The position numbers were made by a program, and so were the translations under genes. Below, piece by piece: positions 1 to 64,000 of a stretch of 64,000 nucleotides of DNA. Under the pieces are notes generated by a model that saw nothing but the letters and a program-made list of their open reading frames with translations, made no database searches and was not told the DNA's origin. Position 1 is the first letter of the stretch. Each line of letters opens with the position of its first letter. Location of the stretch: the NCBI RefSeq assembly GCF_013155545.1, contig NZ_JABJVV010000001.1:62001-126000 (forward strand). The letters run 5' to 3'. The DNA is from Caenimonas soli (GTDB lineage: Bacteria; Pseudomonadota; Gammaproteobacteria; Burkholderiales; Burkholderiaceae_C).

Positions 1-564
1 GATCTGCTGTTCAATCCGGTGCTGCAGGCGCTGCCGCGGCTGATCCACGTCCGCCCGACTTCGGACCAGGCCGTGCAGTGGCGCGAGGCAAGTCTGCGCT
101 ACGTGGTGGAGCAAGCGGACCGTCCTGGCAGCCGCGGGGAAACCTTGTTGGCCAGGCTGCCGGAGCTGGTGCTGGTGGACTGCCTGCGCCAGTACGTCGA
201 AGGGCTGCCGGCGCAACAGACCGGATGGCTGGGCGCGCTGAAGGACCCGATGCTCGGCCGCGCGATCATGCTCTTGCATGCACAGCCCGCAACCGCCTGG
301 ACGGTGGACCGGCTGGCGAGCAGCGTTGCCGTGTCGCGATCCGTCCTGGCCGCCCGGTTCGTCGAGGCGCTGGGTGTCTCGCCCATGCGCTACCTGGCGC
401 AATGGCGTTTGCAGCTGGCGGCCAATCTCCTGCGCGACCAGCCGCAACTGGGCATGGCCGCCATTGCCGAGCGTGTCGGCTACGATTCCGAGGCCGCATT
501 CAGCCGCGCGTTCAAGCGTCACCTCGGCGTTTCGCCGGCTGCGTGGCGCAAAGGAGCACCCTGA
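1..564 (+). CDS. AraC-family transcriptional regulator (5' end missing)
   Basis: The frame is open from base 1, so the N-terminus lies outside the window. The 187 visible residues end in an AraC/XylS DNA-binding domain: a first helix-turn-helix around VSRSVLAARF and a second around GYDSEAAFSRAFKRHLG, closing with the usual GVSPAAWRK. The part before it fits the end of a cupin-type effector domain as in the Cupin_6/AraC group, but too little is visible to name an effector. The stop codon overlaps the start of the next gene by one base (TGATG), so the two are probably co-transcribed. Family assignment is firm; targets are unknown. Confidence 0.9.
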   Translation, partial: DLLFNPVLQALPRLIHVRPTSDQAVQWREASLRYVVEQADRPGSRGETLLARLPELVLVDCLRQYVEGLPAQQTGWLGALKDPMLGRAIMLLHAQPATAWTVDRLASSVAVSRSVLAARFVEALGVSPMRYLAQWRLQLAANLLRDQPQLGMAAIAERVGYDSEAAFSRAFKRHLGVSPAAWRKGAP

Positions 565-1022
565 TGCTGCGAACGCTGAAAGACCTCTTCAACTCCGTCT
601 CGGCCTCGCCGGGCGCCGGCGGCGCGCGCAACGAACATTCTCTCCAGCTGGCCACCGCGGTTTTGCTGGTCGAAGTCATGCGTGCCGATCCGGAACTCGG
701 GCCGCAGGAACGGCTCGCGGTGGTCTCGGCGCTGCGGCAGAAATTTTTGCTGGCGGACGACGAGCTGTCACGAATGGTGGAATTGGCCGAGCAGACCGCA
801 CGCACGGCATCGGACTTCCATCAGTTCACGTCGGTCATCAATGATGGCTTCAGCCATGAGCAAAAGATCCGCATCGTCGAGTACATGTGGCAGGTGGCGT
901 ATGCCGACGGGCATCTGGACGCGCACGAGAACCACCTGATCTCCAAAGTGGCCGGGCTGCTGCACGTAACGCACGGCGAGTACATCGCGGCAAAGTTGCA
1001 TGCCAAAGAATCACAGGCGTAG
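564..1022 (+). CDS. TerB-like tellurite-resistance family protein
   Basis: This 152-residue cytoplasmic protein starts at the ATG that overlaps the AraC stop codon. The helical core, with acidic patches such as ADPELGPQERLAVVSAL and YADGHLDAHENHLISKVAGLL, matches the TerB/COG4103 family: a repeated EF-hand-like acidic helix pair that can bind metal. TerB proteins are linked to tellurite and general stress responses, but single TerB-fold genes outside ter operons are common and their role is not defined. No other ter gene is nearby, so tellurite resistance should not be assumed. Confidence 0.85.
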   Translation: MLRTLKDLFNSVSASPGAGGARNEHSLQLATAVLLVEVMRADPELGPQERLAVVSALRQKFLLADDELSRMVELAEQTARTASDFHQFTSVINDGFSHEQKIRIVEYMWQVAYADGHLDAHENHLISKVAGLLHVTHGEYIAAKLHAKESQA

Positions 1023-1047
1023 TTACCTCGGTTAACGAGGAACCGGC

Positions 1048-1091
1048 TTGACACGTCCCCTCTCGCCGATATACTAAACCGACTGGTTAAC
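1048..1091 (+). promoter_or_regulatory. Sigma-70 promoter with candidate operator before the VOC/ArsR/SRPBCC operon
   Basis: TTGACA at 1048-1053 and TATACT at 1070-1075 are separated by 16 bases, close to the sigma-70 consensus. Immediately downstream, AACC-GACT-GGTT (about 1077-1088) forms an inverted repeat, and GGTTAAC occurs at 1030-1036 and again at 1085-1091. Such repeats around the -10 and start site suggest repressor binding. The ArsR protein encoded inside the operon is the obvious candidate, but a TetR-type repressor would also fit. A good ribosome site (AGGAG) precedes the ATG at 1105. Confidence 0.7.
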
Positions 1092-1104
1092 TATAGGAGC
1101 GCCC

Positions 1105-1605
1105 ATGAAAATCAGTTCGAAGATTGCACCGTGCCTCTGGTTCGACAACCAGGGCGAGGAGGCCGCCAAGTTCTACACCGGCATCTTCAAGGATTCGAAG
1201 ATCGTTGCCGTCAGCCGGTATGGCGAGGCCGGGCAGGAAATCCACGGACAAAAGCCCGGCACGGTGATGACAGTGGCATTCGAGCTCGAGGGGCAGTCGT
1301 TCACTGCGCTCAACGGGGGCCCGGTGTTCAAGTTCAACGAGGCCATCTCGCTGCAGATTTCCTGCGAAAGCCAGGAAGAAGTCGATCACTACTGGAACAA
1401 GCTTTCGGCGGGTGGTGACGAGAAGGCGCAGCAGTGCGGCTGGCTCAAGGACCGGTTCGGCGTGTCGTGGCAGGTGGTGCCCCGTGCGCTGGTCGAAATG
1501 CTGCTCGACACTGATGCAGGCAAGTCGCAGCGCGCCATGACGGCGATGCTAAAGATGAAAAAACTCGACATCGCGGAGCTGAAGCGCGCGTATGAAGGCC
1601 GCTGA
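1105..1605 (+). CDS. VOC-family protein (PhnB-like / 3-demethylubiquinone methyltransferase-like fold)
   Basis: The 166-residue protein has the paired beta-alpha-beta-beta-beta modules of the vicinal oxygen chelate fold. The opening KIAPCLWFDNQGEEAAKFY, the central GPVFKFNEAISLQISC and the late GWLKDRFGVSWQVVP are typical of the group often labelled PhnB or 3-dmu-9_3-mt. These proteins are not methyltransferases; most have no assigned substrate. It is the first gene of an operon with another VOC protein, an ArsR repressor and an SRPBCC protein, an arrangement common in bacteria and usually read as small-molecule detoxification or stress response. Confidence 0.92.
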   Translation: MKISSKIAPCLWFDNQGEEAAKFYTGIFKDSKIVAVSRYGEAGQEIHGQKPGTVMTVAFELEGQSFTALNGGPVFKFNEAISLQISCESQEEVDHYWNKLSAGGDEKAQQCGWLKDRFGVSWQVVPRALVEMLLDTDAGKSQRAMTAMLKMKKLDIAELKRAYEGR

Positions 1606-1614
1606 GGAGCAGTC

Positions 1615-2016
1615 ATGAATCCAGTCGTCCACTTCGAAATTCCCTATGAGAATCGCGACCGAATCGCCAAGTTCTACCAGTCGGCTTTCGGCTGGCAACT
1701 CCAGATGCTGGGCGAGGACATGGGCAACTATGTGCTCGCCACCACCGCGCAGGCGGACGCCAAGCCCGGTGCACCGGCGGGCGCCATCAATGGCGGCTTT
1801 TATCCGCGCAATCCCGACTGGCCTGCCCAGTACCCATCGATCGTGATCGCCGTGCCCGATATCGCGGCCGCCATGAAGACCGTGGCATCCGCCGGCGGCG
1901 AGGTGCTGGGCGAGCCGATGGACATCCCCGGGGTCGGCAAGTACGTGTCGTTCTTCGACACCGAGAAGAACCGTCTGAGCATGCTGCAACCCTTGCCGAT
2001 GATGGCGGGCGCTTGA
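1615..2016 (+). CDS. VOC-family glyoxalase-like protein
   Basis: A 133-residue protein starting nine bases after the previous stop. It shows a VOC fold: HFEIPYENRDRIAKFYQSAFGW at the N-terminus and VPGVGKYVSFFDTEKNRLSM near the end, where the last metal ligand normally sits. The segment VAVPDIAAAMKTV-type (here VIAVPDIAAAMKTV) is the usual second-module start. The substrate is unknown. It is translationally close to its neighbours: its TGA is followed directly by the GTG start of the ArsR gene. Confidence 0.92.
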   Translation: MNPVVHFEIPYENRDRIAKFYQSAFGWQLQMLGEDMGNYVLATTAQADAKPGAPAGAINGGFYPRNPDWPAQYPSIVIAVPDIAAAMKTVASAGGEVLGEPMDIPGVGKYVSFFDTEKNRLSMLQPLPMMAGA

Positions 2017-2448
2017 GTGACGGAAGTACTCGACAAGGTGTTCTGGGCGCTGTCGGACGCGACCCGGCGCGACGTGCTGCGGCAGCTGGGGCAGGGCGGC
2101 GCCACGGTGACCGAACTCGCGGCGCCGCACGGCATGTCCTTGCCGGGCTTCATGAAGCACCTGCGTGTGCTGGAAGATGCCGGCCTGGTGACGCGCCAGA
2201 AGGAAGGACGGGTCGTGCGCTGCGAACTCGCGGCCGAACCGATGCAGGAGGCGGCTATGTGGCTGGCCTATTACGAGAAATTCTGGACGGCGCAGCTCGA
2301 TGCGCTGGGCCGCTTTCTGTACCACGAAGAGGAGGTCAACCCATGGCCCAGAGCACCACGCAAGACAGGTCCAGCCTCAACATCACCCGCCAGTACGCCG
2401 TCGCGCCCGAAAAAGTCTGGCGGGCCTGGACCGAGCCGCAAGCGCTGA
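2017..2448 (+). CDS. ArsR/SmtB-family repressor with an overlapping C-terminal extension
   Basis: The GTG start directly abuts the preceding stop. Residues 1-105 or so form a winged helix of the ArsR type: FWALSDATRRDVLRQL, then VTELAAPHGMSLPGFMKHLRVLEDAGLV as recognition helix and KEGRVVRCELAAEPM as wing. No metal-binding cysteines are visible, so this belongs to the SRPBCC-linked, non-metal-sensing ArsR group. The last 35 or so residues (rich in P, S, K and R) overlap the next gene by 106 bases in another frame and look like read-through past the expected end. It probably represses its own operon. Confidence 0.88.
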   Translation: MTEVLDKVFWALSDATRRDVLRQLGQGGATVTELAAPHGMSLPGFMKHLRVLEDAGLVTRQKEGRVVRCELAAEPMQEAAMWLAYYEKFWTAQLDALGRFLYHEEEVNPWPRAPRKTGPASTSPASTPSRPKKSGGPGPSRKR

Positions 2449-2798
2449 GCCGCTGGTTCGGGCCGGGCGAGCCGGGCTCGGTCACGAGGGCCGAGCTGGA
2501 TGTGCGCACCGGTGGCCGCTACCTCATCGCCTTCCGTACCCAGGACGGCGAGGAGCACAGCGTGTCGGGCACCTACCAGGAGGTCGTGGAGAACCGCAGG
2601 CTCTCCTTCACCTGGGCCTGGCAGAGCACGCCCCATCGCGTCTCCCTGGTCACCCTAGAACTCCGCCCCACGGACCAGGGCACGGAACTGGCGTTCCGCC
2701 ACGACCGATTCTTCGACCAGGCGGCTCGCGACAACCACGAGCGCGGCTGGAATCTCACCTTTGCCAAGCTCGACGACTTTCTTGCTGAAAAGGAGTGA
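2343..2798 (+). CDS. SRPBCC (AHSA1/START-like) domain protein
   Basis: A 151-residue protein whose ATG follows a strong ribosome site (GAGGAGG). The sequence SLNITRQYAVAPEKVWRAWT then LSRWFGPGE is the standard entry to the AHSA1/SRPBCC helix-grip fold, and ends with the long helix RDNHERGWNLTFAKLDDFL. The fold makes a hydrophobic ligand pocket; the ligand is unknown. Pairing with an ArsR repressor is very common for this family. Its start lies inside the ArsR reading frame, so translation of the two may be coupled. Confidence 0.93.
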   Translation: MAQSTTQDRSSLNITRQYAVAPEKVWRAWTEPQALSRWFGPGEPGSVTRAELDVRTGGRYLIAFRTQDGEEHSVSGTYQEVVENRRLSFTWAWQSTPHRVSLVTLELRPTDQGTELAFRHDRFFDQAARDNHERGWNLTFAKLDDFLAEKE

Positions 2799-2801
2799 AT
2801 C

Positions 2802-3179
2802 ATGTTGAAGCACAGCAATGCCATGGACACCATCGCCGTCAAGGACGTAGAGGCCTCCCGCAAGTTCTATGAGGGCCAGCTGGGCCTGGAGCCTGCTGCC
2901 AGCGAGCCGGGGATGCTGATCTTGCGCAGCGGCGACTCCGCCGTCATGGTCTACGAATCTGATTACGCGGGCACCAACAAGGCGACCTCGGCCACCTGGT
3001 CGGTGACGGGGGACCTCGAAGAGCTGGTGCGCACGCTGCGGGCTCGCGGTGTTCCGTTCCTGCACTACGACGACATGCCGCAAACCACCCGCCGGGGCGA
3101 CATCCATGTCGCGGGCGACCGCAAAGTTGCCTGGTGCCAGGACCCGGACGGCAACATCCTCTGCCTGGCCCACGGCTAA
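2802..3179 (+). CDS. VOC-family glyoxalase-like protein
   Basis: A 125-residue VOC-fold protein that starts three bases after the SRPBCC stop. The N-terminal DTIAVKDVEASRKFYEGQLGLE and the C-terminal VAWCQDPDGNILCLAH (glutamate ligand position replaced by leucine/cysteine context) are diagnostic. It is the third VOC protein of this operon, so the three may handle different small molecules or act as binding proteins. Function is not defined for this subgroup. Confidence 0.92.
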   Translation: MLKHSNAMDTIAVKDVEASRKFYEGQLGLEPAASEPGMLILRSGDSAVMVYESDYAGTNKATSATWSVTGDLEELVRTLRARGVPFLHYDDMPQTTRRGDIHVAGDRKVAWCQDPDGNILCLAHG

Positions 3180-3212
3180 GGCTTGTCTCAACCCTGCTTC
3201 AAGGAGGTTCCC

Positions 3213-3575
3213 ATGCCCCGTTATGTCGATGGATTCGTCGTTCCCGTTCCCAAGAACAATCTCGACGCCTACCGCCGCATGGCGCGCAAGGCCGGCAACA
3301 TCTGGAAGGAGTACGGCGCGCTGGAATACGTGGAGTGCGTCGCCGACGACGTGAAGCCCGGCAAGACCACGTCGTTCCCGCAGGCCGTGAAGCTCAAGGC
3401 CGACGAGACGGTCGTGTTCTCCTGGATCGTCTACAAATCGCGCTCGCACCGCGACAGCGTGAACGCCAAGGTCATGAAGGATCCGCGGCTGGCGCCGATG
3501 ATGGACCCCAAGGCGATGCCATTCGACGGCAAGCGCATGTTCTGGGGTGGCTTCAAGACAATGCTGGAGCTTTGA
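3213..3575 (+). CDS. DUF1428-family protein (YbaA-like)
   Basis: A 120-residue protein of the DUF1428 family, recognised from RYVDGFVVPVPKNNLDAYRR at the start, then WKEYGALEYVECVADDV and the final KRMFWGGFKTMLEL. The ATG at 3213 is chosen because AAGGAGG precedes it; an in-frame upstream codon at 3183 has no ribosome site. The fold is a dimeric alpha-beta barrel related to ABM-like proteins; no biochemical role is established. It closes the operon that begins at 1105. Confidence 0.93.
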   Translation: MPRYVDGFVVPVPKNNLDAYRRMARKAGNIWKEYGALEYVECVADDVKPGKTTSFPQAVKLKADETVVFSWIVYKSRSHRDSVNAKVMKDPRLAPMMDPKAMPFDGKRMFWGGFKTMLEL

Positions 3576-3683
3576 GTCCGGCATGACATCAGTTCTGTCA
3601 GTAGGGTTGTGGCCGGCGAAATGCACGGCAGCGTAATTACTCAAATATCGTTAATATCCCCGCCATCTCACAAGGATGCTCGA

Positions 3684-4913
3684 ATGTTTTCGCACAGCTC
3701 GCGACCCGCGCGCCTGGCAGGGGGCGCTCTTTTTTCCGTTCTTCTGGCCGGCGTATTGACCGCCTGCGGCGAGACCCGCGGAGCGGGCGGGCCGCACGGC
3801 TCCGGCGGGCCGCCACCGCAGGTGGACATCATGGTCGTGCAGCCCCAGTCGCTGCCCGTGAGCTTCGAGTACACGGGCCAGACGCAGGGATCGCGCGAGG
3901 TCGAGGTTCGAGCCCGGGTCACCGGCATCCTTGTTACGCGCAACTACACCGAAGGCTCGCCCGTGCGCGCCGGGCAGTCGCTCTTCACCATCGACCCAGT
4001 GCCGTTCCAGACCGCCCTGGCCCGCGCAGAGGCTGACCGTGGCGCCGCCCACGCCCGCCATGTCAACGCACAGCGCCACCTGACGCGGGTGAAGCCGCTG
4101 GCAGACCAGGGCATGGTCAGCAAGCGCGACTACGACGATGCGCTGGCGGCCGAGCAGGTCGCCGCTGCCGACGTGAAAGCAGCCGATGCGCGGGTCACGG
4201 AAGCGCGGCTCAACCTGGGCTATACGCGCGTCGTGGCGCCCGTCTCCGGCTTGGCCGGCGGCGCGGGCAAATCGGAGGGAAGCCTGGTATCGGGCCCGGA
4301 CGTGTTGCTCACCACCATCGTGCAGATCAACCCGGTCAAGGCGGTGTTCGGCATCCCCGACGCCGAGCACGCGCGCATGCAGGCCGACATCAAGGCCAGG
4401 CGCCTGGTGCTGCCGCCCGGCGGATTCGCCGTGGAAGTCGCCGCTGCGGACGGCTCGCTGCTGGCAAAAGGCGGCAAGCTCCAGTTCAGCGAGCCGCTGG
4501 TCAATTCGGCCACCGGCATGGTGCGCTCGCAGGCCGAACTGCCCAACGGCGATGAGGCCATCAAGCCCGGGCAGTTCGTCCGGGTTCGGTTGATCGGTGC
4601 GACGCGCCCCGACGTCGTGCAGGTGCCCCAGCGCGCCGTGATGGAGGGCCCGCAGGGCAAGTTCGTCTATGTGGCGGCCCCGAGCGACAAGCCCGAGATG
4701 AAGGGCGCCGTGGTGGCCACTTCGCGCCCCGTGCAGGCGGGCGAATGGGTGGACCTGCCGGGCGGCAAGGGCTGGGTGATCCGCGAAGGATTGAAGTCGG
4801 GCGACAAGGTCATCGTCGATGGGCTGATGCGCATCGGGCCGGGGGCGCCGGTCCAGATTGCCCAGGCGCCCGCCGCTGGAGCTTCGGCGCCCGCACAGGC
4901 CGCATCGAAGTAA
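3684..4913 (+). CDS. RND efflux periplasmic adaptor (membrane fusion protein), lipoprotein
   Basis: The ATG at 3684 gives a lipoprotein signal ending in LAGVLTAC, so the mature 380-residue adaptor would be anchored in the inner membrane; AAGGA precedes this start. It shows the MexA/AcrA order: beta-barrel/lipoyl half (VEVRARVTGILVTRNYTEGSPV), alpha hairpin (residues ~110-170), second lipoyl half (YTRVVAPVSGLAGG), then beta-barrel and membrane-proximal domains. It would link the pump encoded nine bases downstream to an outer-membrane channel. No channel gene is present in the window. Confidence 0.95.
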   Translation: MFSHSSRPARLAGGALFSVLLAGVLTACGETRGAGGPHGSGGPPPQVDIMVVQPQSLPVSFEYTGQTQGSREVEVRARVTGILVTRNYTEGSPVRAGQSLFTIDPVPFQTALARAEADRGAAHARHVNAQRHLTRVKPLADQGMVSKRDYDDALAAEQVAAADVKAADARVTEARLNLGYTRVVAPVSGLAGGAGKSEGSLVSGPDVLLTTIVQINPVKAVFGIPDAEHARMQADIKARRLVLPPGGFAVEVAAADGSLLAKGGKLQFSEPLVNSATGMVRSQAELPNGDEAIKPGQFVRVRLIGATRPDVVQVPQRAVMEGPQGKFVYVAAPSDKPEMKGAVVATSRPVQAGEWVDLPGGKGWVIREGLKSGDKVIVDGLMRIGPGAPVQIAQAPAAGASAPAQAASK

Positions 4914-4922
4914 GGAGGGCGC

Positions 4923-7900
4923 ATGTTCTCCCGTTTCTTCATCGACCGCCCCATCTTCGCGGCGGTCCTGTCCATCTTCATCATCATCGCCGGGCTGGCT
5001 TCCATGCGCGGCCTGCCGATCGCGCAATACCCCGAGATCGCGCCGCCGGTCGTGCAGGTGCAGGCTATCTACCCTGGCGCCAGTGCCCAGGTGCTGGAGC
5101 AGACCGTGGCAGCGCCCATCGAAAACGCCATCAACGGCGTCGAGCGCATGCTCTACATGAGCTCGACTTCGGCCGGCAACGGCGTGGTGCAGATCCAGGT
5201 GACCTTCGAGATCGGCACCGACGTCAACCAGGCGGCGCTGAACGTCAACAACCGCGTGAAGCAGGCCGAGGCCAAGCTGCCGCAAGAGGTGCGGCGGCAG
5301 GGCGTGACGGTGGAGAAGGGCTCGTCGTCGTTCCTGCAGGTGCTGGCTTTCTATTCGCCGGACGGCCGCTACGACGACATCTACACCAGCAACTTCGTCA
5401 CGCTGAACGTGCTGGACCAATTGAAGCGGGTGCCGGGCACCACCAATGTGCAGATCTTCGGCGCCAAGGACTACGCGATGCGGGTCTGGCTCAAACCGGA
5501 CCGCCTGGCCCAGCTCAAGCTGACCACGACGGACGTGGTGAACGCCATCAACGAGCAGAACGCGCAGTTCGCGGCCGGCAAGGTGGGGCAGTCGCCCACC
5601 TCCAGCCCGCAGGAGCTGGTCTACACCATCACGACCAAGGGCCGTCTCTCGGAAGCGCGCGAGTTCGAAGAGATCATCGTGCGGGCCAACGGCAATGGCG
5701 AAGCCGTGCGCCTGCGCGATGTGGCCCGGGTGGAACTGGGCGGCAAGGACTACGACTTCATCGGACGCATCAACGGCAAGCCCGCGACGCTGGTCGGTAT
5801 CTTCCTGCAGCCCGGCGCTAATGCGCTGGACGTGGCGGGCGAGGTCAAGGACACCATGAAAGGCCTGTCCAAGCGCTTCCCCGACGGCCTGACTTATTCG
5901 ATCCCCTACGACACCACGCGCTTCGTCGAAGTGTCGATCCGCGAAGTGCTGATCACCCTGAGCGAGGCCATGGTGCTGGTGTTCCTGGTGGTGTTCATCT
6001 TCCTGCAGAACTGGCGAGCCACGCTGATCCCGACCATCGCGGTACCGGTTTCGCTGATCGGCACCTTCGCCGGCCTGTTCCTGCTGGGCTACTCGATCAA
6101 CACGCTCACGCTGTTCGGCATGGTGCTGGCGATCGGCATCGTGGTGGACGACGCGATCGTGGTGCTGGAAAACGTCGAACGCATCATGCACGAGGAGCAT
6201 GTTCCGGCGCGGGAGGCCGCCATCCAGGCCATGAAGGAAGTGACCAGCCCGATCATCGCCATCGTGCTGGTGCTGTGCGCGGTGTTCGTGCCGATCGCCT
6301 TCCTCGGCGGCCTGACCGGCGAGCTGTATCGGCAGTTCGCGATCACGATCTCTATCGCCGTGGTCATCTCGGGCATCGTCGCGCTGACGCTCACGCCCGC
6401 GCTGTGCGTGCTGATCCTGAAGCGCGAGCACAAGGGCTCCAACGTCGTGTTCGACAAGTTCAACGGCGGCTTCGCCTGGATATCGCAGCACTACACCGAA
6501 GGCGTGGGCTGGATGATCCGCCGCGGCGGCGTGGCCCTCACGCTGTTCGTCGCGATGGTGCTGGTGACCACGGTCCTGTGGCGCAACACGCCCGGCTCCC
6601 TGGTGCCCGATGAAGACCAGGGTTTCTACATCGCCGCCGTGATCCTGCCCGATGGTGCCTCGCTGCAGCGCACCGACAAGGTGGTCAACGAAGTGCTGGA
6701 AATCATCAAGTCCAATCCCAACAACCTGGACGCGATCTCGTTTGCCGGCTTCGACTTCCTGGGCGGTGGCTTTCGCAACAACGCAGCCACCATCTTCGTC
6801 ACGCAAAAGCACTGGGATGAACGCAAGGTGCCGGTGCAGGCCCTGGTCGGCGAGCTCTTCATGAAGACCGCCGGCGTCAAGGAAGCGCTGGTGCTGGCCT
6901 TCAATCCGCCGCCGATCTTCGGCCTGGGCAACGCCGGCGGCTTCGAGTTCTATATCCAGAACCGCGGCGATGGCGGCTCGGCCAAGCTGTCGGAGGTGAC
7001 GCAGAAGTTCCAGGCCGCCGTGGCGCAGTCCAAGCAGCTGGCCGGCGTGCAGACCCTGTGGCGCGCGGCGACACCGCAGCTGTACGTGGACGTGGACCGA
7101 TCGCGCGCCAAGGCGCTGGGCGTGCCGGTGGACGCCGTGTTCGACACCCTCGCTGCCACGCTCGGCTCTCACTACGTGAACGACTTCAACAAGTACGGCC
7201 GCACCTGGCAGGTGTTGATGTCAGCCGACCCGTCCTATCGCAACCAGCCCGACGACATCGGCCGCATGTGGGTGCGCTCGGACAAGGGCGAGATGGTGCC
7301 GGTATCCGCGATTGCCACCGTGCGCTATTCGGCCGGCCCGGAAACGCTGGATCGTTTCAACAACCTGCCTGCCGTCAAGCTGTTCGGGCAAGGCGCGCCG
7401 GGCGTGAGCTCGGGGCAGGCCATTGCCGAGGTGGAACGCATCGCGGCCGAGACCCTGCCGCCCGATTTCAGCTACGACTGGGGCGGCGCGTCGTTCCAGG
7501 AGAAGCGCTCCAGCGGCACTTCGGGCCTGGCGCTGGGCCTGGGCGCCGTCATGGTGTTCCTGATCCTCTCGGCGCAGTACGAGAAATGGTCCCTGCCGCT
7601 GTCGGTGCTGCTGGCCCTGCCGTTCGGCACCTTCGGCGCATTGGCGGCGGTGTGGTTGCGCGGCATGACCAACGACGTCTATTTCCAGATCGGCTTGGTG
7701 ACGCTGCTGGGCCTGGCGGCCAAGAACGCCATCCTGATCGTCGAATACGCATCCCTCAAAGCGAGCGAAGGAATGAGCGCGCCGGCCGCGGCGCTGGAGG
7801 CGGCCCGCTTGCGTTTCCGGCCCATCGTCATGACGTCGCTGGCCTTCATCCTGGGCGTGCTGCCGCTGGCGGTGTCCACGGGTGCCGGTGCCGGTGCGCG

Positions 7901-8084
7901 CACCTCGGTGGGCACGGGCGTAATGGGCGGAATGCTGGCCGCCACCTTCCTGGCGATCTTCTTCGTTCCCTGGTTCTTCCGCGTGCTGGTGGATAAGCGG
8001 CTGCGCGAACGGCGCAGTGTCGAGGAGCTGCGGCAGGAAGCCCGCGCAGCCCATGAGCAGGCGGCGCGCGAGCAGCCGGCGTAA
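4923..8084 (+). CDS. RND multidrug efflux pump, HAE1 family
   Basis: A full-length (1053 residues) AcrB/MexB-type inner-membrane proton/drug antiporter. It starts with the family hallmark MFSRFFIDRPIFA. TM4 carries the proton-relay pair D409-D410 in IGIVVDDAIVVLENVERIM and TM10 carries K934 in LGLAAKNAILIVEY. Twelve membrane segments and two large periplasmic loops (~30-340 and ~560-870) are evident. The nearest relatives by look are the MexB/MexF and AcrB groups; the substrate range cannot be read from sequence. It forms an operon with the adaptor at 3684; neither a TolC/OprM-type gene nor a local TetR repressor is beside it. Confidence 0.97.
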   Translation: MFSRFFIDRPIFAAVLSIFIIIAGLASMRGLPIAQYPEIAPPVVQVQAIYPGASAQVLEQTVAAPIENAINGVERMLYMSSTSAGNGVVQIQVTFEIGTDVNQAALNVNNRVKQAEAKLPQEVRRQGVTVEKGSSSFLQVLAFYSPDGRYDDIYTSNFVTLNVLDQLKRVPGTTNVQIFGAKDYAMRVWLKPDRLAQLKLTTTDVVNAINEQNAQFAAGKVGQSPTSSPQELVYTITTKGRLSEAREFEEIIVRANGNGEAVRLRDVARVELGGKDYDFIGRINGKPATLVGIFLQPGANALDVAGEVKDTMKGLSKRFPDGLTYSIPYDTTRFVEVSIREVLITLSEAMVLVFLVVFIFLQNWRATLIPTIAVPVSLIGTFAGLFLLGYSINTLTLFGMVLAIGIVVDDAIVVLENVERIMHEEHVPAREAAIQAMKEVTSPIIAIVLVLCAVFVPIAFLGGLTGELYRQFAITISIAVVISGIVALTLTPALCVLILKREHKGSNVVFDKFNGGFAWISQHYTEGVGWMIRRGGVALTLFVAMVLVTTVLWRNTPGSLVPDEDQGFYIAAVILPDGASLQRTDKVVNEVLEIIKSNPNNLDAISFAGFDFLGGGFRNNAATIFVTQKHWDERKVPVQALVGELFMKTAGVKEALVLAFNPPPIFGLGNAGGFEFYIQNRGDGGSAKLSEVTQKFQAAVAQSKQLAGVQTLWRAATPQLYVDVDRSRAKALGVPVDAVFDTLAATLGSHYVNDFNKYGRTWQVLMSADPSYRNQPDDIGRMWVRSDKGEMVPVSAIATVRYSAGPETLDRFNNLPAVKLFGQGAPGVSSGQAIAEVERIAAETLPPDFSYDWGGASFQEKRSSGTSGLALGLGAVMVFLILSAQYEKWSLPLSVLLALPFGTFGALAAVWLRGMTNDVYFQIGLVTLLGLAAKNAILIVEYASLKASEGMSAPAAALEAARLRFRPIVMTSLAFILGVLPLAVSTGAGAGARTSVGTGVMGGMLAATFLAIFFVPWFFRVLVDKRLRERRSVEELRQEARAAHEQAAREQPA

Positions 8085-8098
8085 CAGTCTGCGGGGGT

Positions 8099-8116
8099 GG
8101 CGGAAGACTTTCCGCC
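8099..8116 (+). terminator. Stem-loop after the RND operon
   Basis: GGCGGAA-GACT-TTCCGCC is a perfect 7-bp stem with a 4-base loop, 15 bases past the pump stop codon. No T-run follows, so it may be a 3'-end stabiliser or Rho-dependent terminator element rather than a classical intrinsic terminator. Confidence 0.4.
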
Positions 8117-8215
8117 AAGGCCGGGCTGACACGCTTAGCAACTACTGATGCGCTTGCACGCACCAAAGCTACAAAAGAATGTGGCACTCTCAGGTGAACT
8201 TTCCTGTAGAGCTAA

Positions 8216-8575
8216 ATGAACCTCGTAGTCGCCTCCCGCCAAGATAGCCGCCATATGCGTTTCGATGTAGAGGGCCGCTGGCACAACGGCGATGCCCTGA
8301 AGCTCGCCTATATGGTGAAGGCCGCCGTCACGCGCCTGCGCCAGGACCATGTGCTGATCGACCTGCGCCGCGTGGCCACCCCGCCCGATGCCGAGGGCAA
8401 GTTCCTCATCTGTGACCGGCTTCGCCGTGCCCTCGCCCCCAAGACGCGGGTGGTGCTGGTCGGACCGCCCGAGCTCGTCGACACCGAGTTCGTGCCGGAA
8501 GGCTTGGACCAGTGCCCGGACATTGCGTTGTTCGGCGCCGAGGGCGATGCGCTCAACTGGCTGAGCCTGCAATAG
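8216..8575 (+). CDS. STAS/SpoIIAA-like small protein, unknown function
   Basis: A 119-residue soluble protein. Alternating beta and alpha elements (MRFDVEGRWHNGDALKLAYM, DHVLIDLRRV, KTRVVLVGPPELVD, DIALFGAEGDALNWL) resemble a STAS or SpoIIAA-like fold, with the DLRRV strand at the place where STAS proteins carry their conserved motif. No partner kinase or anti-sigma gene lies next to it. I do not recognise a specific family. It stands alone between the RND operon and a structured intergenic region. Confidence 0.75.
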   Translation: MNLVVASRQDSRHMRFDVEGRWHNGDALKLAYMVKAAVTRLRQDHVLIDLRRVATPPDAEGKFLICDRLRRALAPKTRVVLVGPPELVDTEFVPEGLDQCPDIALFGAEGDALNWLSLQ

Positions 8576-9118
8576 GCCCATCTGCAGCACGCAGAAAAAA
8601 TCCCTCGGGTTTTAGGCCGAGGGATTGAAGGGCCGGGGGAAGAAACTTGAAGAAAACCCGGCCGCATAAGTTGGAGTGTGCGGCATCCAGGGGGTTCTGC
8701 CAAGTCATCCATAAATAGCGCTTGTCCTACAAAAACATCTGGTAGCACTCATCACAATTTAGTGACGATGCCTCATCGGTTGGAAGAGAGCCCGACAATT
8801 TTCGGGAAGCCGGCGCGCATCGCAAACACCGCTGACGCATAACAGCGACTCGACCGTATACCGCCCGCGTGAATTTGTCACGCGCGGACGGCTCACAAGG
8901 GATTTCCTTAACCCTTGTGCTGGCCTCAGCACTTGCTAATCTGTAGGATAGCGCTGACAAGAGGCTCAAGCCCGACGCGACACGCAAAGTAAGCGGCAAG
9001 ACCAACAAAAATCAGCAGCCGCGGCGGTCCCGCCGGACGAGCTTCCCAGAATTTTTTGAGCAACCTCGCGCTTTCCCGTAAGCGCAGCTAACGCATATTG
9101 CGTTCCGAAAGACAGCCC
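8576..9118. other. Structured intergenic region without a convincing gene
   Basis: No credible protein gene is present. After the terminator stem come GGCCGGG/CCCGGCC (8631-8637 with 8657-8663) and GCCGCA/TGCGGC (8661-8666 with 8679-8684); these two stems share three bases, so they cannot form fully together. GTCCTACA occurs at 8724-8731. Closer to the protease gene, CACAAGGG (8894-8901) and CCCTTGTG (8912-8919) form an inverted repeat, followed by a weak promoter-like TTGTGC-N16-TAATCT. The region could hold a minus-strand small RNA plus the control region of the gene at 9119. Confidence 0.5.
8599..8626 (-). terminator. Intrinsic terminator reading on the minus strand
   Basis: AATCCCTCGG (8599-8608) and CCGAGGGATT (8617-8626) form a perfect 10-bp stem with an 8-base loop. 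Read on the minus strand the stem is followed by a T-run (the A-run at 8594-8600 on the plus strand), the classical Rho-independent layout. On the plus strand there is no T-run after it. No protein-coding gene ends here on the minus strand, so it may terminate a small RNA; see the neighbouring intergenic entry. Confidence 0.6.
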
Positions 9119-11248
9119 ATGTCGGATTTATCGGCGAACTCTCCTCCCCCCAACGAAGCCGCGGCCGCAGCCGAGGGAAGCATCTGGCTCACCGTCAAGA
9201 AAGCTGCCGCCCGACTGCAGGACTGGTTCGTCATCCAATCGATTGCCGTCAAGGTCATGGTCGTCGCCGTGGCCGTGCTGATCGCCGCGACGAGCATTTA
9301 CTCGACGGTCCTCACGAAAAGGCAGGCAGCCGTAGCCGAGCAGGTCAAGCAGATGGCCGCGAGCGAGCCGGCGGCGGCCGTCCCCTGGACATTGAACTCG
9401 AAGCTCCCCGTGGTGTTTGGCAGCGGCTCCGTGCTGAGCTTCCTCGATGCCAATCCGGTGGAACGCATCACGGTGATCTACAAGCCGCTCATGTGGAACG
9501 TTTCCGATCGCATCGTGCTGATCGAGTCGCAGGGCAAGCAGTACGCCTACTACCCCAGCGACATGGAAACCAAGATCTTCGCCGACAAGGCCGTGCATGC
9601 GCCTTGGGGAGGCAAGCTGGGCTTCGTGCCGCGCGCCGACCTGGACCAGAGCAGCCTCCAAGTGCTTGAGCGCCTGGACAACCGTTTCGCCGGCGCCCGC
9701 CCGCAATCCGAAAAGGATGGCTGGAAGGCCGGCGTGAGCGGCGTGCTGTCTGCCGCGCTGACTGTGGGCCTGCTGGGCTTCCTGGCGTTCCAGCTCAAGG
9801 GCCAGTTCAAGTCGCTCAAGTTCCTCGAGCCGGGACAGGTGCACGGCAGCATCAACGACTTGGTGGGCATGGACGACATCAAGACCGAAGTGGCGCAGAT
9901 CAAGGACCAGTACCAGCGCCGCGCCGCGTACGCCGAGTACGGCATCAGCAAGCCCTTCAACGTGATGTTCAGCGGCCCCGCCGGCACCGGCAAGACCAAG
10001 CTGGCGAGCTACCTGGCCAAGGAGCTGAACCTGCCGATCCTGTTCCATTCGGCGGCCAACCTGGAAACCGGTTTCGTCGCCGGCGGCTCGAACACGCTGT
10101 CGCGCATCGTCTCCATGGCCAAGCGGCGCAAGCGCTGCATCGTGTTCCTGGACGAAGCGCAAGACCTGTTCATGAAGCGCGGCGGCCACCGCAAGTTCGA
10201 CGACGACACACAGAACACGCTGCTGGCAGTGCTGGACGGCGTGCGCACCAAGAGCGAAGCCGAGATCATCTGGATCGTCGCCAGCAACTTCAACAGCGAA
10301 TCCATGCAAATGGACGAGGCGATGCTGCGTCGCTTCCAGATGAAGGTGGACTTCCGCATGCCTAACAAGGAAGAGCGCCTCGCGATCATCGAGCACTACC
10401 TGAGCCAGCGCGCCGAGAAGGTCCTGCCCGACATGGACCTGCGCCACCTGGTCGAACTGACCGAGGGCCGCAGCCCGGCCGACCTGGAAACCATCGTCAA
10501 CCAGGCCGGCATCACCGCGGTGCAGGCGGGCGGCATGATCGGTGCCGACACGCTGATGCAGGCGGCAGAGCGCGTGATGGTCGGCAACGTCAACGCCAAC
10601 ACCACCAAGGAGCGTGAGCGCGATCGCCGCGTCATCGCCATCCACGAGTGGGGCCACTTCCTGGTGGACTTCGAGTTGGAGCGCAAGCAGGCCGGCGGCG
10701 ACTGGGAGCGTATCCAGTCCGATATGAAGACCATCAAGATCTCGCTCAAGGCCAATCCGCGCAACAACGCGCTGGGCTTCGTGTTCCACAAGCAGGGTGC
10801 GAACCTGCTCAAGACCAAGGGCGACATCGAGCACGACGTGCGCGTGCTGCTGGGCGGCATGGCCAACGAGGAACTGTTCTTCGGCGAGGAAGGCACGACC
10901 AACGGCGCGCACAACGACATCACCCGCGTGACCAAGCTGTTGCACCACGCCGTCGGCGAGATGGGCATGTACCGCAAGACGCGCCTGAACTTCGGCGCGC
11001 TGTCCAACGACGGGCATGGCCGCAACCTCGACGAGGAAACCCGCAGCATCATGGAAGCCCAGAGCGAGCGCCTGTACGGCGAGACGAAGGCCCTGTTGAT
11101 GCGCCTGAAGCCCCTGACCGAGCACCTTGCCGGCAAGCTGATGGACAAGGGCGAGATGAGCCTGAAGGAAGCGCTGTTCGAGATCCGCAGCTTCGAAGCG
11201 GCATGCTTCGAATTCAGCAGCCGCGCAGGCCTGGCCGGCGTCCGCTAA
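9119..11248 (+). CDS. Divergent FtsH-like membrane AAA+ zinc metalloprotease
   Basis: A 709-residue protein with an FtsH plan. One membrane segment lies near residues 43-65, a periplasmic domain of about 140 residues follows, and a second segment lies near 205-222. The AAA+ domain has Walker A GPAGTGKT (286-293) and Walker B IVFLDEAQDLF. The C-terminal M41-type peptidase has the zinc motif HEWGH (509-513) and a downstream acidic ligand region HNDITRVTKLLHHAV. It is clearly not the housekeeping FtsH: the pore loop is FVAG rather than FVG, the second arginine-finger region reads MLRRFQMKVDF, and the zinc motif is HEWGH instead of HEAGH. The ATG at 9119 is preferred over an in-frame TTG at 9098. 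It probably degrades or extracts membrane proteins; the substrate is unknown. Confidence 0.9.
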   Translation: MSDLSANSPPPNEAAAAAEGSIWLTVKKAAARLQDWFVIQSIAVKVMVVAVAVLIAATSIYSTVLTKRQAAVAEQVKQMAASEPAAAVPWTLNSKLPVVFGSGSVLSFLDANPVERITVIYKPLMWNVSDRIVLIESQGKQYAYYPSDMETKIFADKAVHAPWGGKLGFVPRADLDQSSLQVLERLDNRFAGARPQSEKDGWKAGVSGVLSAALTVGLLGFLAFQLKGQFKSLKFLEPGQVHGSINDLVGMDDIKTEVAQIKDQYQRRAAYAEYGISKPFNVMFSGPAGTGKTKLASYLAKELNLPILFHSAANLETGFVAGGSNTLSRIVSMAKRRKRCIVFLDEAQDLFMKRGGHRKFDDDTQNTLLAVLDGVRTKSEAEIIWIVASNFNSESMQMDEAMLRRFQMKVDFRMPNKEERLAIIEHYLSQRAEKVLPDMDLRHLVELTEGRSPADLETIVNQAGITAVQAGGMIGADTLMQAAERVMVGNVNANTTKERERDRRVIAIHEWGHFLVDFELERKQAGGDWERIQSDMKTIKISLKANPRNNALGFVFHKQGANLLKTKGDIEHDVRVLLGGMANEELFFGEEGTTNGAHNDITRVTKLLHHAVGEMGMYRKTRLNFGALSNDGHGRNLDEETRSIMEAQSERLYGETKALLMRLKPLTEHLAGKLMDKGEMSLKEALFEIRSFEAACFEFSSRAGLAGVR

Positions 11249-11258
11249 GCTCAGCGCC

Positions 11259-11266
11259 GTCCTACA
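11259..11266 (+). promoter_or_regulatory. GTCCTACA motif before the DUF3606 gene
   Basis: Exact copy of the recurring octamer, 96 bases before the ATG at 11362 and just after the stop of the protease gene. Confidence 0.4.
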
Positions 11267-11361
11267 CCCGCCAGCCCCGTTTACGCACGGCAAGCCCGTG
11301 TGTTCTCCGGCGTCGGCGGCGGTGCGCCCAGCCTAGCCTGGAGGCATGTTTAGGAGGCTGT

Positions 11362-11541
11362 ATGTCCGAAGACAAAGGAAGGCATGGGAACGACGAGCTC
11401 CAGGTGAGCCTGGAGCACGAATGGGAGCGGCACAACTGGACCCGATGGCTGCATTGCAGCGAGCAGGAGCTGCGCCACGCCGTTGAATCGGTCGGCTCCG
11501 ACGCAGACAACGTCCGGCGCTTCCTGCGACAGGCCCGCTAG
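11362..11541 (+). CDS. DUF3606-family small protein
   Basis: A 59-residue acidic protein preceded by TAGGAGG. The pattern EHEWERHNWTRWLHCSEQELRHAVESVGSDADNVRRFL matches the DUF3606 family, whose short members carry a Y/W-W-T-x(3)-F/L then SE-x-LR-x-AV-x-x-VG motif. Proteins of this family are common in stress-linked small-gene clusters of betaproteobacteria and have no known activity. It is preceded by the recurring GTCCTACA motif. Confidence 0.85.
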   Translation: MSEDKGRHGNDELQVSLEHEWERHNWTRWLHCSEQELRHAVESVGSDADNVRRFLRQAR

Positions 11542-11552
11542 GGCCCCCCGTT

Positions 11553-12152
11553 TTACTTCGCTGCCGGCTTGGCAGGAGCGCGCGGCGCGGTGCCGCCGCC
11601 GGCGCCCGAGCCCTCGGGCGCGGACGTCACGCCCAGGCGCTTGGCGACGGTCTGCTCCAGCGTGCGAACCTTGGGCTCGATCGTGCCGCGAGTTTCGGCC
11701 AGCAGCTTCTCGACCAGGACCTTTTGCATATCGTCGCCCATACGTTGGTATTTGGCGTAAACCGGCGATTCCATGATGGAAACCACCTGCTTGAGCTCCT
11801 CTTCAGTGAGCTTTTCTTCCAGCAGCGCGCCGATGGTGGTGGGTGCGAGCTTGATGGCCCGGGTCTGGACCACGGGGACCGCCTCGTCGAGGTATTTCTG
11901 AACGTCGCCTTTTATCTCCTTGGCGACGGATTCCTGCTTGTCCTTGGCAACGCGCGCCGGCAACGCGGCGGCAGCATTGTTCAGCAGCTCGGCGGCGGGC
12001 TGCTCGACCAGGCCGCGCGCCATGGCTTCGATGCCGGGTTGCTGCAGTTTGAGAATCTTGGCGACCAAGTCTTTCTTGGCAGGGCTGGGCTGGGCCTGCA
12101 CCGCGACAGCGGCCAGCAGGATCGAAAGGGTGATTAGGGATTTTTTCAACAT
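11553..12152 (-). CDS. Secreted DUF2059-family protein
   Basis: A 199-residue protein starting at MLKKSLITLSILLAAVAVQA, a clear Sec signal peptide with cleavage near AQA-Q. The middle, with GIEAMARGLVEQPAAELL, then LEEKLTEEELKQVVSIMESPVYAKYQRM, is characteristic of DUF2059, a periplasmic helical domain with no known function. The C-terminal tail is rich in G, A and P and probably disordered. A further-upstream in-frame start at 12176 would spoil the signal peptide. Confidence 0.9.
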   Translation of the reverse strand: MLKKSLITLSILLAAVAVQAQPSPAKKDLVAKILKLQQPGIEAMARGLVEQPAAELLNNAAAALPARVAKDKQESVAKEIKGDVQKYLDEAVPVVQTRAIKLAPTTIGALLEEKLTEEELKQVVSIMESPVYAKYQRMGDDMQKVLVEKLLAETRGTIEPKVRTLEQTVAKRLGVTSAPEGSGAGGGTAPRAPAKPAAK

Positions 12153-12364
12153 GAGCCATCTTAAACCGGCGGGCAAGCTCAGCTGTAAGCGGCTGCGTCG
12201 TTGAGCGCATCGACCGCCTGCTGCAGGCCGCAGGGTTTCGGAAGCGCCCGCACCCCCGGAAGATCGATTTTCGCGAACGATGGCTTGCTGCTCGCTGAAG
12301 CCATAGGCGACGGCTATGGCCGAGCGACGAAGCCCGGCACCAATACTGCGAGGGTGAGCGCGGC

Positions 12365-12697
12365 TTACTGCCTGCGCGGGTTGTTCGGGTAAGCGTCGCG
12401 GCGGTTGGGAACGCCGTCGCCGTCGCGGTCCCGGTCGTAGCGGTTGGCGATACCGTCGCCGTCGCGGTCACGATATCCGCGGCCAGGGCCATGGCTATAG
12501 CCACGGCCACCGTAGATGTAGGTCGGTCGTTGATCGATCACGTACGGGACGCTGTTGCCGTAATAGCCGCCATAGCCGCCGTAGCCGTAGTAGGGCGAGC
12601 CGCTGCCGTAATAAACCTCAGCCGAACCGTAGGGCACGCCATAGGCTACGCAGCCCGAAAGGCCGGCAACGGCGAGCAAGGCGATGAGCACCTTCAT
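12365..12697 (-). CDS. Gly/Tyr-rich lipoprotein with thrombospondin-type-3-like calcium repeats
   Basis: This 110-residue protein begins MKVLIALLAVAGLSGC, a lipoprotein signal with the lipobox LSGC. The mature protein has a Gly-Tyr-rich stretch (SGSPYYGYGGYGGYYG, residues ~40-55) and ends with acidic DRDGDGIANRYDRDRDGDGV repeats followed by PNRRDAYPNNP. These match the D-x-D-x-D-G-x pattern of TSP3-type calcium-binding repeats. It is likely surface- or periplasm-exposed and calcium-binding. The specific role is unknown. A GCCCGACA sequence lies 58 bases upstream, a possible weak member of the recurring motif set. Confidence 0.85.
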   Translation of the reverse strand: MKVLIALLAVAGLSGCVAYGVPYGSAEVYYGSGSPYYGYGGYGGYYGNSVPYVIDQRPTYIYGGRGYSHGPGRGYRDRDGDGIANRYDRDRDGDGVPNRRDAYPNNPRRQ

Positions 12698-12826
12698 ACT
12701 GTTCTCCTCTGCGGGCAACGGATGCCCGGATGCTTACATTGGACGAGCCTGGGGTGTCGGGCCTATGTCCATATGTACAGCGGGAGTGTCGAAGGGTTAC
12801 CAAACGTTCAGCCGCAGCGGCTGGGT

Positions 12827-12997
12827 TCAACCGCCTTTGTGCGGGCGCTTGCCGGGCTGCTTCTTGTTGCGGGTAGCGGTACCGCGTTCCAGGCTGACCT
12901 TCTGGCCACCGCCGTTGCGGCGCACGGCATAGCCTTCGAGGGCTTTGGGGGCCGGGGTGCGCTTGCGATCCGCTTCGGTGACGATCTTGTTTCCCAT
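12827..12997 (-). CDS. 56-residue basic protein, unknown
   Basis: A short gene found by reading the minus strand: ATG at 12997, GGAGAA ribosome site just upstream, TGA at 12827. The protein starts MGNKIVTEADRKRTPAPKAL and ends RNKKQPGKRPHKGG. It is strongly basic (many K and R), with no hydrophobic segment. Codon third positions are GC-rich as in neighbouring genes, which supports coding. I do not recognise a family; a nucleic-acid-binding role is possible but unproven. Confidence 0.65.
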   Translation of the reverse strand: MGNKIVTEADRKRTPAPKALEGYAVRRNGGGQKVSLERGTATRNKKQPGKRPHKGG

Positions 12998-13042
12998 GGA
13001 GTTCTCCAGTTTTAGAAGTCGTTGAGTTTAAGGGGTGCGCCA

Positions 13043-13516
13043 TCACAGGCAGGTCACCACCCCGCCTTGAAGGCTGCATGGTCCTCGCGGCCCCATCAGA
13101 ATCGGACCCATCTGGTTCAGCCGCTGGCCATCGCTGTCCCAGCAGCCGGCCGGGTCGCAGGTGGTGATCACCGCGGGCCTCGGGATCGTCAATTGCGGCG
13201 GGGGCGCCGGAGGAGGCGCGGGCGGCGGCACGCTCGGGGCGGCTATCAACGGCGGGGGAACGACCTGCACCGGTTGTGGGGCGCCTGAACGTTCGCGTTC
13301 GCCACTGCTTGGGCCCAGGCAAGCCACGGCCGCCTGCTTGCGGGCCGCCGCCAGCCTTTGGGCGCGGGCCCTCGAATTCGACACGTTGTCGCCCAATGCG
13401 GCTTCCAGTTCGGCGCGCGCAGCCATGCACTCGCCCGAACTCAACGGATCGCGTGGCTGGGCCTGCGTCGCCAGCGGTGCTGCCAGAAGCAGCGCGGCAA
13501 TGACCGGAAGCATCAT
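13043..13516 (-). CDS. Exported proline-rich protein
   Basis: A roughly 157-residue protein with a signal peptide (MMLPVIAALLLAAPLATQAQ). A helical part with AARAELEAAL and ARAQRLAAARKQAAVACLG is followed by a proline-rich linker (VPPPLIAAPSVPPPAPPPAPP, split here: VPPPLIAAP then SVPPPAPPPAPPP). The C-terminus has three or four cysteines in TTCDPAGCWDSDGQRLNQMG and a final TCL, a layout seen in many uncharacterised Burkholderiales proteins. Two consecutive ATG codons are possible starts; 13516 is chosen. Function unknown; likely periplasmic. Confidence 0.85.
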   Translation of the reverse strand: MMLPVIAALLLAAPLATQAQPRDPLSSGECMAARAELEAALGDNVSNSRARAQRLAAARKQAAVACLGPSSGERERSGAPQPVQVVPPPLIAAPSVPPPAPPPAPPPQLTIPRPAVITTCDPAGCWDSDGQRLNQMGPILMGPRGPCSLQGGVVTCL

Positions 13517-13560
13517 CAAGTTTGGAGCACTCCGGCGGCTTGCGGTTCTGTCGCGGCTTT

Positions 13561-13568
13561 GTCCGACA
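13561..13568 (+). promoter_or_regulatory. GTCCGACA motif before the small disordered-protein gene
   Basis: Variant copy of the recurring octamer (G instead of T at position 5), 61 bases before the ATG at 13629. Confidence 0.3.
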
Positions 13569-13628
13569 CGGCCGCCGCCGGGGCATACCTAACCTCGGGG
13601 CAACCGACCTCAGGAACCAGGAACCACC

Positions 13629-13853
13629 ATGGCTTCACGCCGCGATACCAGCCCGACCCGCGCCAAGCAGGGGGATCAGCCGACCTCGTCGGTGCCCGCC
13701 CGCAGCGACATCGGCGAAAACAGCGCGAGTGAACTGATCGAGTCGCCACAGAAGCCGCGGCGCGACCCGCTGGATGCCCACGACTTCGGGGACGGCGGCG
13801 GAGGTGGCGGCGGCGAAGCGTTCAGCCGTGCAAAGCGCAAGCGCCGCAAATGA
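13629..13853 (+). CDS. Small hydrophilic, Gly-rich disordered protein
   Basis: A 74-residue protein with almost no hydrophobic residues: SPTRAKQGDQPTSSVPARSD near the start, LDAHDFGDGGGGGGGEAF in the middle and AKRKRRK at the end. The composition suggests an intrinsically disordered, hydrophilin-like protein. The ATG is preceded by AGGAACC, a weak ribosome site. It ends one base before the convergent gene 13855-14094. No family is recognised; coding status rests on open frame, codon style and position downstream of a motif-bearing intergenic region. Confidence 0.6.
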   Translation: MASRRDTSPTRAKQGDQPTSSVPARSDIGENSASELIESPQKPRRDPLDAHDFGDGGGGGGGEAFSRAKRKRRK

Positions 13854-13854
13854 C

Positions 13855-14094
13855 TCAGGGCTTGCCTGCGTCCTTGTCCTTGACGAAGCCGGCGGCATTG
13901 ATGTCCTTGCCGGGTTTGGCCTCGCCCTTGGCTTCGGACGAGCGGCCCTCGCGCTCCTGTTTCCGGTCGGAGCGGTCCCGCTGTGTGCCGTCGGCCCCGA
14001 CACCCTGGGGCATGCCATCAGGCGCACCCGTCATTTCGGTGTCGTCACCCAGGAAATCGGCATTGGCGGCCTGGGTGCTGAATCGGATAGGCAT
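13855..14094 (-). CDS. Small charged disordered protein
   Basis: Starting at MPIRFSTQAANADFLGDD (14094), this 79-residue protein is dominated by G, D, K, R and E (for example RSDRKQEREGRSSEAKGEA) and ends KDINAAGFVKDKDAGKP. It lacks a signal peptide and looks disordered, like the convergent small protein beside it. An upstream in-frame start at 14154 exists but lies past the more family-like MPIRF start. The recurring GTCCTACA motif sits 86 bases upstream. Function unknown; stress protein is an inference from composition and context. Confidence 0.6.
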   Translation of the reverse strand: MPIRFSTQAANADFLGDDTEMTGAPDGMPQGVGADGTQRDRSDRKQEREGRSSEAKGEAKPGKDINAAGFVKDKDAGKP

Positions 14095-14179
14095 GTGAAC
14101 TCTTTCGTGAAAATAGATACCAGCGCGCTTTCGCGCGATCGTGTTCAAGGCCACTATGCGCCGGGCCCATCTTCTCGGC

Positions 14180-14187
14180 TGTAGGAC
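14180..14187 (-). promoter_or_regulatory. GTCCTACA motif (minus strand) before the small charged-protein gene
   Basis: Exact octamer on the minus strand, 86 bases before the start at 14094, in the intergenic region shared with the divergent exonuclease III gene. Confidence 0.4.
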
Positions 14188-14235
14188 GGCGCCTCATGCG
14201 CTTTTGTCCAGTCCAACTCGCGCGATGATGGGCGC

Positions 14236-15057
14236 ATGAAGATCGCCACATTCAACGTCAACGGCATCAAGACGCGGCTGCCCAATCTGCTGGAGTGGCT
14301 GGAGCGCGAGCAGCCCGACGTGGCCTGCCTGCAGGAGTTGAAGGCGCTGGACGGCGTGTTCCCGCACGCTCCGTTGCGCGAGGCCGGCTACCACGCACTG
14401 TGGAAGGGCCAGCGATCCTGGAACGGCGTGGCTATCCTGGCGCGCGGCATCGATCCGGTCGAGATTCGCCGCGAGCTGCCGGGAGATCTGCTCGACGACC
14501 AGAGCCGCTACCTGGAAGCGGCGGTGGATGGCGTGGTCGTGGCCTGCCTCTACCTGCCCAACGGCAATCCGCAGCCCGGCCCGAAATTCGACTACAAGCT
14601 CGCCTGGTTCGAGCGGTTCATCAAGCATGCGGCGGGCCTGTACAAGTCAGGCCATCCGGTGGTGATGGCGGGCGACTACAACGTGGTGCCGACCGATTTC
14701 GACATCTACAACCCGCGCTCCTGGCTGAAGGATGCCTTGCTGCAGCCGGAGACCCGCGAGTGCTACCAGCGCCTGCTGAAGCAGGGCTGGATCGATTGCA
14801 TGCGCCATCTGCACCCCGATGAGGCCGTGTTCACCTTCTGGGATTACTTTCGCAAGCACTGGGACCGCAACGCCGGGCTTCGGATCGACCACCTGTTGCT
14901 CAATTCGGTCCTGGCGCCCTGCCTGGTCGAGGCGGGGGTGGACAGGTGGGTGCGCGGGCAGGAGCATGCCAGCGACCATGCGCCGGCTTGGGTGAGGCTG
15001 GATCTGTCGAAGCTGGGCAAGAAGCCCAGGGCCAAGGGAGCTGCCCGTGGCGTATGA
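14236..15057 (+). CDS. xthA: Exodeoxyribonuclease III
   Basis: A 273-residue Mg-dependent AP endonuclease and 3'-5' exonuclease of the ExoIII/Ape1 family, acting in base excision repair. All family motifs are present: KIATFNVNGIKTRLPNLLEW at the N-terminus, CLQELKALD (metal-binding Glu), MAGDYNVVPTDFDIYNP (catalytic Asp/Asn), LRIDHLLLN and the final SDHAPAWVRLDL with the catalytic Asp-His. It overlaps the downstream GST gene by 11 bases. Confidence 0.97.
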   Translation: MKIATFNVNGIKTRLPNLLEWLEREQPDVACLQELKALDGVFPHAPLREAGYHALWKGQRSWNGVAILARGIDPVEIRRELPGDLLDDQSRYLEAAVDGVVVACLYLPNGNPQPGPKFDYKLAWFERFIKHAAGLYKSGHPVVMAGDYNVVPTDFDIYNPRSWLKDALLQPETRECYQRLLKQGWIDCMRHLHPDEAVFTFWDYFRKHWDRNAGLRIDHLLLNSVLAPCLVEAGVDRWVRGQEHASDHAPAWVRLDLSKLGKKPRAKGAARGV

Positions 15058-15787
15058 ACTCCACTATTGGCCCACGATCCAGGGCCGCGGCGAATTCGTC
15101 CGGCTGGCGCTGGAAGCTGCGGGGGCGCCTTACGTCGATGTGGCGCGAGGCGACGAGGCGGTGGGGCAGGGCATGCCGGCGATGGAACACTACCTCGAAG
15201 ACATCTCGGTCGCGCGTCCGCCCTTTGCCTGCCCCTTCCTCGTCGATGGCAAGCGGGTGATCGGCCAGTCGGCGGCGATCCTGCTGTACCTCGGGCCGCG
15301 GCTGGGCCTGGTGGGCAAGAGCGAAGGCGACCAGTTGTGGACGCACCAGATCCAGCTGACCATCGCCGACGCGGTGACCGAGGCGCATGACATGCATCAC
15401 CCCATCGGCAGCAGCCTGTACTACGAGGAGCAAAAGCCCGAAGCGGCCAGGCGCGCGCAGGATTTCCGCAAGACCCGCCTGCCGAAGTTCCTGGCCTGGT
15501 TCGAGGCGGTACTGGGCCGCAATCCCCGCAACCGCGGACGCGCAATGCCGCATCTGGTGGGCGCGCGCCTCTCGTATGCGGATCTGTCGCTGTTCCAGTG
15601 GGTCGAAGGCCTGCACTACGCCTTGCCCAAGGCAACTCGCAAGGCCCTGGGCAAGGCACCACTGGTGCAGGCGCTGCACGCGGGAGTGGCACGGCACAAA
15701 CGCGTGGCTGCGTACCTGGCGAGCGACCGCCGCGTGCCGTTCAGCGAAGACGATCTCTTCCGCCGGTATCCACAACTCGACGGCTAG
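15047..15787 (+). CDS. Glutathione S-transferase family protein
   Basis: The GTG at 15047 is preceded by AAGGGAG and gives a 246-residue protein. The N-terminal thioredoxin-like domain runs ELHYWPTIQGRGEFVRLALE to PFLVDGKRVIGQSAAILLYLG, with the catalytic Tyr in the HYWP turn as in mu/pi/alpha-like enzymes and the QSAAI glutathione gamma-glutamyl site. The all-helical C-terminal domain contains GARLSYADLSLFQWVEGL, the usual N-capping Asp motif. Substrate is unknown. Overlap with exonuclease III suggests one transcript. Confidence 0.93.
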   Translation: MAYELHYWPTIQGRGEFVRLALEAAGAPYVDVARGDEAVGQGMPAMEHYLEDISVARPPFACPFLVDGKRVIGQSAAILLYLGPRLGLVGKSEGDQLWTHQIQLTIADAVTEAHDMHHPIGSSLYYEEQKPEAARRAQDFRKTRLPKFLAWFEAVLGRNPRNRGRAMPHLVGARLSYADLSLFQWVEGLHYALPKATRKALGKAPLVQALHAGVARHKRVAAYLASDRRVPFSEDDLFRRYPQLDG

Positions 15788-15819
15788 TTTCTTTGCCACG
15801 GCTTGCACCGTAGGCAATT

Positions 15820-15851
15820 CCCCTAAGGCACGCGGCCGTTTTGCCTAGGGG
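15820..15851 (+). promoter_or_regulatory. CCCCTAAGG/CCTAGGGG inverted repeat before the response-regulator gene
   Basis: CCCCTAAGGC (15820-15829) and GCCTAGGGG (15843-15851) pair with a single bulged A. It lies 56 bases upstream of the start at 15907. It may act as an operator, or as terminator for the GST gene; no T-run follows, so an operator is somewhat more likely. A related CCCC(g)TAAG-CTTAGGGG repeat occurs at 38271-38290. Confidence 0.4.
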
Positions 15852-15906
15852 TGGCCAGCTCGGCCATGGTTTCATCAGCTCACCCACTCATAACAAGGGG
15901 ACAGAG

Positions 15907-16941
15907 ATGAATCCGAGCCAGCCCACACAAGAAGTCAAGATTCCGCGCATCCTGGTGGTCGATGACATGCCGGACAACCTGTTCCTGATGAACGGCCTGT
16001 TCGAGGACCGCTACCAGGTCATCCAGGCCCCCTCGGGCAAGGACGCCCTGAAGATCGTGATGTCGGACAGCCCGCCCGACATGGTGCTGCTGGACATCAT
16101 GATGCCGGACATGGATGGCTACGAGGTGCTGCGGCGTATCCGCCAGCACACGCCCACCGCGAACATCCCGGTCATCTTCCTCACCGCCCTGGCCAGCCAA
16201 CAGGACGAGCGCCTGGGCATGGACCTGGGCGCGGTGGACTACCTCACCAAGCCGGTCGACCCCGAACTGGTGGTGCAGCGGGTCGAGGCGCATGTGCGCG
16301 CCACGGCCCACGCCCGCCGGGTCGAGGAACTGTCCGAGAAACTCGCCCGCCACCTGTCGCCCGCCAGTTGGGAACGGCTGTTCTACGGCGCCGAACTCGA
16401 GGCCATCCGCTTCGAGCAGAAGCAGCAGACCGTGCTCTACGCCGAGGCGGCCGGAGCGAGCAACCTGAGCGAGCGCGACCGCGACAGCTTCGCCGCCGAG
16501 GTCGAATGGCTCGCGACGCGGCATGGCGGCGTGGTGGACCGTTTCGTGGACGGCGCGGCCGTCATCTTCTTCGACGAGCCCGGTCCCTGTGTCAGGATGG
16601 CGATGGACCTGCAGCGCAGCGCGAACGAGCTGCACCTGCGAATGGGCATCCACACCGGCATTTGCGATATCGGCACCTTCCGCAGCGACTATGAAGGCCG
16701 CTGCACCCTTATTGGGATCGAGACCGGGCTGGCGGCGAAGGTGGCCGCTACAGCTGCTAGCGGCAGCATCGCCGTTTCCCCCGAGACCTATGTGCTGGTC
16801 AGGGACGAAATCCAGACCGACACGTCAGGCTGCCTGTTGACGGAGGAATTCCACGACAGCGACCTGGCGCAGATCTGCCTGACGCCCACCCCCCAGAAGG
16901 GCGAGCACGTTCTCAGCACCTTCGCAGGCCTGGGCCTCTAG
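15907..16941 (+). CDS. Response regulator with adenylate/guanylate cyclase-like output domain
   Basis: A 344-residue protein. Residues 13-130 form a canonical receiver domain with phospho-acceptor D63 (MVLLDIMMPDMDGYEVL) and the conserved Thr and Lys (FLTAL, YLTKPVDP). A helix follows (VRATAHARRVEELSEKLARH), then a class III cyclase-like domain from about 170 to 330. The first metal-binding Asp of cyclases is not seen (TVLYAEAAGASNLSE) and the GD strand motif is only loosely kept (VDRFVDGAAVIFFDEP), so catalysis is doubtful. The ATG at 15907 follows AAGGGGA. No histidine kinase is adjacent. Confidence 0.9.
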   Translation: MNPSQPTQEVKIPRILVVDDMPDNLFLMNGLFEDRYQVIQAPSGKDALKIVMSDSPPDMVLLDIMMPDMDGYEVLRRIRQHTPTANIPVIFLTALASQQDERLGMDLGAVDYLTKPVDPELVVQRVEAHVRATAHARRVEELSEKLARHLSPASWERLFYGAELEAIRFEQKQQTVLYAEAAGASNLSERDRDSFAAEVEWLATRHGGVVDRFVDGAAVIFFDEPGPCVRMAMDLQRSANELHLRMGIHTGICDIGTFRSDYEGRCTLIGIETGLAAKVAATAASGSIAVSPETYVLVRDEIQTDTSGCLLTEEFHDSDLAQICLTPTPQKGEHVLSTFAGLGL

Positions 16942-17576
16942 TAGCCGACTGTGAAACGCTGGCGCGGATGCGCCGGCTTTTCGAGTTCATCCACAAATGC
17001 CACGGCGTAATCTTCCGCCGAGATCCGGCTTTCGCCTGCCGCGTTGCGAATCAGCTGGTCGCTCCCGAGCCGGTACCGGCCCGTGCGCTCGCCCGGCGCG
17101 ATCAGGGCACTCGGGCTCAGCATCGTCCAGTCGAGGCCGTCCTCGCCGCGCAGCAGGCGCAAGGCCTGCCGCGCGCCTTCCGCACTGGCCTTGTGCGCGG
17201 CCGGAAACTGCGGCGTGTCCAACAACTGCACGCCGGGCGCCACTTCCAGGCTGCCCGCACCACCGACCACCAACAGGCGGCTGACGCCGGCCTGCCGCGT
17301 CGCGGCGATGATCGAACGCATCCCTCGCAGGTAGTACGCCTCGGTGTCGGCCTGCGCGTGCCCGCTGAATGCGCTCATTACGGCGTCGTGGCCCTTCAAC
17401 TGGGCTGCCAACGCATCCGTGTCATTCACGTCCGACTTGACTGGATCGAGGTTGGCCGAAGGCGCGAGCTTGTGCGGCTGCGTCACCAGCGCCCTGACGC
17501 GGTGGCCCCGCGAGAGGGCTTCCTTCAGCAGCGCCGATCCGATGAAGCCGGTGGCACCAATCAATGCGATGTTCAT
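16938..17576 (-). CDS. NmrA/SDR-like NAD(P)-binding oxidoreductase
   Basis: A 212-residue Rossmann protein beginning NIALIGATGFIGSALLKEAL, with the GxxGxxG dinucleotide site. The text continues with HDAVMSAFSG and RLLVVGGAGSLEVAPG, matching the YwnB/NmrA-like atypical SDR group that lacks a classical catalytic Tyr-x-x-x-Lys. It is divergent from the LysR gene at 17689 with a shared control region, so LysR-dependent expression is likely. Substrate unknown. Its last 4 bases overlap the response-regulator stop codon. Confidence 0.93.
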   Translation of the reverse strand: MNIALIGATGFIGSALLKEALSRGHRVRALVTQPHKLAPSANLDPVKSDVNDTDALAAQLKGHDAVMSAFSGHAQADTEAYYLRGMRSIIAATRQAGVSRLLVVGGAGSLEVAPGVQLLDTPQFPAAHKASAEGARQALRLLRGEDGLDWTMLSPSALIAPGERTGRYRLGSDQLIRNAAGESRISAEDYAVAFVDELEKPAHPRQRFTVGY

Positions 17577-17656
17577 GGGGTGTGTCCTTGTGAGGTGGTA
17601 ACGATGCGTGGACTGTCGCTCTCATTGCTTTATTGATAAACAGCAACAACCACAAT

Positions 17657-17683
17657 TGATTGTTTAGAAATAGAAGACAATCA
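17657..17683. promoter_or_regulatory. LysR operator between the divergent NmrA-like and LysR genes
   Basis: TGATTGT (17657-17663) and ACAATCA (17677-17683) are perfect inverted arms with a 13-base spacer, containing the T-N11-A pattern typical of LysR-type sites. The site ends 5 bases before the LysR start codon, which fits autorepression and control of the divergent oxidoreductase. Confidence 0.65.
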
Positions 17684-17688
17684 CTTGC

Positions 17689-18591
17689 ATGCCTGATCGC
17701 ACCCATATCGACCTGAATTCGCTACCGGTGTTCGCCGCGGTGGCGGAGGCCGGGGGCTTCACGGCGGCCGCGGAGAAGCTGGGCATGGCCAAGGCCAAGG
17801 TCAGCCTGACGGTGGCGCGGCTGGAGGCGCAACTGGGAACCAGCCTGTTCGCGCGAACCACACGCCGTGTGGTGCTGACTGAAGCGGGCCAGGCCCTGTA
17901 CGCCGAATGCGTGCCGGCCTTGCGCGGAGTCCAGGAATCGCTGGCACAGGTGGGTAACGCAGGAAATCTCGGCGGCGTACTGCGCATCAGTGCGGCAGTG
18001 GACTATGCGGCGCAGTCACTCTCGCCGGCGCTGGCGGCGTTCGCCGCCAGGCATCCCGGCCTGGAAATCGACGTGCGCACCAGCGACCGGGTGGCGGACT
18101 TGCTCAAGGAAGGCATCGACCTGGCGATAAGGCTCGGCTGGCTGCGCGACTCCACCCTGCGAGCCACCAAGCTCGGCGACTTCGAGCAGCATGTGCTGGC
18201 TGCGCCGGCCTACCTCGAGGCGGCAGGGCCCATCAAGGTGCCGGCCGACCTTGCGCAGCACGCCTGGGTGGCGCTGACCCTGCTGCCCACTCCGCTGACC
18301 TGGAAGTTTGCATCGGCGCGGGGCCAGACCCGGACGGTGCGCATGAACGCGCGGCTGCGCACGGACTCTGGCGCCACCTTGCGGGCACTGCTGGAAAACG
18401 GCATGGGCATTTCCGTGATGGACAGCCTGAGCAGTGCCCAGGCCGTGCACGACGGCCGTCTGGTGCGGGTTCTGCCGCAGTGGTCGCTGCCCAAAGGCGG
18501 CGTCTACGCGGTCTATCCGCCCGGCCGGCACGTGCCGGCCAAAGTGCGGGCCTTCATCGACTTTTACGGCGCCTGGCTCGAGCGCGCCTAG
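17689..18591 (+). CDS. LysR-family transcriptional regulator
   Basis: A 300-residue LTTR: winged helix at residues 5-65 (LPVFAAVAEAGGFTAAAEKLGMAKAKVSLTVARLEAQLG, shown by its parts FTAAAEKLGM and AKVSLTVARLE) and a periplasmic-binding-protein-like effector domain from ~90. It belongs to the DhcR/AaeR-like subgroup often divergent to an oxidoreductase. The effector is not predictable. Its last 4 bases overlap the 3' end of the convergent DUF924 gene. Confidence 0.95.
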   Translation: MPDRTHIDLNSLPVFAAVAEAGGFTAAAEKLGMAKAKVSLTVARLEAQLGTSLFARTTRRVVLTEAGQALYAECVPALRGVQESLAQVGNAGNLGGVLRISAAVDYAAQSLSPALAAFAARHPGLEIDVRTSDRVADLLKEGIDLAIRLGWLRDSTLRATKLGDFEQHVLAAPAYLEAAGPIKVPADLAQHAWVALTLLPTPLTWKFASARGQTRTVRMNARLRTDSGATLRALLENGMGISVMDSLSSAQAVHDGRLVRVLPQWSLPKGGVYAVYPPGRHVPAKVRAFIDFYGAWLERA

Positions 18592-19145
18592 CCGGCAAAG
18601 CCGCCCTCGTCCAGGAACCGCTGTTCCTCGGGCGTCGTGGTTCGCCCCAGCATCGCGTTGCGATGCGGGAATCGCCCGTATTTTTGGATGATGTCGCGGT
18701 GGATGACGGCCCACCGCAGCGCCTCATCGCCCAGCGCCTGGGCCAGCTGCACGGCCAGATCCTGGTCGGTCAGGTCCTCGGAATGCGAGAGCGGCAGGTA
18801 GAAGAAGTTGCGCAACTCCTGGGCTGCCCGCGTGTCGTGGCCGGCTTGGACGGCGAGGCGCGCGATCTCGCGTGCCTTAGGGTCGCTCTCGTACATGCGC
18901 TGCGTGCCGCGAAACGCATTGCGGGGAAATTGGTCAAGGAGGATCAGCAGGGCCAGGGCGCCTTCGGCATCCTGCGCCCATGCATCGAGCTCGCCGCGCT
19001 GCGCAGCCTCATGCGCACCCAGGAAGCGGGTGCGAAAGTCGTGGTCGAATGCCTCGTCCTTGCGAAACCAGCGGGAAGGGCCGGCATCGCGCCAAAAGGC
19101 CAGGACGTCCTCGGGTTGAACCGTCAACAGGAGTGAGGGGGACAT
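18588..19145 (-). CDS. DUF924-family protein
   Basis: A 185-residue helical protein of the DUF924 (TPR-like) family, identified by VLAFWRDAGPSRWFRKDEAFD, LLILLDQFPRNAFRGT and HRDIIQKYGRFPHRNAMLGR. The fold is known to be tetratricopeptide-like, but the biochemical function is not known. It is convergent with the LysR gene and shows no partner genes that suggest a pathway. Confidence 0.95.
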   Translation of the reverse strand: MSPSLLLTVQPEDVLAFWRDAGPSRWFRKDEAFDHDFRTRFLGAHEAAQRGELDAWAQDAEGALALLILLDQFPRNAFRGTQRMYESDPKAREIARLAVQAGHDTRAAQELRNFFYLPLSHSEDLTDQDLAVQLAQALGDEALRWAVIHRDIIQKYGRFPHRNAMLGRTTTPEEQRFLDEGGFAG

Positions 19146-19164
19146 CCGGCCATTTTGCTCGCCG

Positions 19165-19422
19165 CTACTTGGTCGCCGAAGCGGGGGCGGCGGGCGGCAT
19201 CACGATGGTCGTGGACGACGACTCGGCCGGGGCGGCGGGCGCTCCCGGCGATCCTGCGGCACCCGGCGCACCGGCGGGCCCCGGCACCGGCACCACGGTC
19301 GTCGACGAGGACGGCGCGGGCGCCGTGCTGGGCGGATTCACCACCGTGGTCTTTTTTTCGCACGCGCTAAGTGCGGCGGCTGCGGCCATCAAGGCGGCGA
19401 TATGCATGAGCTTGCTGTTCAT
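19165..19422 (-). CDS. Small lipoprotein with collagen-like Gly-X-Y repeats
   Basis: An 85-residue protein starting MNSKLMHIAALMAAAAALSAC, a lipoprotein signal with the lipobox LSAC. The mature part is low-complexity: Ser/Thr/Val/Pro segments flank five consecutive Gly-X-Y triplets in PGPAGAPGAAGSPGAP. No known family is evident. It would be membrane-anchored and extended, possibly a spacer or surface protein. Two motif copies lie upstream (GTCCTACG 85 bases and GTCCGACA 61 bases before the start). Confidence 0.75.
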   Translation of the reverse strand: MNSKLMHIAALMAAAAALSACEKKTTVVNPPSTAPAPSSSTTVVPVPGPAGAPGAAGSPGAPAAPAESSSTTIVMPPAAPASATK

Positions 19423-19482
19423 CTGGGACTCCCGGTGTCGGATTGGGGTGACAGGACTCTAGGTCTGCTGGCTGAGCCTCCT

Positions 19483-19514
19483 TGTCGGACAGGACGGCGC
19501 ATCTGGCGTAGGAC
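19483..19514 (-). promoter_or_regulatory. Paired GTCCTACG and GTCCGACA motifs before the collagen-like lipoprotein gene
   Basis: On the minus strand GTCCTACG (19514-19507) and GTCCGACA (19490-19483) occur as direct repeats; the second is 61 bases before the start at 19422. This is the only place where two motif variants lie together. Confidence 0.4.
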
Positions 19515-19543
19515 GAAACCCAGCGACGCGCTCGAGCTGACCA

Positions 19544-19558
19544 AGTTGTACGACAACT
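19544..19558. promoter_or_regulatory. GntR/FadR-type operator, distal copy
   Basis: AGTTGT-ACG-ACAACT is a perfect inverted repeat containing TTGTACGACAA, which fits the TNGTNNNACNA consensus of the FadR subfamily of GntR regulators. It is centred 77 bp before the proximal copy and upstream of the tct operon. Confidence 0.7.
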
Positions 19559-19619
19559 AAAGCTCCCAAACTATGGTTCACCCTAATGGGTCGGACTCAG
19601 GCCTGCGCTAAATTCGCGA

Positions 19620-19636
19620 AAGTTGTACGACAACTT
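19620..19636. promoter_or_regulatory. GntR/FadR-type operator, proximal copy
   Basis: AAGTTGT-ACG-ACAACTT, seven-base perfect arms, 40 bases before the tctC start. The same core as the distal copy; two identical operators suggest cooperative binding or looping by one GntR repressor that is not encoded in this window. Confidence 0.75.
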
Positions 19637-19675
19637 GACTGGCCTCAATTTTTCCTCAAATCCAAGGAGACCCGC

Positions 19676-20659
19676 ATGTCCAACCGCTCCCGGCGTTCCC
19701 TGATAGCTGGTGTTCTGGCGGCCTTGGCCCTGGCCGCCGCACCGCTGCCAGCCGCCGCACAGGCTTATCCGAGCCGCCCCATTACCCTGATCGTTCCCTG
19801 GGGTGCGGGCGGTGGCACCGATGCCACGGCGCGCATCATCGCCAGCCTGCTCGAAAAGGAATTGGCGCAGCCGGTGACGGTGGTGAATCGCACCGGCGGT
19901 AGCGGCGTGGTCGGTCATGCGGCCATCGCGTCGGCGGCGCCCGATGGCTACACGCTGGGTTTGGCCACCGTGGAGATCGGGATGATGCATTGGCAGGGAC
20001 TCACCGAGTTGACCGGCGCCTCGTACACGCCCATCGGCCTGGTCAACGCCGATCCGGCGGGCATCCAGGTGCGGGCCGATGCGCCCTACAAGACAGTCTC
20101 CGAACTGCTGGCCGCCATCAAGGCCAACCCGGGCAAGTTCAAGGCCTCGGGCACGGGGCAGGGCGGCATCTGGCACCTGGCTATCGCCGGCCTGCTGCGC
20201 GACCAGAAGATCGATCCCGCGGCGCTGCCCTGGGTCCCGAGCAACGGCGCCGCGCCGGGCCTGCAGGACATGGTGGCCGGCGGCGTGGAGGTGGCGCCGG
20301 TGTCGCTGCCCGAGGCTCGCTCGTTGATCGATGCCGGCAAGGTGAAGAGCTTGGCGATCATGAATGACAAGCGTTCCGCGCTGTACCCCAACGTGCCGAC
20401 GTTGAAGGAGGCGATCGGCAGCGATTGGACCATGGCGGCATGGCGGGGCATCGTTGCGCCCAAGGGCATTCCCGCCGACGCGCGCGACAAGCTCAGTGCG
20501 GCGGTGCGCAAGGTGGCGGCCAGCAAGGAGTACACAGACTTCATGGCCAGCCGCGGCTTCGGCGTGATCTACGCGGGCCCCGAAGATTTCGGCCGCTTCA
20601 TGGCGAAGTCCGACACCGACCTGGGCGCCACGATGAAGGCCGTCGGCCTGGTCAAATAG
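19676..20659 (+). CDS. tctC: Tripartite tricarboxylate transporter substrate-binding protein (Bug/TctC)
   Basis: A 327-residue periplasmic receptor of the Bug family. The start at 19676 gives a signal peptide ending in AAPLPAAAQA; an upstream in-frame start would break it. Hallmarks are YPSRPITLIVPWGAGGGTDATAR and, later, VTVVNRTGGSGVVGHAAIA. It delivers a small carboxylate to the TctAB permease encoded directly downstream. Substrate class is carboxylate by family; the exact ligand is unknown. Expression is probably controlled by the twin GntR-type sites upstream. Confidence 0.96.
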   Translation: MSNRSRRSLIAGVLAALALAAAPLPAAAQAYPSRPITLIVPWGAGGGTDATARIIASLLEKELAQPVTVVNRTGGSGVVGHAAIASAAPDGYTLGLATVEIGMMHWQGLTELTGASYTPIGLVNADPAGIQVRADAPYKTVSELLAAIKANPGKFKASGTGQGGIWHLAIAGLLRDQKIDPAALPWVPSNGAAPGLQDMVAGGVEVAPVSLPEARSLIDAGKVKSLAIMNDKRSALYPNVPTLKEAIGSDWTMAAWRGIVAPKGIPADARDKLSAAVRKVAASKEYTDFMASRGFGVIYAGPEDFGRFMAKSDTDLGATMKAVGLVK

Positions 20660-20669
20660 ACCGCCGCAG

Positions 20670-21143
20670 ATGAAACTGAACGACGCCATCTTCGGGCTGG
20701 TGCTGCTGGCCCTGGGCTCGACTGTGCTGGTCTCGGTGCAGGCCTTCCCCAAGATACCGGGCCAGCCGGTGGGGCCCGCTCTCTTTCCGGGCCTGATCGC
20801 CGCGGGCCTGTGCGTCGCAGGCTTGCTGCTGATCGTGCACGGCGTACGCGATCGCGCGCGCCAACCTTGGCTGGTCTGGGACCCGTGGGTCCGTTCGCCG
20901 CGCCATGTGGTGGCGTTGCTGGTCCTGCTCGGGTCGGTGCTGTTCTACATCCTGGCCTCTAGGTGGCTCGGCTTCCTGCCCACGGCGGTCATCATCCTGC
21001 TCGCAATGTTCTCGACCCTGCGCGTGCCGCTTTGGCGCGCGGTGCTGATGGCGGTGGTCACGGCCGCGGTCGTGCATTTCGCCTTTTACAAGCTGCTGCG
21101 CGTGCCGCTGCCCTGGGGCGTTCTCACGCCCTACTCCTGGTAA
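20670..21143 (+). CDS. tctB: Tripartite tricarboxylate transporter small membrane subunit (TctB)
   Basis: A 157-residue inner-membrane protein with four predicted membrane segments (residues ~8-25, 43-60, 80-97, 100-135 region). The start DAIFGLVLLALGSTVLV and the GPALFPGLIAAGLCVAGLLL motif are typical of TctB. It begins 10 bases after tctC and its TAA stop overlaps the ATG of tctA (TAATG), so the permease subunits are translationally coupled. Confidence 0.95.
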   Translation: MKLNDAIFGLVLLALGSTVLVSVQAFPKIPGQPVGPALFPGLIAAGLCVAGLLLIVHGVRDRARQPWLVWDPWVRSPRHVVALLVLLGSVLFYILASRWLGFLPTAVIILLAMFSTLRVPLWRAVLMAVVTAAVVHFAFYKLLRVPLPWGVLTPYSW

Positions 21144-22642
21144 TGGACGCCGTCGCCCAGGCTTTCTCGATGGTGTTCGAGCCATACACCATCATGGTGA
21201 TGGTGATCGCGTCGCTGTATGGCCTGTTCGTCGGCGCGGTGCCGGGACTCACCGCCACCATGGCGACCGCTCTGCTCGTGCCGGTGACGTTCTTCATGCC
21301 GCCGATCCCGGCCATCGCGGCCATGGTCACGGCCACCGCCATGGCGATCTTCTCCGGCGATATCCCGGGTTGCCTGCTGCGCATCCCCGGCACGCCCGCA
21401 TCGGCCGCCTATACCGACGAAGCCTATGCCATGACCCGCAAGGGCGAAGCCGAAATAGCGCTGGGCGCCGGCCTGGTGTTCTCGGCGGTGGGCGGCCTGT
21501 TCGGCACGCTGGTGCTGATCGTGGCGGCGCCGGCTTTGGCGAATTTCGCGCTCAACTTCAGTTCGTTCGAGTATTTCTGGCTGGTTCTGCTGGGCCTGAC
21601 CTGCGCCGTGTTCATCACCTCGAACGAGCCGCTCAAGGGCGTCGTGACCTTGTTGCTGGGCCTCTTGGTGGCTTGCGTGGGGCTGGGCAATCCGGCGGGC
21701 TTCCCGCGCTTCACTTTCGGCAACGCCGAGATGACCGGCGGCATCGGGATGATCGCCATGATGATCGGCATGTTCGCCATCTCGGAGATCATCCGCTTCG
21801 TGGTGGATACCAGCCCGCCCGCCGAACTGGTGGTCGAGAAGGTCGGCAACGTGATGGCGGGGCAGTGGGCGCTGGCCAAGAAATATCCGGTGCAGATCCT
21901 GCGCGGCAGCGCACTGGGAACGGCCGTGGGCGCATTGCCCGGGGCTGGGGCCGACATCGCTGCGTGGATGTCGTACGCGATGAGCAAGAAGTTTTCCAAG
22001 GAGCCCGAGAAGTTCGGCACCGGCCATGTCGAGGGCATCGTCGAATCGGGTTCCGCCAACAACAGCGCACTGGCCGGAGCCTGGATCCCCGCGCTGGTGT
22101 TCGGCATCCCGGGCGACTCGATCACAGCCATCGTGATCGGGGTGCTCTACATGAAGAACATGAACCCCGGGCCGACATTGTTCACCACCAATCCGCAGAA
22201 CATCTACGCGGTGTTCCTGCTGTTCATCGTGGCCAACATCATCATGATCCCGCTGGGCATCCTGTGCATCAAGGTGGCCCGGCGCATCCTGCGCGTGCCG
22301 CGCGAGGTCCTGATGCCGATGATCCTGCTGTTCTGCATCGTCGGCACCTTCGCCATCAACAACACCACCTTCGAAGTGGGCGTGATGCTGGTCGCCGGCA
22401 TCATCGCCTACCTGCTCGAGGCCAACCGCTTCCCGATCGCGCCGGCCATCCTGGGAGTCGTGCTGGGCGGCATGCTCGAGGAAAACTTCATCACGTCCAT
22501 GATCAAGAGCAACGGCGACCTGGGCGCGTTCTTCTCGCGGCCCATTGCCCTGGCGCTGGCTGTCGTTACCATGCTGGTCTGGTTCGTCCCCCTTATCCTG
22601 CGCGGCGTGCGCTCCCTGCGCGCACGCGCACTCGCCACCTGA
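21143..22642 (+). CDS. tctA: Tripartite tricarboxylate transporter large membrane subunit (TctA)
   Basis: A 499-residue inner-membrane protein with about 11-12 membrane segments. Family signatures include LYGLFVGAVPGLTATMATAL near the start, GDIPGCLLRIPGTPASAAYT and GALPGAGADIAAWMSYA, and GSANNSALAGAWIPALVFGIPGD (parts: SGSANNSALAGAWIPAL, FGIPGDS). With TctB it forms the cation-coupled permease. The start at 21143 is set by the overlap with tctB; an upstream in-frame extension is an artefact. Confidence 0.96.
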   Translation: MDAVAQAFSMVFEPYTIMVMVIASLYGLFVGAVPGLTATMATALLVPVTFFMPPIPAIAAMVTATAMAIFSGDIPGCLLRIPGTPASAAYTDEAYAMTRKGEAEIALGAGLVFSAVGGLFGTLVLIVAAPALANFALNFSSFEYFWLVLLGLTCAVFITSNEPLKGVVTLLLGLLVACVGLGNPAGFPRFTFGNAEMTGGIGMIAMMIGMFAISEIIRFVVDTSPPAELVVEKVGNVMAGQWALAKKYPVQILRGSALGTAVGALPGAGADIAAWMSYAMSKKFSKEPEKFGTGHVEGIVESGSANNSALAGAWIPALVFGIPGDSITAIVIGVLYMKNMNPGPTLFTTNPQNIYAVFLLFIVANIIMIPLGILCIKVARRILRVPREVLMPMILLFCIVGTFAINNTTFEVGVMLVAGIIAYLLEANRFPIAPAILGVVLGGMLEENFITSMIKSNGDLGAFFSRPIALALAVVTMLVWFVPLILRGVRSLRARALAT

Positions 22643-22647
22643 TTGCC

Positions 22648-23691
22648 ATGAGCTCCACCTATTCAGTCGATTCCCTCACAAGCTTCGCCACACGCCTGCT
22701 GGCAGCCGCCGGCCTTTCCGCCGACAAGGCCGATGCGGTCGCGCAGATCCTCGTCCAAGGCGACCTGATGGGCCACAACACCCACGGGCTGCAGTTGCTG
22801 GGACCTTACCTCGCCGAACTCGAGAGCGGGGCGATGACCCGCGAAGGCGAACCCGAGGTGCTGGCGGATGCGCCGGCGGCCGTCACCTGGGACGGCCGGC
22901 GCCTGCCCGGTCCCTGGCTGGTGCTCAAGGCCATGGCCCTGGCTACGGAACGGGCCCGGCATTGCGGCACCGGAACCGTGGTGATCCGGCGCAGCCACCA
23001 CATCGCCTGCCTGGCCGCCTACCTCAAGCGGGCGACGGACCAGGGCCTGCTCATGGTGCTGACCTGCTCCGACCCGAACGTGGCCAGCGTGGCGCCCTTC
23101 GGTGGCCTGGATCCCGTGTTTACGCCCAATCCCATTTCGGCCGGCATCCCGACGACAGGGACACCGGTGCTGATCGACATTTCCACGTCGGCCACGACCA
23201 ACGGCCTGACCGGGCGCCTGCACAAGGAAGGCGGGCGGCTGCCCGCGCAATGGGTGATCGACGGGCACGGCCAGCCCAGCGATGATCCCGGCGTGCTGTT
23301 CAAGGAGCCCAAGGGCACGATTCTTCCGCTGGGCGGCATCGATTCGGGGCACAAGGGCTACGGCCTGTCGTTGCTGGTGGAGGCCCTGACCGGCGGCCTG
23401 GCCGGCCACGGCCGCGCCGACGCAAGGGAAGGTTGGGGCGCCACCGTGTACCTGCAGGTGATCGATCCGCGCGCATTCGCCGGGCTGGATGCTTTCACCC
23501 GCCAAACGGGCGCGGTAACGCAGCAGTGCCATGCGTCGCGCCCGGCACGCGAAGGCTCACCGGTGCGTACGCCGGGCGAGAAGGGGTTGGCCCAGGCCAA
23601 GAAGCAGCGCGAGGCGGGCGTCGCCCTCTATCCGACGATCATGCCGTCACTGGAGCCCTGGGCGAAAAAGCTGGGTGTGGCGATGCTCTGA
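22648..23691 (+). CDS. Malate/L-lactate dehydrogenase family oxidoreductase (Ldh2/YlbC type)
   Basis: A 347-residue NAD(P)-dependent dehydrogenase of the LDH2/MDH2 family. The start fits VDSLTSFATRLLAAAGLS and GDLMGHNTHGLQLLGPYL; the catalytic His lies in VIRRSHHIACLAAYL; the cofactor and substrate part includes SISAGIPTTGTPVLIDIST and GGIDSGHKGYGLSLLVEAL. Members reduce or oxidise 2-oxo acids such as malate, lactate or ureidoglycolate. Linked by 5 bases to tctA, it probably acts on the imported carboxylate. Confidence 0.92.
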   Translation: MSSTYSVDSLTSFATRLLAAAGLSADKADAVAQILVQGDLMGHNTHGLQLLGPYLAELESGAMTREGEPEVLADAPAAVTWDGRRLPGPWLVLKAMALATERARHCGTGTVVIRRSHHIACLAAYLKRATDQGLLMVLTCSDPNVASVAPFGGLDPVFTPNPISAGIPTTGTPVLIDISTSATTNGLTGRLHKEGGRLPAQWVIDGHGQPSDDPGVLFKEPKGTILPLGGIDSGHKGYGLSLLVEALTGGLAGHGRADAREGWGATVYLQVIDPRAFAGLDAFTRQTGAVTQQCHASRPAREGSPVRTPGEKGLAQAKKQREAGVALYPTIMPSLEPWAKKLGVAML

Positions 23692-23745
23692 GCGTCTGGG
23701 AGCCCCTGCCGGGTACCGCCTGCCGCGACGCGAGGACGATCCCCC

Positions 23746-24654
23746 CTATAGCTTGCCGGCAGACCGCGCCTCCAACGCCCGGATCTGTTCGCGCGCTTCG
23801 TCACCTTCGGGAATCGGCCGGCCGCTGTCGCGCCATTCCACCGCGGCCTTGAAGCCCTCGGCCTGCGCATAGCGGCGGAACCACAGGCCTTCGGGGTTGT
23901 GGCGGGTGATGCCGTCGAACAATGTCGCCATCTGCTGGCTTTGCTCCAGTCCCATGGCGAGCATGACCTGGTTGACCACCATCTTGTGCATGGCCAGGTG
24001 GTTGCGCGGCACGCCGGCGATGCGCGCGGCGAGCTTCATCGTCGCCGCTTCCAGCTCGGACGCTGGTACTGCCTCGTTGGCCAGGCCCCATTGCGCGGCT
24101 GTCTTGCCGTCGATGGTGTCGCCGGTGAACATGAGCTGCTTGGCGCGTGTGGGCCCCAGCCGGTAGGTCCACATCGCCGTGGTGGGACAGCCCCAGACAC
24201 GTGTGGGCATGTAGCCGATGTGAGCGTCATCGGCCATCACCAGCAGGTCGCAGCACAGGGCGATGTCGCTTCCGCCCGCCGCGGCGTAACCGTGGACCTT
24301 GGCAATGGTGGGCTTGGGGCTGCGCCACAGGCTCATGAAGTCCTCGGTGTTGCGCTTCATGTACGCGTAGTCGCTCATGGGGTCCCAGGGATGGCGTTCC
24401 TGCTGGCACGGATGGTCGATGCGGCCTTCGCCAAACATCGTCAGGTCGTAGCCGCCACAGAAGCCCTTGCCGGCGCCTTCGACCACGACGACGTGCACCT
24501 CGTCCTCGCTGTTCGCCCAATCGATTGCGGCGCGGATTTCACGCGGTGTCGCGTCGTTGATGGCATTCAGGCGTTCGGGCCGGTTGAGCAGGAGGCGGGC
24601 GATGCGCGGGTTGGTCGCATCCTGGGTGATTCGCAGCGTGCTGAAGTCAGGCAT
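23746..24654 (-). CDS. Enoyl-CoA hydratase/crotonase family protein
   Basis: A 302-residue crotonase-fold protein. The oxyanion-hole motifs [15 protein letters not shown] and [21 protein letters not shown] are visible. However, where crotonases usually carry the catalytic glutamate (PExxxG), this protein has MPTRVWGCP, so it may not be a hydratase; isomerase, hydrolase or other crotonase chemistry is possible. The longer-than-usual C-terminus ([27 protein letters not shown]) resembles uncharacterised Burkholderiales members. It is monocistronic and convergent to the tct operon. Confidence 0.93.
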
Positions 24655-24770
24655 GGGCTATCTCCTTTCGTGACAGTTGCAGCCTACACGGCACTGGCTT
24701 GCCTGCCTGCAACGCCCGTGACTTCCGCCTTCTAGAGTGAAGCCACCTTGAATTTCGATGGGAGCGAAGC

Positions 24771-24971
24771 ATGGGCAGCAGCAACACCAGCGTGGGCCGT
24801 GGACCGGCGCACGGCGGGAACGAAAATCACGACGGCGATCCGCTCAACAAGACTTTCGGAGAGACGGTCAAGGAGGAGCCGCCGGCGGGCAACGACCTGA
24901 TCCTCGAGCAGGAGGAGCAGCGGCAACCCTCCACCAAGACCCCCGGGGAACTGCCTAGTCGCAAAGGCTGA
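24771..24971 (+). CDS. Small hydrophilic disordered protein
   Basis: A 66-residue protein with GGGAGCGAAGC before the ATG. It has no hydrophobic segment and is rich in G, N, E, P and S (SSNTSVGRGPAHGGNENHDG, then LILEQEEQRQPSTKTPGELP). It resembles other small hydrophilic proteins in this window (13629, 13855) and hydrophilin-like stress proteins. An AGCCTACA sequence, a weaker match to the recurring motif, lies 83 bases upstream. No family recognised. Confidence 0.55.
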   Translation: MGSSNTSVGRGPAHGGNENHDGDPLNKTFGETVKEEPPAGNDLILEQEEQRQPSTKTPGELPSRKG

Positions 24972-24983
24972 GCTGTCGGGCGT

Positions 24984-24991
24984 GTCCTACA
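24984..24991 (+). promoter_or_regulatory. GTCCTACA motif before the CHRD lipoprotein gene
   Basis: Exact octamer, 63 bases before the ATG at 25054 and directly after the small gene 24771-24971. Confidence 0.4.
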
Positions 24992-25053
24992 GACAGCCCG
25001 AACAGGCCATGCCCAAAATTACGGTCCATCCCGGCAATACCAAGGAGAAAGCC

Positions 25054-25512
25054 ATGATGACCCGCCACACCGTTCTTCGCACCGCCCTCGCTGCGGGCCT
25101 CGTCGCCCTCACCGTGGCCGGCTGCGGCCAGATGCGACCCTCGCAAAAAATGGACATCTATGAGGCCACCCTCACTGGCGCCCAGGAGGTTCCGCCCAGC
25201 ACGTCAGCAGGCAGAGGCACGGCCGAAATCCAGTTCAACAGCAATACCAACGCGTTGACCTGGAAGGTGACCTATAGCGGCCTTTCGGGCCCGCTCACCG
25301 GCGCCCATATTCATGGACCCGCGGCCGCCGGCGCGAACGCGGGCATCGTCGTTCCCTTCAGCGGCAACCTGAATGCGCAGCCGATCCAGGGGCAGGCCAC
25401 CATCACGCCGGCCCAGTTCGGCGACCTGGCTGCCGGCCTCTGGTATGTGAACCTGCATACCGCGCAATCCCCGGGCGGCGAGATCCGCGGCCAGCTGCGC
25501 CGCCGCCAGTAA
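25054..25512 (+). CDS. CHRD-domain lipoprotein
   Basis: A 152-residue lipoprotein: the start at 25054 (AAGGAG upstream) gives MMTRHTVLRTALAAGLVALT followed by lipobox VAGC. The mature domain has the CHRD pattern: YEATLTGAQEVPPSTSAGRG, LTWKVTYSGLSGPLTGAHIHGPA and the closing GLWYVNLHTAQSPGGEIRGQL. CHRD domains are found in chordin and many bacterial envelope proteins; their bacterial role is unknown. An in-frame codon at 24982 would add a non-signal leader and is rejected. Confidence 0.94.
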   Translation: MMTRHTVLRTALAAGLVALTVAGCGQMRPSQKMDIYEATLTGAQEVPPSTSAGRGTAEIQFNSNTNALTWKVTYSGLSGPLTGAHIHGPAAAGANAGIVVPFSGNLNAQPIQGQATITPAQFGDLAAGLWYVNLHTAQSPGGEIRGQLRRRQ

Positions 25513-25547
25513 GCTGCTGATGGCCGCGGTTGCGCGGCCGCGATCGA

Positions 25548-25579
25548 GGCGATATAGTTGCCCACGCAACTATATCGCC
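25548..25579. promoter_or_regulatory. Perfect palindromic operator, probably for the MarR protein at 27366
   Basis: GGCGATATAGTTGC (25548-25561) and GCAACTATATCGCC (25566-25579) are perfect 14-base arms with a 4-base spacer CCAC. The core ATAGTTGC-N4-GCAACTAT is typical for MarR-family repressors. It ends one base before the GTG start of the monooxygenase gene, so bound repressor would also cover the translation start. The MarR gene is the third gene of this operon. Confidence 0.8.
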
Positions 25580-25580
25580 C

Positions 25581-27182
25581 GTGCCTCAATCCCCATCTTC
25601 CATCGCACCTGACGGCGTCCCCGTCCTCATCGCGGGCGGTGGCCCGGTGGGGCTGACCCTGTCCGCTTTGCTGGCACGCCACGGCATCGCCAGCCTTGTG
25701 ATCGAGGCGGACGAGGGCTATTGCACCGGCAGCCGCGCCATCTGCATCTCGCGCCGGTCGCAGGAAATCATGGGCTGGGCCGGCGCCGACGGGCCGCTGG
25801 TGAACACGGGCCTGCCGTGGACGGGTGGACGCAGCTATTGGCGCGACACCGAGGTGCTGCATTTCCAGATGCCCAGCGAGCTGAACCAGCGCTTCGCGCC
25901 CATGGTCAACATCCAGCAGTACTACATAGAACAGTTCGCGCACGAAGCGTTGCAGCGGGCGCCCGAACTGGCCCAGGTGCAATGGAGCAGCCGCGTTGTG
26001 GGTGTGCGCGACAAGCCGGACGAGGAGGGCGTCGAGGTCGATATCCAGACGCCGACGGGCCGGCAAACGATTCGCGCCGGCTGGGTCGTCGCGTGCGACG
26101 GCGGCCGAAGCACGGTGCGCGAGCAGCTCGGGTTGCAACTGGAGGGCACCCAGTACGAGGGCCGCTACGTGATCGTCGACGTCGTGCAGAAAACCAGGCG
26201 GCCGATCGAGCGCCTGGCCTGGTTCGACCCGCCTTCCAACCCGGGCTCCACCATCCTCATGCACCGCCAGCCCAATGACGTCTGGCGCATCGACTACCAG
26301 ATCCGGGACGACGAGGACCCGGCCGAAGCCGTCAAGCCCGAGAACGTGCTGCCGCGCGTGCGCAGCCACCTGGCGATGATCGGCGAGAACGAGCCCTGGG
26401 AACCACTGTGGATCTCGATCTACAACGCCAAGTGCCTGACGCTGCCTCGCTACCGCTATGGCCGGGTGTTTTTTGCCGGAGACGCGGCCCACCTGGTGCC
26501 GATCTTCGGGGTGCGCGGGCTCAATTCCGGCCTGGACGATGCGGGCAACCTGGCCTGGAAGCTGGCGCGCGTGATCGAAGGTAGCGCTCCCGACGAATTG
26601 TTGGACAGCTACTCCACCGAGCGGGTGCATGCAACGCGCGAGAACATCGCCTACGGAGCCAAGAGCACCGAGTTCATGGCCCCGCCCAACTTCGCCTTCA
26701 AGCTGATGCGCGAGGCGACCCTGCGCCTGGCGGTGTCGGACGCGAAGGTCCGCTCCCTGATCAATCCGCGCCAGTCGTCGCCGATCGCCTATGTCGGATC
26801 GCCCCTCAACGTCCTCCAGCAGGGCCAGTGGGCCAACGGCCTCGCCGAACCGGGCCTGCCGGCGCCCGAAGCCCTGTTGCAAGGGCCGCATGGAAACTTT
26901 CACCTGACTCAGCGCTTCGGCAAGGACTTCATTTGTCTCGTTTTCAGCGACGGCGCCTTGCCCACGGCTGTGAAGGAATTGGCAACTCACGGCATCGCGG
27001 TGTTGGATATTCCCCCGCAGGCTGATAGCCTCGGCCAAGCGCGCCAGCGTTATGGCCTGCCGGATGCGCAGGCTGCCGGCCTGGTGCTGGTGCGCCCGGA
27101 CGGCTATGTCATGGGCCGCTGGCGAGGCCTCGAGCCGCGGGCGCTGCTGGATGCATTCAACAAGAAAGGATTTACGGAATGA
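25581..27182 (+). CDS. FAD-dependent aromatic monooxygenase (MhpA/PheA-TfdB group)
   Basis: The GTG at 25581 lies directly after the operator and gives 533 residues. The FAD domain starts VPVLIAGGGPVGLTLSALLA (GxGxxG); further signatures are ACDGGRSTVREQLGL (DG motif) and RVFFAGDAAHLVPIFGVRGLNSGLDD (parts: VFFAGDAAHLVP, GVRGLNSGLDD). The C-terminal thioredoxin-like domain is present (VLVRPDGYVMGRWRG). It would hydroxylate an aromatic substrate, with NAD(P)H. It overlaps the DUF2783 gene by 4 bases. An alternative upstream start at 25530 would place the operator inside the gene and is unlikely. Confidence 0.93.
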   Translation: MPQSPSSIAPDGVPVLIAGGGPVGLTLSALLARHGIASLVIEADEGYCTGSRAICISRRSQEIMGWAGADGPLVNTGLPWTGGRSYWRDTEVLHFQMPSELNQRFAPMVNIQQYYIEQFAHEALQRAPELAQVQWSSRVVGVRDKPDEEGVEVDIQTPTGRQTIRAGWVVACDGGRSTVREQLGLQLEGTQYEGRYVIVDVVQKTRRPIERLAWFDPPSNPGSTILMHRQPNDVWRIDYQIRDDEDPAEAVKPENVLPRVRSHLAMIGENEPWEPLWISIYNAKCLTLPRYRYGRVFFAGDAAHLVPIFGVRGLNSGLDDAGNLAWKLARVIEGSAPDELLDSYSTERVHATRENIAYGAKSTEFMAPPNFAFKLMREATLRLAVSDAKVRSLINPRQSSPIAYVGSPLNVLQQGQWANGLAEPGLPAPEALLQGPHGNFHLTQRFGKDFICLVFSDGALPTAVKELATHGIAVLDIPPQADSLGQARQRYGLPDAQAAGLVLVRPDGYVMGRWRGLEPRALLDAFNKKGFTE

Positions 27183-27376
27183 CGGATAACGACCTGGACC
27201 GCAGCTATTCGGCGCTGTGCGAATCGCTGGCCAGCGTGGGTGAGAGCAAAGGCGAGTTGTTCCTCTCCATGGTCTGCCTGTCGCTCATGGCCCGCTATGA
27301 GCGTGCAGAAGATGTTCTGACCCTGATCGACAACGTCCACGCCCAATGCGCGGCCGAGGTGGAGGATGGTGCCTGA
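27179..27376 (+). CDS. DUF2783-family small protein
   Basis: A 65-residue protein overlapping the monooxygenase by ATGA. It matches DUF2783 (SYSALCESLASVGESKGELF, then LMARYERAEDVLTLID), a family found almost only beside FAD aromatic monooxygenases. It may stabilise or assist the oxygenase; no activity is known. It overlaps the MarR gene by 11 bases. Confidence 0.9.
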   Translation: MTDNDLDRSYSALCESLASVGESKGELFLSMVCLSLMARYERAEDVLTLIDNVHAQCAAEVEDGA

Positions 27377-27824
27377 GCCAGCCAGTCCCGCGTCGCTGGA
27401 CCGGACGCTGAGCTATCGCCTGCACCTGGTCAACAAGCTCACCGACAAATCCAGCGCCGACGCCTATGCCCAGGAATTCGGGCTGCCGGTCGGCCAGGCG
27501 CGTTGCCTGGCGGCAATCGGCCGATTTGCTCCACTCTCGGTGGTCGACCTCGCCGGCAAATCAAACCTCGACAAAGCACAGGCCAGCCGCGCCTCGCAGG
27601 CCCTGGTGGAGCGTGGCCTGGTTGCCAAGCGGCCCAGCGACAGCGATGCCCGCAGCGTGGTGCTGAGCTTGACCCCGCGCGGCCGCAAGCTGTGGGCCGG
27701 CGTCATGGACCTGATCGGGCAGCGAAACAGCGAGATATTCGGTTGCCTGAGCCCGGCGGAGCGGAAAGAACTGGGCCGCATGCTGGACCGCCTGATCGAG
27801 CACGCGCGGCCCCAATACCCATAA
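27366..27824 (+). CDS. MarR-family transcriptional repressor
   Basis: A 152-residue MarR regulator: dimerisation helices at the ends, winged helix in FAPLSVVDLAGKSNLDKAQASRASQALVERGLV (parts: LSVVDLAGKSNLDKAQAS, LVERGLVAKR) and wing RPSDSDARSVVLSLTPRGRKL. It belongs to the operon with the FAD monooxygenase and is the best candidate to bind the palindrome at 25548-25579, with an aromatic substrate as inducer. The start codon follows GGAGG almost directly, so a slightly later GTG is also possible. Confidence 0.94.
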   Translation: MVPEPASPASLDRTLSYRLHLVNKLTDKSSADAYAQEFGLPVGQARCLAAIGRFAPLSVVDLAGKSNLDKAQASRASQALVERGLVAKRPSDSDARSVVLSLTPRGRKLWAGVMDLIGQRNSEIFGCLSPAERKELGRMLDRLIEHARPQYP

Positions 27825-27882
27825 GGCTGGCGCTTTGAGGCCTTAAATCGTAAAATCGAGGGTTCCCCCCAATAAAGCCCCG

Positions 27883-30156
<2,274 letters not shown>

Positions 30157-30165
30157 CAGCCCGCT

Positions 30166-32550
30166 CTAGCCGTGTGCGTCTTCGATCAGGCGCGCAGCCT
30201 CGGGGTCCTCGATCAGCCGTAACACGTGGTCGGGATTCACGGGTTTGGTGAAGTGAAAATCGAAGCCTGCCTTCTTCGCCGCGGCCCGGTCCCGCTCCTG
30301 TCCCCAGCCGGTGATCGCGACGAGCAGGGTGGACTCCCCGCCCGGCGAGGAGCGGATGGCACTGGCGACCTCGTTGCCGCTCATGCGGGGCATGCCGATG
30401 TCGAGCAGGGCGACCTCGGGTGCTTGCTCGTTGAACTGCTGCAGCGCCGCCTCGCCATCGAAGGCGAGCGACACATCGTGGCCCTCCAGCCGCAGCACTT
30501 CCGCCAGGCTCTCGGCGGCGTCCCGGTTGTCATCGGCCACCAGTACGCGGCGTGAGCGGCCGGCCCCGTTCACCGTGGGCTTGGCCGAAACGGCGTGGGC
30601 GGGGGCTTCGCAAAGGTCCAGCCGCAAGGTGAAGGTGCTGCCGCGGCCCACGCCCTCGCTTTGGGCGGTCAGCGTCGCACCATGCATCTGCGCCAGCCCG
30701 CGCGACAGCGCCAAGCCGATGCCAAGCCCCGTAGCGCCACCCGAATGCGGGTTGCGCACCTGGGTGAACATCTCGAATACGCGCTCGAGCGAGTCGCGCG
30801 GGATGCCGATCCCGTTGTCGCTGACCTCGATGACGGCGTCATTGCCTTCACGCCGGGCCGTGAGGCGAACGGTGCCTCGAGGGTGCGTGTATTTGGACGC
30901 GTTGGTGAGCAGGTTGGAAATCACCTGGGCAATGCGTATGGAATCCACCATGGCCCACAACGGGGCGTCCGGCCACTCGATGATCAGCTGCTGCTTGCGC
31001 GCTTCGATAACCGGCCGGGCCGCTTCCAGCGCCGAGTCGGCGGCCTGGCGCAGGTCGCTGACCATCCTTCGCAACTCGAGCTTGCCGCGGGTGATGCGCG
31101 ACACGTCCAGCAGGTCGTCCAGCAGCACCGCCATGTTGCCGACCTGGCGCTCGATCACTTCCAGGCTCCAGCGCTGCTGCTCCGGCTTCGCCTCCGGCGA
31201 TCGGGCGATCATCGCGGCCTGCCGGATCGGAGCCAATGGATTGCGCAGCTCATGCGCCAGCGTGGCCAGGAACTCGTCCTTTCGCTGGTCGGCTTCGCGC
31301 AGGGTCTGTTCGTGGAACTTTCGCTCGGTCACGTCGGTGAACCAGACCGCCAAGCCGCCTTCGCAGGGCGATGCGATGACGTGGAACCAACCCTCGGACG
31401 GATGGGTGGAACGGAATTCGAACTCGACCGTTGCGTCCTTTTCGAGCGCCATCACGTATTGGGATAGCACACCCGGCTCATCCCAGGCGCCCGGCAGGAC
31501 ATCACGAACGGCGTGGCCGACCAGTTCGGGCACCTCGTGGCCCAGCAGGTGCGCAGCCGCACTGTTCATGTAGTCCCAGCGCAGGTCGACAACGGTCCCG
31601 TCCGCATCGCGCAGCGGTTTGAACAGGCAGAACGCAACGGCGGAACTTTCCAGCGCCACCTCGACTTGCCGCGACAAGGCCAGGGCGTTCTGGCGCAGCG
31701 CTTCATGTTCGATCAGAACGGACGCCATCTGCGAGCAGAGGTCGCCCAGCTGGTCATCGCGCGGCGTGCGTTCCTTGGGCTCCGGGAAATAGATCGAAAC
31801 CACGCCGAACGCTTCACCGGCCCGGTTGAACATGGGCCTGCTGTGGATGCACCGGAAACCTTCCTGGCGGCCTAGCTCGCGAAACTCGGCGAAGTTGGGG
31901 TCCTGCTCGATGTCCTCCACCACGACCACGCGCTGCTCGAGAAAGGCGACGCCGCAGGCCCCTTGCCCGACCGGCAGGGCACTCAGCGCGATCTCGGCTT
32001 CCGGGCTGAAGCCCAGTGTTGCAGCGGCCGTGAGCGTTGCCGAATTGGTGTCGCAGAGCGAAACCAGTCCGTGCCTGGCACTCTGCAGTTCGCACAGCGA
32101 TCGCAAGATGGCAGTGAGCTGGCCCCTCAGGTCGGGCAGCAAGGCGATGCGGTTGCCGAGCTCTTGCAGGGCCTGAAGGTCCTGCACCTGCGAGTTGAGG
32201 TCCTGCTCGCGGAAACGCGACCGATGCAGCTTGTCACCCACCACCAGGAGCACGACCGCGGCCGCCACGTAGAGCGCGATCGAAACCCTGTCGCCGACGT
32301 TCGCTACGCCGAAGCCGGCGGGATCGAGCCAGAACATGGAATTGATCAGGCCGCCCACCAGAACGATCAGCGCGGGCCGCCATCCCAACCACATTGCGGC
32401 GATCCCAATCGCGGCAAGGAAAAAGGGGAAGGGCGTCCGGGTGCCCAGAAGGGGCCGTAGCGACCACTGCAGGAACACGGCAAGCAGCAGCAGCACAACG
32501 GCTATCGCAAAGGCCCGGGGCGGAGAAAGCCGTAACGGAGTCGCTTGCAT
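30166..32550 (-). CDS. Hybrid sensor histidine kinase, membrane-GAF-PAS-HK-REC
   Basis: A 794-residue protein. About four membrane segments (~12-107) form a KdpD-type (DUF4118) sensor; a GAF domain lies at ~120-285 and a PAS domain at ~300-415. The HisKA motif FLATLAHELRNPLAPIRQ has phospho-accepting H433; the HATPase has NLLTNASKYT (N box), VSDNGIGIP (G1) and GLGIGLALSRGLAQMHG (G2). The C-terminal receiver has D717 (ALLDIGMPRMSGNEV). A hybrid kinase needs a partner phosphotransfer protein or regulator; none is adjacent. It begins 28 bases after the next hybrid kinase ends, same strand. Confidence 0.95.
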   Translation of the reverse strand: MQATPLRLSPPRAFAIAVVLLLLAVFLQWSLRPLLGTRTPFPFFLAAIGIAAMWLGWRPALIVLVGGLINSMFWLDPAGFGVANVGDRVSIALYVAAAVVLLVVGDKLHRSRFREQDLNSQVQDLQALQELGNRIALLPDLRGQLTAILRSLCELQSARHGLVSLCDTNSATLTAAATLGFSPEAEIALSALPVGQGACGVAFLEQRVVVVEDIEQDPNFAEFRELGRQEGFRCIHSRPMFNRAGEAFGVVSIYFPEPKERTPRDDQLGDLCSQMASVLIEHEALRQNALALSRQVEVALESSAVAFCLFKPLRDADGTVVDLRWDYMNSAAAHLLGHEVPELVGHAVRDVLPGAWDEPGVLSQYVMALEKDATVEFEFRSTHPSEGWFHVIASPCEGGLAVWFTDVTERKFHEQTLREADQRKDEFLATLAHELRNPLAPIRQAAMIARSPEAKPEQQRWSLEVIERQVGNMAVLLDDLLDVSRITRGKLELRRMVSDLRQAADSALEAARPVIEARKQQLIIEWPDAPLWAMVDSIRIAQVISNLLTNASKYTHPRGTVRLTARREGNDAVIEVSDNGIGIPRDSLERVFEMFTQVRNPHSGGATGLGIGLALSRGLAQMHGATLTAQSEGVGRGSTFTLRLDLCEAPAHAVSAKPTVNGAGRSRRVLVADDNRDAAESLAEVLRLEGHDVSLAFDGEAALQQFNEQAPEVALLDIGMPRMSGNEVASAIRSSPGGESTLLVAITGWGQERDRAAAKKAGFDFHFTKPVNPDHVLRLIEDPEAARLIEDAHG

Positions 32551-32578
32551 GGCACTGCGCGGGCTGGCGGCCTCTTTT

Positions 32579-35416
32579 TCAGGCCGAGTGCACCGGGTCC
32601 TGTGACATACGCGGGTCGGTGATGTGGGCCAAGAGTTCATCCACCGCTTCGAGCCCGGCGGGCTTGGTCAGGTGATGGTCGAACCCGGCTTTGCGCGAGC
32701 GAGCCCGGTCGTCCTTCGCGCCCCAGCCGGTCAGGGCCACCAGCACCGCCTCGCGGGTGTGCGGCGACGCGCGCAACTCCCTGGCAACCTCGTAGCCGTC
32801 CTTGCCTGGCATGCCGATGTCCAGGAAGACGATGTCGGGATGGAATTCGTGGGCCATTCGCACCGCCTCGTCCCCGTCATTGGCCACGCGTGTGCTGTGG
32901 CCGCTCAATTCCAGCAGCGCCGCCAGGCTCTCGGCCGCATCCGCGTTGTCGTCCACCACCAGCACCCGGCGGGATGGCGCGCCTTCGGCTGCGCCTTCCG
33001 GAAGGATCGGAAGCTCGCGCTCCTTGGGCGCTTCGGCCAGTGGCAGCCGGACGGTGAAGGTACTGCCGCCGCCGTTGCCCGCACTCTCCACCGTCACCGT
33101 ACCGCCGTGCAGTTCCACCAGGCGGCGCACCAGCGCCAGACCGATGCCCAGGCCGCCCTGTGAGCGATCCCGGTTGCGCCCGACCTGCGTGAACATCTCG
33201 AACACCTCGGGCAGTGATTCGGTAGCGATGCCCACGCCGGTGTCGGACACGGCTATGGCTACCCGGCTGGCTTCCCTGCGCACCGTCAGCTCGATATGCC
33301 CGCCGTGTGGCGTGTACTTGGCGGCATTGTTCAAGAGGTTGCTCACCACCTGCGCCAGGCGGGTGGCGTCGGCAACGATCTGCAGGGTGCTTTCCGGGAC
33401 GTGCACCTCCAGCGTATGGCCTGCCGACGTAATCAGTGGCATGCTGGTCTCCACCGCGCTGCTCAGCACGTTCTTGAGAGTGACCCGCTCTTTCTTGAGC
33501 TCGACCTTGCCGCTCGAGATCCGTGCGATGTCGAGCAAGTCGTCCACCAGCCGCACCAGGTGCTTGAGCTGGCGCTCCATCATCTCGCGGGCGCGTTCCT
33601 GCGCCGGGGGGTTGTTCATCGCCCTCCGCAGCAGCTGCAAGCCATTGGTCAGAGGCGCCAGCGGGTTGCGCAGCTCGTGGGCGAGGGTCGCCAGGAATTC
33701 CGTCTTGCGCCGGTCGATCTCGGCCAGCTCGGTCGCCAGTTGCCGCAGGTTCTCCTCGGTGCGCTTTCGTTCGCTGATGTCGTTGAACAGGATCGCCACC
33801 TTGTCGCTGCCGGGCCCGCCCAGGCGAGTCGCATAGACGTCGAACCAGCGTCCCAAGGCGCTGCCGTACTCTTCGAAGCGCACCGCATCCCCGGTGGCGG
33901 CAACCCGCGAATACGTGTCGAACCAATGCTGTTCGTGGTTGGGCACGAGCTCTTTGACGCTCTTGCCTGCCGCCCCGACCAGGCCGGTGTGCTTGGCGAA
34001 AGCCGGGTTCATCTCCAGGAACCGGAAATCGACGACCCGGCCGGACTCGTCGGACATCAGCTCGATCACGCAGAAGCCCTCGTCCATGGAGTCGAACAGC
34101 GTGCGATAGCGCTCTTCGCTGGCGCGGAGTTCTTCCTCGGCGCGCTTGCGATCGGTGATGTCCGCGGCCGTGCCGAGGATGCGCCGCGGCGAGCCGTCCG
34201 CGCCGGGCCGCAGGATGCCCGTGAGTTCCATCCATCGCACCTCGCCGTCTTCACGATTGACGAAGCGGCCCTCGAACTGCAGGCGCATGCCCAGCGTGGC
34301 GGTGAACATCATGGCCTGCTCGAACGATTCGCTGTCGTCAGGATGCACGAACCCCGTGACGAACTGCTCCGCCGTGGCAGGCTCGTTGGCAGGCGTCATC
34401 CCGAACAACTGATGAACGCGTTCGTTCTCCCAGCTGATGCTGTTGTTGGTGGCGTCCCAGACCCAGATGCCCAGCCCCGCGGCATCCGTCGCCAGCCGCA
34501 CACGCTCTTCGCTGGCGCGCAGCCGCTCCTCGCTTTCGCGGATCAGGGCTGCGGCCGCTTCGGCCTCCTCACGCCGCACCTGCTCGGTGGCGGCCGCCTC
34601 GCGTGCCGACTGCGCCTCCTGGCGTGAAGTGATGTCATGCATCGACACCACGGCGCCGAGCTTGTGGCCGGTTTCGTCATAAAGGGGCTGGCCGCTGGCG
34701 ACCACACTCCGAGGCTTGCGGCCTTTGGGAGCGATGACCAGTTCGGTGTTGTGGACCTGCTCTCCCGAAAGGGCGCGAAACAGCGGTGTTTCCTCCTTGG
34801 CCAGCGGGGTCTTGCCGTCGGCGGCGTAGAGGTCGTACTCGCCGGCCCACTGCTCGGCATCCAGCGAGCGGAAGGCGAGGCCGTGAAATTCGCGTGTCGC
34901 CCGGTTGAACAGGGTCAGTTTGCCATCGGGGCCGCAGGCCACGATTCCGTCTTCGACCGCTTCGAGCACCGCGGACAGGAAGACTCGATCCTGCACTGCC
35001 TGCTGCTCGGCTGCCTGGAGTTCCTGCTTGCTGCGATGCAGTTCGACGAAGAAGGCGACCTTGGCTTTGAGCACCGCGGGCATCAGCGGCTTGCCCAGGA
35101 AGTCGACCGCGCCCATGGCATAAGCCTCTTCGATGGAAACGTCGGACGGATCGGCCGTGATGAAAATGATGGGCGTGGCGCGCGAACGCCTCTGCGCGCG
35201 GATCAGGCGCGCGGTTTCGAAGCCGTCCATGCCCGGCATGCGCACGTCCAGCAATATCGCGGCGAAATCCGCATCGCGCAGCTGCCTGAGCGCGGCTTCA
35301 CCGGAGGACACGGGCACCAGCGGCTCACCCAGCTCCTGCAGCACCGCCTCGAGAGCCAACAAATTGGCAGGCTCGTCATCGACAAGCAGAATCGGGGCCG
35401 GGGGGCGGGTATTCAC
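32579..35416 (-). CDS. Hybrid histidine kinase, REC-PAS-PAS-PAS-HK-REC
   Basis: A 945-residue soluble kinase. An N-terminal receiver (6-125) carries D57 (FAAILLDVRMPGMDGFETAR), unusual before PAS domains. Three PAS/PAC domains occupy about 140-260, 300-420 and 430-550. HisKA has FLATLAHELRNPLAPL with H580 and the HATPase has LLNNAAKYTPHGGHIEL and GLGIGLALVRRLVELHGG. The C-terminal receiver has D866 (IVFLDIGMPGKDGYEVAR). There is no membrane segment; signal is likely cytoplasmic. Possibly cotranscribed with the kinase at 30166. Confidence 0.95.
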   Translation of the reverse strand: MNTRPPAPILLVDDEPANLLALEAVLQELGEPLVPVSSGEAALRQLRDADFAAILLDVRMPGMDGFETARLIRAQRRSRATPIIFITADPSDVSIEEAYAMGAVDFLGKPLMPAVLKAKVAFFVELHRSKQELQAAEQQAVQDRVFLSAVLEAVEDGIVACGPDGKLTLFNRATREFHGLAFRSLDAEQWAGEYDLYAADGKTPLAKEETPLFRALSGEQVHNTELVIAPKGRKPRSVVASGQPLYDETGHKLGAVVSMHDITSRQEAQSAREAAATEQVRREEAEAAAALIRESEERLRASEERVRLATDAAGLGIWVWDATNNSISWENERVHQLFGMTPANEPATAEQFVTGFVHPDDSESFEQAMMFTATLGMRLQFEGRFVNREDGEVRWMELTGILRPGADGSPRRILGTAADITDRKRAEEELRASEERYRTLFDSMDEGFCVIELMSDESGRVVDFRFLEMNPAFAKHTGLVGAAGKSVKELVPNHEQHWFDTYSRVAATGDAVRFEEYGSALGRWFDVYATRLGGPGSDKVAILFNDISERKRTEENLRQLATELAEIDRRKTEFLATLAHELRNPLAPLTNGLQLLRRAMNNPPAQERAREMMERQLKHLVRLVDDLLDIARISSGKVELKKERVTLKNVLSSAVETSMPLITSAGHTLEVHVPESTLQIVADATRLAQVVSNLLNNAAKYTPHGGHIELTVRREASRVAIAVSDTGVGIATESLPEVFEMFTQVGRNRDRSQGGLGIGLALVRRLVELHGGTVTVESAGNGGGSTFTVRLPLAEAPKERELPILPEGAAEGAPSRRVLVVDDNADAAESLAALLELSGHSTRVANDGDEAVRMAHEFHPDIVFLDIGMPGKDGYEVARELRASPHTREAVLVALTGWGAKDDRARSRKAGFDHHLTKPAGLEAVDELLAHITDPRMSQDPVHSA

Positions 35417-35527
35417 TCACCAAAGCTACTCCAAAAACGTCGAACTCAACGTCGGAAAAACACGCAACATGAGCCCCCTCGAAGAAGGCGGCGCCAACAT
35501 AATGGGAAATGAAGAAGCCCCGCACGC

Positions 35528-37810
35528 ATGAGAATGGATGAGTTGATCGCGAGGCGAGTCCTCCTGGCCCAAGCCATAGAAACCGCGGACACGCAAGGAG
35601 GGCTGCTCAGCGAGGTCGAGCGCGACCAGATCGATCGCCAGGCGCGGCACGATGCCGGCGTAGCCGGCGAGGAGCGCCAAGCCGTCGCGCCCGAGCACTT
35701 CGTCGACGTGCGCGCCCAGCGCGTCCTCGCAACGGTGCAACGGCGCAACCCGACGTTGGCCGCCATGCAGGAACCAGGATCGCTCAGGGGATGGCTGACG
35801 GTCGGCATACCGATGGCCGCGCTCGTGCTGGGCGTACTCACGGACGTCATCGCCAACCCGCACCGGGTCGATCTTGTATCGCTGCCGCTTCTGGGAATCG
35901 TCGCCTGGAACCTCGCGATGTACCTCGTTCTCATCGGTGGCTGGATGCTGGCGCGCCGTGGACGGCAGCGGCCGCTACTGGCGGGACTGGGTCGTTGGAC
36001 CGACGGCCCGCGCGCTCTCAAGCGGCGTCCTGGCAACCTGCAATCGCAAGTCACGGCGCTGTTCCACCTGCGTTGGTATCAGGCAACTGAGGCCCTGCAT
36101 ATACAGCGGTGCAAGCGGGTGCTGCATCTGGCCGCGGCGGCCTGGGCGGTGGGCGTGGCCCTCTCGCTGCTGACGCGGGGCCTGGTGGTGGAGTATCGGG
36201 TGGGATGGGAGAGCACCTTTCTCAACGCCGGACAGGTGCACGCCATCCTCAGTTTCTTGCGGCTTCCCGCTCTCCTCGTTTTTCCGTTCCAGCCATTCAC
36301 GGTGCAGGAAGTGGCGAGCCTGCAGTTCACGCAGGGTGGGGGCGTGGCAGGCGCGCGATGGGTGTACATGTATGTTGCCCTGCTATTGGTGCTGGTGGTA
36401 GTGCCTAGAGTGGTGCTCGCAGCCGCCGCGTACGCGCGCGAACGGATGCTTGCGCGCAAAGTGCGGGTCGATCTGGGCGACCCGTATTTCCAGCGGCTGG
36501 TCTCGCTGCTGAGTTCCGCTCGTGTCCACCTCGGCCTCATCACGCATCGCGAAGAGGATCGCAGCGCCTTGCTTCGGGTGCTGTCGCAGGAACCCGATAC
36601 CGGGCGCACACTGATCAGGTCGGGCCACGATGATGTCCTGCGCCTGATTGACCTTTCGGGCGCGCCGGCGCCGGCTCCATCTTCCCCAGCATCGTCCGCC
36701 GAGGCCGGCTGGATGGGGCGGCTGCTCGGCCTGGTGTCGCGAGGCAAGGCAAGCGTGAATCCAGTGGGCGAAACGCTTGGCGCCGCACGTGAAGACTGCG
36801 ACGTCGTGCTTCACGTATCCGGCGCAGCGGGCGACCCCGCTGCCGCGCAGCCCCTGCTGCAATGGCTGGGCAAGCCGGTGCTGGCGCTCTGGAATCGGCC
36901 TGGGCCGCCCGATCCGGGGCAGCTCCCTTTCGATGCCTTCGCCCGGTGCTGGGTCCAGGAAAGAACGCTGCTGGACGCCATAGGGCGGTTGCTGCCGCAG
37001 GCCAAGGCAGCGGGGTTCGCGAGGATCGTGACCGCCTGGGAGGCGCGCAACCAGGCGCGCTTCGCCCGCGCCATGGCCGTACTGGCGGAGCATTTGCTGT
37101 ATGCCGCGCGCCAGGTGGAAGAGGTACGCAGCAACGCGCTCACGGTAAAGAGCTTGATCCCCACCGAGCGGCAGGCCCAGTCGCAAGCCCGGCAGGCGGC
37201 GATGGACGCCGTCGTCAAGCGGCTGGATGCCTCGGCGTCCGAGATGTTTTCCCGACTGCGCAAATTGCATGGCCTGGACGACAGTACGGCGGAGATCCTG
37301 CACGAGCGCATGCGGGAGAAATTCGTCGTGCAACAGGCGATCGACACGCCGCAAGCGGGAATGGCGGGCGCCGCCACCGGTGCCGCCATGGGTGCGTCGG
37401 TGGACCTGCTGGTGGGTGGCCTGACCCTGGGAGCCGCAACCGCGCTGGGTGCGCTGGTGGGCGGCAGCGCTGCTTTCATCGCAGCAGCATGGAAGAACCG
37501 CGCGACCCCGGGCGGCGCAACGGTGATTCAGCTCAGCGACGAGATGATGCAAGCGATGGTGGAGGCGGCGTTGCTGCGCTACCTGGCGGTGGCGCATTAC
37601 GGCCGCGGACCCGCCGGCGCCGAAGGCGAATTGCAGCAATTCTGGAAAAGCGATGTTGTGGCCGCAGTGGAGGCCCGCGAGACTTTCCTGCCGCCCTTCT
37701 GGACGGCCGCGCGGACGCAACCCGATTCGGGAAGACTGGCGATGGCCCTGGCTCACGAGCTGGAAACAATTGCCCGCAAGGTGCTGGGGTCGTTATACAC
37801 GGCGGCGTGA
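35528..37810 (+). CDS. Membrane protein, apparent DUF2868-DUF3482 fusion
   Basis: A 760-residue protein. The N-terminal ~340 residues match the DUF2868 type: paired long hydrophobic segments (WLTVGIPMAALVLGVLTDVI, LLGIVAWNLAMYLVLIGGWML and ALLLVLVVVPRVVLAAAAYA), with intervening VQRRNPTLAAM and DLGDPYFQRLVSLLSSARVHLGL. The last ~290 residues fit the DUF3482 type, with GAATGAAMGASVDLLVGGLTL, GALVGGSAAFIAAAW and LLRYLAVAHYGRGPAG. In relatives these domains are usually adjacent separate genes and DUF3482 carries a GTPase P-loop; no P-loop (GxxxxGKS/T) is seen here. Fusion is my interpretation; function is unknown. Confidence 0.7.
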   Translation: MRMDELIARRVLLAQAIETADTQGGLLSEVERDQIDRQARHDAGVAGEERQAVAPEHFVDVRAQRVLATVQRRNPTLAAMQEPGSLRGWLTVGIPMAALVLGVLTDVIANPHRVDLVSLPLLGIVAWNLAMYLVLIGGWMLARRGRQRPLLAGLGRWTDGPRALKRRPGNLQSQVTALFHLRWYQATEALHIQRCKRVLHLAAAAWAVGVALSLLTRGLVVEYRVGWESTFLNAGQVHAILSFLRLPALLVFPFQPFTVQEVASLQFTQGGGVAGARWVYMYVALLLVLVVVPRVVLAAAAYARERMLARKVRVDLGDPYFQRLVSLLSSARVHLGLITHREEDRSALLRVLSQEPDTGRTLIRSGHDDVLRLIDLSGAPAPAPSSPASSAEAGWMGRLLGLVSRGKASVNPVGETLGAAREDCDVVLHVSGAAGDPAAAQPLLQWLGKPVLALWNRPGPPDPGQLPFDAFARCWVQERTLLDAIGRLLPQAKAAGFARIVTAWEARNQARFARAMAVLAEHLLYAARQVEEVRSNALTVKSLIPTERQAQSQARQAAMDAVVKRLDASASEMFSRLRKLHGLDDSTAEILHERMREKFVVQQAIDTPQAGMAGAATGAAMGASVDLLVGGLTLGAATALGALVGGSAAFIAAAWKNRATPGGATVIQLSDEMMQAMVEAALLRYLAVAHYGRGPAGAEGELQQFWKSDVVAAVEARETFLPPFWTAARTQPDSGRLAMALAHELETIARKVLGSLYTAA

Positions 37811-37877
37811 CGGGGTTTTTGGCTGATCCCTCGGCGGACGGCGAGATCAGCGCTTTTGGACAACGGTGCGAGATTGC

Positions 37878-37885
37878 GTCCTACA
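37878..37885 (+). promoter_or_regulatory. GTCCTACA motif before the KGG gene
   Basis: Exact octamer, 60 bases before the ATG at 37945 and after the stop of the DUF2868/DUF3482 gene. Confidence 0.4.
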
Positions 37886-37944
37886 TGAAAGCCGCTGAGC
37901 TTGTACAAATATTGCCACTTCGTTACACCCACCGGAGAACAGCA

Positions 37945-38139
37945 ATGCAAGACAGCAATCCCACTGAGCAGCGCCGCCTGCGCGGCTTCGCAGCCATGTC
38001 GCCGGAAAAGAAGAAGGAAATCGCAGGAATGGGTGGCCGTGCCGCGCACGCCGCCGGACGTGCCCACCAGTTCAGCACCGAAGAGGCTCGCGCTGCAGGC
38101 AAAAAGCGCCACCAGCGCCCTGATACGGCCAGCCAGTAA
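37945..38139 (+). CDS. KGG-domain (YciG/GsiB-like) general stress protein
   Basis: A 64-residue hydrophilic protein with the KGG repeat signature: RGFAAMSPEKKKEIAGMGGR then AHAAGRAHQFSTEEARAAGK. KGG/YciG-type proteins are induced in stationary phase, salt or desiccation stress in other bacteria. GGAG precedes the ATG. With phasin, Ku and BON genes nearby this supports a stress locus. Confidence 0.9.
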   Translation: MQDSNPTEQRRLRGFAAMSPEKKKEIAGMGGRAAHAAGRAHQFSTEEARAAGKKRHQRPDTASQ

Positions 38140-38265
38140 TCTCGCACCGCAGCAACATTTGTTGCGGCACTTTTTACAAGCGGTCGCGTAGGAAAAGCGC
38201 CTGTTTCAGCGTCAGATCGGATAACCGCAGCTTTTAGACCTACAACGGCTCAGGCACGCGTATTG

Positions 38266-38294
38266 CAACTCCCCGTAAGCAACTTAGGGGGTTG
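38266..38294 (+). promoter_or_regulatory. Inverted repeat over the ribosome site of the gene at 38297
   Basis: CAACTCCCC (38266-38274) can pair with GGGGGTTG (38287-38294), with one mismatch/bulge; within it CCCCgTAAG-CAA-CTTAGGGG forms a tighter repeat. The GGGGG arm overlaps the Shine-Dalgarno (AGGGGG) of the ATG at 38297. It could be an mRNA hairpin that masks the ribosome site, or a DNA operator related to the repeat at 15820-15851. Confidence 0.5.
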
Positions 38295-38296
38295 TA

Positions 38297-38584
38297 ATGG
38301 ACACAGGACTGACCCAGCTGGAAGATTACGCAACGGCCCTCGCCCGCGAAAGGGCGGCGTGGGAAGCGGTGCGAGGCAAACTGCCCGGTTCGTTGGCCTT
38401 CGACCAGGAGCGCTGGCAGTGCTGGCGCAGGGCGGTGGACGAGGCGGACAAGGCCGCAGCGAAGGCCAGGACGACCATTGCAGTCGTCACCAAGCCCACT
38501 CAGCGGCCACCGCTCTTCGGAAGGGGATGGCCCCAGGCCGTACGACTGCCTCCTATCCTCGGAGGCAGCAAGCGCGCGGGCTAG
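38297..38584 (+). CDS. 95-residue protein of unknown function
   Basis: AGGGGG precedes the ATG. The first 60 residues form amphipathic helices (TQLEDYATALARERAAWEAV, then AFDQERWQCWRRAVDEADK), after which the sequence becomes basic and proline-rich (PTQRPPLFGRGWPQAVRLPP). No family recognised. It stands between KGG and phasin genes and its start is probably within an mRNA hairpin. Coding is supported by the ribosome site and by helix-like periodicity, but the C-terminus could be spurious. Confidence 0.5.
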   Translation: MDTGLTQLEDYATALARERAAWEAVRGKLPGSLAFDQERWQCWRRAVDEADKAAAKARTTIAVVTKPTQRPPLFGRGWPQAVRLPPILGGSKRAG

Positions 38585-38601
38585 CACCGCGCCCTCAACC
38601 T

Positions 38602-38609
38602 GTCCTACA
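38602..38609 (+). promoter_or_regulatory. GTCCTACA motif before the phasin gene
   Basis: Exact octamer, 107 bases before the ATG at 38716, just after the stop of the preceding small gene. Confidence 0.4.
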
Positions 38610-38715
38610 GCCGGTGCGGTTGCAGAAAGTAAGCCCCTCGACGGTTGCATTGCTGACCAGGATTTCCGGAGCCGCGCTGATAAGGTGCCCGCTCCAAACC
38701 AGAGAGGATATGCAC

Positions 38716-39171
38716 ATGAGCTCAAGGAATTCCCGCTCCACTTCAGGCGACGACTCGCAAGCCGCAGCCTGGACCCCCCTCAACATGCTTACCGACCTCC
38801 CGCGCAAGCAGCTCGAGCTCGTGACTCGCTCGGCCACAGCCGTGTACCGCGGCTCGGAGACCTTGCGAAAAATCCAGCTGCAGGCGGCACATCGGGCTTC
38901 AGTCCACCATGAGGAAGCCGCCGAAAAACTGCGCGGCCCGTGCGACTTGGGCGAAATAATGGCCATACAGGCCGACCTGCTGCGCTTCAACGTACAGGAG
39001 GCCGTGCACTACTGGCAGCAGCTGGCCAGCGCGGCATTGAAGACCCAGGTCGATCTGGTCGGCAGCGCCGGGCGGGCGCTGGACACGGGCGCCGAGCCTT
39101 CTTTGGAAGCGCTGCAGCAAGCATTTGCGGCATCGCTGGATGGCTCCGCGGAGAGCGCGGCCCGCCACTGA
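38716..39171 (+). CDS. Phasin-family protein
   Basis: A 151-residue protein (ATG at 38716, AGAGAGGA upstream; ATG at 38710 also possible). It has phasin features: LTDLPRKQLELVTRSATAVYRGSETLRK (parts) as an amphipathic first helix, then HEEAAEKLRGPCDLGEIMAIQADLLRF and VHYWQQLASAALKTQVDLVGSAGR. Phasins coat polyhydroxyalkanoate granules and are also stress chaperones. The LxAxQxxLL motif of the core is well kept. No PHA synthase gene is in the window. Confidence 0.88.
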   Translation: MSSRNSRSTSGDDSQAAAWTPLNMLTDLPRKQLELVTRSATAVYRGSETLRKIQLQAAHRASVHHEEAAEKLRGPCDLGEIMAIQADLLRFNVQEAVHYWQQLASAALKTQVDLVGSAGRALDTGAEPSLEALQQAFAASLDGSAESAARH

Positions 39172-39229
39172 GTTTTGATTGCGCCCACACGACTCAGCGG
39201 CATAGTATGGTCCTCCCAGGCAGCTTGGC

Positions 39230-39481
39230 ATGACTCCAGAGGAACAGCTTCTAAGCGAATGGCGAATCGCTGCGAAGGCCGCATTCGCTGCGGAGAGGGC
39301 TGTTTCGGACGCATTCGTTTGCTACTTCAGCAACAAGGGATCGCCACCGACGCAGGAGCAGCTCAAGGAAGCCGCGCGCCGCCGGGAAATCGCCAACGAT
39401 CTTTTCCATGTCGTGATGGGCGAGGTGACCCGCGGGCCCCGAAAGTCCGCGGATCGTGGATCCGGACCGATTGCTAGATGA
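39230..39481 (+). CDS. Hypothetical 83-residue protein
   Basis: A short protein with a helical centre (EEQLLSEWRIAAKAAFAAER and QEQLKEAARRREIANDLFHVV) and a basic tail. It starts without a strong ribosome site and its last 8 bases overlap the 3' end of the histidine kinase on the other strand. I do not recognise it. Coding is plausible on amino-acid composition (acidic/basic helix heptads) but not certain. Confidence 0.5.
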   Translation: MTPEEQLLSEWRIAAKAAFAAERAVSDAFVCYFSNKGSPPTQEQLKEAARRREIANDLFHVVMGEVTRGPRKSADRGSGPIAR

Positions 39482-41747
39482 GGGTGAGGGCGGTTCGCCC
39501 GGCTACATTGGCCACCGTCGCCAGCAATTCAGGCGGCTCCACGGGCTTTGTCAGGTGCGCGGCGAAACCGGCACGTAGGGCCTGGGTGCGATCTTCCGGG
39601 CGGGCGAAGGCGGTAAGCGCCACCGCGGGCAGCCCGCCGCCCCGCGCCTCGCCGAGGTTGCGGATGGTTCGCAGCAGCGAGAATCCGTCCACGTCCGGCA
39701 TGCCGATGTCGCTCACCAGCACGTCGGGCCTGTGCGACTCGATCAGCGATAGTGCCTCTGCCGCATTGCCGGCAGTCAGCACCTTTGCCTCGCATTCGCC
39801 CAGCACGCGCCGCGCCAGTTCGCGGCCGTCGTCGTCGTCGTCCACCACCAGGATGGTCAAGCCCGAGAGGTCGATCGCGTCATAGGCCGCCGTGAGGCGG
39901 ATCGAGTCATGCTCCTCGGGCCGGCGCTCGGCGTGGTCCTGGGCGAAGGGCGCGGGCAGCGACAGGCTGAAGCTGGTGCCCAGCCCTTCGCCCGGGCTGC
40001 TGACGCCGACGCTGCCTCCGTGCAGTTCGACCAGGCTCTTGACGATGGACAGGCCCAGCCCCAGGCCGCCATAGCGGCGTGTGGTGGAAGCATCGGCCTG
40101 CCGGAACCGTTCGAACACATGATCGACGAAGTCCGGCTTGATGCCGATGCCGCTGTCGGTCACCGTGATCTTGACCTTCGCTTCCTCTTGCGCCAGCGTC
40201 ACCCGCACGGTCCCACCCGTGGGCGTGAACTTGATGGCGTTGGACAGCAGGTTGCCCATCACCTGCTGCAGGCGGCCGGGGTCGCCCGGGATCGCGGCCA
40301 CCGAAGGCTCCAGCATGCGCTCGAGGCGCACGCCCTTGGCTTCGGCGGCGGGCCGCACGGTTTCCAGGGCGGCCTCGATGAACATGATGGGCTCCACCGG
40401 TTGCACGTCCAGCCGGACCTTGCCGGAGGCGATGCGGTTCATGTCGAGCAGGTCGTCGATCAGCTGCACCTGCAGCCGGGCATTGCGCTCTATCGTGTCC
40501 AGGCCTTTTTGCAGATCCTGCGGCGCGCCAAGCCCGCGGCGCAGGATGTGGACCCAGCCCATGATCGCGCTCAAGGGCGTGCGCAGTTCGTGCGAGAGCG
40601 TGGCCAGGAAATTGTCCTTCAGGGCGCTCATGCGCTCGGCAAGGTTGCGCGCCGAGCGTTCGCTCTCGAGCAGGATTTTGCGCTCCTCGGCCGACTGCTG
40701 CGCCGCCTCATACAGGCGGGCGTTGTCGATGGCGACCGCGGCCTGCGCCGCCACGCCCACGACGATTCTTTCGCTGCGATCCGTGAACACGCCTGGTTCG
40801 GGGTGGCCGAAGAACAGGCCACCAATCACTTCGCCGGAACGCGAAACGACCGGCACCGCCAAATAGCTGCGCACCCGCAAGTGGCCAGCCGGCATGCCGT
40901 GATGCGGCGCCCATTGGCCGTAGCGCGGGTCCTTCTGGATGTCGTCGCTGCGGATCGGTGGGCCGCCGCGGAAGGTGGGGCCGAACACCTCGGTCGCGCG
41001 CGGCTGGCCGAACTGTTCGAAGACTTCGGGTGGCGCGCCGGACAAGGTGTACAGCAGCAATGATTCGCCTTTGCTGTCGACCACGTTGTAGAAGAACGCG
41101 CCGAATTTCGCCCCGCTGATTTGCGTCCCGGCGTCGGTCACGGCCTGGACCAGCGAACGCAGGTCGAGCTTGGAGGCCAGGTTGCGGCCGGTGCGGTTGA
41201 GCAGCTCGAGCACCCGGGTTTCATCGCGCAGGGCTTCCTCTGCCTTGCGCTGCAAAGTGATATCGCGGTAGCTCCAGACTCGCCCGACGATGCGGCCATC
41301 GACGACCTGCGGCCGCGACTGGCGCTCGAGCACGCGGCCGTCGGTTGGAGTGAGGACATCGAAGCTCGTGGGCGGGGCGGCGCGGTAGATGGCGTGGACG
41401 AGAGCCTTGAATTCCTCAGGCCGCTCAAACCAGGCGGCCATCGCTTCCAGCAGATGGCGATGGTCCCGGTCTTCCATGGTGCTGCGCGGCAGCTGCCACA
41501 TCTGCACGAACTTCTCGTTGTAGCCGGTGACCCGATAGTGCTCGTCGGTGACCAGGATGCCGTCGGTGGCGGAATCCAGCGTGGCCTTCATCATGGCCAG
41601 CGAAAGCGCCAATTCCTCGGTCTTGCGCTCCAGTGCGTCGCGAGCTTGAAGCAGTTCGTTCTCGGCCCGCTGGCGCGCCTTCAGGATGCTGGAAGCATTG
41701 CGTAGCGCGACTGCCTTCAGCAGCTCGTCTTCATCGGCGGTGGCCAT
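39474..41747 (-). CDS. Hybrid histidine kinase, PAS-GAF-HK-REC
   Basis: A 757-residue cytoplasmic kinase. A coiled-coil lead-in (~15-45) precedes a PAS domain (55-175, LDSATDGILVTDEHYRVTGYNEKF, parts) and a GAF domain (~195-345, LAVPVVSRSGEVIGGLFFGHP). HisKA has NFLATLSHELRTPLSAI with H386. The HATPase shows NLLSNAIKFTPTGG and GLGLGLSIVKSLVELHGGSV. The C-terminal receiver has D680 (VLVSDIGMPDVDGFSLL). It begins one base after the methionine-synthase-like gene stop, so the two are likely cotranscribed. Confidence 0.95.
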   Translation of the reverse strand: MATADEDELLKAVALRNASSILKARQRAENELLQARDALERKTEELALSLAMMKATLDSATDGILVTDEHYRVTGYNEKFVQMWQLPRSTMEDRDHRHLLEAMAAWFERPEEFKALVHAIYRAAPPTSFDVLTPTDGRVLERQSRPQVVDGRIVGRVWSYRDITLQRKAEEALRDETRVLELLNRTGRNLASKLDLRSLVQAVTDAGTQISGAKFGAFFYNVVDSKGESLLLYTLSGAPPEVFEQFGQPRATEVFGPTFRGGPPIRSDDIQKDPRYGQWAPHHGMPAGHLRVRSYLAVPVVSRSGEVIGGLFFGHPEPGVFTDRSERIVVGVAAQAAVAIDNARLYEAAQQSAEERKILLESERSARNLAERMSALKDNFLATLSHELRTPLSAIMGWVHILRRGLGAPQDLQKGLDTIERNARLQVQLIDDLLDMNRIASGKVRLDVQPVEPIMFIEAALETVRPAAEAKGVRLERMLEPSVAAIPGDPGRLQQVMGNLLSNAIKFTPTGGTVRVTLAQEEAKVKITVTDSGIGIKPDFVDHVFERFRQADASTTRRYGGLGLGLSIVKSLVELHGGSVGVSSPGEGLGTSFSLSLPAPFAQDHAERRPEEHDSIRLTAAYDAIDLSGLTILVVDDDDDGRELARRVLGECEAKVLTAGNAAEALSLIESHRPDVLVSDIGMPDVDGFSLLRTIRNLGEARGGGLPAVALTAFARPEDRTQALRAGFAAHLTKPVEPPELLATVANVAGRTALTLI

Positions 41748-41748
41748 A

Positions 41749-42810
41749 CTAGACCCCAAGTACCGCCGAGGCGAGTGCAGTGCCAACCACCCGTGCCCGG
41801 ATCTTGGCGAATGCCGTTTCGCGGCTGGTGGAAGTGTCGTCGCAAAACGGCGAGAAACCGCAGTCGTCGGTCGTGCCCAGTTGCGCAGGCGGAATGAACT
41901 CCGCCGCCTCCAGGATGCGGTCGCGGACTTCCTCTGCTCTTTCCACGCGCGGGTCGATCGGCGCCACCACGCCCACGAAGATGCGCTGGTCGGGTTTCAT
42001 GTACTTCCGGATGATCTTGAGGACCTTGATGCGATCGCGCTCGCCGGCCAAGGCCACGTAGAAGTTGCCGGCTTTCAGCTCGAACAGGCTGGGCAGCAAT
42101 TCTTCGTAGTCCACGTCGGCGCTGTGCGTGGAATCGCGGTCGCCGCCGGGGCAGGTGTGGATGCCGATGCGCTTTCGATCGGCCTCAGAGAAGCGGGACA
42201 GGGCGAGGTTGTTCAGGTCGATGAAGCTGCCAAGCAACATACCGGTCGGATCGATCTTCATGGCCAGGCGGCCTTCGGTGAAGTCGATCTGCACCTTGTG
42301 CGCACCTTTTTGCAGGCAGCGCCTTACTTCGGTTTCGTGCTCGCGCAGCAGGTCGTCGATGAATTCCTCACGCGAATAATCGGGCATGCCGTCCGCGGGA
42401 TACATCAGGCTCAGTGCCGAGGGCGAAATGACAGCCTGCTTGACCGGAAGGCTGGTGTACTTCATGGCGACGTCCATGAAGCTGTCGGCGTAGCGCTTGT
42501 AGCGAAAGGGTCCTTGCGTCAGGCGCGGCATGCGGCGCGTATGGCCGGCGGCGAACGGAATGGCAAAGCCGTCGGGGGCCGTATTGCGCAGGCCGTGAAC
42601 GCAATAGGTCCAGAAGTTGTGATACTTGCGCTGCTCTCCGTCGGTGACCACGGGCGAGCCTGTGGCTTCGAAGTGCGCGACGGTGTCGCGCACGGCTTCT
42701 TCATAAAGGGCGGAGAGGTCGGGATGGTCGTCGTTGCCGACGCGCTGGATGGCGGACAGGAGGCCAAGCGGCCGCGGAATGCTGCCGATCGGCTCGGTGG
42801 GAAGGGTCAT
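41749..42810 (-). CDS. Cobalamin-independent methionine synthase II-type protein
   Basis: A 353-residue MetE-barrel protein, about half the size of MetE; this group is annotated as methionine synthase II or UROD/MetE-like. Zinc ligands are recognisable: the H-x-C of GIHTCPGG and Cys in TTDDCGFSPF; the Glu is probably in the barrel region near VQIDFTEGRLAMK. Stand-alone MetE C-terminal-type proteins act in methyl transfer with diverse acceptors, so methionine synthesis is not certain. Cotranscription with the kinase at 39474 is likely. A GTCCTACA motif is 34 bases before the start. Confidence 0.9.
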   Translation of the reverse strand: MTLPTEPIGSIPRPLGLLSAIQRVGNDDHPDLSALYEEAVRDTVAHFEATGSPVVTDGEQRKYHNFWTYCVHGLRNTAPDGFAIPFAAGHTRRMPRLTQGPFRYKRYADSFMDVAMKYTSLPVKQAVISPSALSLMYPADGMPDYSREEFIDDLLREHETEVRRCLQKGAHKVQIDFTEGRLAMKIDPTGMLLGSFIDLNNLALSRFSEADRKRIGIHTCPGGDRDSTHSADVDYEELLPSLFELKAGNFYVALAGERDRIKVLKIIRKYMKPDQRIFVGVVAPIDPRVERAEEVRDRILEAAEFIPPAQLGTTDDCGFSPFCDDTSTSRETAFAKIRARVVGTALASAVLGV

Positions 42811-42843
42811 CGGGCGATGGTAGTCGCCAAGGTGGGGCGATTT

Positions 42844-42851
42844 TGTAGGAC
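42844..42851 (-). promoter_or_regulatory. GTCCTACA motif before the methionine-synthase-like gene
   Basis: Exact octamer on the minus strand, 34 bases before the start at 42810; its first base is the last base of the upstream BON gene. Confidence 0.4.
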
Positions 42852-43192
42852 TAAACCTGCAAATTGCTGGGCTGGCCGCCGACGTCGAAGGCCGAAATGG
42901 AATTGCGCACCATCCGCACGCCAGGCATATCGGTCAGCTGCATCAACAGAACGCTGCGCTCGTCAGCCGGTACGCGCCCGGAAACCCGCACCACGCCGGA
43001 TTCCACTTCGATGTCGATCGCTTCCGGCTGGCTGACCAACTCGGGTAGCCGCGCCTTGATCTGCTCACGCAATTGGGCGTCGGTAGGGCGATCGGCGGCC
43101 CCCGCGCGATTGCGCGAGATCGCGGCGTCCACGCAATACATTGCCGCCGCACCAGCGGCAAAAGCCGCCGCCACATTCCATAGAGACCTCAT
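42851..43192 (-). CDS. BON-domain protein, membrane-anchored
   Basis: A 113-residue protein starting MRSLWNVAAAFAAGAAAMYC, a signal or anchor helix. The BON domain follows, with DAQLREQIKARLPELVSQPEAIDIEVESGVVRVSGRVPADERS (parts: QLREQIKARLPELV, VESGVVRVSGRV). BON (OsmY/BON) proteins bind phospholipid or stabilise the envelope and are osmotic/stationary stress induced. The gene lies 11 bases after the Ku gene, same strand, and may be cotranscribed. Confidence 0.9.
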   Translation of the reverse strand: MRSLWNVAAAFAAGAAAMYCVDAAISRNRAGAADRPTDAQLREQIKARLPELVSQPEAIDIEVESGVVRVSGRVPADERSVLLMQLTDMPGVRMVRNSISAFDVGGQPSNLQV

Positions 43193-43203
43193 TGATACTC
43201 CTT

Positions 43204-44175
43204 CTAGGCTGCCTTCTTGCGCGGCTTGGGCTTGACGCTGGCCGTGGCGCGGGCACTGCTCTTGGTCGCAGCGGCCTTGCGCGCGCGAGCCGGCGCATCT
43301 TCGTCGTTGGCGGCCTTGCGGCGCGATGTGGTCTTGGGCGCTTCTTCGGCAGCTTCCTCGGCCGCCTTGCCCCCGCCCTTGCGCAGGCTGCGTTTGAGGA
43401 GTTCGGTCAGGTCGATGATGTCGGCGCTGGTCTTGACCTCCTCGCCTTCCAGCGGCTTCATGATGTGCTCGCCCTCGCCGGCCTTCACCTTTTGCTCCAC
43501 CACCTGCTCCAGCTTCTCGCGGAACTCGTCGTGGAAGGCCTCGGGCTTCCACTTGTCTTCCAGCTCGTTGACCAGCTGCTCGGCCATCTTCAGTTCTTTC
43601 TCGGTCACCTTGGTGTCCGAGTCGGGCAGTGGCAGGCCGGCGGTGTCGCGGACTTCGTCCTCCCACCGCAACAACTCCAGCACCAGCCCCTCTTCGGAGG
43701 GCATCAGCGCCGCCAGGTGCTGGCGGGTGGAGATGACGACGCGGGCGATGCCGACCTTGCCGGTGCGGCGCATGGTTTCCTGCAGCAGCTTGTAGGGTTT
43801 CTGGCCCTTGCTCGCCGGAGCCACGTAATAGGGCTTGTTGTAGTAGGCCGTCGGGATCTGGCCGCCGTCGATGAAGGCCTCGATCTCGATGGTCTGGGTC
43901 GACTTGGGCAACGCCGCCTTGATCTCCTCGGGCGTGAGCACGACGTACTGGTCTTTCTCGTACTCGAAGCCCTTGACGACTTCTTCCTTGGTCATGGCCT
44001 CGCCGGTGGCCTTGTTCACCTGCTTGTTGCCCACCGGGTTCATGGTGCGCTTGTCGAGCAGATTGAACTTCATCCTGTTCTCGGCAGTCGCCGAATGCAG
44101 GGTGATGGGAATATGGACCAGGCCGAAGCTGATCGCGCCTTTCCAAAGCGTACGGGTGCTGGAGGGTGCTGGCAT
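43204..44175 (-). CDS. ku: Ku protein, bacterial non-homologous end joining
   Basis: A 323-residue Ku homodimer subunit that binds DNA double-strand ends. The start RTLWKGAISFGLVHIPITLHSAT is diagnostic, as are LPKSTQTIEIEAFIDGGQIP and GKVGIARVVISTRQHLAAL. The core fold covers about 1-255; a Lys/Arg/Ala-rich tail (~265-323, RKAANDEDAPARARKAAATK) is usual and binds DNA. No LigD or polymerase/nuclease gene is in the window, so its ligase must be elsewhere. A GTCCTACA motif lies 33 bases upstream of the start. Confidence 0.96.
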   Translation of the reverse strand: MPAPSSTRTLWKGAISFGLVHIPITLHSATAENRMKFNLLDKRTMNPVGNKQVNKATGEAMTKEEVVKGFEYEKDQYVVLTPEEIKAALPKSTQTIEIEAFIDGGQIPTAYYNKPYYVAPASKGQKPYKLLQETMRRTGKVGIARVVISTRQHLAALMPSEEGLVLELLRWEDEVRDTAGLPLPDSDTKVTEKELKMAEQLVNELEDKWKPEAFHDEFREKLEQVVEQKVKAGEGEHIMKPLEGEEVKTSADIIDLTELLKRSLRKGGGKAAEEAAEEAPKTTSRRKAANDEDAPARARKAAATKSSARATASVKPKPRKKAA

Positions 44176-44207
44176 CTTCTCACCCTAGCCGCTTGGGCCG
44201 CGGGCGC

Positions 44208-44215
44208 TGTAGGAC
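44208..44215 (-). promoter_or_regulatory. GTCCTACA motif before the Ku gene
   Basis: Exact octamer on the minus strand, 33 bases before the Ku start codon at 44175. Confidence 0.45.
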
Positions 44216-44241
44216 ATCGCAGAAAGGATGTGTGCGACGGA

Positions 44242-44886
44242 TTAGTCGATCAGCTTGTTCTTGAGCGCGTAGTAAGTCAGGTCGCTGTTGGACGTGAGGC
44301 CCATTTTTTCCATCAGGCGGGTGCGGTAGGTGCTGACGGTCTTGACGCTCAGCGACAGGGCGCTCGCGATGTCACCGGCGGTTTCGCCCTTGGCCAGCTT
44401 GAGGAAAACCTGGAACTCGCGCTCGGACAGCAGGTCGTGCGCGGCGCTGCCTTCCTTGCGATTGAGCTGTTGGGCAATGAGCTCCGCCACCGAAGGGGAG
44501 ATATAGCGCCGGCCCAGCGCGATCGTGCGGATGGCGTTGACGATCTCCATCGGCTCGCATTCCTTGTTGAGGTAGCCGCTGGCGCCCTGCCGGATCAGGT
44601 TCACGGCGTACTGCTCTTCAGGATAGCCCGACAGGATGAGGATGCCGACGTCGGGCGCCTTGGCGCGGATCATGGCCAGCGCGTCGATGCCGCTCTGCCC
44701 GGGCATGGACAGGTCCATGATGATCACGTCCATTTCGGTGGTTCGCACCAGGTCGATGGCTTCGCGCCCGCTGGACGCCTCGCCAACGACCCGAAGGTCC
44801 ACCATTTCGGATAGGAATTGTTTGAGCCCCGCGCGGACGATGGCGTGGTCGTCGACGATGGCTACTTTGACGATGGAATCATTCAT
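44242..44886 (-). CDS. NarL/FixJ-family response regulator
   Basis: A 214-residue regulator: receiver domain with D58 (VIIMDLSMPGQSGIDAL), the Ser/Lys positions (LSGYPEE, GYLNKECEPMEIV) and a C-terminal LuxR helix-turn-helix at about 147-205 (LSEREFQVFLKLAKGETAGDIASALSLSVKTVSTYRTRL, parts). It is the only DNA-binding response regulator in the window and lies beside several hybrid kinases without outputs, so it is a candidate partner for them. It may bind the GTCCTACA motif described below. A copy lies about 97 bases upstream of its own start. Confidence 0.95.
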   Translation of the reverse strand: MNDSIVKVAIVDDHAIVRAGLKQFLSEMVDLRVVGEASSGREAIDLVRTTEMDVIIMDLSMPGQSGIDALAMIRAKAPDVGILILSGYPEEQYAVNLIRQGASGYLNKECEPMEIVNAIRTIALGRRYISPSVAELIAQQLNRKEGSAAHDLLSEREFQVFLKLAKGETAGDIASALSLSVKTVSTYRTRLMEKMGLTSNSDLTYYALKNKLID

Positions 44887-44982
44887 GTTTGGTATGTAAC
44901 AGTGCCTCAGCAGCCCGAAGTGTGCGCCGCAAACGGCCGCTGCGGGTTACGGCGGCAGGGTTCGACGCTAACTTCCGGCTTT

Positions 44983-44990
44983 GTCCTACA
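44983..44990 (+). promoter_or_regulatory. GTCCTACA motif between the CoA-transferase and NarL-type regulator genes
   Basis: Exact octamer, here in the plus orientation, 97 bases upstream of the regulator gene, which runs on the minus strand. The opposite orientation to most copies suggests a protein-binding site that works either way. Confidence 0.35.
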
Positions 44991-45030
44991 GCTTGGAGCA
45001 GCGCAACAACGCCGGAGTTCAGCCCGACGG

Positions 45031-45885
45031 TTAGGCCATCGTGTGCAGCGGAATGTCTTTTTTTACGGCCAGCCTGTCCAGCTCGAGGCGTGTTTGCCCG
45101 AGCAGAAAGGCAGCAATGGCCTGGTGCGTTGCCGGGGCCAGCATCGCGCGCATATCCGCGGCCGCCACACCGGCGGCCGTGCACAAGGCAGCGGCAAAGT
45201 GCGGCTCGAGCGCGGCAACCGCGACCCTGCCGTCCTTGCAGGGATAGATGCGATAGCCCGCATGGGCACCGCCCACCGAGCCAGTGGGCTGCGTCAATCC
45301 CCATTGGCGCGGCAGCGCCAGATAGGCCGCCGCATCCGACAGCGCCACTTCAATGAAAACGCCGCGCTCCTGCGATACCGCCTGCAGCACGGCCTCGCTG
45401 ACCATCAGCGAGCCGCTCATGTCGGCGTACAGCGTGGCAGGAAGTTCCAGGCCGGGCACCAGGCCGTTATCGGCCAGGTAGGTGAGATCGTGGCCGGGCT
45501 CCTCGGCTCGTGGCCCCGGCGCGCCCACGATGGCCACCTGCGACAGGGCAGGGTAGAGGCGATGCAGCTTACTCCACCCGAGTCCCAGTTTCTCCAGCGC
45601 CGACGGCCGAAACGACGTGAGCAGCACGTTGGTCTTGGCCAGTTCGCGGTGCAGGATCTTCTGGCCGGCTTCGGTCTTGAGGTCGGCCGCCAGCACCTTC
45701 ACTCCTTCGTGCAGCTGCGCATAGGCCGCCTTGTTGTAGTGGCCCATCGGGTCGCCCGACGGTGGCTCGAGCTTGACGCAGGTGGCGCCCATCTGGCGGC
45801 AGCGCATCAATGCGGCCGGGCCGGGCAGGTTGAGCGCGAGGCTGAGAACGCGAGTACCTTTGAGGACGCGGATAGGGCGGGCCAT
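45031..45885 (-). CDS. Short CaiB/BaiF-family CoA-transferase
   Basis: A 284-residue family III CoA-transferase starting at 45885 (MARPIRVLKGTRVLSLALNL). Typical features are NLPGPAALMRCRQMGATCVKLEPPSGDP (parts) and GHDLTYLADNGL, YADMSGSLMVSEAVLQAV. It is about 100 residues shorter than normal members, lacking much of the small domain, so activity is uncertain. It is divergent to an orphan Bug receptor gene, a common arrangement in Burkholderiales. An upstream in-frame start at 45933 lacks support. Confidence 0.88.
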   Translation of the reverse strand: MARPIRVLKGTRVLSLALNLPGPAALMRCRQMGATCVKLEPPSGDPMGHYNKAAYAQLHEGVKVLAADLKTEAGQKILHRELAKTNVLLTSFRPSALEKLGLGWSKLHRLYPALSQVAIVGAPGPRAEEPGHDLTYLADNGLVPGLELPATLYADMSGSLMVSEAVLQAVSQERGVFIEVALSDAAAYLALPRQWGLTQPTGSVGGAHAGYRIYPCKDGRVAVAALEPHFAAALCTAAGVAAADMRAMLAPATHQAIAAFLLGQTRLELDRLAVKKDIPLHTMA

Positions 45886-45968
45886 TGTGCTTACCAGGTG
45901 ATTCTGTGCAAGACTATCAGAGAGCCCATCCATTGCGGAGAAGCGATCTGACCCACGTTGAAGGCTGC

Positions 45969-46943
45969 ATGAATCCGCTTCGTTTCGTCGTGTTGTTGTT
46001 GCTTGCCTTGTGCGCCGGGGGCGTTTGGGCCCAGCAAGCCTGGCCCGCCAGGCCCGTCGACCTGGTCGTGCCGTTCGCCGCAGGCGTACCTAGCGACGTG
46101 GTCGCGCGCACGCTGGCGGACTCCGTGAGCAAGACGCTCGGCCAGACGGTGCTGGTCGAAAACAAGCTGGGTGCGGGCGGCACTGTGGCAGCGGCCTATG
46201 TGGCCAAGGCAGCGCCCGACGGCTACACCTTCTTCATCCACCACAATGGCATGGCAACCGCCCCGGCGCTGTACCGCAAGCTGCCGTACAACCCGCTGAC
46301 CGATTTCGAGTTCGTCAGCCAGGCGGTGGACGTACCCATGACGCTGCTGGCCCGCAAGGACTTCCCGGCCGGCAACCTGCAGGAAATGATCGCCTATTTG
46401 AAGGCCAACAAGGAAAGGATCAACCTGGCCAATGCCGGACTGGGCTCGGTCTCGCAGCTGTGCGGCCTGCTGTTGGAGCGCGCATTGGACGTTAAGCTGA
46501 CGGCGGTGCCGTTCCAGGGCACTGCGCCGGCCATGAACGCCTTGCTGGGCGGCCAGGTCGACATCCTGTGCGACCAGAGCACGCAGGCCATTCCGCAGAT
46601 CAATGCCGGCACCGTCAAGCTCTATGGCGTGACCACCAAGTCCCGCATCAAGGCCTTGCCCGATGCGCCCACGCTCCAAGAGCAGGGCTTGAAGGACTTC
46701 GAGGTGGTGGTCTGGCACGGCATCTACGCGCCCAAAGGAACGCCCAAGTCCATCATCGAGCGGATGAACGCCGCCGTTCGCGCCGCGTTGAAAGATCCCG
46801 ACGTGGTGAAGGGCATGGCCGACCTGGGCGCCGAGATCGTGCCCGACAGCAAGCTCAGCCCCGAAGGCCTGCAAATCTGGTTGAAGGCCGAGATCGACAA
46901 GTGGGGCCCTATCATCCGCGCCAGCGGTACCTTCGCAGACTAA
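45969..46943 (+). CDS. Orphan Bug/TctC-type solute receptor
   Basis: A 324-residue periplasmic receptor: signal peptide MNPLRFVVLLLLALCAGGVWA, then WPARPVDLVVPFAAGVPSDVVAR, ENKLGAGGTVAAAYVAKAAPDGYTF and other Bug hallmarks. It has no TctAB partner nearby, as is usual for the many orphan Bug proteins in this lineage. Its stop overlaps the next start (TAATG), so it is cotranscribed with the VOC gene and perhaps with the genes beyond. Ligand unknown. Confidence 0.93.
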   Translation: MNPLRFVVLLLLALCAGGVWAQQAWPARPVDLVVPFAAGVPSDVVARTLADSVSKTLGQTVLVENKLGAGGTVAAAYVAKAAPDGYTFFIHHNGMATAPALYRKLPYNPLTDFEFVSQAVDVPMTLLARKDFPAGNLQEMIAYLKANKERINLANAGLGSVSQLCGLLLERALDVKLTAVPFQGTAPAMNALLGGQVDILCDQSTQAIPQINAGTVKLYGVTTKSRIKALPDAPTLQEQGLKDFEVVVWHGIYAPKGTPKSIIERMNAAVRAALKDPDVVKGMADLGAEIVPDSKLSPEGLQIWLKAEIDKWGPIIRASGTFAD

Positions 46944-47350
46944 TGATCCACATTCGCAATATTGACCATCTCGTCCTTCGCGTTGCCGACCTGGACAAGA
47001 TGCTTCACTTCTACTGCGACACGCTCGGGTGCAGCATCGAGCGCCGCCAAGACTCGCTTGGCTTGGTGCAGCTGCGCGCTGGGGACTCCCTGATCGACCT
47101 TGTGCCCGTCGATGGAAAACTGGGTCGCGCCGGTGGTGCGGCACCTGGGGCGGAAGGCAGGAACATGGATCACTTCTGTCTCCGGGTCGAGCCGTTCGAT
47201 GAGTCGGAAATCCGCAACCAGCTGGCAAAGCATGGCTATGCGGCCGGCCCCGTGGAGCAGCGGTACGGGGCGGAGGGTGAAGGTCCCTCCATCTATGTCA
47301 CTGATCCCGAGAACAATGTCGTTGAGCTCAAGGGTCCGCCCAATACCTAG
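46943..47350 (+). CDS. VOC-family protein (lactoylglutathione-lyase-like)
   Basis: A 135-residue VOC protein, ATG overlapping the Bug receptor stop. It begins IDHLVLRVADLDKMLHFYCDTLGC and ends YVTDPENNVVELKGPP, with the His and Glu metal ligands in the expected places. The closest relatives are the YaeR/GloA-like group. It opens the run of small enzymes to 53844. Confidence 0.93.
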   Translation: MIHIRNIDHLVLRVADLDKMLHFYCDTLGCSIERRQDSLGLVQLRAGDSLIDLVPVDGKLGRAGGAAPGAEGRNMDHFCLRVEPFDESEIRNQLAKHGYAAGPVEQRYGAEGEGPSIYVTDPENNVVELKGPPNT

Positions 47351-47362
47351 ACCGAGGCCCTC

Positions 47363-47833
47363 GTGAGCATCCCCCGCCTCATCCAGCCCTTCTGGAACGA
47401 GTTTCATGCCACCGTTGGAGGTGACGTTCTGGCCCGTTTCTATGAGGCCTTCCACTTCGACGATAACGAACCAAGTGCAAATGCGCTGGCACAGCTCGTT
47501 CTTGCCGGAACAAAGCGCGCCACTGCCGGGTTGGTGTGGTCCTTCGAAGCGGACAACAAGCGACCTCCGAAGCGCGGTGACCTTAGCGTCGTGACCAACT
47601 GGCAAGGTGAGCCGCTCTGTGTCATCGAAACCAAGGCTGTGGCGACCGTTCCCTTCGAGGAGGTCGGTGAGGAGTTTGCCGCGGCCGAGGGCGAAGGCGA
47701 TGGCTCGTTGCGCTATTGGCGCGAAGCCCACTGGGCGTATTTTGGAAGAGAATGCAAGCGCATCGGAAGAGTGCCTGACCTGAGAATGCCAGTCTTTTGC
47801 GAGCAGTTCGAGGTCGTCTACCGTGGAGCCTGA
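47363..47833 (+). CDS. ASCH-domain protein
   Basis: A GTG-start protein of 156 residues. The ASCH pattern is clear: LVLAGTKRATAGLVWSFEAD, then KRGDLSVVTNWQGEPLCVIETKAV, and ARFYEAFHFDDNEPSANALA before it. ASCH domains are PUA-like and bind RNA or modified nucleosides; members include EcASCH, a cytidine/N4-acetylcytidine hydrolase. The conserved Lys-x-x-Thr of that group matches GTKRAT. Role here not known. Confidence 0.9.
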   Translation: MSIPRLIQPFWNEFHATVGGDVLARFYEAFHFDDNEPSANALAQLVLAGTKRATAGLVWSFEADNKRPPKRGDLSVVTNWQGEPLCVIETKAVATVPFEEVGEEFAAAEGEGDGSLRYWREAHWAYFGRECKRIGRVPDLRMPVFCEQFEVVYRGA

Positions 47834-47835
47834 TC

Positions 47836-48327
47836 ATGAACTCCGAAAATTCTTCCTACGAGGGTGGCTGCACTTGTGGCTTCGTGCGCTATCGTATGTC
47901 TTCGAGGCCGCTGTTCGTCCACTGCTGCCACTGCCGCTGGTGCCAGCGCGAAACAGGCGCTTCGTTTGCCCTGAACGCGCTCATCGAGGCTGATCGCGTT
48001 CAGCTTCTTGCCGGAGAGGTTGAAGTCATCAATACGCCATCCAACAGCGGCAAGGGACAGAAGATCTCTCGCTGCCCCAGGTGTCGCATTGCCGTCTGGA
48101 GCAACTACGCCGGCGCCGGCGATGCTGTTCGCTTCATGCGGGTCGGAACGCTCGACGAGCCCGATCGACTGCCGCCGGACATCCACATCTACACCGAATC
48201 CAAGCAGCCATGGGTCATCCTTCCACCGGGCGCACCGGCAGTCCCCCAGTACTACAGGGCGTCAGAGTTCTGGCCCAAGGAAAGTCTTGAACGCCGCGCG
48301 GCGTTGGTGGCCAGGTCACAGCCTTGA
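47836..48327 (+). CDS. GFA-family (glutathione-dependent formaldehyde-activating-like) protein
   Basis: A 163-residue zinc protein of the GFA/CENP-V family. Cysteine motifs CTCGFVRY (C-x-C), HCCHCRWCQRETGASF (CxxC) and SRCPRCRIAVWSNY form the two zinc sites. Start ATG at 47836 lies 3 bases after the ASCH stop. GFA proteins are often small unlinked enzymes; true formaldehyde activation is proven for few. Confidence 0.93.
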   Translation: MNSENSSYEGGCTCGFVRYRMSSRPLFVHCCHCRWCQRETGASFALNALIEADRVQLLAGEVEVINTPSNSGKGQKISRCPRCRIAVWSNYAGAGDAVRFMRVGTLDEPDRLPPDIHIYTESKQPWVILPPGAPAVPQYYRASEFWPKESLERRAALVARSQP

Positions 48328-48806
48328 GCACCGATGGAAAGAAAGCGTCAATGTGCCCCTCGACTCCCAGTCGCGCTCGTCGCAGTGTTTTGGCGCGAGT
48401 GGTGGCCGGTACGGCGCTTTTGATTACCGGGCGCCTTGCCTCGCCCTCGGAACGCTCGGACCCATTACCCAAGCCAGAGCCACGTTGGTTTGAAGCCGCT
48501 GCGTCCATGAAACGTCTCGCCGAATCGTGGGGCGACCAGCCGTATGGCGCCGTGTTGGTGGCAAATGGAGCCATCATTGGCGAAGGCCCGAGCCGAGTGG
48601 TCCAACGAGGCGATCCAACGGCCCACGCCGAAAGAGAGGCAATTCGCGATGCACAAAGACGGTTGGGCCGCACGGATCTTGCAGGCAGCGTCCTGTACTC
48701 GACCTCTCGGCCATGTCGCCAGTGCGAGGCCGCTGCCGCCGAAGCACGAGTTGCACGAATGATCCACGGCGCGGAACTGAACGACTCGGGTCAACCAAGG
48801 CCCTAG
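48324..48806 (+). CDS. Cytidine/deoxycytidylate-deaminase-fold protein with an N-terminal hydrophobic segment
   Basis: A 160-residue zinc deaminase-like protein. The catalytic HAE is in PTAHAEREAIRDAQ and the zinc pair in YSTSRPCRQCEAAAAE. The N-terminal RARRSVLARVVAGTALLITG looks like a twin-arginine-type or membrane signal, unusual for this family. A TTG start at 48324 overlaps the GFA stop; a later ATG at 48351 would still keep the segment. Substrate (nucleoside, base or other) unknown. Confidence 0.85.
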   Translation: MSTDGKKASMCPSTPSRARRSVLARVVAGTALLITGRLASPSERSDPLPKPEPRWFEAAASMKRLAESWGDQPYGAVLVANGAIIGEGPSRVVQRGDPTAHAEREAIRDAQRRLGRTDLAGSVLYSTSRPCRQCEAAAAEARVARMIHGAELNDSGQPRP

Positions 48807-48876
48807 CCCCACGGTGCCCGACAGCAATCCCCAGAGAGATAATAGCCATGGACTTCCTCTTTCGACGGAGGCGACC

Positions 48877-50274
48877 ATGGCGTTGTTCGTTGTGCGGCAT
48901 CAACATGCGGCCGAGCGCTGCCCCGCTCAGGATCCCTATATGGGGGCCATGCTCCTGAATCACCTGAGCCGTCCCAATGTCAGGCAGCACGGGGTGGAGA
49001 TCAAGGGCGAGGCGGTCGTGCAGGGCGAGCACACCTTGTACTTCATTGTGGAAGCTGAAGACGAGGGGTGCCTGCGCGAGTTCATGCAGCCGTTTCAGAT
49101 GGCCGGCAGCCTGGACATCTACCCCGCCTCGACCTGTGCCCGCGTGGTCGCCAGTGGCGGTTGCGGCGCTGCGATGCCGGTAAGCGACTCGGTGCCGGCG
49201 CTGCATCCGGACGAGGCCTGCCAGCAGGCGATTGAAGCAGGGCTGGTGGTCCATCGCGCGCATCCGCTCAACTGCGAGACTTCCATCCCGGCGCTGCTGG
49301 GCGGCGTGGTCATGCCAAACGCCCACTTCTACGTTCGAAATCATTTCCAGATTCCCAATCTCGATCCGGCTACCTTCGAGTTGAAGGTAGCCGGGCTCGT
49401 CGAACGGCCGCTGAGCCTGAGCTTGCGCGATCTCCACACGATGCCGTCGCAATCGCGGATCGTGACCCTTGAATGCGCCGGCAACGGCCGCACGCTGTTT
49501 CAGCCACCCATCGAGGGGGAAAAATGGAACCTGGGCGCCGTCAGTACAGCGGAGTGGACCGGCGTGCCGTTGAGGGAAGTGCTGGATCGGGCGGGTGTGC
49601 GGCCGGGCGCGCTCGAGGTCCTGTTCCGGGGCGCGGACGGCGGGACCGTGGAGGGCCGCCCAGGCCCCATCCGCTTCGAGCGCAGCCTGCCGCTGGATCA
49701 GGCCCGTGAAGCCGACCTGCTTCTCGCCTATGCGATGAACGGCGAGCCACTGCCCATCCAGCATGGCTACCCCGTGCGCCTCGTCGTTCCCGGTTGGTAC
49801 GCCGTGGCGTCGGTCAAATGGCTGACCGAAATCCAGCTCATCGACCGGCCCTTCACCGGGCACTACCAGGCCGACAAATACTGGTATGAATCGGAGCGCG
49901 ATGGCCAGATCGTCCGCGAGCCAGTCATGCTGCAGCAGGTGCGGGCTTTGATCACCGAGCCCGCGCTTGAGCAGCAGGCCCCTCGTGGTGAACTGGCGAT
50001 CCGCGGCGTGGCCTGGTCTGGGGCGGCTTCGATTGCGCGCGTGGAGATCAGCGTGGGCGGCGGAAGCTGGCAGGCGGCCCATCTCGTCGGCGAGCGCAAG
50101 CGCCATAGCTGGCAATGGTGGGAACTGATCATCCGGGTTCCGCAGCCGGGTGTTGTCACCCTGCGCGCCCGGGCCACCGACCTTGCCGGTCGCACTCAGC
50201 CCGAGCAAGCCGAGTGGAACCGATTGGGCTATGGCAACAACGCCATACAAGAGGTGCCGGTTCGGATCATATGA
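48877..50274 (+). CDS. Sulfite-oxidase-family molybdenum protein with an N-terminal small-domain fusion
   Basis: A 465-residue protein. Residues 1-90 (MALFVVRHQHAAERCPAQDP and YFIVEAEDEGCLREFMQPFQ) look like a ferredoxin-like DUF3303/DUF4242-type module. From about 145 a sulfite-oxidase-type molybdopterin domain begins: NHFQIPNLDPATFELKVAGLV, the Mo-ligand C200 in TLECAGNGRTLFQP, WTGVPLREVLDRAGV and GYPVRLVVPGWYAVASVKWL. It ends with the Ig-like dimerisation domain (QVRALITEPALEQQ to the end). No signal peptide and no heme motif are seen, so it is probably cytosolic and heme-free. Confidence 0.9.
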   Translation: MALFVVRHQHAAERCPAQDPYMGAMLLNHLSRPNVRQHGVEIKGEAVVQGEHTLYFIVEAEDEGCLREFMQPFQMAGSLDIYPASTCARVVASGGCGAAMPVSDSVPALHPDEACQQAIEAGLVVHRAHPLNCETSIPALLGGVVMPNAHFYVRNHFQIPNLDPATFELKVAGLVERPLSLSLRDLHTMPSQSRIVTLECAGNGRTLFQPPIEGEKWNLGAVSTAEWTGVPLREVLDRAGVRPGALEVLFRGADGGTVEGRPGPIRFERSLPLDQAREADLLLAYAMNGEPLPIQHGYPVRLVVPGWYAVASVKWLTEIQLIDRPFTGHYQADKYWYESERDGQIVREPVMLQQVRALITEPALEQQAPRGELAIRGVAWSGAASIARVEISVGGGSWQAAHLVGERKRHSWQWWELIIRVPQPGVVTLRARATDLAGRTQPEQAEWNRLGYGNNAIQEVPVRII

Positions 50275-50292
50275 AGACCAAGGAGAACGATC

Positions 50293-50562
50293 ATGGCAGT
50301 GCTAGTCACGGCGGAAGTGCAAGGGCAAACCCAGCAGGGCTACGACGGCATGTTCTCCGTTCTCGCGGACAGTCTCAAGCAAGCCCCTGGCTTCATTCTT
50401 CACACCGCATATCCCGTTGAAGGGGGGTGGCGGGTCATTGAGATGTGGGAGTCGAAGGCGGAGGCGAATCAGTACTTCGCGAAAAACGTTGCCCCCAACC
50501 TGCCACCCGGAATTCATCCCAAGCGCACGGTGCAGGAGCTTCACAGCCTGCTCATGCGCTGA
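50293..50562 (+). CDS. Antibiotic-biosynthesis-monooxygenase-like (ABM) small protein
   Basis: An 89-residue ferredoxin-like alpha-beta protein: MAVLVTAEVQGQTQQGYDGM, GFILHTAYPVEGGWRVIEMW and the final helix. It matches the ABM/DUF-type family with WESKAEANQYF. The gene follows the sulfite-oxidase-like gene by 18 bases with GGAGAA as ribosome site. Activity unknown. Confidence 0.85.
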   Translation: MAVLVTAEVQGQTQQGYDGMFSVLADSLKQAPGFILHTAYPVEGGWRVIEMWESKAEANQYFAKNVAPNLPPGIHPKRTVQELHSLLMR

Positions 50563-50583
50563 TCAAATCCCAAGCACCCACCA

Positions 50584-51024
50584 ATGCTCACAGTCGCCGT
50601 CGCCTGCGTCATGCTCATCGCGTTGACGACGGTGATTCACTATGAGGTTCTCCGCGCCTTGAACGCCGGCCTGCCTTCGCTCTCCATTCCCGATCGCGCC
50701 AAGCTGCTGGTCGTTATCTTCTCGACCTTTCTTGCCCATGCGATCGAGATTGGAGTCTATGGGCTGGCGTTCTTTGCCTTGGTCGAATACACGGGGGTTG
50801 GAAGCATCGGCGGCCCCGCCGGATTCTCGCTCGCCAACTGTCTCTACCTGTCTGCCGAAACCTACACATCGCTGGGATTCGGAGACATTACGCCAGTGGG
50901 TCCCGTGCGCTTGCTTGCCGGGGCCGAAGCATTGAATGGTTTGCTATTGATTGGCTGGTCCGCATCGTTCGCCTACATCTCGATGGAACGGTTCTGGAGC
51001 GCCGGCGGATCCGGACGAAAATGA
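50584..51024 (+). CDS. Two-TM potassium-channel-like protein
   Basis: A 146-residue membrane protein with three hydrophobic stretches: VAVACVMLIALTTVIHYE, LLVVIFSTFLAHAIEIGVYG and GLLLIGWSASFAYISMERFW. The pore helix and filter region CLYLSAETYTSLGFGDITP resemble the K+-channel signature TxGFGD in the Ion_trans_2 family. There is no regulatory RCK domain, and an extra N-terminal segment is present. Ion selectivity is not proven. It overlaps the next gene by 4 bases. Confidence 0.8.
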   Translation: MLTVAVACVMLIALTTVIHYEVLRALNAGLPSLSIPDRAKLLVVIFSTFLAHAIEIGVYGLAFFALVEYTGVGSIGGPAGFSLANCLYLSAETYTSLGFGDITPVGPVRLLAGAEALNGLLLIGWSASFAYISMERFWSAGGSGRK

Positions 51025-52103
51025 TGTCTGACGCTTTGAAGTTCTTTCGAGTTCGACCATGCTTGCTGCTGGCCTCGTTTGCGTGGGCAGGCTGCGCGGC
51101 TGCGTGGGCCGGCACGCTGGAAGGTACGGCTGCCTATCGCGAGCGCGTCGCCTTGCCGCCCGACGCTGTCTTCGAAGCCGTGCTGCAGGACGTCTCGAAA
51201 GCCGACGCGCCGGCGGAATTACTCGGCCGGACGGAAATCGATCCTGCGGGGCAACTGCCATTCCGTTTCCAGATCGCATACGACGACGCGGCCGTGCGCC
51301 CGGGACGGCGCTATGTGGTGCGCGCCACGGTCCGGCACCAAGGGCAGGTACTTTTCACGACCGACCGGGCCTATCCTGTACTCCAGGGTGCTGCCAACGC
51401 GCCGCTCACGCTGCGGCTGGTATCCACAGGACGCCGTCCATCCCAGCCCGCACTCAGCGAGGCTCGCCCGGCGCTGACTGGAATGTTTGCCTACATGGCC
51501 GATGCCGCGACGATCTCTCTGTGCGCGGACGCCCAGCGGCTGCCGGTAGCGATGGAGCTGGACTACAAGGCCCTTGAGGCCGCGTACTTGAAGGAGCGCA
51601 CCCAGCCGGGCCAGGAACTGCTCGTCAGCCTCGAAGGGGAGATTGCTCCGCGCGCGTCCATGGAGCCCAATCAACCGCCACGGCTCAGCCTCGTGGTGGA
51701 ACGCTTCATCAACGTCTGGCCGCGTGAGAGTTGCGGCAATCCGCAGGTTGAGAGCCCGTTGCGCGGCACTTACTGGAAGCTGGTGCGCTTGGGCGAAACG
51801 CCCGTGCGGGTGGCCGAGAAACAACCTGAACCGCACCTGATCCTGGCCAACTTGGATCTGCGCATTTCCGGCAGCGGCGGCTGCAACGGCCTGCGGGGCA
51901 GCTTCGAGCTTGACGGTGACAAGCTGCGCTTCCGTGGCGTGGCCAGCACCAGGATGGCCTGCCTGGCCGGCATGGAGCAGGAGCAGCGCTTCCTGAAGTC
52001 GATGGAGAAGGCGCAGCGCTATCGCATCAGCGGCAGCCACCTCGACATGCTGGACGCGGCCGGCACGGCGATAGCGCGCTTCGAGGCCGTGGCGTTGCGC
52101 TAA
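51021..52103 (+). CDS. YbaY-META domain lipoprotein-like envelope protein
   Basis: A 360-residue exported protein with a hydrophobic start (PCLLLASFAWAGCAAAWAG). The first 100 mature residues fit the YbaY type: LEGTAAYRERVALPPDAVFEAVLQDVS and GRTEIDPAGQLPFRFQIAYD. The C-terminal ~110 residues fit META (HslJ-like): LRGTYWKLVRLGETPV, DLRISGSGGCNGLRGSFELD and TRMACLAGMEQEQRFL. META domains are often in heat-shock or drug-resistance linked envelope proteins. This two-domain combination is common in gammaproteobacteria and Burkholderiales. Function unknown. Confidence 0.88.
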   Translation: MMSDALKFFRVRPCLLLASFAWAGCAAAWAGTLEGTAAYRERVALPPDAVFEAVLQDVSKADAPAELLGRTEIDPAGQLPFRFQIAYDDAAVRPGRRYVVRATVRHQGQVLFTTDRAYPVLQGAANAPLTLRLVSTGRRPSQPALSEARPALTGMFAYMADAATISLCADAQRLPVAMELDYKALEAAYLKERTQPGQELLVSLEGEIAPRASMEPNQPPRLSLVVERFINVWPRESCGNPQVESPLRGTYWKLVRLGETPVRVAEKQPEPHLILANLDLRISGSGGCNGLRGSFELDGDKLRFRGVASTRMACLAGMEQEQRFLKSMEKAQRYRISGSHLDMLDAAGTAIARFEAVALR

Positions 52104-52115
52104 ACACAAGACTGC

Positions 52116-52580
52116 ATGCCGCCCTTTCGCGTTGGCCTAATTTCAGACACGCATGGCCTGGTTCGGCCGCATGCGAAGGTGTTTCTGCAGGGGAGCGACA
52201 TCATCATTCATGGCGGCGACATATGCGACGCGGGTGTGCTCGCGGAGCTTTCTTCTATCGCGCCTGTCATTGCCGTGCGCGGAAACAACGACAAGGGCGC
52301 GTGGGCTCAGGAGCTTCGGGAAACCGAGCTTGTTCAGGTGGGCGAGATCTTCATTTATGTGATTCACGATCTCGCCGAACTGGACATCGACCTGGAGGCC
52401 GCGGGCGTTCGGGCCGTAGTATCTGGCCATTCGCACAAACCGCTGATCGAGGAGAAGGGCAGGGTTCTTTACGTCAACCCGGGAAGTGCTGGCCCTCGCC
52501 GGTTTCGGCTGCCTATCAGCGTCGGTGAGATCACAATCCGGGGCATGTCGGTGTCCGCAAGTGTGATGGAGTTGGAGTAG
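52116..52580 (+). CDS. YfcE/MJ0936-family metallophosphoesterase
   Basis: A 154-residue phosphoesterase. All metal motifs are present: GLISDTHG, IIHGGDICDAGVL, GNNDKG and GHSHKPLIEEKG. The nearest homologs are Mn-dependent phosphodiesterases with broad in-vitro activity. It begins 12 bases after the YbaY-META stop and belongs to the same run. Confidence 0.93.
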   Translation: MPPFRVGLISDTHGLVRPHAKVFLQGSDIIIHGGDICDAGVLAELSSIAPVIAVRGNNDKGAWAQELRETELVQVGEIFIYVIHDLAELDIDLEAAGVRAVVSGHSHKPLIEEKGRVLYVNPGSAGPRRFRLPISVGEITIRGMSVSASVMELE

Positions 52581-52589
52581 GAGATTTGG

Positions 52590-52979
52590 ATGACCATACA
52601 GCTTGATCACTTCATCGTCTCGTCCCGCGACAAGGCCGCTTCGGCAAAGCTTCTGGCCGAGCTCCTGGGCGTCCCGTGGGGGGAGGCTGCGGCGGGGCCG
52701 TTCACTGCCGTGTACCTCAACGATGGGTTGACGCTGGACTTCATCGACACCGACGAGGATTTCCCGGTCGAGCACTTCTGCTTTCGCGTCGACGAGCAGG
52801 AGTTCGACGCCATCCTCGCGCGCATCAAGGCCGCGGGCATCAAGTACCGAAGCACGGTGCGCGGCCCTGTCGACATGAAAGTCGATACCCAGTTCGGCGG
52901 CCGCGGGATTTACTGGAACGAGCCCGAGGGACACCAGTGGGAGATGTTGACCGTGAGCTATGCGCGGCAGCCAACTTAA
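52590..52979 (+). CDS. VOC-family protein
   Basis: A 129-residue VOC protein: QLDHFIVSSRDKAASAKLLAELL at the start, EHFCFRVDEQEFDAILARIKA in the middle and YWNEPEGHQWEMLTVSY at the end, where the last ligand is Glu. It lies 9 bases after the phosphoesterase gene. Function unknown. Confidence 0.92.
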   Translation: MTIQLDHFIVSSRDKAASAKLLAELLGVPWGEAAAGPFTAVYLNDGLTLDFIDTDEDFPVEHFCFRVDEQEFDAILARIKAAGIKYRSTVRGPVDMKVDTQFGGRGIYWNEPEGHQWEMLTVSYARQPT

Positions 52980-53043
52980 AACTTCTCGAACCAAAGGCGA
53001 GCCAGATCAGTCTAAGAGCAGTCCAAGTCCGAAGGAGGGCGCC

Positions 53044-53844
53044 ATGCGACCAACCCACTGGCTGATGACCTTGACACTCGGATTTCTGCTTTCGGGCTGC
53101 GCCGGCATCAGTACCGCGCCATCACCAGAAGAGCGACAGGCTTTGGCCCCAGCCGGTAAGCTCCGTGTTGCGCTCCAGTTAGGCAGCCCACATAACGTCG
53201 TACGTGACCCTGTGTCAGGGGAGCTGAAGGGCGTGGCGTTCGACCTGGGGAAAGAGTTGGCCCGGCGTATGGGCGTTCCGTTCGAGCCGGTCATGTACCC
53301 GTCGGTTGGGGCCCTTCTCGACAGCGGAAAGACCGGCGCTTGGGATGTCGCCTTTGTCGGGTTCAGTCCTGCGCGGGCGCAGGAGTGGGACTTCGCGCCG
53401 CGGCACCTGGAAATCGAATTCGGCTACCTCGTCCCTGGAGGTTCTTCCATCTCGACAATCGCTGATGTGGATAAGCCCGGGATTCGCGTCGCCGTGCAGG
53501 AGAGGTCCCAGCCGGATGTCTTTCTTTCTCGCACGCTGAAAAACGCCACGGTGGTCCGGGCACCCAGCCTCGCCGGCACATTGGAAACGGTGAAATCCGG
53601 GCGCGCAGACGCGATCTTCAGCATCAAGCCCAGCCTCTTCGAGGCGTCGAGCCAATTACCCGGCTCTGTGGTCCTCGACGGCCGGGCCGGACTCGATCCG
53701 CACGCCATGGCCATGCCGAAGGGACGGAACCGTGGCCTGGCCTACGCGCGGGGCTTCGTCGAAAGCGCAAAGTCCGAGGGGCTGGTCAAAGCGGCAATAG
53801 AGAGGGCTGGAATACGTGGCGCCGTTGTGGCTGCGCGTGAATAA
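53044..53844 (+). CDS. Amino-acid-type extracellular solute-binding lipoprotein
   Basis: A 266-residue periplasmic binding protein, family 3. Start at 53044 (GAAGGAGG upstream) gives the lipoprotein signal LTLGFLLSGC. The domain has LRVALQLGSPHNVVRDPVSGELKGVAFDL (parts: GKLRVALQLG, LKGVAFDLGKEL) and VQERSQPDVFLSRTLKNA. No ABC permease or ATPase is beside it, so it may serve a distant transporter or act as a sensor. It is convergent with pobA. Confidence 0.9.
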   Translation: MRPTHWLMTLTLGFLLSGCAGISTAPSPEERQALAPAGKLRVALQLGSPHNVVRDPVSGELKGVAFDLGKELARRMGVPFEPVMYPSVGALLDSGKTGAWDVAFVGFSPARAQEWDFAPRHLEIEFGYLVPGGSSISTIADVDKPGIRVAVQERSQPDVFLSRTLKNATVVRAPSLAGTLETVKSGRADAIFSIKPSLFEASSQLPGSVVLDGRAGLDPHAMAMPKGRNRGLAYARGFVESAKSEGLVKAAIERAGIRGAVVAARE

Positions 53845-53846
53845 GC

Positions 53847-55899
<2,053 letters not shown>

Positions 55900-55931
55900 G
55901 TCCTTATGCGTCAATGCGCATTAATTAACAA

Positions 55932-55941
55932 CTATATAGTC
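55932..55941. promoter_or_regulatory. Palindrome before the peroxiredoxin/sulfate operon
   Basis: ACTATATAGT (55932-55941) is a 10-base perfect palindrome set in AACAACTATATAGTCGTTGG, 60 bases before the peroxiredoxin ATG at 56000. The flanking CAAC/GTTG adds imperfect symmetry. CysB-type control is possible because the operon encodes sulfate uptake; this is a guess. Confidence 0.4.
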
Positions 55942-55999
55942 GTTGGGGTTTTAAGGCTTGGTCCCAAAATGCGTCTTTTCTCAGACAGAAAGAACAACG

Positions 56000-56641
56000 A
56001 TGGCCACTTTGCGACTGGGCGACATTGCCCCCGACTTCGTCCAGGATTCCACCGAGGGGCCGATTCACTTCCATGAATGGGCCGGCGATTCGTGGGCGGT
56101 GCTGTTCTCGCATCCGGCCGACTTCACGCCCGTCTGCACCACCGAATTGGGGAAGACTGCGGCGCTGTCCGGCGAGTTCGCCAAGCGCGGAGTCAAGCCT
56201 ATCGCCGTAAGCGTGGACCCGCTGGAATCGCACGGCAAATGGGTCAAGGACATCAATGAAACCCAGGACACGACGGTGAACTTCCCAATCCTGGCCGATC
56301 CGGACCGCAAGGTGGCCATGCTCTACGACATGATCCACCCCCATGCGCTGGCCAACGCCACGGTGCGCAGCGTTTTCATCATCGACCCCAAGAAGGTGAT
56401 CCGCACGACGCTGACCTATCCGGCGAGCACCGGGCGCAATTTCGACGAGATCCTGCGCGTGATCGACTCCCTCCAGCTGACCGACAGCCACAAGGTCGCG
56501 ACGCCCGCCAACTGGAAGAACGGCGACGACGTGGTCATCATCCCCAGCCTGCAGGACCCGGCTGAGCTCGCCCAGCGTTTCCCCAAGGGATTCAAGGCCG
56601 TCAGGCCCTACCTGCGCATGACGGCGCAACCGAATAAATGA
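56000..56641 (+). CDS. Peroxiredoxin, AhpC/Prx6 type (1-Cys)
   Basis: A 213-residue thiol peroxidase. The peroxidatic Cys lies in HPADFTPVCTTELG. The C-terminal long extension (GDDVVIIPSLQDPAELAQRF and RPYLRMTAQ) is that of Prx6-type 1-Cys enzymes, with no second resolving Cys at the end. It removes hydrogen or organic peroxides. Its TGA overlaps the sulfate-binding-protein ATG, so it is cotranscribed with the sulfate system. Confidence 0.95.
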   Translation: MATLRLGDIAPDFVQDSTEGPIHFHEWAGDSWAVLFSHPADFTPVCTTELGKTAALSGEFAKRGVKPIAVSVDPLESHGKWVKDINETQDTTVNFPILADPDRKVAMLYDMIHPHALANATVRSVFIIDPKKVIRTTLTYPASTGRNFDEILRVIDSLQLTDSHKVATPANWKNGDDVVIIPSLQDPAELAQRFPKGFKAVRPYLRMTAQPNK

Positions 56642-57648
56642 GCAACCGAGCAATGAACCTCAAAATCAAGACCTTATTGGCCGGCTTCGCGCTGGCCGCC
56701 AGCGGCATCGCCGGCGCCCAGCAAACCTTGCTCAACGTCTCCTACGACGTGGCGCGCGAGTTCTACAAGGACATCAACGCGGCGTTCGTGCCGGCCTACA
56801 AGAAGGCCACGGGCAAGGACGTGAAAATCGACCAGGCCCACGGTGGCTCCAGCGCGCAGGCACGCGCAGTCGCCGACGGCCTGGATGCGGACGTGGTGAC
56901 CATGAACACCACCACCGACATCGAGTTCCTGGCCGAGAAGGGCGTGGTGGCCAAGGACTGGGCCAAGCGCTTCCCCGACAATGCCGCGCCGACCACCTCG
57001 ACCATGCTGTTCCTGGTGCGCAACGGCAACCCCAAGGGCATCAAGGACTGGGACGACCTGATCAAGCCGGGCGTGCAGGTGGTCGTGGTCAACCCCAAGA
57101 CCGGTGGCAACGGGCGCTATACCTACCTGGCCGCCTTGGGCTACATCAAGAAGAAGGGCGGCACCGACGCCCAGGCGCAGGAATTCCTGTCCAAGCTGTA
57201 CAAGAACGTGCCTATCCTGGCGCGCGGCGGCCGCGACGCGACCACCGCCTTCCTGCAGCGCAATACCGGCGACGTGCTGGTCACGTTCGAATCGGAGGTC
57301 GAGTCCGTCAACAAGGAATTCGGCAAGGACAAGGTGGACGTGATCTATCCGTCCATCAGCATCATTGCCGAGAACCCGGTTGCCATCGTCGAGCGCACGG
57401 TGGCCAAGAAGGGCACGGCGGACCTGGCCAAGGCTTATCTGCAGTTCCTGTACTCCGAAGAAGGGCAGGAAATCGCCGCCAGGCACTCGATCCGCCCGCG
57501 CAACCAGGCGATCGTGAAGAAATACGCCGACACGTTCAAGCCGATCAAGCTGTTCACGGTGCAGGAGCTGTTTGGCTCGCTGTCGGAAGCGCAGAAAGTG
57601 CACTTCAACGACGGCGGCCAGTTCGACAAGATCTACACAGTGAAGTGA
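56638..57648 (+). CDS. sbp: Periplasmic sulfate-binding protein
   Basis: A 336-residue sulfate/thiosulfate-binding protein with a signal peptide ([15 protein letters not shown]). Typical text: [40 protein letters not shown] and [18 protein letters not shown]. The stated start overlaps the peroxiredoxin stop; ATG at 56653 is equally possible. It delivers sulfate to the CysTWA complex encoded downstream. CysP (thiosulfate) versus Sbp (sulfate) preference cannot be told. Confidence 0.93.
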
Positions 57649-57652
57649 TGCG

Positions 57653-58531
57653 ATGACTGCTGCGAGTTTGGGGGTGCCGCTGCCCGGCGCGGCCGTGCCC
57701 ACCAGAGGCGGGAGCAAGAAAGTCTTGCCCGGCTTCAACCTGACCCTGGGCTACACCCTGCTGTACCTGAGCCTGATCGTGCTGATCCCGCTCTCGGCGC
57801 TGGTGCTCAAGACCTTCACGCTGAGCCTGGACCAGTTCTGGGCAGCCATCAGTTCGCCGCGCGTCCTGGCGTCGTATCGGCTGACGTTCGGTGCTTCGCT
57901 GATCGCTGCCTTGGTCAACGTGGTGTTCGGCCTCCTGGTGGCGTGGGTGCTGGTTCGCTACAGCTTTCCCGGCAAGAAGATCGTCGATGCCCTGGTCGAC
58001 CTGCCGTTCGCGTTGCCCACTGCCGTGGCCGGTATTTCCCTCACGGCGCTGTTGGCGGGCAATGGCTGGATCGGCCAGTACCTGGAGCCGCTGGGCATCA
58101 AGCTGGCTTTCAATCCCAATGGTGTTGTCATCGCGCTGATCTTCATCGGGCTGCCGTTCGTGGTGCGGACGGTGCAGCCGGTGCTGGAAGATACCGAGAA
58201 AGAGCTGGAAGAAGCCGCGATGTGCCTGGGCGCGACGCGCTGGCAGACTTTCGCCAAGGTGATCTTTCCCTCGATCGCCCCGGCGCTGCTCACGGGCTTC
58301 GCCATGGCGTTTGCCCGGGCCATCGGTGAATACGGCTCGGTGATCTTCATCGCCGGCAACATGCCCATGGTGTCGGAGATCACGCCGCTGATCATCATCG
58401 GCAAGCTCGAGCAGTACGACTACGCGGGCGCCACCGCCGTGGCCGTGGTGATGCTGGTGGTGTCCTTCGTGCTGCTGCTCATCATCAATGCGCTGCAAGG
58501 CTGGCAGCGCCGGCGATCGGGGGGCCAATGA
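57653..58531 (+). CDS. cysT: Sulfate ABC transporter permease CysT (CysU)
   Basis: A 292-residue inner-membrane permease with about six membrane segments. It starts after the receptor gene by 4 bases and contains the EAA loop [20 protein letters not shown] (docks the ATPase) plus [21 protein letters not shown], typical of CysT. It overlaps cysW by 4 bases. Forms a heterodimer with CysW. Confidence 0.96.
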
Positions 58532-59421
58532 GCTCCCTCACCACCAAACGGGTGGTCACCACCGAAGCGCCATGGGTGCGCTACACCCTGATAGCCGTGG
58601 CGCTGGCGTTCCTGCTGTTGTTCCTGGTGCTGCCGCTGGCTGCGGTGTTCGCCGAGGCGCTCCGCAAAGGGTTCGGCGCCTACCTGGAAGGCCTGCGTGA
58701 ACCCGACGCCTGGTCGGCGATCCGCCTCACGCTGATCACGGCAGCCATAGCCGTTCCCTTGAATCTGGTGTTCGGCATCGCGGCGGCCTGGTGCATTGCC
58801 AAGTTCGAGTTCCGTGGCAAGGCATTTCTCACCACGCTGATCGATCTGCCGTTCTCGGTCTCGCCAGTCGTGGCCGGCTTGATCTATGTGCTGATGTTCG
58901 GCGCGCAGGGCTGGTTCGGCCCCTGGCTGGCGGAGCACAACATCAAGATCATCTTTGCCGTGCCGGGGATCGTGCTGGCCACGATCTTCGTGACCTTTCC
59001 GTTCATCGCCCGCGAGCTGATCCCGCTGATGCAGGCGCAGGGCAACGACGAAGAGCAGGCCGCCATCGTGCTGGGCGCCACCGGCTGGCAGACCTTCTGG
59101 TACGTCACCTTGCCCAATATCAAATGGGGCCTGATCTACGGCGTCATTCTGTGCAACGCGCGGGCCATGGGCGAGTTCGGCGCCGTGTCCGTGGTATCGG
59201 GCCATATCCGCGGCCAGACCAACACCATGCCGCTGCACGTCGAAATCCTCTACAACGAGTACCAGTCGGTGGCGGCGTTCGCGGTGGCCTCGCTGCTGGC
59301 GCTGCTCGCCCTGGTCACCCTGGTCATCAAGTCGGTGGTGGAGTGGCGCCATGAGCGCGAGATGAAGGCCGCGGCGGAGATTCCGCCGGAACGGCCGCTG
59401 GCCGTCAAGGAAGCAGTATGA
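58528..59421 (+). CDS. cysW: Sulfate ABC transporter permease CysW
   Basis: A 297-residue permease, the second membrane subunit. EAA loop around [20 protein letters not shown]; conserved [18 protein letters not shown] and [20 protein letters not shown]. It overlaps cysT by 4 bases and cysA by 4 bases, giving strict translational coupling in the order cysT-cysW-cysA. Confidence 0.96.
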
Positions 59422-60524
59422 GCATTGAAATTCGCAACGTCAGCAAGAAGTTCGGCGATTTCCACGCCTTGCGCGACGTATCCCTGGACATCGAATCGGG
59501 CGAACTGATCGCCTTGCTGGGCCCTTCGGGTTGCGGCAAGACCACGCTGCTGCGCATCATCGCCGGCCTGGAAACGGCGGACACGGGCAGCATCCTTTTC
59601 GCGGGGGAAGACACCACCGACGTGCACGTGCGCGATCGCCAGGTGGGCTTCGTGTTCCAGCACTACGCGCTGTTTCGCCACATGACGGTGTTCGAGAACG
59701 TGGCCTTCGGCCTGCGCGTGAAGCCGCGCGGCCAGCGCCCGAGCGAAGACCAGATCAAGAAAAAGGTGCACGACCTGCTGGGCCTGGTGCAGCTCGACTG
59801 GTTAGCCGACCGTTTTCCGTCTCAGCTCTCGGGCGGCCAGCGCCAGCGTATCGCCCTGGCCCGGGCCCTGGCCGTGGAGCCCAAGGTGCTGCTGCTGGAT
59901 GAACCTTTCGGCGCGCTCGATGCCAAGGTGCGCAAGGAGCTGAGGCGCTGGCTGCGTCGGTTGCACGACGAACTGCACGTCACCAGCATTTTCGTCACCC
60001 ACGACCAGGAGGAGGCCCTGGAAGTCGCCGACCGCGTGGTGCTGATGAACGCGGGCAACGTGGAGCAGATAGGATCCCCGCAGGACGTCTGGGACCATCC
60101 GGCCAGCCCCTTCGTCTATGGTTTCCTGGGCGACGTGAACCTGTTCCATGGCCGCGCCCACGAAGGCGAGGTGCACCTGGAAGGGATGCAGCTGCAGTCG
60201 CCCGAACACGCCGACGCCCAGAATGCCAAGGCTTTCGCCTATGTCCGCCCGCATGACCTGGACGTTCGCCGCTATTCGCCGGGCGAAGGCGTGGATGCGT
60301 CGGGCCGGCCGCGCGGCATCGTGGTCCAATTGAGCCGGGCCATCGTGGTCGGCCCCATTGCCCGGCTGGAACTTATTCCCGCGGATGACAACAAACCAGC
60401 GGGAGACAATCAGGATTCCATCATCGAAGCGCAGATTCCTGCGCAGCAGTTCAAGGAGATGGGATTCCGCGAGGGCGAGACGCTGGTGGTGACGCCGCGC
60501 CGGGCCCGTGTGTTTGTGGAATAG
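59418..60524 (+). CDS. cysA: Sulfate ABC transporter ATP-binding subunit CysA
   Basis: A 368-residue ATPase: Walker [10 protein letters not shown] (~residues 36-44), Q loop [17 protein letters not shown] signature [15 protein letters not shown], Walker [13 protein letters not shown] and a C-terminal TOBE-like domain. It hydrolyses ATP to drive sulfate uptake. The C-terminal part carries the [10 protein letters not shown] substrate-ion regulation text typical for CysA. Confidence 0.97.
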
Positions 60525-60537
60525 GCGAGGAAAGATC

Positions 60538-61062
60538 TTGATCCAATGGTTTGATACCGCGCCGCGCCGCGTGCTCGCGCTTGTCAGCGTGGCCTGCGTG
60601 GGCATGCTTGCTTTCGGGCTTTATCTGCAGCACGTGGTGGGCCTCGAGCCTTGCCCCATGTGCATCGTGCAGCGCTACGCCCTGGTCCTGGTGGCGCTGA
60701 TATCGGGCATCACGGCCTTTGCGCGTGGCCGCGGCGCGTTGCTGGCGGGCAGCGGGCTCATGCTGCTGGTCTCGGGTTTCGGCGCTTTCGTGGCGGCGCG
60801 CCAGAGCTGGCTGCAGTGGTATCCCCCCGAGACCGCGTCCTGCGGGCGCGACTTCTACGGGATGATCGAGACCTTCCCGCTCAAGCGCGCCATCCCCATG
60901 ATCTTCAAGGGCAGCGGCGACTGCACGAAGATTGATTGGACCTTCCTGGGCGGCTCCATCGCCAACTGGTCGTTCCTGTGGTTCTGCTTTTTCGCAGTGG
61001 TGGCCTTGGTCCTGCTGCTGCGGCAGGGCCGGCGCCGTTCCGCTCAGCACTCATACGCCTGA
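60538..61062 (+). CDS. dsbB: Disulfide bond formation protein B
   Basis: A 174-residue inner-membrane quinone oxidoreductase that reoxidises DsbA. Four membrane segments are seen. The first Cys pair is C39-x-x-C42 (GLEPCPMCIVQRYA) and the second pair lies in the periplasmic loop (ETASCGRDF and GDCTKIDW). The TTG at 60538 is chosen because GAGGAAAG precedes it; a GTG 30 bases upstream lies inside cysA and lacks a site. Its 3' end overlaps the convergent gene at 61051 by 12 bases. Confidence 0.95.
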   Translation: MIQWFDTAPRRVLALVSVACVGMLAFGLYLQHVVGLEPCPMCIVQRYALVLVALISGITAFARGRGALLAGSGLMLLVSGFGAFVAARQSWLQWYPPETASCGRDFYGMIETFPLKRAIPMIFKGSGDCTKIDWTFLGGSIANWSFLWFCFFAVVALVLLLRQGRRRSAQHSYA

Positions 61063-62409
61063 CGGGTAGGTTTCCGGCGGCTCGGGGTTGGCCCAGACGT
61101 GCCCCCTGTCCAGGGGTTCCAGGGCGCTGGTTTGGTCGAGGTGGATGACGGCATCGAACTGGTCCGCCAGCCGGGTGTGGAAGTAGTGGCTTTGGCGCTC
61201 TGTCTCCGGCCGGTAGATCACGCCGATCGCGCGTTGCAGCCTGCGTTCGGAAAGCAGTGGCCTGAGCGAGGTGTTTCCCCTCAGCGGCAACAGGAATCGA
61301 GCGGCGCCGGTCTGGTGGAAAACGTCCTCCCAGCTGCCCGCAAGACCCGCGCGCACGCGCTTGCGCTGCGGCGGTTCATCCCATTCGGCGGCAGCCGTAA
61401 CCCAACCTCGATGGGTGCTGAAGCCGACCAGCACCGCATCGCCGCCGTAGTGGTCGCGGGCGAGCTGGCCTACGTTCCATTCGCCGATTTCGCCCAACTC
61501 CGTGACGCTGGCGTCGCCCAGGTGCGAGTTGTGAGCCCACACGGCGATGTGCGCGGGCGTCCCGCTCGCGCCCAGATGTCCATCCAGGGCCCGTAGCGTC
61601 TCCATCATGTGGCTGTCTCGAAGATTCCACGATGACACGCGGCCGCGGAACATGTTGCGGTAGTACACCTCGGCGTTGCGCACCAGGCGGGCGTTTTGTT
61701 GGGCGCAGAAGACTTCATCCCGCTCCAGCCCCCGTGTCGCCGGCATGTTCGCGGCCAGACGGTTCATCTCCCGCAGTTGCTCAGCGGCCTCGTCCTCGCA
61801 GCTGGCGGACAGGCCGATACTCGCGCCATTGCCATAGGCCTGGCTGTCCTCCTTCGCGTGATCGAAACAGGCGTAGCGCGCCCGTGCCCTGCGGGCGGCC
61901 TCAGGGTCGGTGCGGTCGAGATACTCCAGCACCGCCTGCATCGAGCTGAACAGACTGTACAGGTCTATGCCGTAGAAGCCCACCTGTTTTTGCCGCCCGT
62001 GACCGGCGTTGTACTCGCGCAGCCATTCGATGAAATCGCGCACCTCGGTGTTGCGCCACATCCAGGCCGGAAAGCGCTTGAAGCCGGCCAGGGCCGCTGT
62101 GGCATCCGCATCGTCGGACAAGCCCCGCACATAACGATTGACGCGCCAGGCGTCGGGCCAGTCGGCTTCCACCGCAACCGCCGTGAACCCCTTTTCGGTC
62201 ATCAGGCGCTGGGTGATGCGAATGCGCTCGCGATAGAACTCCTTCGTGCCATGCGAGGCTTCTCCCAACAAGGCCAGCCGGGAGTTGCCGATCAGGTCCA
62301 GCAGGGTGTTGTAGTCGCTCGGCTCGCCCGACAAGGGTTCAAGATGCGAACGAAGGTTGTCAACCAGCTTGCCGCCGGCGCGGACGGGCTCGGACAGGCG
62401 CGGGGCCAT
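61051..62409 (-). CDS. Erythromycin-esterase-family protein
   Basis: A 452-residue member of the erythromycin esterase fold. The Ere-type motifs are LLGEASHGTKEFYRERIRIT (Glu, His), VAVEADWPDAWRVNRY and AHIAVWAHNSHLGDAS. Members without known esterase activity are common and usually sit with phosphoribosyltransferases and alpha/beta hydrolases, exactly as here. True macrolide resistance is unlikely from context. Same strand as the next two genes; the gap to 62433 is only 23 bases. Confidence 0.9.
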   Translation of the reverse strand: MAPRLSEPVRAGGKLVDNLRSHLEPLSGEPSDYNTLLDLIGNSRLALLGEASHGTKEFYRERIRITQRLMTEKGFTAVAVEADWPDAWRVNRYVRGLSDDADATAALAGFKRFPAWMWRNTEVRDFIEWLREYNAGHGRQKQVGFYGIDLYSLFSSMQAVLEYLDRTDPEAARRARARYACFDHAKEDSQAYGNGASIGLSASCEDEAAEQLREMNRLAANMPATRGLERDEVFCAQQNARLVRNAEVYYRNMFRGRVSSWNLRDSHMMETLRALDGHLGASGTPAHIAVWAHNSHLGDASVTELGEIGEWNVGQLARDHYGGDAVLVGFSTHRGWVTAAAEWDEPPQRKRVRAGLAGSWEDVFHQTGAARFLLPLRGNTSLRPLLSERRLQRAIGVIYRPETERQSHYFHTRLADQFDAVIHLDQTSALEPLDRGHVWANPEPPETYPSGV

Positions 62410-62432
62410 GTGTCACTCCTCCCCCGAGAATT

Positions 62433-63101
62433 TCAATGGACGGAAAAAGCGTGTTCGCGCCGCGCCTCTTCCAGCAGCTCATGGACTTCATCGTCGCTGG
62501 ACTGCGGGAAGTTGCGATACCACAAGCCCACGGCCCGGAATGGCGTGGGGGTTGCGCAGCAAACCACTTCGTCAGCCTCGGTGCGCAGTTGCTCGCAGGT
62601 GTCGTCGGCGCCGACGGGAACGGCCACCACCAAACGCGCGGGATGCTGCTGACGGATCGCCAGCACGGCCGCCCGCATGGTCGAGCCTGTTGCCACGCCA
62701 TCATCCACCACGATCACGTTGCGACCCCGCAGGCTCACCGCCGGGCCGTCGCCGCGGTAGAGCCGCTCGCGCCGAACCAGCTCTGCCTGTTCACGTTCCA
62801 CCACGACGGCCACTTCCTTGGCAGACACGGTCGCGCCGGACAGGGGATTCATCACGCGTACGCCTCCGCTGGCAATGGCGCCCATCGCGTATTCCTCGTG
62901 CCCAGGGAAACCGAGTTTTCGCACCACGAACACGTCCAGCGGGGCCTGCAACGCATGGGCCACTTCGAAGCCGACCGCCACGCCGCCGCGCGGCAAAGCC
63001 AGCACCAGCAGGTTGGGGCGGCCGCGGTAGTGCTCCAGGTGTTCGGCCAGCACCCGTCCGGCCTGCCTGCGATCCTTGAACGGAAGGCGCACTTCGTTCA
63101 T
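62433..63101 (-). CDS. Phosphoribosyltransferase-family protein
   Basis: A 222-residue PRTase-fold protein. The PRPP site is VIVVDDGVATGSTMRAAVLA and the N-terminal RPNLLVLALPRGGVAVGFEVA, VFVVRKLGFPGHEEYAMGAI are typical of the COG1926 type. Substrate is unknown; in related clusters it is often fused to a hydrolase. It lies 55 bases after the hydrolase gene at 63157 on the same strand. Confidence 0.92.
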   Translation of the reverse strand: MNEVRLPFKDRRQAGRVLAEHLEHYRGRPNLLVLALPRGGVAVGFEVAHALQAPLDVFVVRKLGFPGHEEYAMGAIASGGVRVMNPLSGATVSAKEVAVVVEREQAELVRRERLYRGDGPAVSLRGRNVIVVDDGVATGSTMRAAVLAIRQQHPARLVVAVPVGADDTCEQLRTEADEVVCCATPTPFRAVGLWYRNFPQSSDDEVHELLEEARREHAFSVH

Positions 63102-63156
63102 TCGGAAACCTCCGCGCTACGCGCTGCGGTATTCGCCTTGGGAGCGGCCCGGCGGC

Positions 63157-63843
63157 TCATGACGCGTGCTCCACCGGCACCATGTGCCGGATGAACCAGG
63201 AGGCTGCCGCCTGAGCCACTTCCTCCAGGGCACCGCGCTCCTCGAACAAGTGGGTCGCGCCGGGAACGATGATGAGGTCCTTGTCGCACTGAAGGCGCTG
63301 CAAGGCCTCCTGATTGAGTTCGATCACGCCGTGGTCGGCCCCGCCAACGATCAGCAGCGTCGGCGCGGTGACCGCTGCGAGGGCCGCTGGCCCTGCAAGA
63401 TCCGGCCGGCCACCGCGGGACACCACGGCCTTGATGCGCTCGCCCAGCCGCGCCGCGGCAATGATGGCAGCCGCGCTGCCGGTGCTCGCGCCGAAGTAGC
63501 CGATTGGCGCGTGGTGCAACTCAGGCTGGGCGCAGGCCCATTCGGTGGCGTCCTGCATGCGCCGGGTCAGCAAGGGGATGTCGAATCGATGTTCGCGGGT
63601 CTGCAGGTCCACCTGCTCCTCCTGGGCGGTAAGCAGGTCGAACAGCAGCGTCGCAATCCCCGCTTGCTGCAGCCTCTGCGCCACCTGCCTGTTGCGCGCG
63701 CTGTGGCGGCCGCTGCCGCTGCCATGCGCGAACAGCACCAAACCCGCGAACCCGGGCGGTGTCACCAGGTCGCCGTAAAGCCGGGCGTCGCCCGCAGCGA
63801 TGCGGACCTCCCTGGCAGTCGAATCTTGCGTGGCGGTATTCAT
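63157..63843 (-). CDS. Alpha/beta hydrolase (dienelactone-hydrolase-like)
   Basis: A 228-residue alpha/beta hydrolase. The nucleophile Ser is in YFGASTGSAAAIIAA (G-x-S-x-G as GASTGS), the acid Asp in LLIVGGADHGVIELNQEAL and the His in ATHLFEERGALEEV. The oxyanion region is LVLFAHGSGSGRHSARN. It is the first gene of the three-gene cluster to 61051. Substrate unknown; dienelactone itself is not implied. Confidence 0.9.
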   Translation of the reverse strand: MNTATQDSTAREVRIAAGDARLYGDLVTPPGFAGLVLFAHGSGSGRHSARNRQVAQRLQQAGIATLLFDLLTAQEEQVDLQTREHRFDIPLLTRRMQDATEWACAQPELHHAPIGYFGASTGSAAAIIAAARLGERIKAVVSRGGRPDLAGPAALAAVTAPTLLIVGGADHGVIELNQEALQRLQCDKDLIIVPGATHLFEERGALEEVAQAAASWFIRHMVPVEHAS

Positions 63844-64000
63844 CGGACCTCAGCCAATACAAGCTAGGCGCTCACGCGGCGCTGCGCTGTCGGACCGGGT
63901 CGATTCCTGTGTAGGAGACGCCTCGCGTCAGGTGTTGGCTCGGCGGTAGAACCGCCGCAGGCACGGTCGAGCCATTTGGTGGCTGGCGCCGTCCGACGAG
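63844..64000. other. Right-end non-coding stretch
   Basis: No gene is supported. A TGTAGGAG sequence (around 63911) resembles the recurring motif and lies upstream of the divergent-looking hydrolase start on the minus strand. GGCGGT-AGA-ACCGCC is a short perfect inverted repeat. The next gene must lie beyond the window. Confidence 0.4.

Follow-up and report, generated by a model that had tools for sequence, protein, structure and literature searches.

A TGTAGGA element upstream of ku, ligD and a NarL-type regulator in Caenimonas soli suggests a two-component regulon for end joining

Background

To our knowledge, the control that bacteria exert over their use of error-prone end joining is understood in few groups. 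In Caenimonas soli a gene for Ku lies in a block (positions 30166–44886) of a 64,000-nucleotide stretch of contig NZ_JABJVV010000001.1, hereafter called the window, together with a NarL-type response regulator (RR) and three hybrid histidine kinases. The question raised by this locus is which of these proteins, if any, governs ku. The original prediction was a branched phosphorelay leading from the three kinases to the RR and controlling survival genes.

Gene content of the locus

The features of the block and its surroundings are as follows.

30166–32640, minus strand: HK1, hybrid histidine kinase (DUF4118-GAF-PAS-HisKA-HATPase-REC); start uncertain, GTG at 32496 being an alternative
32579–35416, minus: HK2, hybrid kinase (REC-PAS-HisKA-HATPase-REC)
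35528–37810, plus: DUF2868/DUF3482 protein, a conserved neighbour of KGG
37879–37885, minus: TGTAGGA site (TCCTACA on the plus strand), about 60 bp upstream of KGG
37945–38139, plus: KGG-motif protein, 64 aa (Pfam PF10685, 27.4 bits; cut-off 20.4)
38601–38609, minus: TGTAGGACA site upstream of phasin
38785–39171, plus: Phasin_2 protein; alternative start at 38714
39474–41786, minus: HK3, hybrid kinase (PAS-GAF-HisKA-HATPase-REC), overlapping the MetE-like gene
41749–42810, minus: MetE-like (Meth_synt_2) protein, its gene overlapping HK3
42844–42850, plus: TGTAGGA site, preceding the MetE-like/HK3 pair by about 34 bp
42851–43141, minus: BON-domain protein, downstream of Ku
43204–44175, minus: Ku (TIGR02772, 306.5 bits; cut-off 150)
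44208–44216, plus: TGTAGGACA site, 32 bp before Ku; TCCTACA when read towards Ku
44242–44886, minus: RR, NarL/FixJ-type and UvrY/GacA-like (REC and GerE domains)
44982–44990, minus: TGTAGGACA site, 95 bp before the RR

The three kinases and the KGG, phasin, BON, Ku and NarL-type regulator genes were all recovered at or near the positions first given for them, and no block gene scanned other than the RR encodes a DNA-binding regulator domain. Its receiver (PF00072, 100.7 bits) and GerE/LuxR helix-turn-helix (PF00196, 59 bits) both score above cut-off, and thus it is a NarL/FixJ-type regulator. The earlier gene list omits the DUF2868/DUF3482 and MetE-like proteins.

The Ku of this block is the only one found in the genome, and the sole LigD detected (TIGR02776, 693.6 bits; cut-off 373.2) is on another contig. 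Both components of bacterial non-homologous end joining (NHEJ) lie above their curated cut-offs. The two genes are unlinked; what they have in common instead is a conserved upstream element.

In relatives the gene order CoA-transferase – RR – Ku – BON – KGG – DUF3482 – YgiQ recurs, complete or partial, and a BON gene follows Ku in several of them. Conservation of the neighbourhood, which had been proposed as a check, therefore holds for RR, Ku, BON and KGG in part of the genus. Three close Ku loci, in genomes G035, G003 and G020, have no RR adjoining Ku, and genome G014 (assembly 90% complete) gave no RR at E 1e-100, yet its Ku carries the site.

The TGTAGGA element

The window contains 11 copies of TGTAGGA/TCCTACA, every one of them between genes (P 1.5e-10, a post hoc value as the element was first noticed in window promoters); KGG, phasin, Ku and the RR are among the genes preceded by a copy. 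In 138 kb of C. soli DNA it was the most intergenic-biased of the 5,293 7-mers with at least six copies (16 intergenic, 1 genic); this set includes stretches fetched for the core RR (described below), KGG and LigD, a selection of which the window count is free. The exact 9-mer TGTAGGACA has 39 genomic sites, 33 of them outside genes called with a home-made program that misses small genes. It is absent from contig C51, the home of the core RR locus, and no exact TGTAGGA stands in the upstream region of the core RR in this genome.

The signal is one of position, not of number: of the 177 7-mers that share its composition, seven are commoner in the window, the per-genome count of the 11-mer CTGTAGGACAA does not exceed that of its reversed control, and per-genome motif counts do not separate genomes with the RR copy from those without. 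Stress genes and metabolic genes are both represented among the predicted targets. Tandem sites lacking an obvious gene were considered as possible drivers of small RNAs, and Rfam returned two tRNAs and one sub-threshold match. At the five loci searched no RNA of the Rsm/Csr type (CsrB/RsmY) was detected, although such RNAs may be missing from Rfam. By eye, with any open frame listed, a plausible small ORF lies close by at five of six such sites, L178 being the exception.

Across the genus the element precedes 22 of the 23 Ku genes with at least 60% identity, against 2 of 21 below that value, together with all nine Ku-linked RR loci and 20 of 27 KGG genes. Within 1.4 kb upstream of the ligD operon it was found in 21 of 30 cases, 14 of them with an inverted pair 49–73 bp apart; the nine misses comprise six in which a gene runs to the edge of the DNA, leaving the operon promoter outside, and three true misses. 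Control genes have almost none (YgiQ 0/12, BON 0/15, CoA-transferase 1/12), nor was the site seen upstream of three other phasin genes. The idea that the motif is confined to genomes with a Ku-linked RR was ruled out, since 11 of 12 Ku promoters of the 60–70% identity group carry it. Beyond the genus, only CCTACAG precedes two Ku genes on Comamonas plasmids (about 53% identity), and a Variovorax and a Cupriavidus Ku have no site within 250 bp upstream.

The core GTAGGA is present in 44/44 promoters of the operon beside the core regulator (loci with the DUF1328 start found and enough upstream DNA), drawn from several genera and some near-identical. Dinucleotide shuffles averaged 1.5 and never exceeded 6, and the hexamer ranking second, of ribosome-site type, reaches 32.

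The response regulator and its core paralog

The window RR is 89% identical to a paralog on contig C51, here called the core RR, which is conserved at 83–91% identity in many Comamonadaceae. For both, the best NCBIfam model is UvrY/SirA/GacA (NF007018), at 187.2 and 186.5 bits respectively against a cut-off of 280; the proteins resemble this family and are not assigned to it. The Ku-linked RRs form one clade (SH-aLRT 99).

In 68 of 75 core-type RR loci a CHASE3-HisKA_3 kinase is divergent from the RR (six are without, and one has too little DNA). CHASE3, HisKA_3 and HATPase domains were identified in all three core-locus kinases scanned, giving a HisKA_3 kinase–NarL RR pair. No divergent CHASE3-type kinase was found at the six Ku-linked RR loci tested. 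Since the Ku-linked RR is 89% identical to a regulator adjoining such a kinase, this kinase appears a better candidate partner than the hybrid kinases, and is predicted to phosphorylate the Ku-linked RR. Because the presumed recognition helix is identical in the two regulators and the receiver very similar, the Ku-linked copy probably responds to the same kinase and uses the same sites.

Kinase partners and users of the site

The possibility that HK1–HK3, hybrids all, pass phosphate from their receivers to the RR at 44242, with an Hpt protein encoded elsewhere as intermediary, is unlikely in our estimation. Hybrid kinases of the GacS/BarA type feeding GacA-type regulators are a known design. 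HK2 is syntenic in genome G010; of the 14 other genomes with an HK2-like kinase (E 1e-150), 12 have it close to island genes, and all four HK2-like kinases scanned possess two receivers. HK2, the one block kinase that recurs near the island in relatives, may be linked to the RR, and a suspicion that all three kinases are insertions had to be corrected on its account. A TGTAGGA site also precedes the MetE-like/HK3 pair in the window. Against such a relay, a scan of ten block proteins, HK1–HK3 included, matched no Hpt domain at E 0.001; the sister-locus stretches compared contain no close match to HK1 or HK3, HK1 being missing between DUF3482 and YgiQ in a G010 locus (L275); relatives of HK3 occur in only 8 of 40 genomes, C. 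soli counted; and the RR paralog adjoins a HisKA_3 kinase. HK3 and its MetE-like neighbour behave as a pair, which in genome G019 sits among other genes with no TGTAGGA site displayed before it. Kinases near an RR are weak evidence because the genus is rich in them, Ramlibacter tataouinensis being credited with 82 kinases and 49 regulators (PMC3164672). The three hybrid kinases are thus probably not partners of the RR and its TGTAGGA sites. The branched phosphorelay is not supported on these grounds, but the other half of the original prediction, common control of survival genes, fits the element shared by the upstream regions of the RR, Ku, KGG and phasin, as expected of one regulator.

Two other readings concern the site itself. 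TGTAGGA/TCCTACA might be part of an alternative sigma-factor promoter, with the RR beside Ku incidental: in most of the Ku promoters printed TCCTACA stands, by eye, 19–20 bp before a -10-like CTANNGT, and in the window Ku promoter it lies 19 bp before CTAGGGT. Such a -10 follows at 17–22 bp in only 4 of the 39 exact genomic sites, though this is above background; the sites occur in both orientations and at varied distances, form inverted pairs before ligD and, at the RR, point away from the gene, all of which makes a promoter element improbable. Alternatively, the site might belong to some third, unlinked regulator, such as a further NarL-type RR or a one-component factor, which would control both the stress genes and the RR loci. 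The genome contains 80 matches to the RR, many of them receiver-only, and the Ku site is present in genomes without the Ku-linked copy; but the core RR is present in most of them (an RR was detected at E 1e-100 in 37 of 40 genomes), and with the element in the core operon promoter at every one of the 44 loci examined we give this reading little credence. The link of RR to motif is drawn because the motif is found at both RR loci and because of the family resemblance.

Relation to known systems

In Sinorhizobium, ku and ligD reportedly belong to the general stress regulon under RpoE2. A report on Sphingopyxis likewise places NHEJ genes in its EcfG-type general stress regulon (PMC7083833). The likeness to this alphaproteobacterial response lies in NHEJ genes within a stress regulon; the difference is that a sigma factor acts there, whereas a NarL-type RR and a transcription factor-like site are proposed here, in a betaproteobacterium.

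The UvrY/SirA/GacA site is given as TGTAAGN6CTTACA in a published account (PMC4682653), and its half-site is close to TGTAGGA. Inspection by eye of the Ku promoters printed reveals no evident second half-site at a distance of 6 bp from TGTAGGA/TCCTACA. The BarA-UvrY and GacS-GacA systems further differ in the low score of the block RR noted above, in having a BarA-type hybrid kinase where a CHASE3-HisKA_3 kinase adjoins the core RR, and in having Rsm/Csr-type RNA targets where the predicted targets here are protein genes. In the Rcs phosphorelay (RcsC-RcsD-RcsB), RcsB is also a NarL/FixJ RR and the RcsAB consensus TAAGAATATTCCTA, as published (PMC12388358), contains TCCTA; the block RR scores only 79 bits with the RcsB model (cut-off 235), and an RcsD-like Hpt partner was not seen among the block proteins scanned.

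Proposed regulon

We consider it probable that a UvrY/GacA-like RR family controls NHEJ and other genes, and that the block represents the Ku portion of this regulon. The observed genes, the regulator duplication and the conserved sites with their positions are its framework; from sequence comparison we infer the binding of TGTAGGA by the RR, activation upon binding, the kinase that feeds it and the signal. The core regulator of Comamonadaceae, in most loci examined divergent from the CHASE3-HisKA_3 sensor kinase and near an operon of small envelope proteins (DUF1328, DUF883, BON), would be phosphorylated when the sensor fires and would bind TGTAGGA half-sites. So bound, it would switch on the DUF1328/DUF883/BON operon, ku, the ligD operon, KGG genes and further genes. 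The regulator has been duplicated in a subset of Ramlibacter and Caenimonas, and the copy usually lies immediately before ku. This copy has a TGTAGGA site to itself, may be autoregulated and, served by the same kinase and sites, would provide a self-reinforcing input to end-joining repair. A replacement for RpoS was considered and rejected, an RpoS-type sigma factor scoring above its family cut-off in 27 of 40 genus genomes, that of C. soli included.

We rate as an even chance the fuller proposal that this betaproteobacterial lineage has placed NHEJ under a dedicated two-component regulon, in which ku and ligD answer to a core stress regulator acting at TGTAGGA sites, and the duplicate of that regulator beside ku is an autoregulated switch coupling repair capacity to drying or stationary phase.

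Significance

A search of the open-access literature, most subscription papers being outside its scope, yielded no account of Ku or LigD under two-component control and none of the TGTAGGA element; open-access papers with TGTAGGAC concern, by title and among the matches listed, other subjects. R. tataouinensis is a culturable species with desiccation-resistant cysts (PMC6848086). As ku and ligD share their conserved element with the operon adjoining a widespread two-component system, the control of both genes is directly testable in this genus, and the predicted regulon would suggest a role for a regulator that is widespread in the Comamonadaceae.

Genes of the block and duplication of the regulator

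The genes listed in the original prediction for this block (three hybrid kinases, KGG, phasin, BON, Ku and a NarL-type response regulator, RR) are all present, together with two that it had left out, a DUF2868/DUF3482 protein and a MetE-like protein overlapping the third kinase.

30166-32640 (-), hybrid kinase HK1
32579-35416 (-), hybrid kinase HK2
35528-37810, DUF2868/DUF3482 protein
39474-41786 (-), hybrid kinase HK3
41749-42810, MetE-like protein
44242-44886 (-), NarL/FixJ-type RR, linked to Ku

A single Ku was found in the 5.6 Mb genome (G000; the window lies on contig C1), and a single LigD, whose gene follows a DUF2383 gene on contig C45. The gene caller used missed several small genes at 47363-48806, among them those for an ASCH-domain and a cytidine-deaminase-like protein. 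An 83-residue ORF at 39230-39481 has no Pfam match and by eye resembles a small ORF adjoining a TGTAGGACA site in L180.

The closest named matches of the window RR are in Ramlibacter and Caenimonas (Comamonadaceae). It is a duplicate of a core RR: it shares 89% identity with another RR, encoded on contig C51, which is itself one of a set at 83–91% identity across many Comamonadaceae. Regulators of this kind occur in 37 of 40 genus genomes (E 1e-100), six of which carry the Ku-linked type; this type (at least 94% identity) forms one clade (SH-aLRT 99), and one genome, G012, has it yet no Ku was found there. Among 81 loci, a divergent CHASE3-type kinase adjoins 68 of the 75 other RR genes (six lack it and one has too little DNA) and none of the six Ku-linked ones. 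Domain scans of three of these kinases gave CHASE3-HisKA_3-HATPase, and gene-by-gene reading of three loci showed DUF1328 and small envelope-type genes next after the kinase. The kinase survey and the domain scans strengthen the kinase–RR pairing of the core system. The segment SVKTVSTYRTRLMEKM, which from knowledge of the family we take to be the recognition helix, is identical in both RR copies of G000.

A more distant RR paralog (79% to the core RR) adjoins an RpoS-like sigma factor, scoring below the family cut-off, in genome G035 (contig C46; L282, 9843-11460), with a TGTAGGA site ahead of it.

A shared promoter element

The 9-mer TGTAGGACA lies, identical, about 100 bp ahead of all eight distinct Ku-linked RR copies compared. 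Allowing one mismatch at most, it occurs 23 times in the window against 4.2 in shuffled sequences (maximum 9); the five exact copies precede an FtsH-like gene (9119), a CHRD gene (25009), and the phasin, Ku and RR genes. All 11 copies of TGTAGGA fall between genes, although intergenic DNA makes up only 12.8% of the window (P 1.5e-10, calculated post hoc). The count itself is unexceptional: among 177 7-mers of equal composition, 7 are commoner. Genome-wide there are 39 exact 9-mers, 33 of them outside called genes; for 27 of these 33 a called gene in the right orientation begins within 600 bp. In L195 (near 2552) and L174 (near 2536), a pair of TGTAGGAC copies spaced 21 bp apart lies ahead of small unannotated ORFs, the predicted products of which look alike by eye.

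TGTAGGA has an expected background of 0.043 per 320 bp. Within 320 bp upstream of Ku, it was present in 24 of the 44 genes with upstream DNA. Of the 23 with at least 60% identity, all but L131 have it (22), in each case as TCCTACA between -36 and -65; of the 21 below 60%, 2 have it. It was also found before 20 of 27 KGG genes and all eight Ku-linked RR genes, as well as that of G012. Control genes in the same loci gave 0/12 for YgiQ, 0/15 for BON, 0/3 each for DUF3482 and CsbD, and 1/12 for CoA-transferase. Since only one of four phasin genes has the element, the phasin site may be peculiar to G000. Upstream of ligD, within approximately 1.4 kb, 21 of 30 loci possess a site, 14 of these as an inverted TGTAGGA...TCCTACA pair 49–73 bp apart; from the ligD start onward there are four sites in 58 kb. 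The core operon, which includes DUF1328, has the hexamer GTAGGA in all 44 of its promoters compared (next hexamer, 32; shuffles, mean 1.5, at most 6).

What probably binds the element

The element is shared by the core operon promoter and that of the duplicated RR, and it is likely a binding site for the RR. The best curated model for the RR, UvrY/SirA/GacA (score below cut-off), points the same way, since the UvrY site as published starts TGTAAG (PMC4682653), compared with TGTAGGA here. At Ku promoters the element lies mostly 19–20 bp ahead of a -10-like CTANNGT (by eye), where an activator could contact polymerase. Such spacing might be read as a sigma-factor -35 box, but this is less likely because 35 of 39 exact sites lack the -10-like sequence, the element is found in both orientations, and inverted pairs precede ligD.

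Several results speak against the putative RR site. Upstream of the core RR in G000, GGGTAGGTC stands in place of the exact element; an 11-mer showed no per-genome excess over its reversed control; and G014 has the site at Ku, yet no RR was found at E 1e-100. Comamonas plasmid Ku genes have CCTACAG only, and no element was found in 250 bp upstream of one Variovorax and one Cupriavidus Ku, although all of these are 44–54% identical and hence poor comparators. A role for the system as a substitute for RpoS was ruled out, RpoS being present.

Hybrid kinases and conservation of the neighbourhood

The proposal that HK1–HK3 form a phosphorelay to the RR was not borne out: the domain scan found no Hpt domain in the three, and kinases are numerous relative to regulators in R. 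tataouinensis (PMC3164672). The best partner candidate is instead the CHASE3 kinase on C51. Conservation of the neighbourhood held in part of the genus for the island of RR, Ku, BON and KGG, the order of which recurs in full or in part in relatives, but not for HK1 and HK3, which had no close match in the sister island stretches compared. The full order CoA-transferase–RR–Ku–BON–KGG–DUF3482–YgiQ is seen in R. aquaticus (L034/L117) and G007 (L114), and partially in Caenimonas SL110 (L032) and others; L032, L036 and L117 additionally contain CsbD genes, and L036, L114 and L118 contain phasin genes. Ku of the same group lacks an adjoining RR in G035, G003 and G020.

HK2 is a further candidate partner worth testing, as it is found repeatedly in the island. 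Fourteen other genomes gave an HK2-like match; in 12 of them, all but G001 and G002, which lay outside the comparison, the kinase is near island genes. It stands between DUF3482 and YgiQ in G010 (L275), as in the window but without HK1, adjoins CoA-transferase in G019, and is near KGG in G062 and G063; in eight genomes with a Ku of the 60–70% type it is 4.7–12.5 kb from Ku, the match there spanning only the kinase core and last receiver. HK3 relatives (E 1e-150) occur in 8 of 40 genomes, its own included, and in G019 HK3 is again paired with the MetE-like gene among other neighbours (L280). In the window, TGTAGGA at 42844-42850 lies about 34 bp ahead of the MetE-like/HK3 pair, and HK3 could therefore itself be a target; none was displayed before the pair in G019.

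In two genomes with the 60–70% Ku type (L278, 6375-11583; L283, 8759-13973), the interval from Ku to the HK2-like kinase contains a heme oxygenase and a bacteriophytochrome kinase, with TCCTACA upstream of both heme oxygenases; light input to the same regulon is possible. Genes that adjoin Ku in many genomes of that type sit, without Ku, at 12827, 13692 and 14236 in the window, about 30 kb away from where ku now lies; a relocation of ku within this region is possible. A different Ku (about 50% identity) accompanies another KGG gene in many Ramlibacter genomes (L137, L139 and L145 compared); G000 (C51:107496, L162) and G007 (L284) retain that KGG, and no Ku was seen there. In G026 and G023, two other NarL-type regulators (36–39% identity) are oriented divergently to Ku (L283, 1264-2554; similarly L125, L128).

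Implications

Control of ku-ligD by a sigma factor is already known (PMC7083833); no response-regulator route to genes of non-homologous end joining was found in the literature searched. The 20 site-adjoining genes scanned include those for Hsp20, a trypsin-PDZ protease, an M23 peptidase, an OmpA-type protein and MinC, along with metabolic enzymes (4 of the 20 had no match). As these predicted targets mix stress and metabolic genes, such a regulon, if real, extends beyond stress functions.
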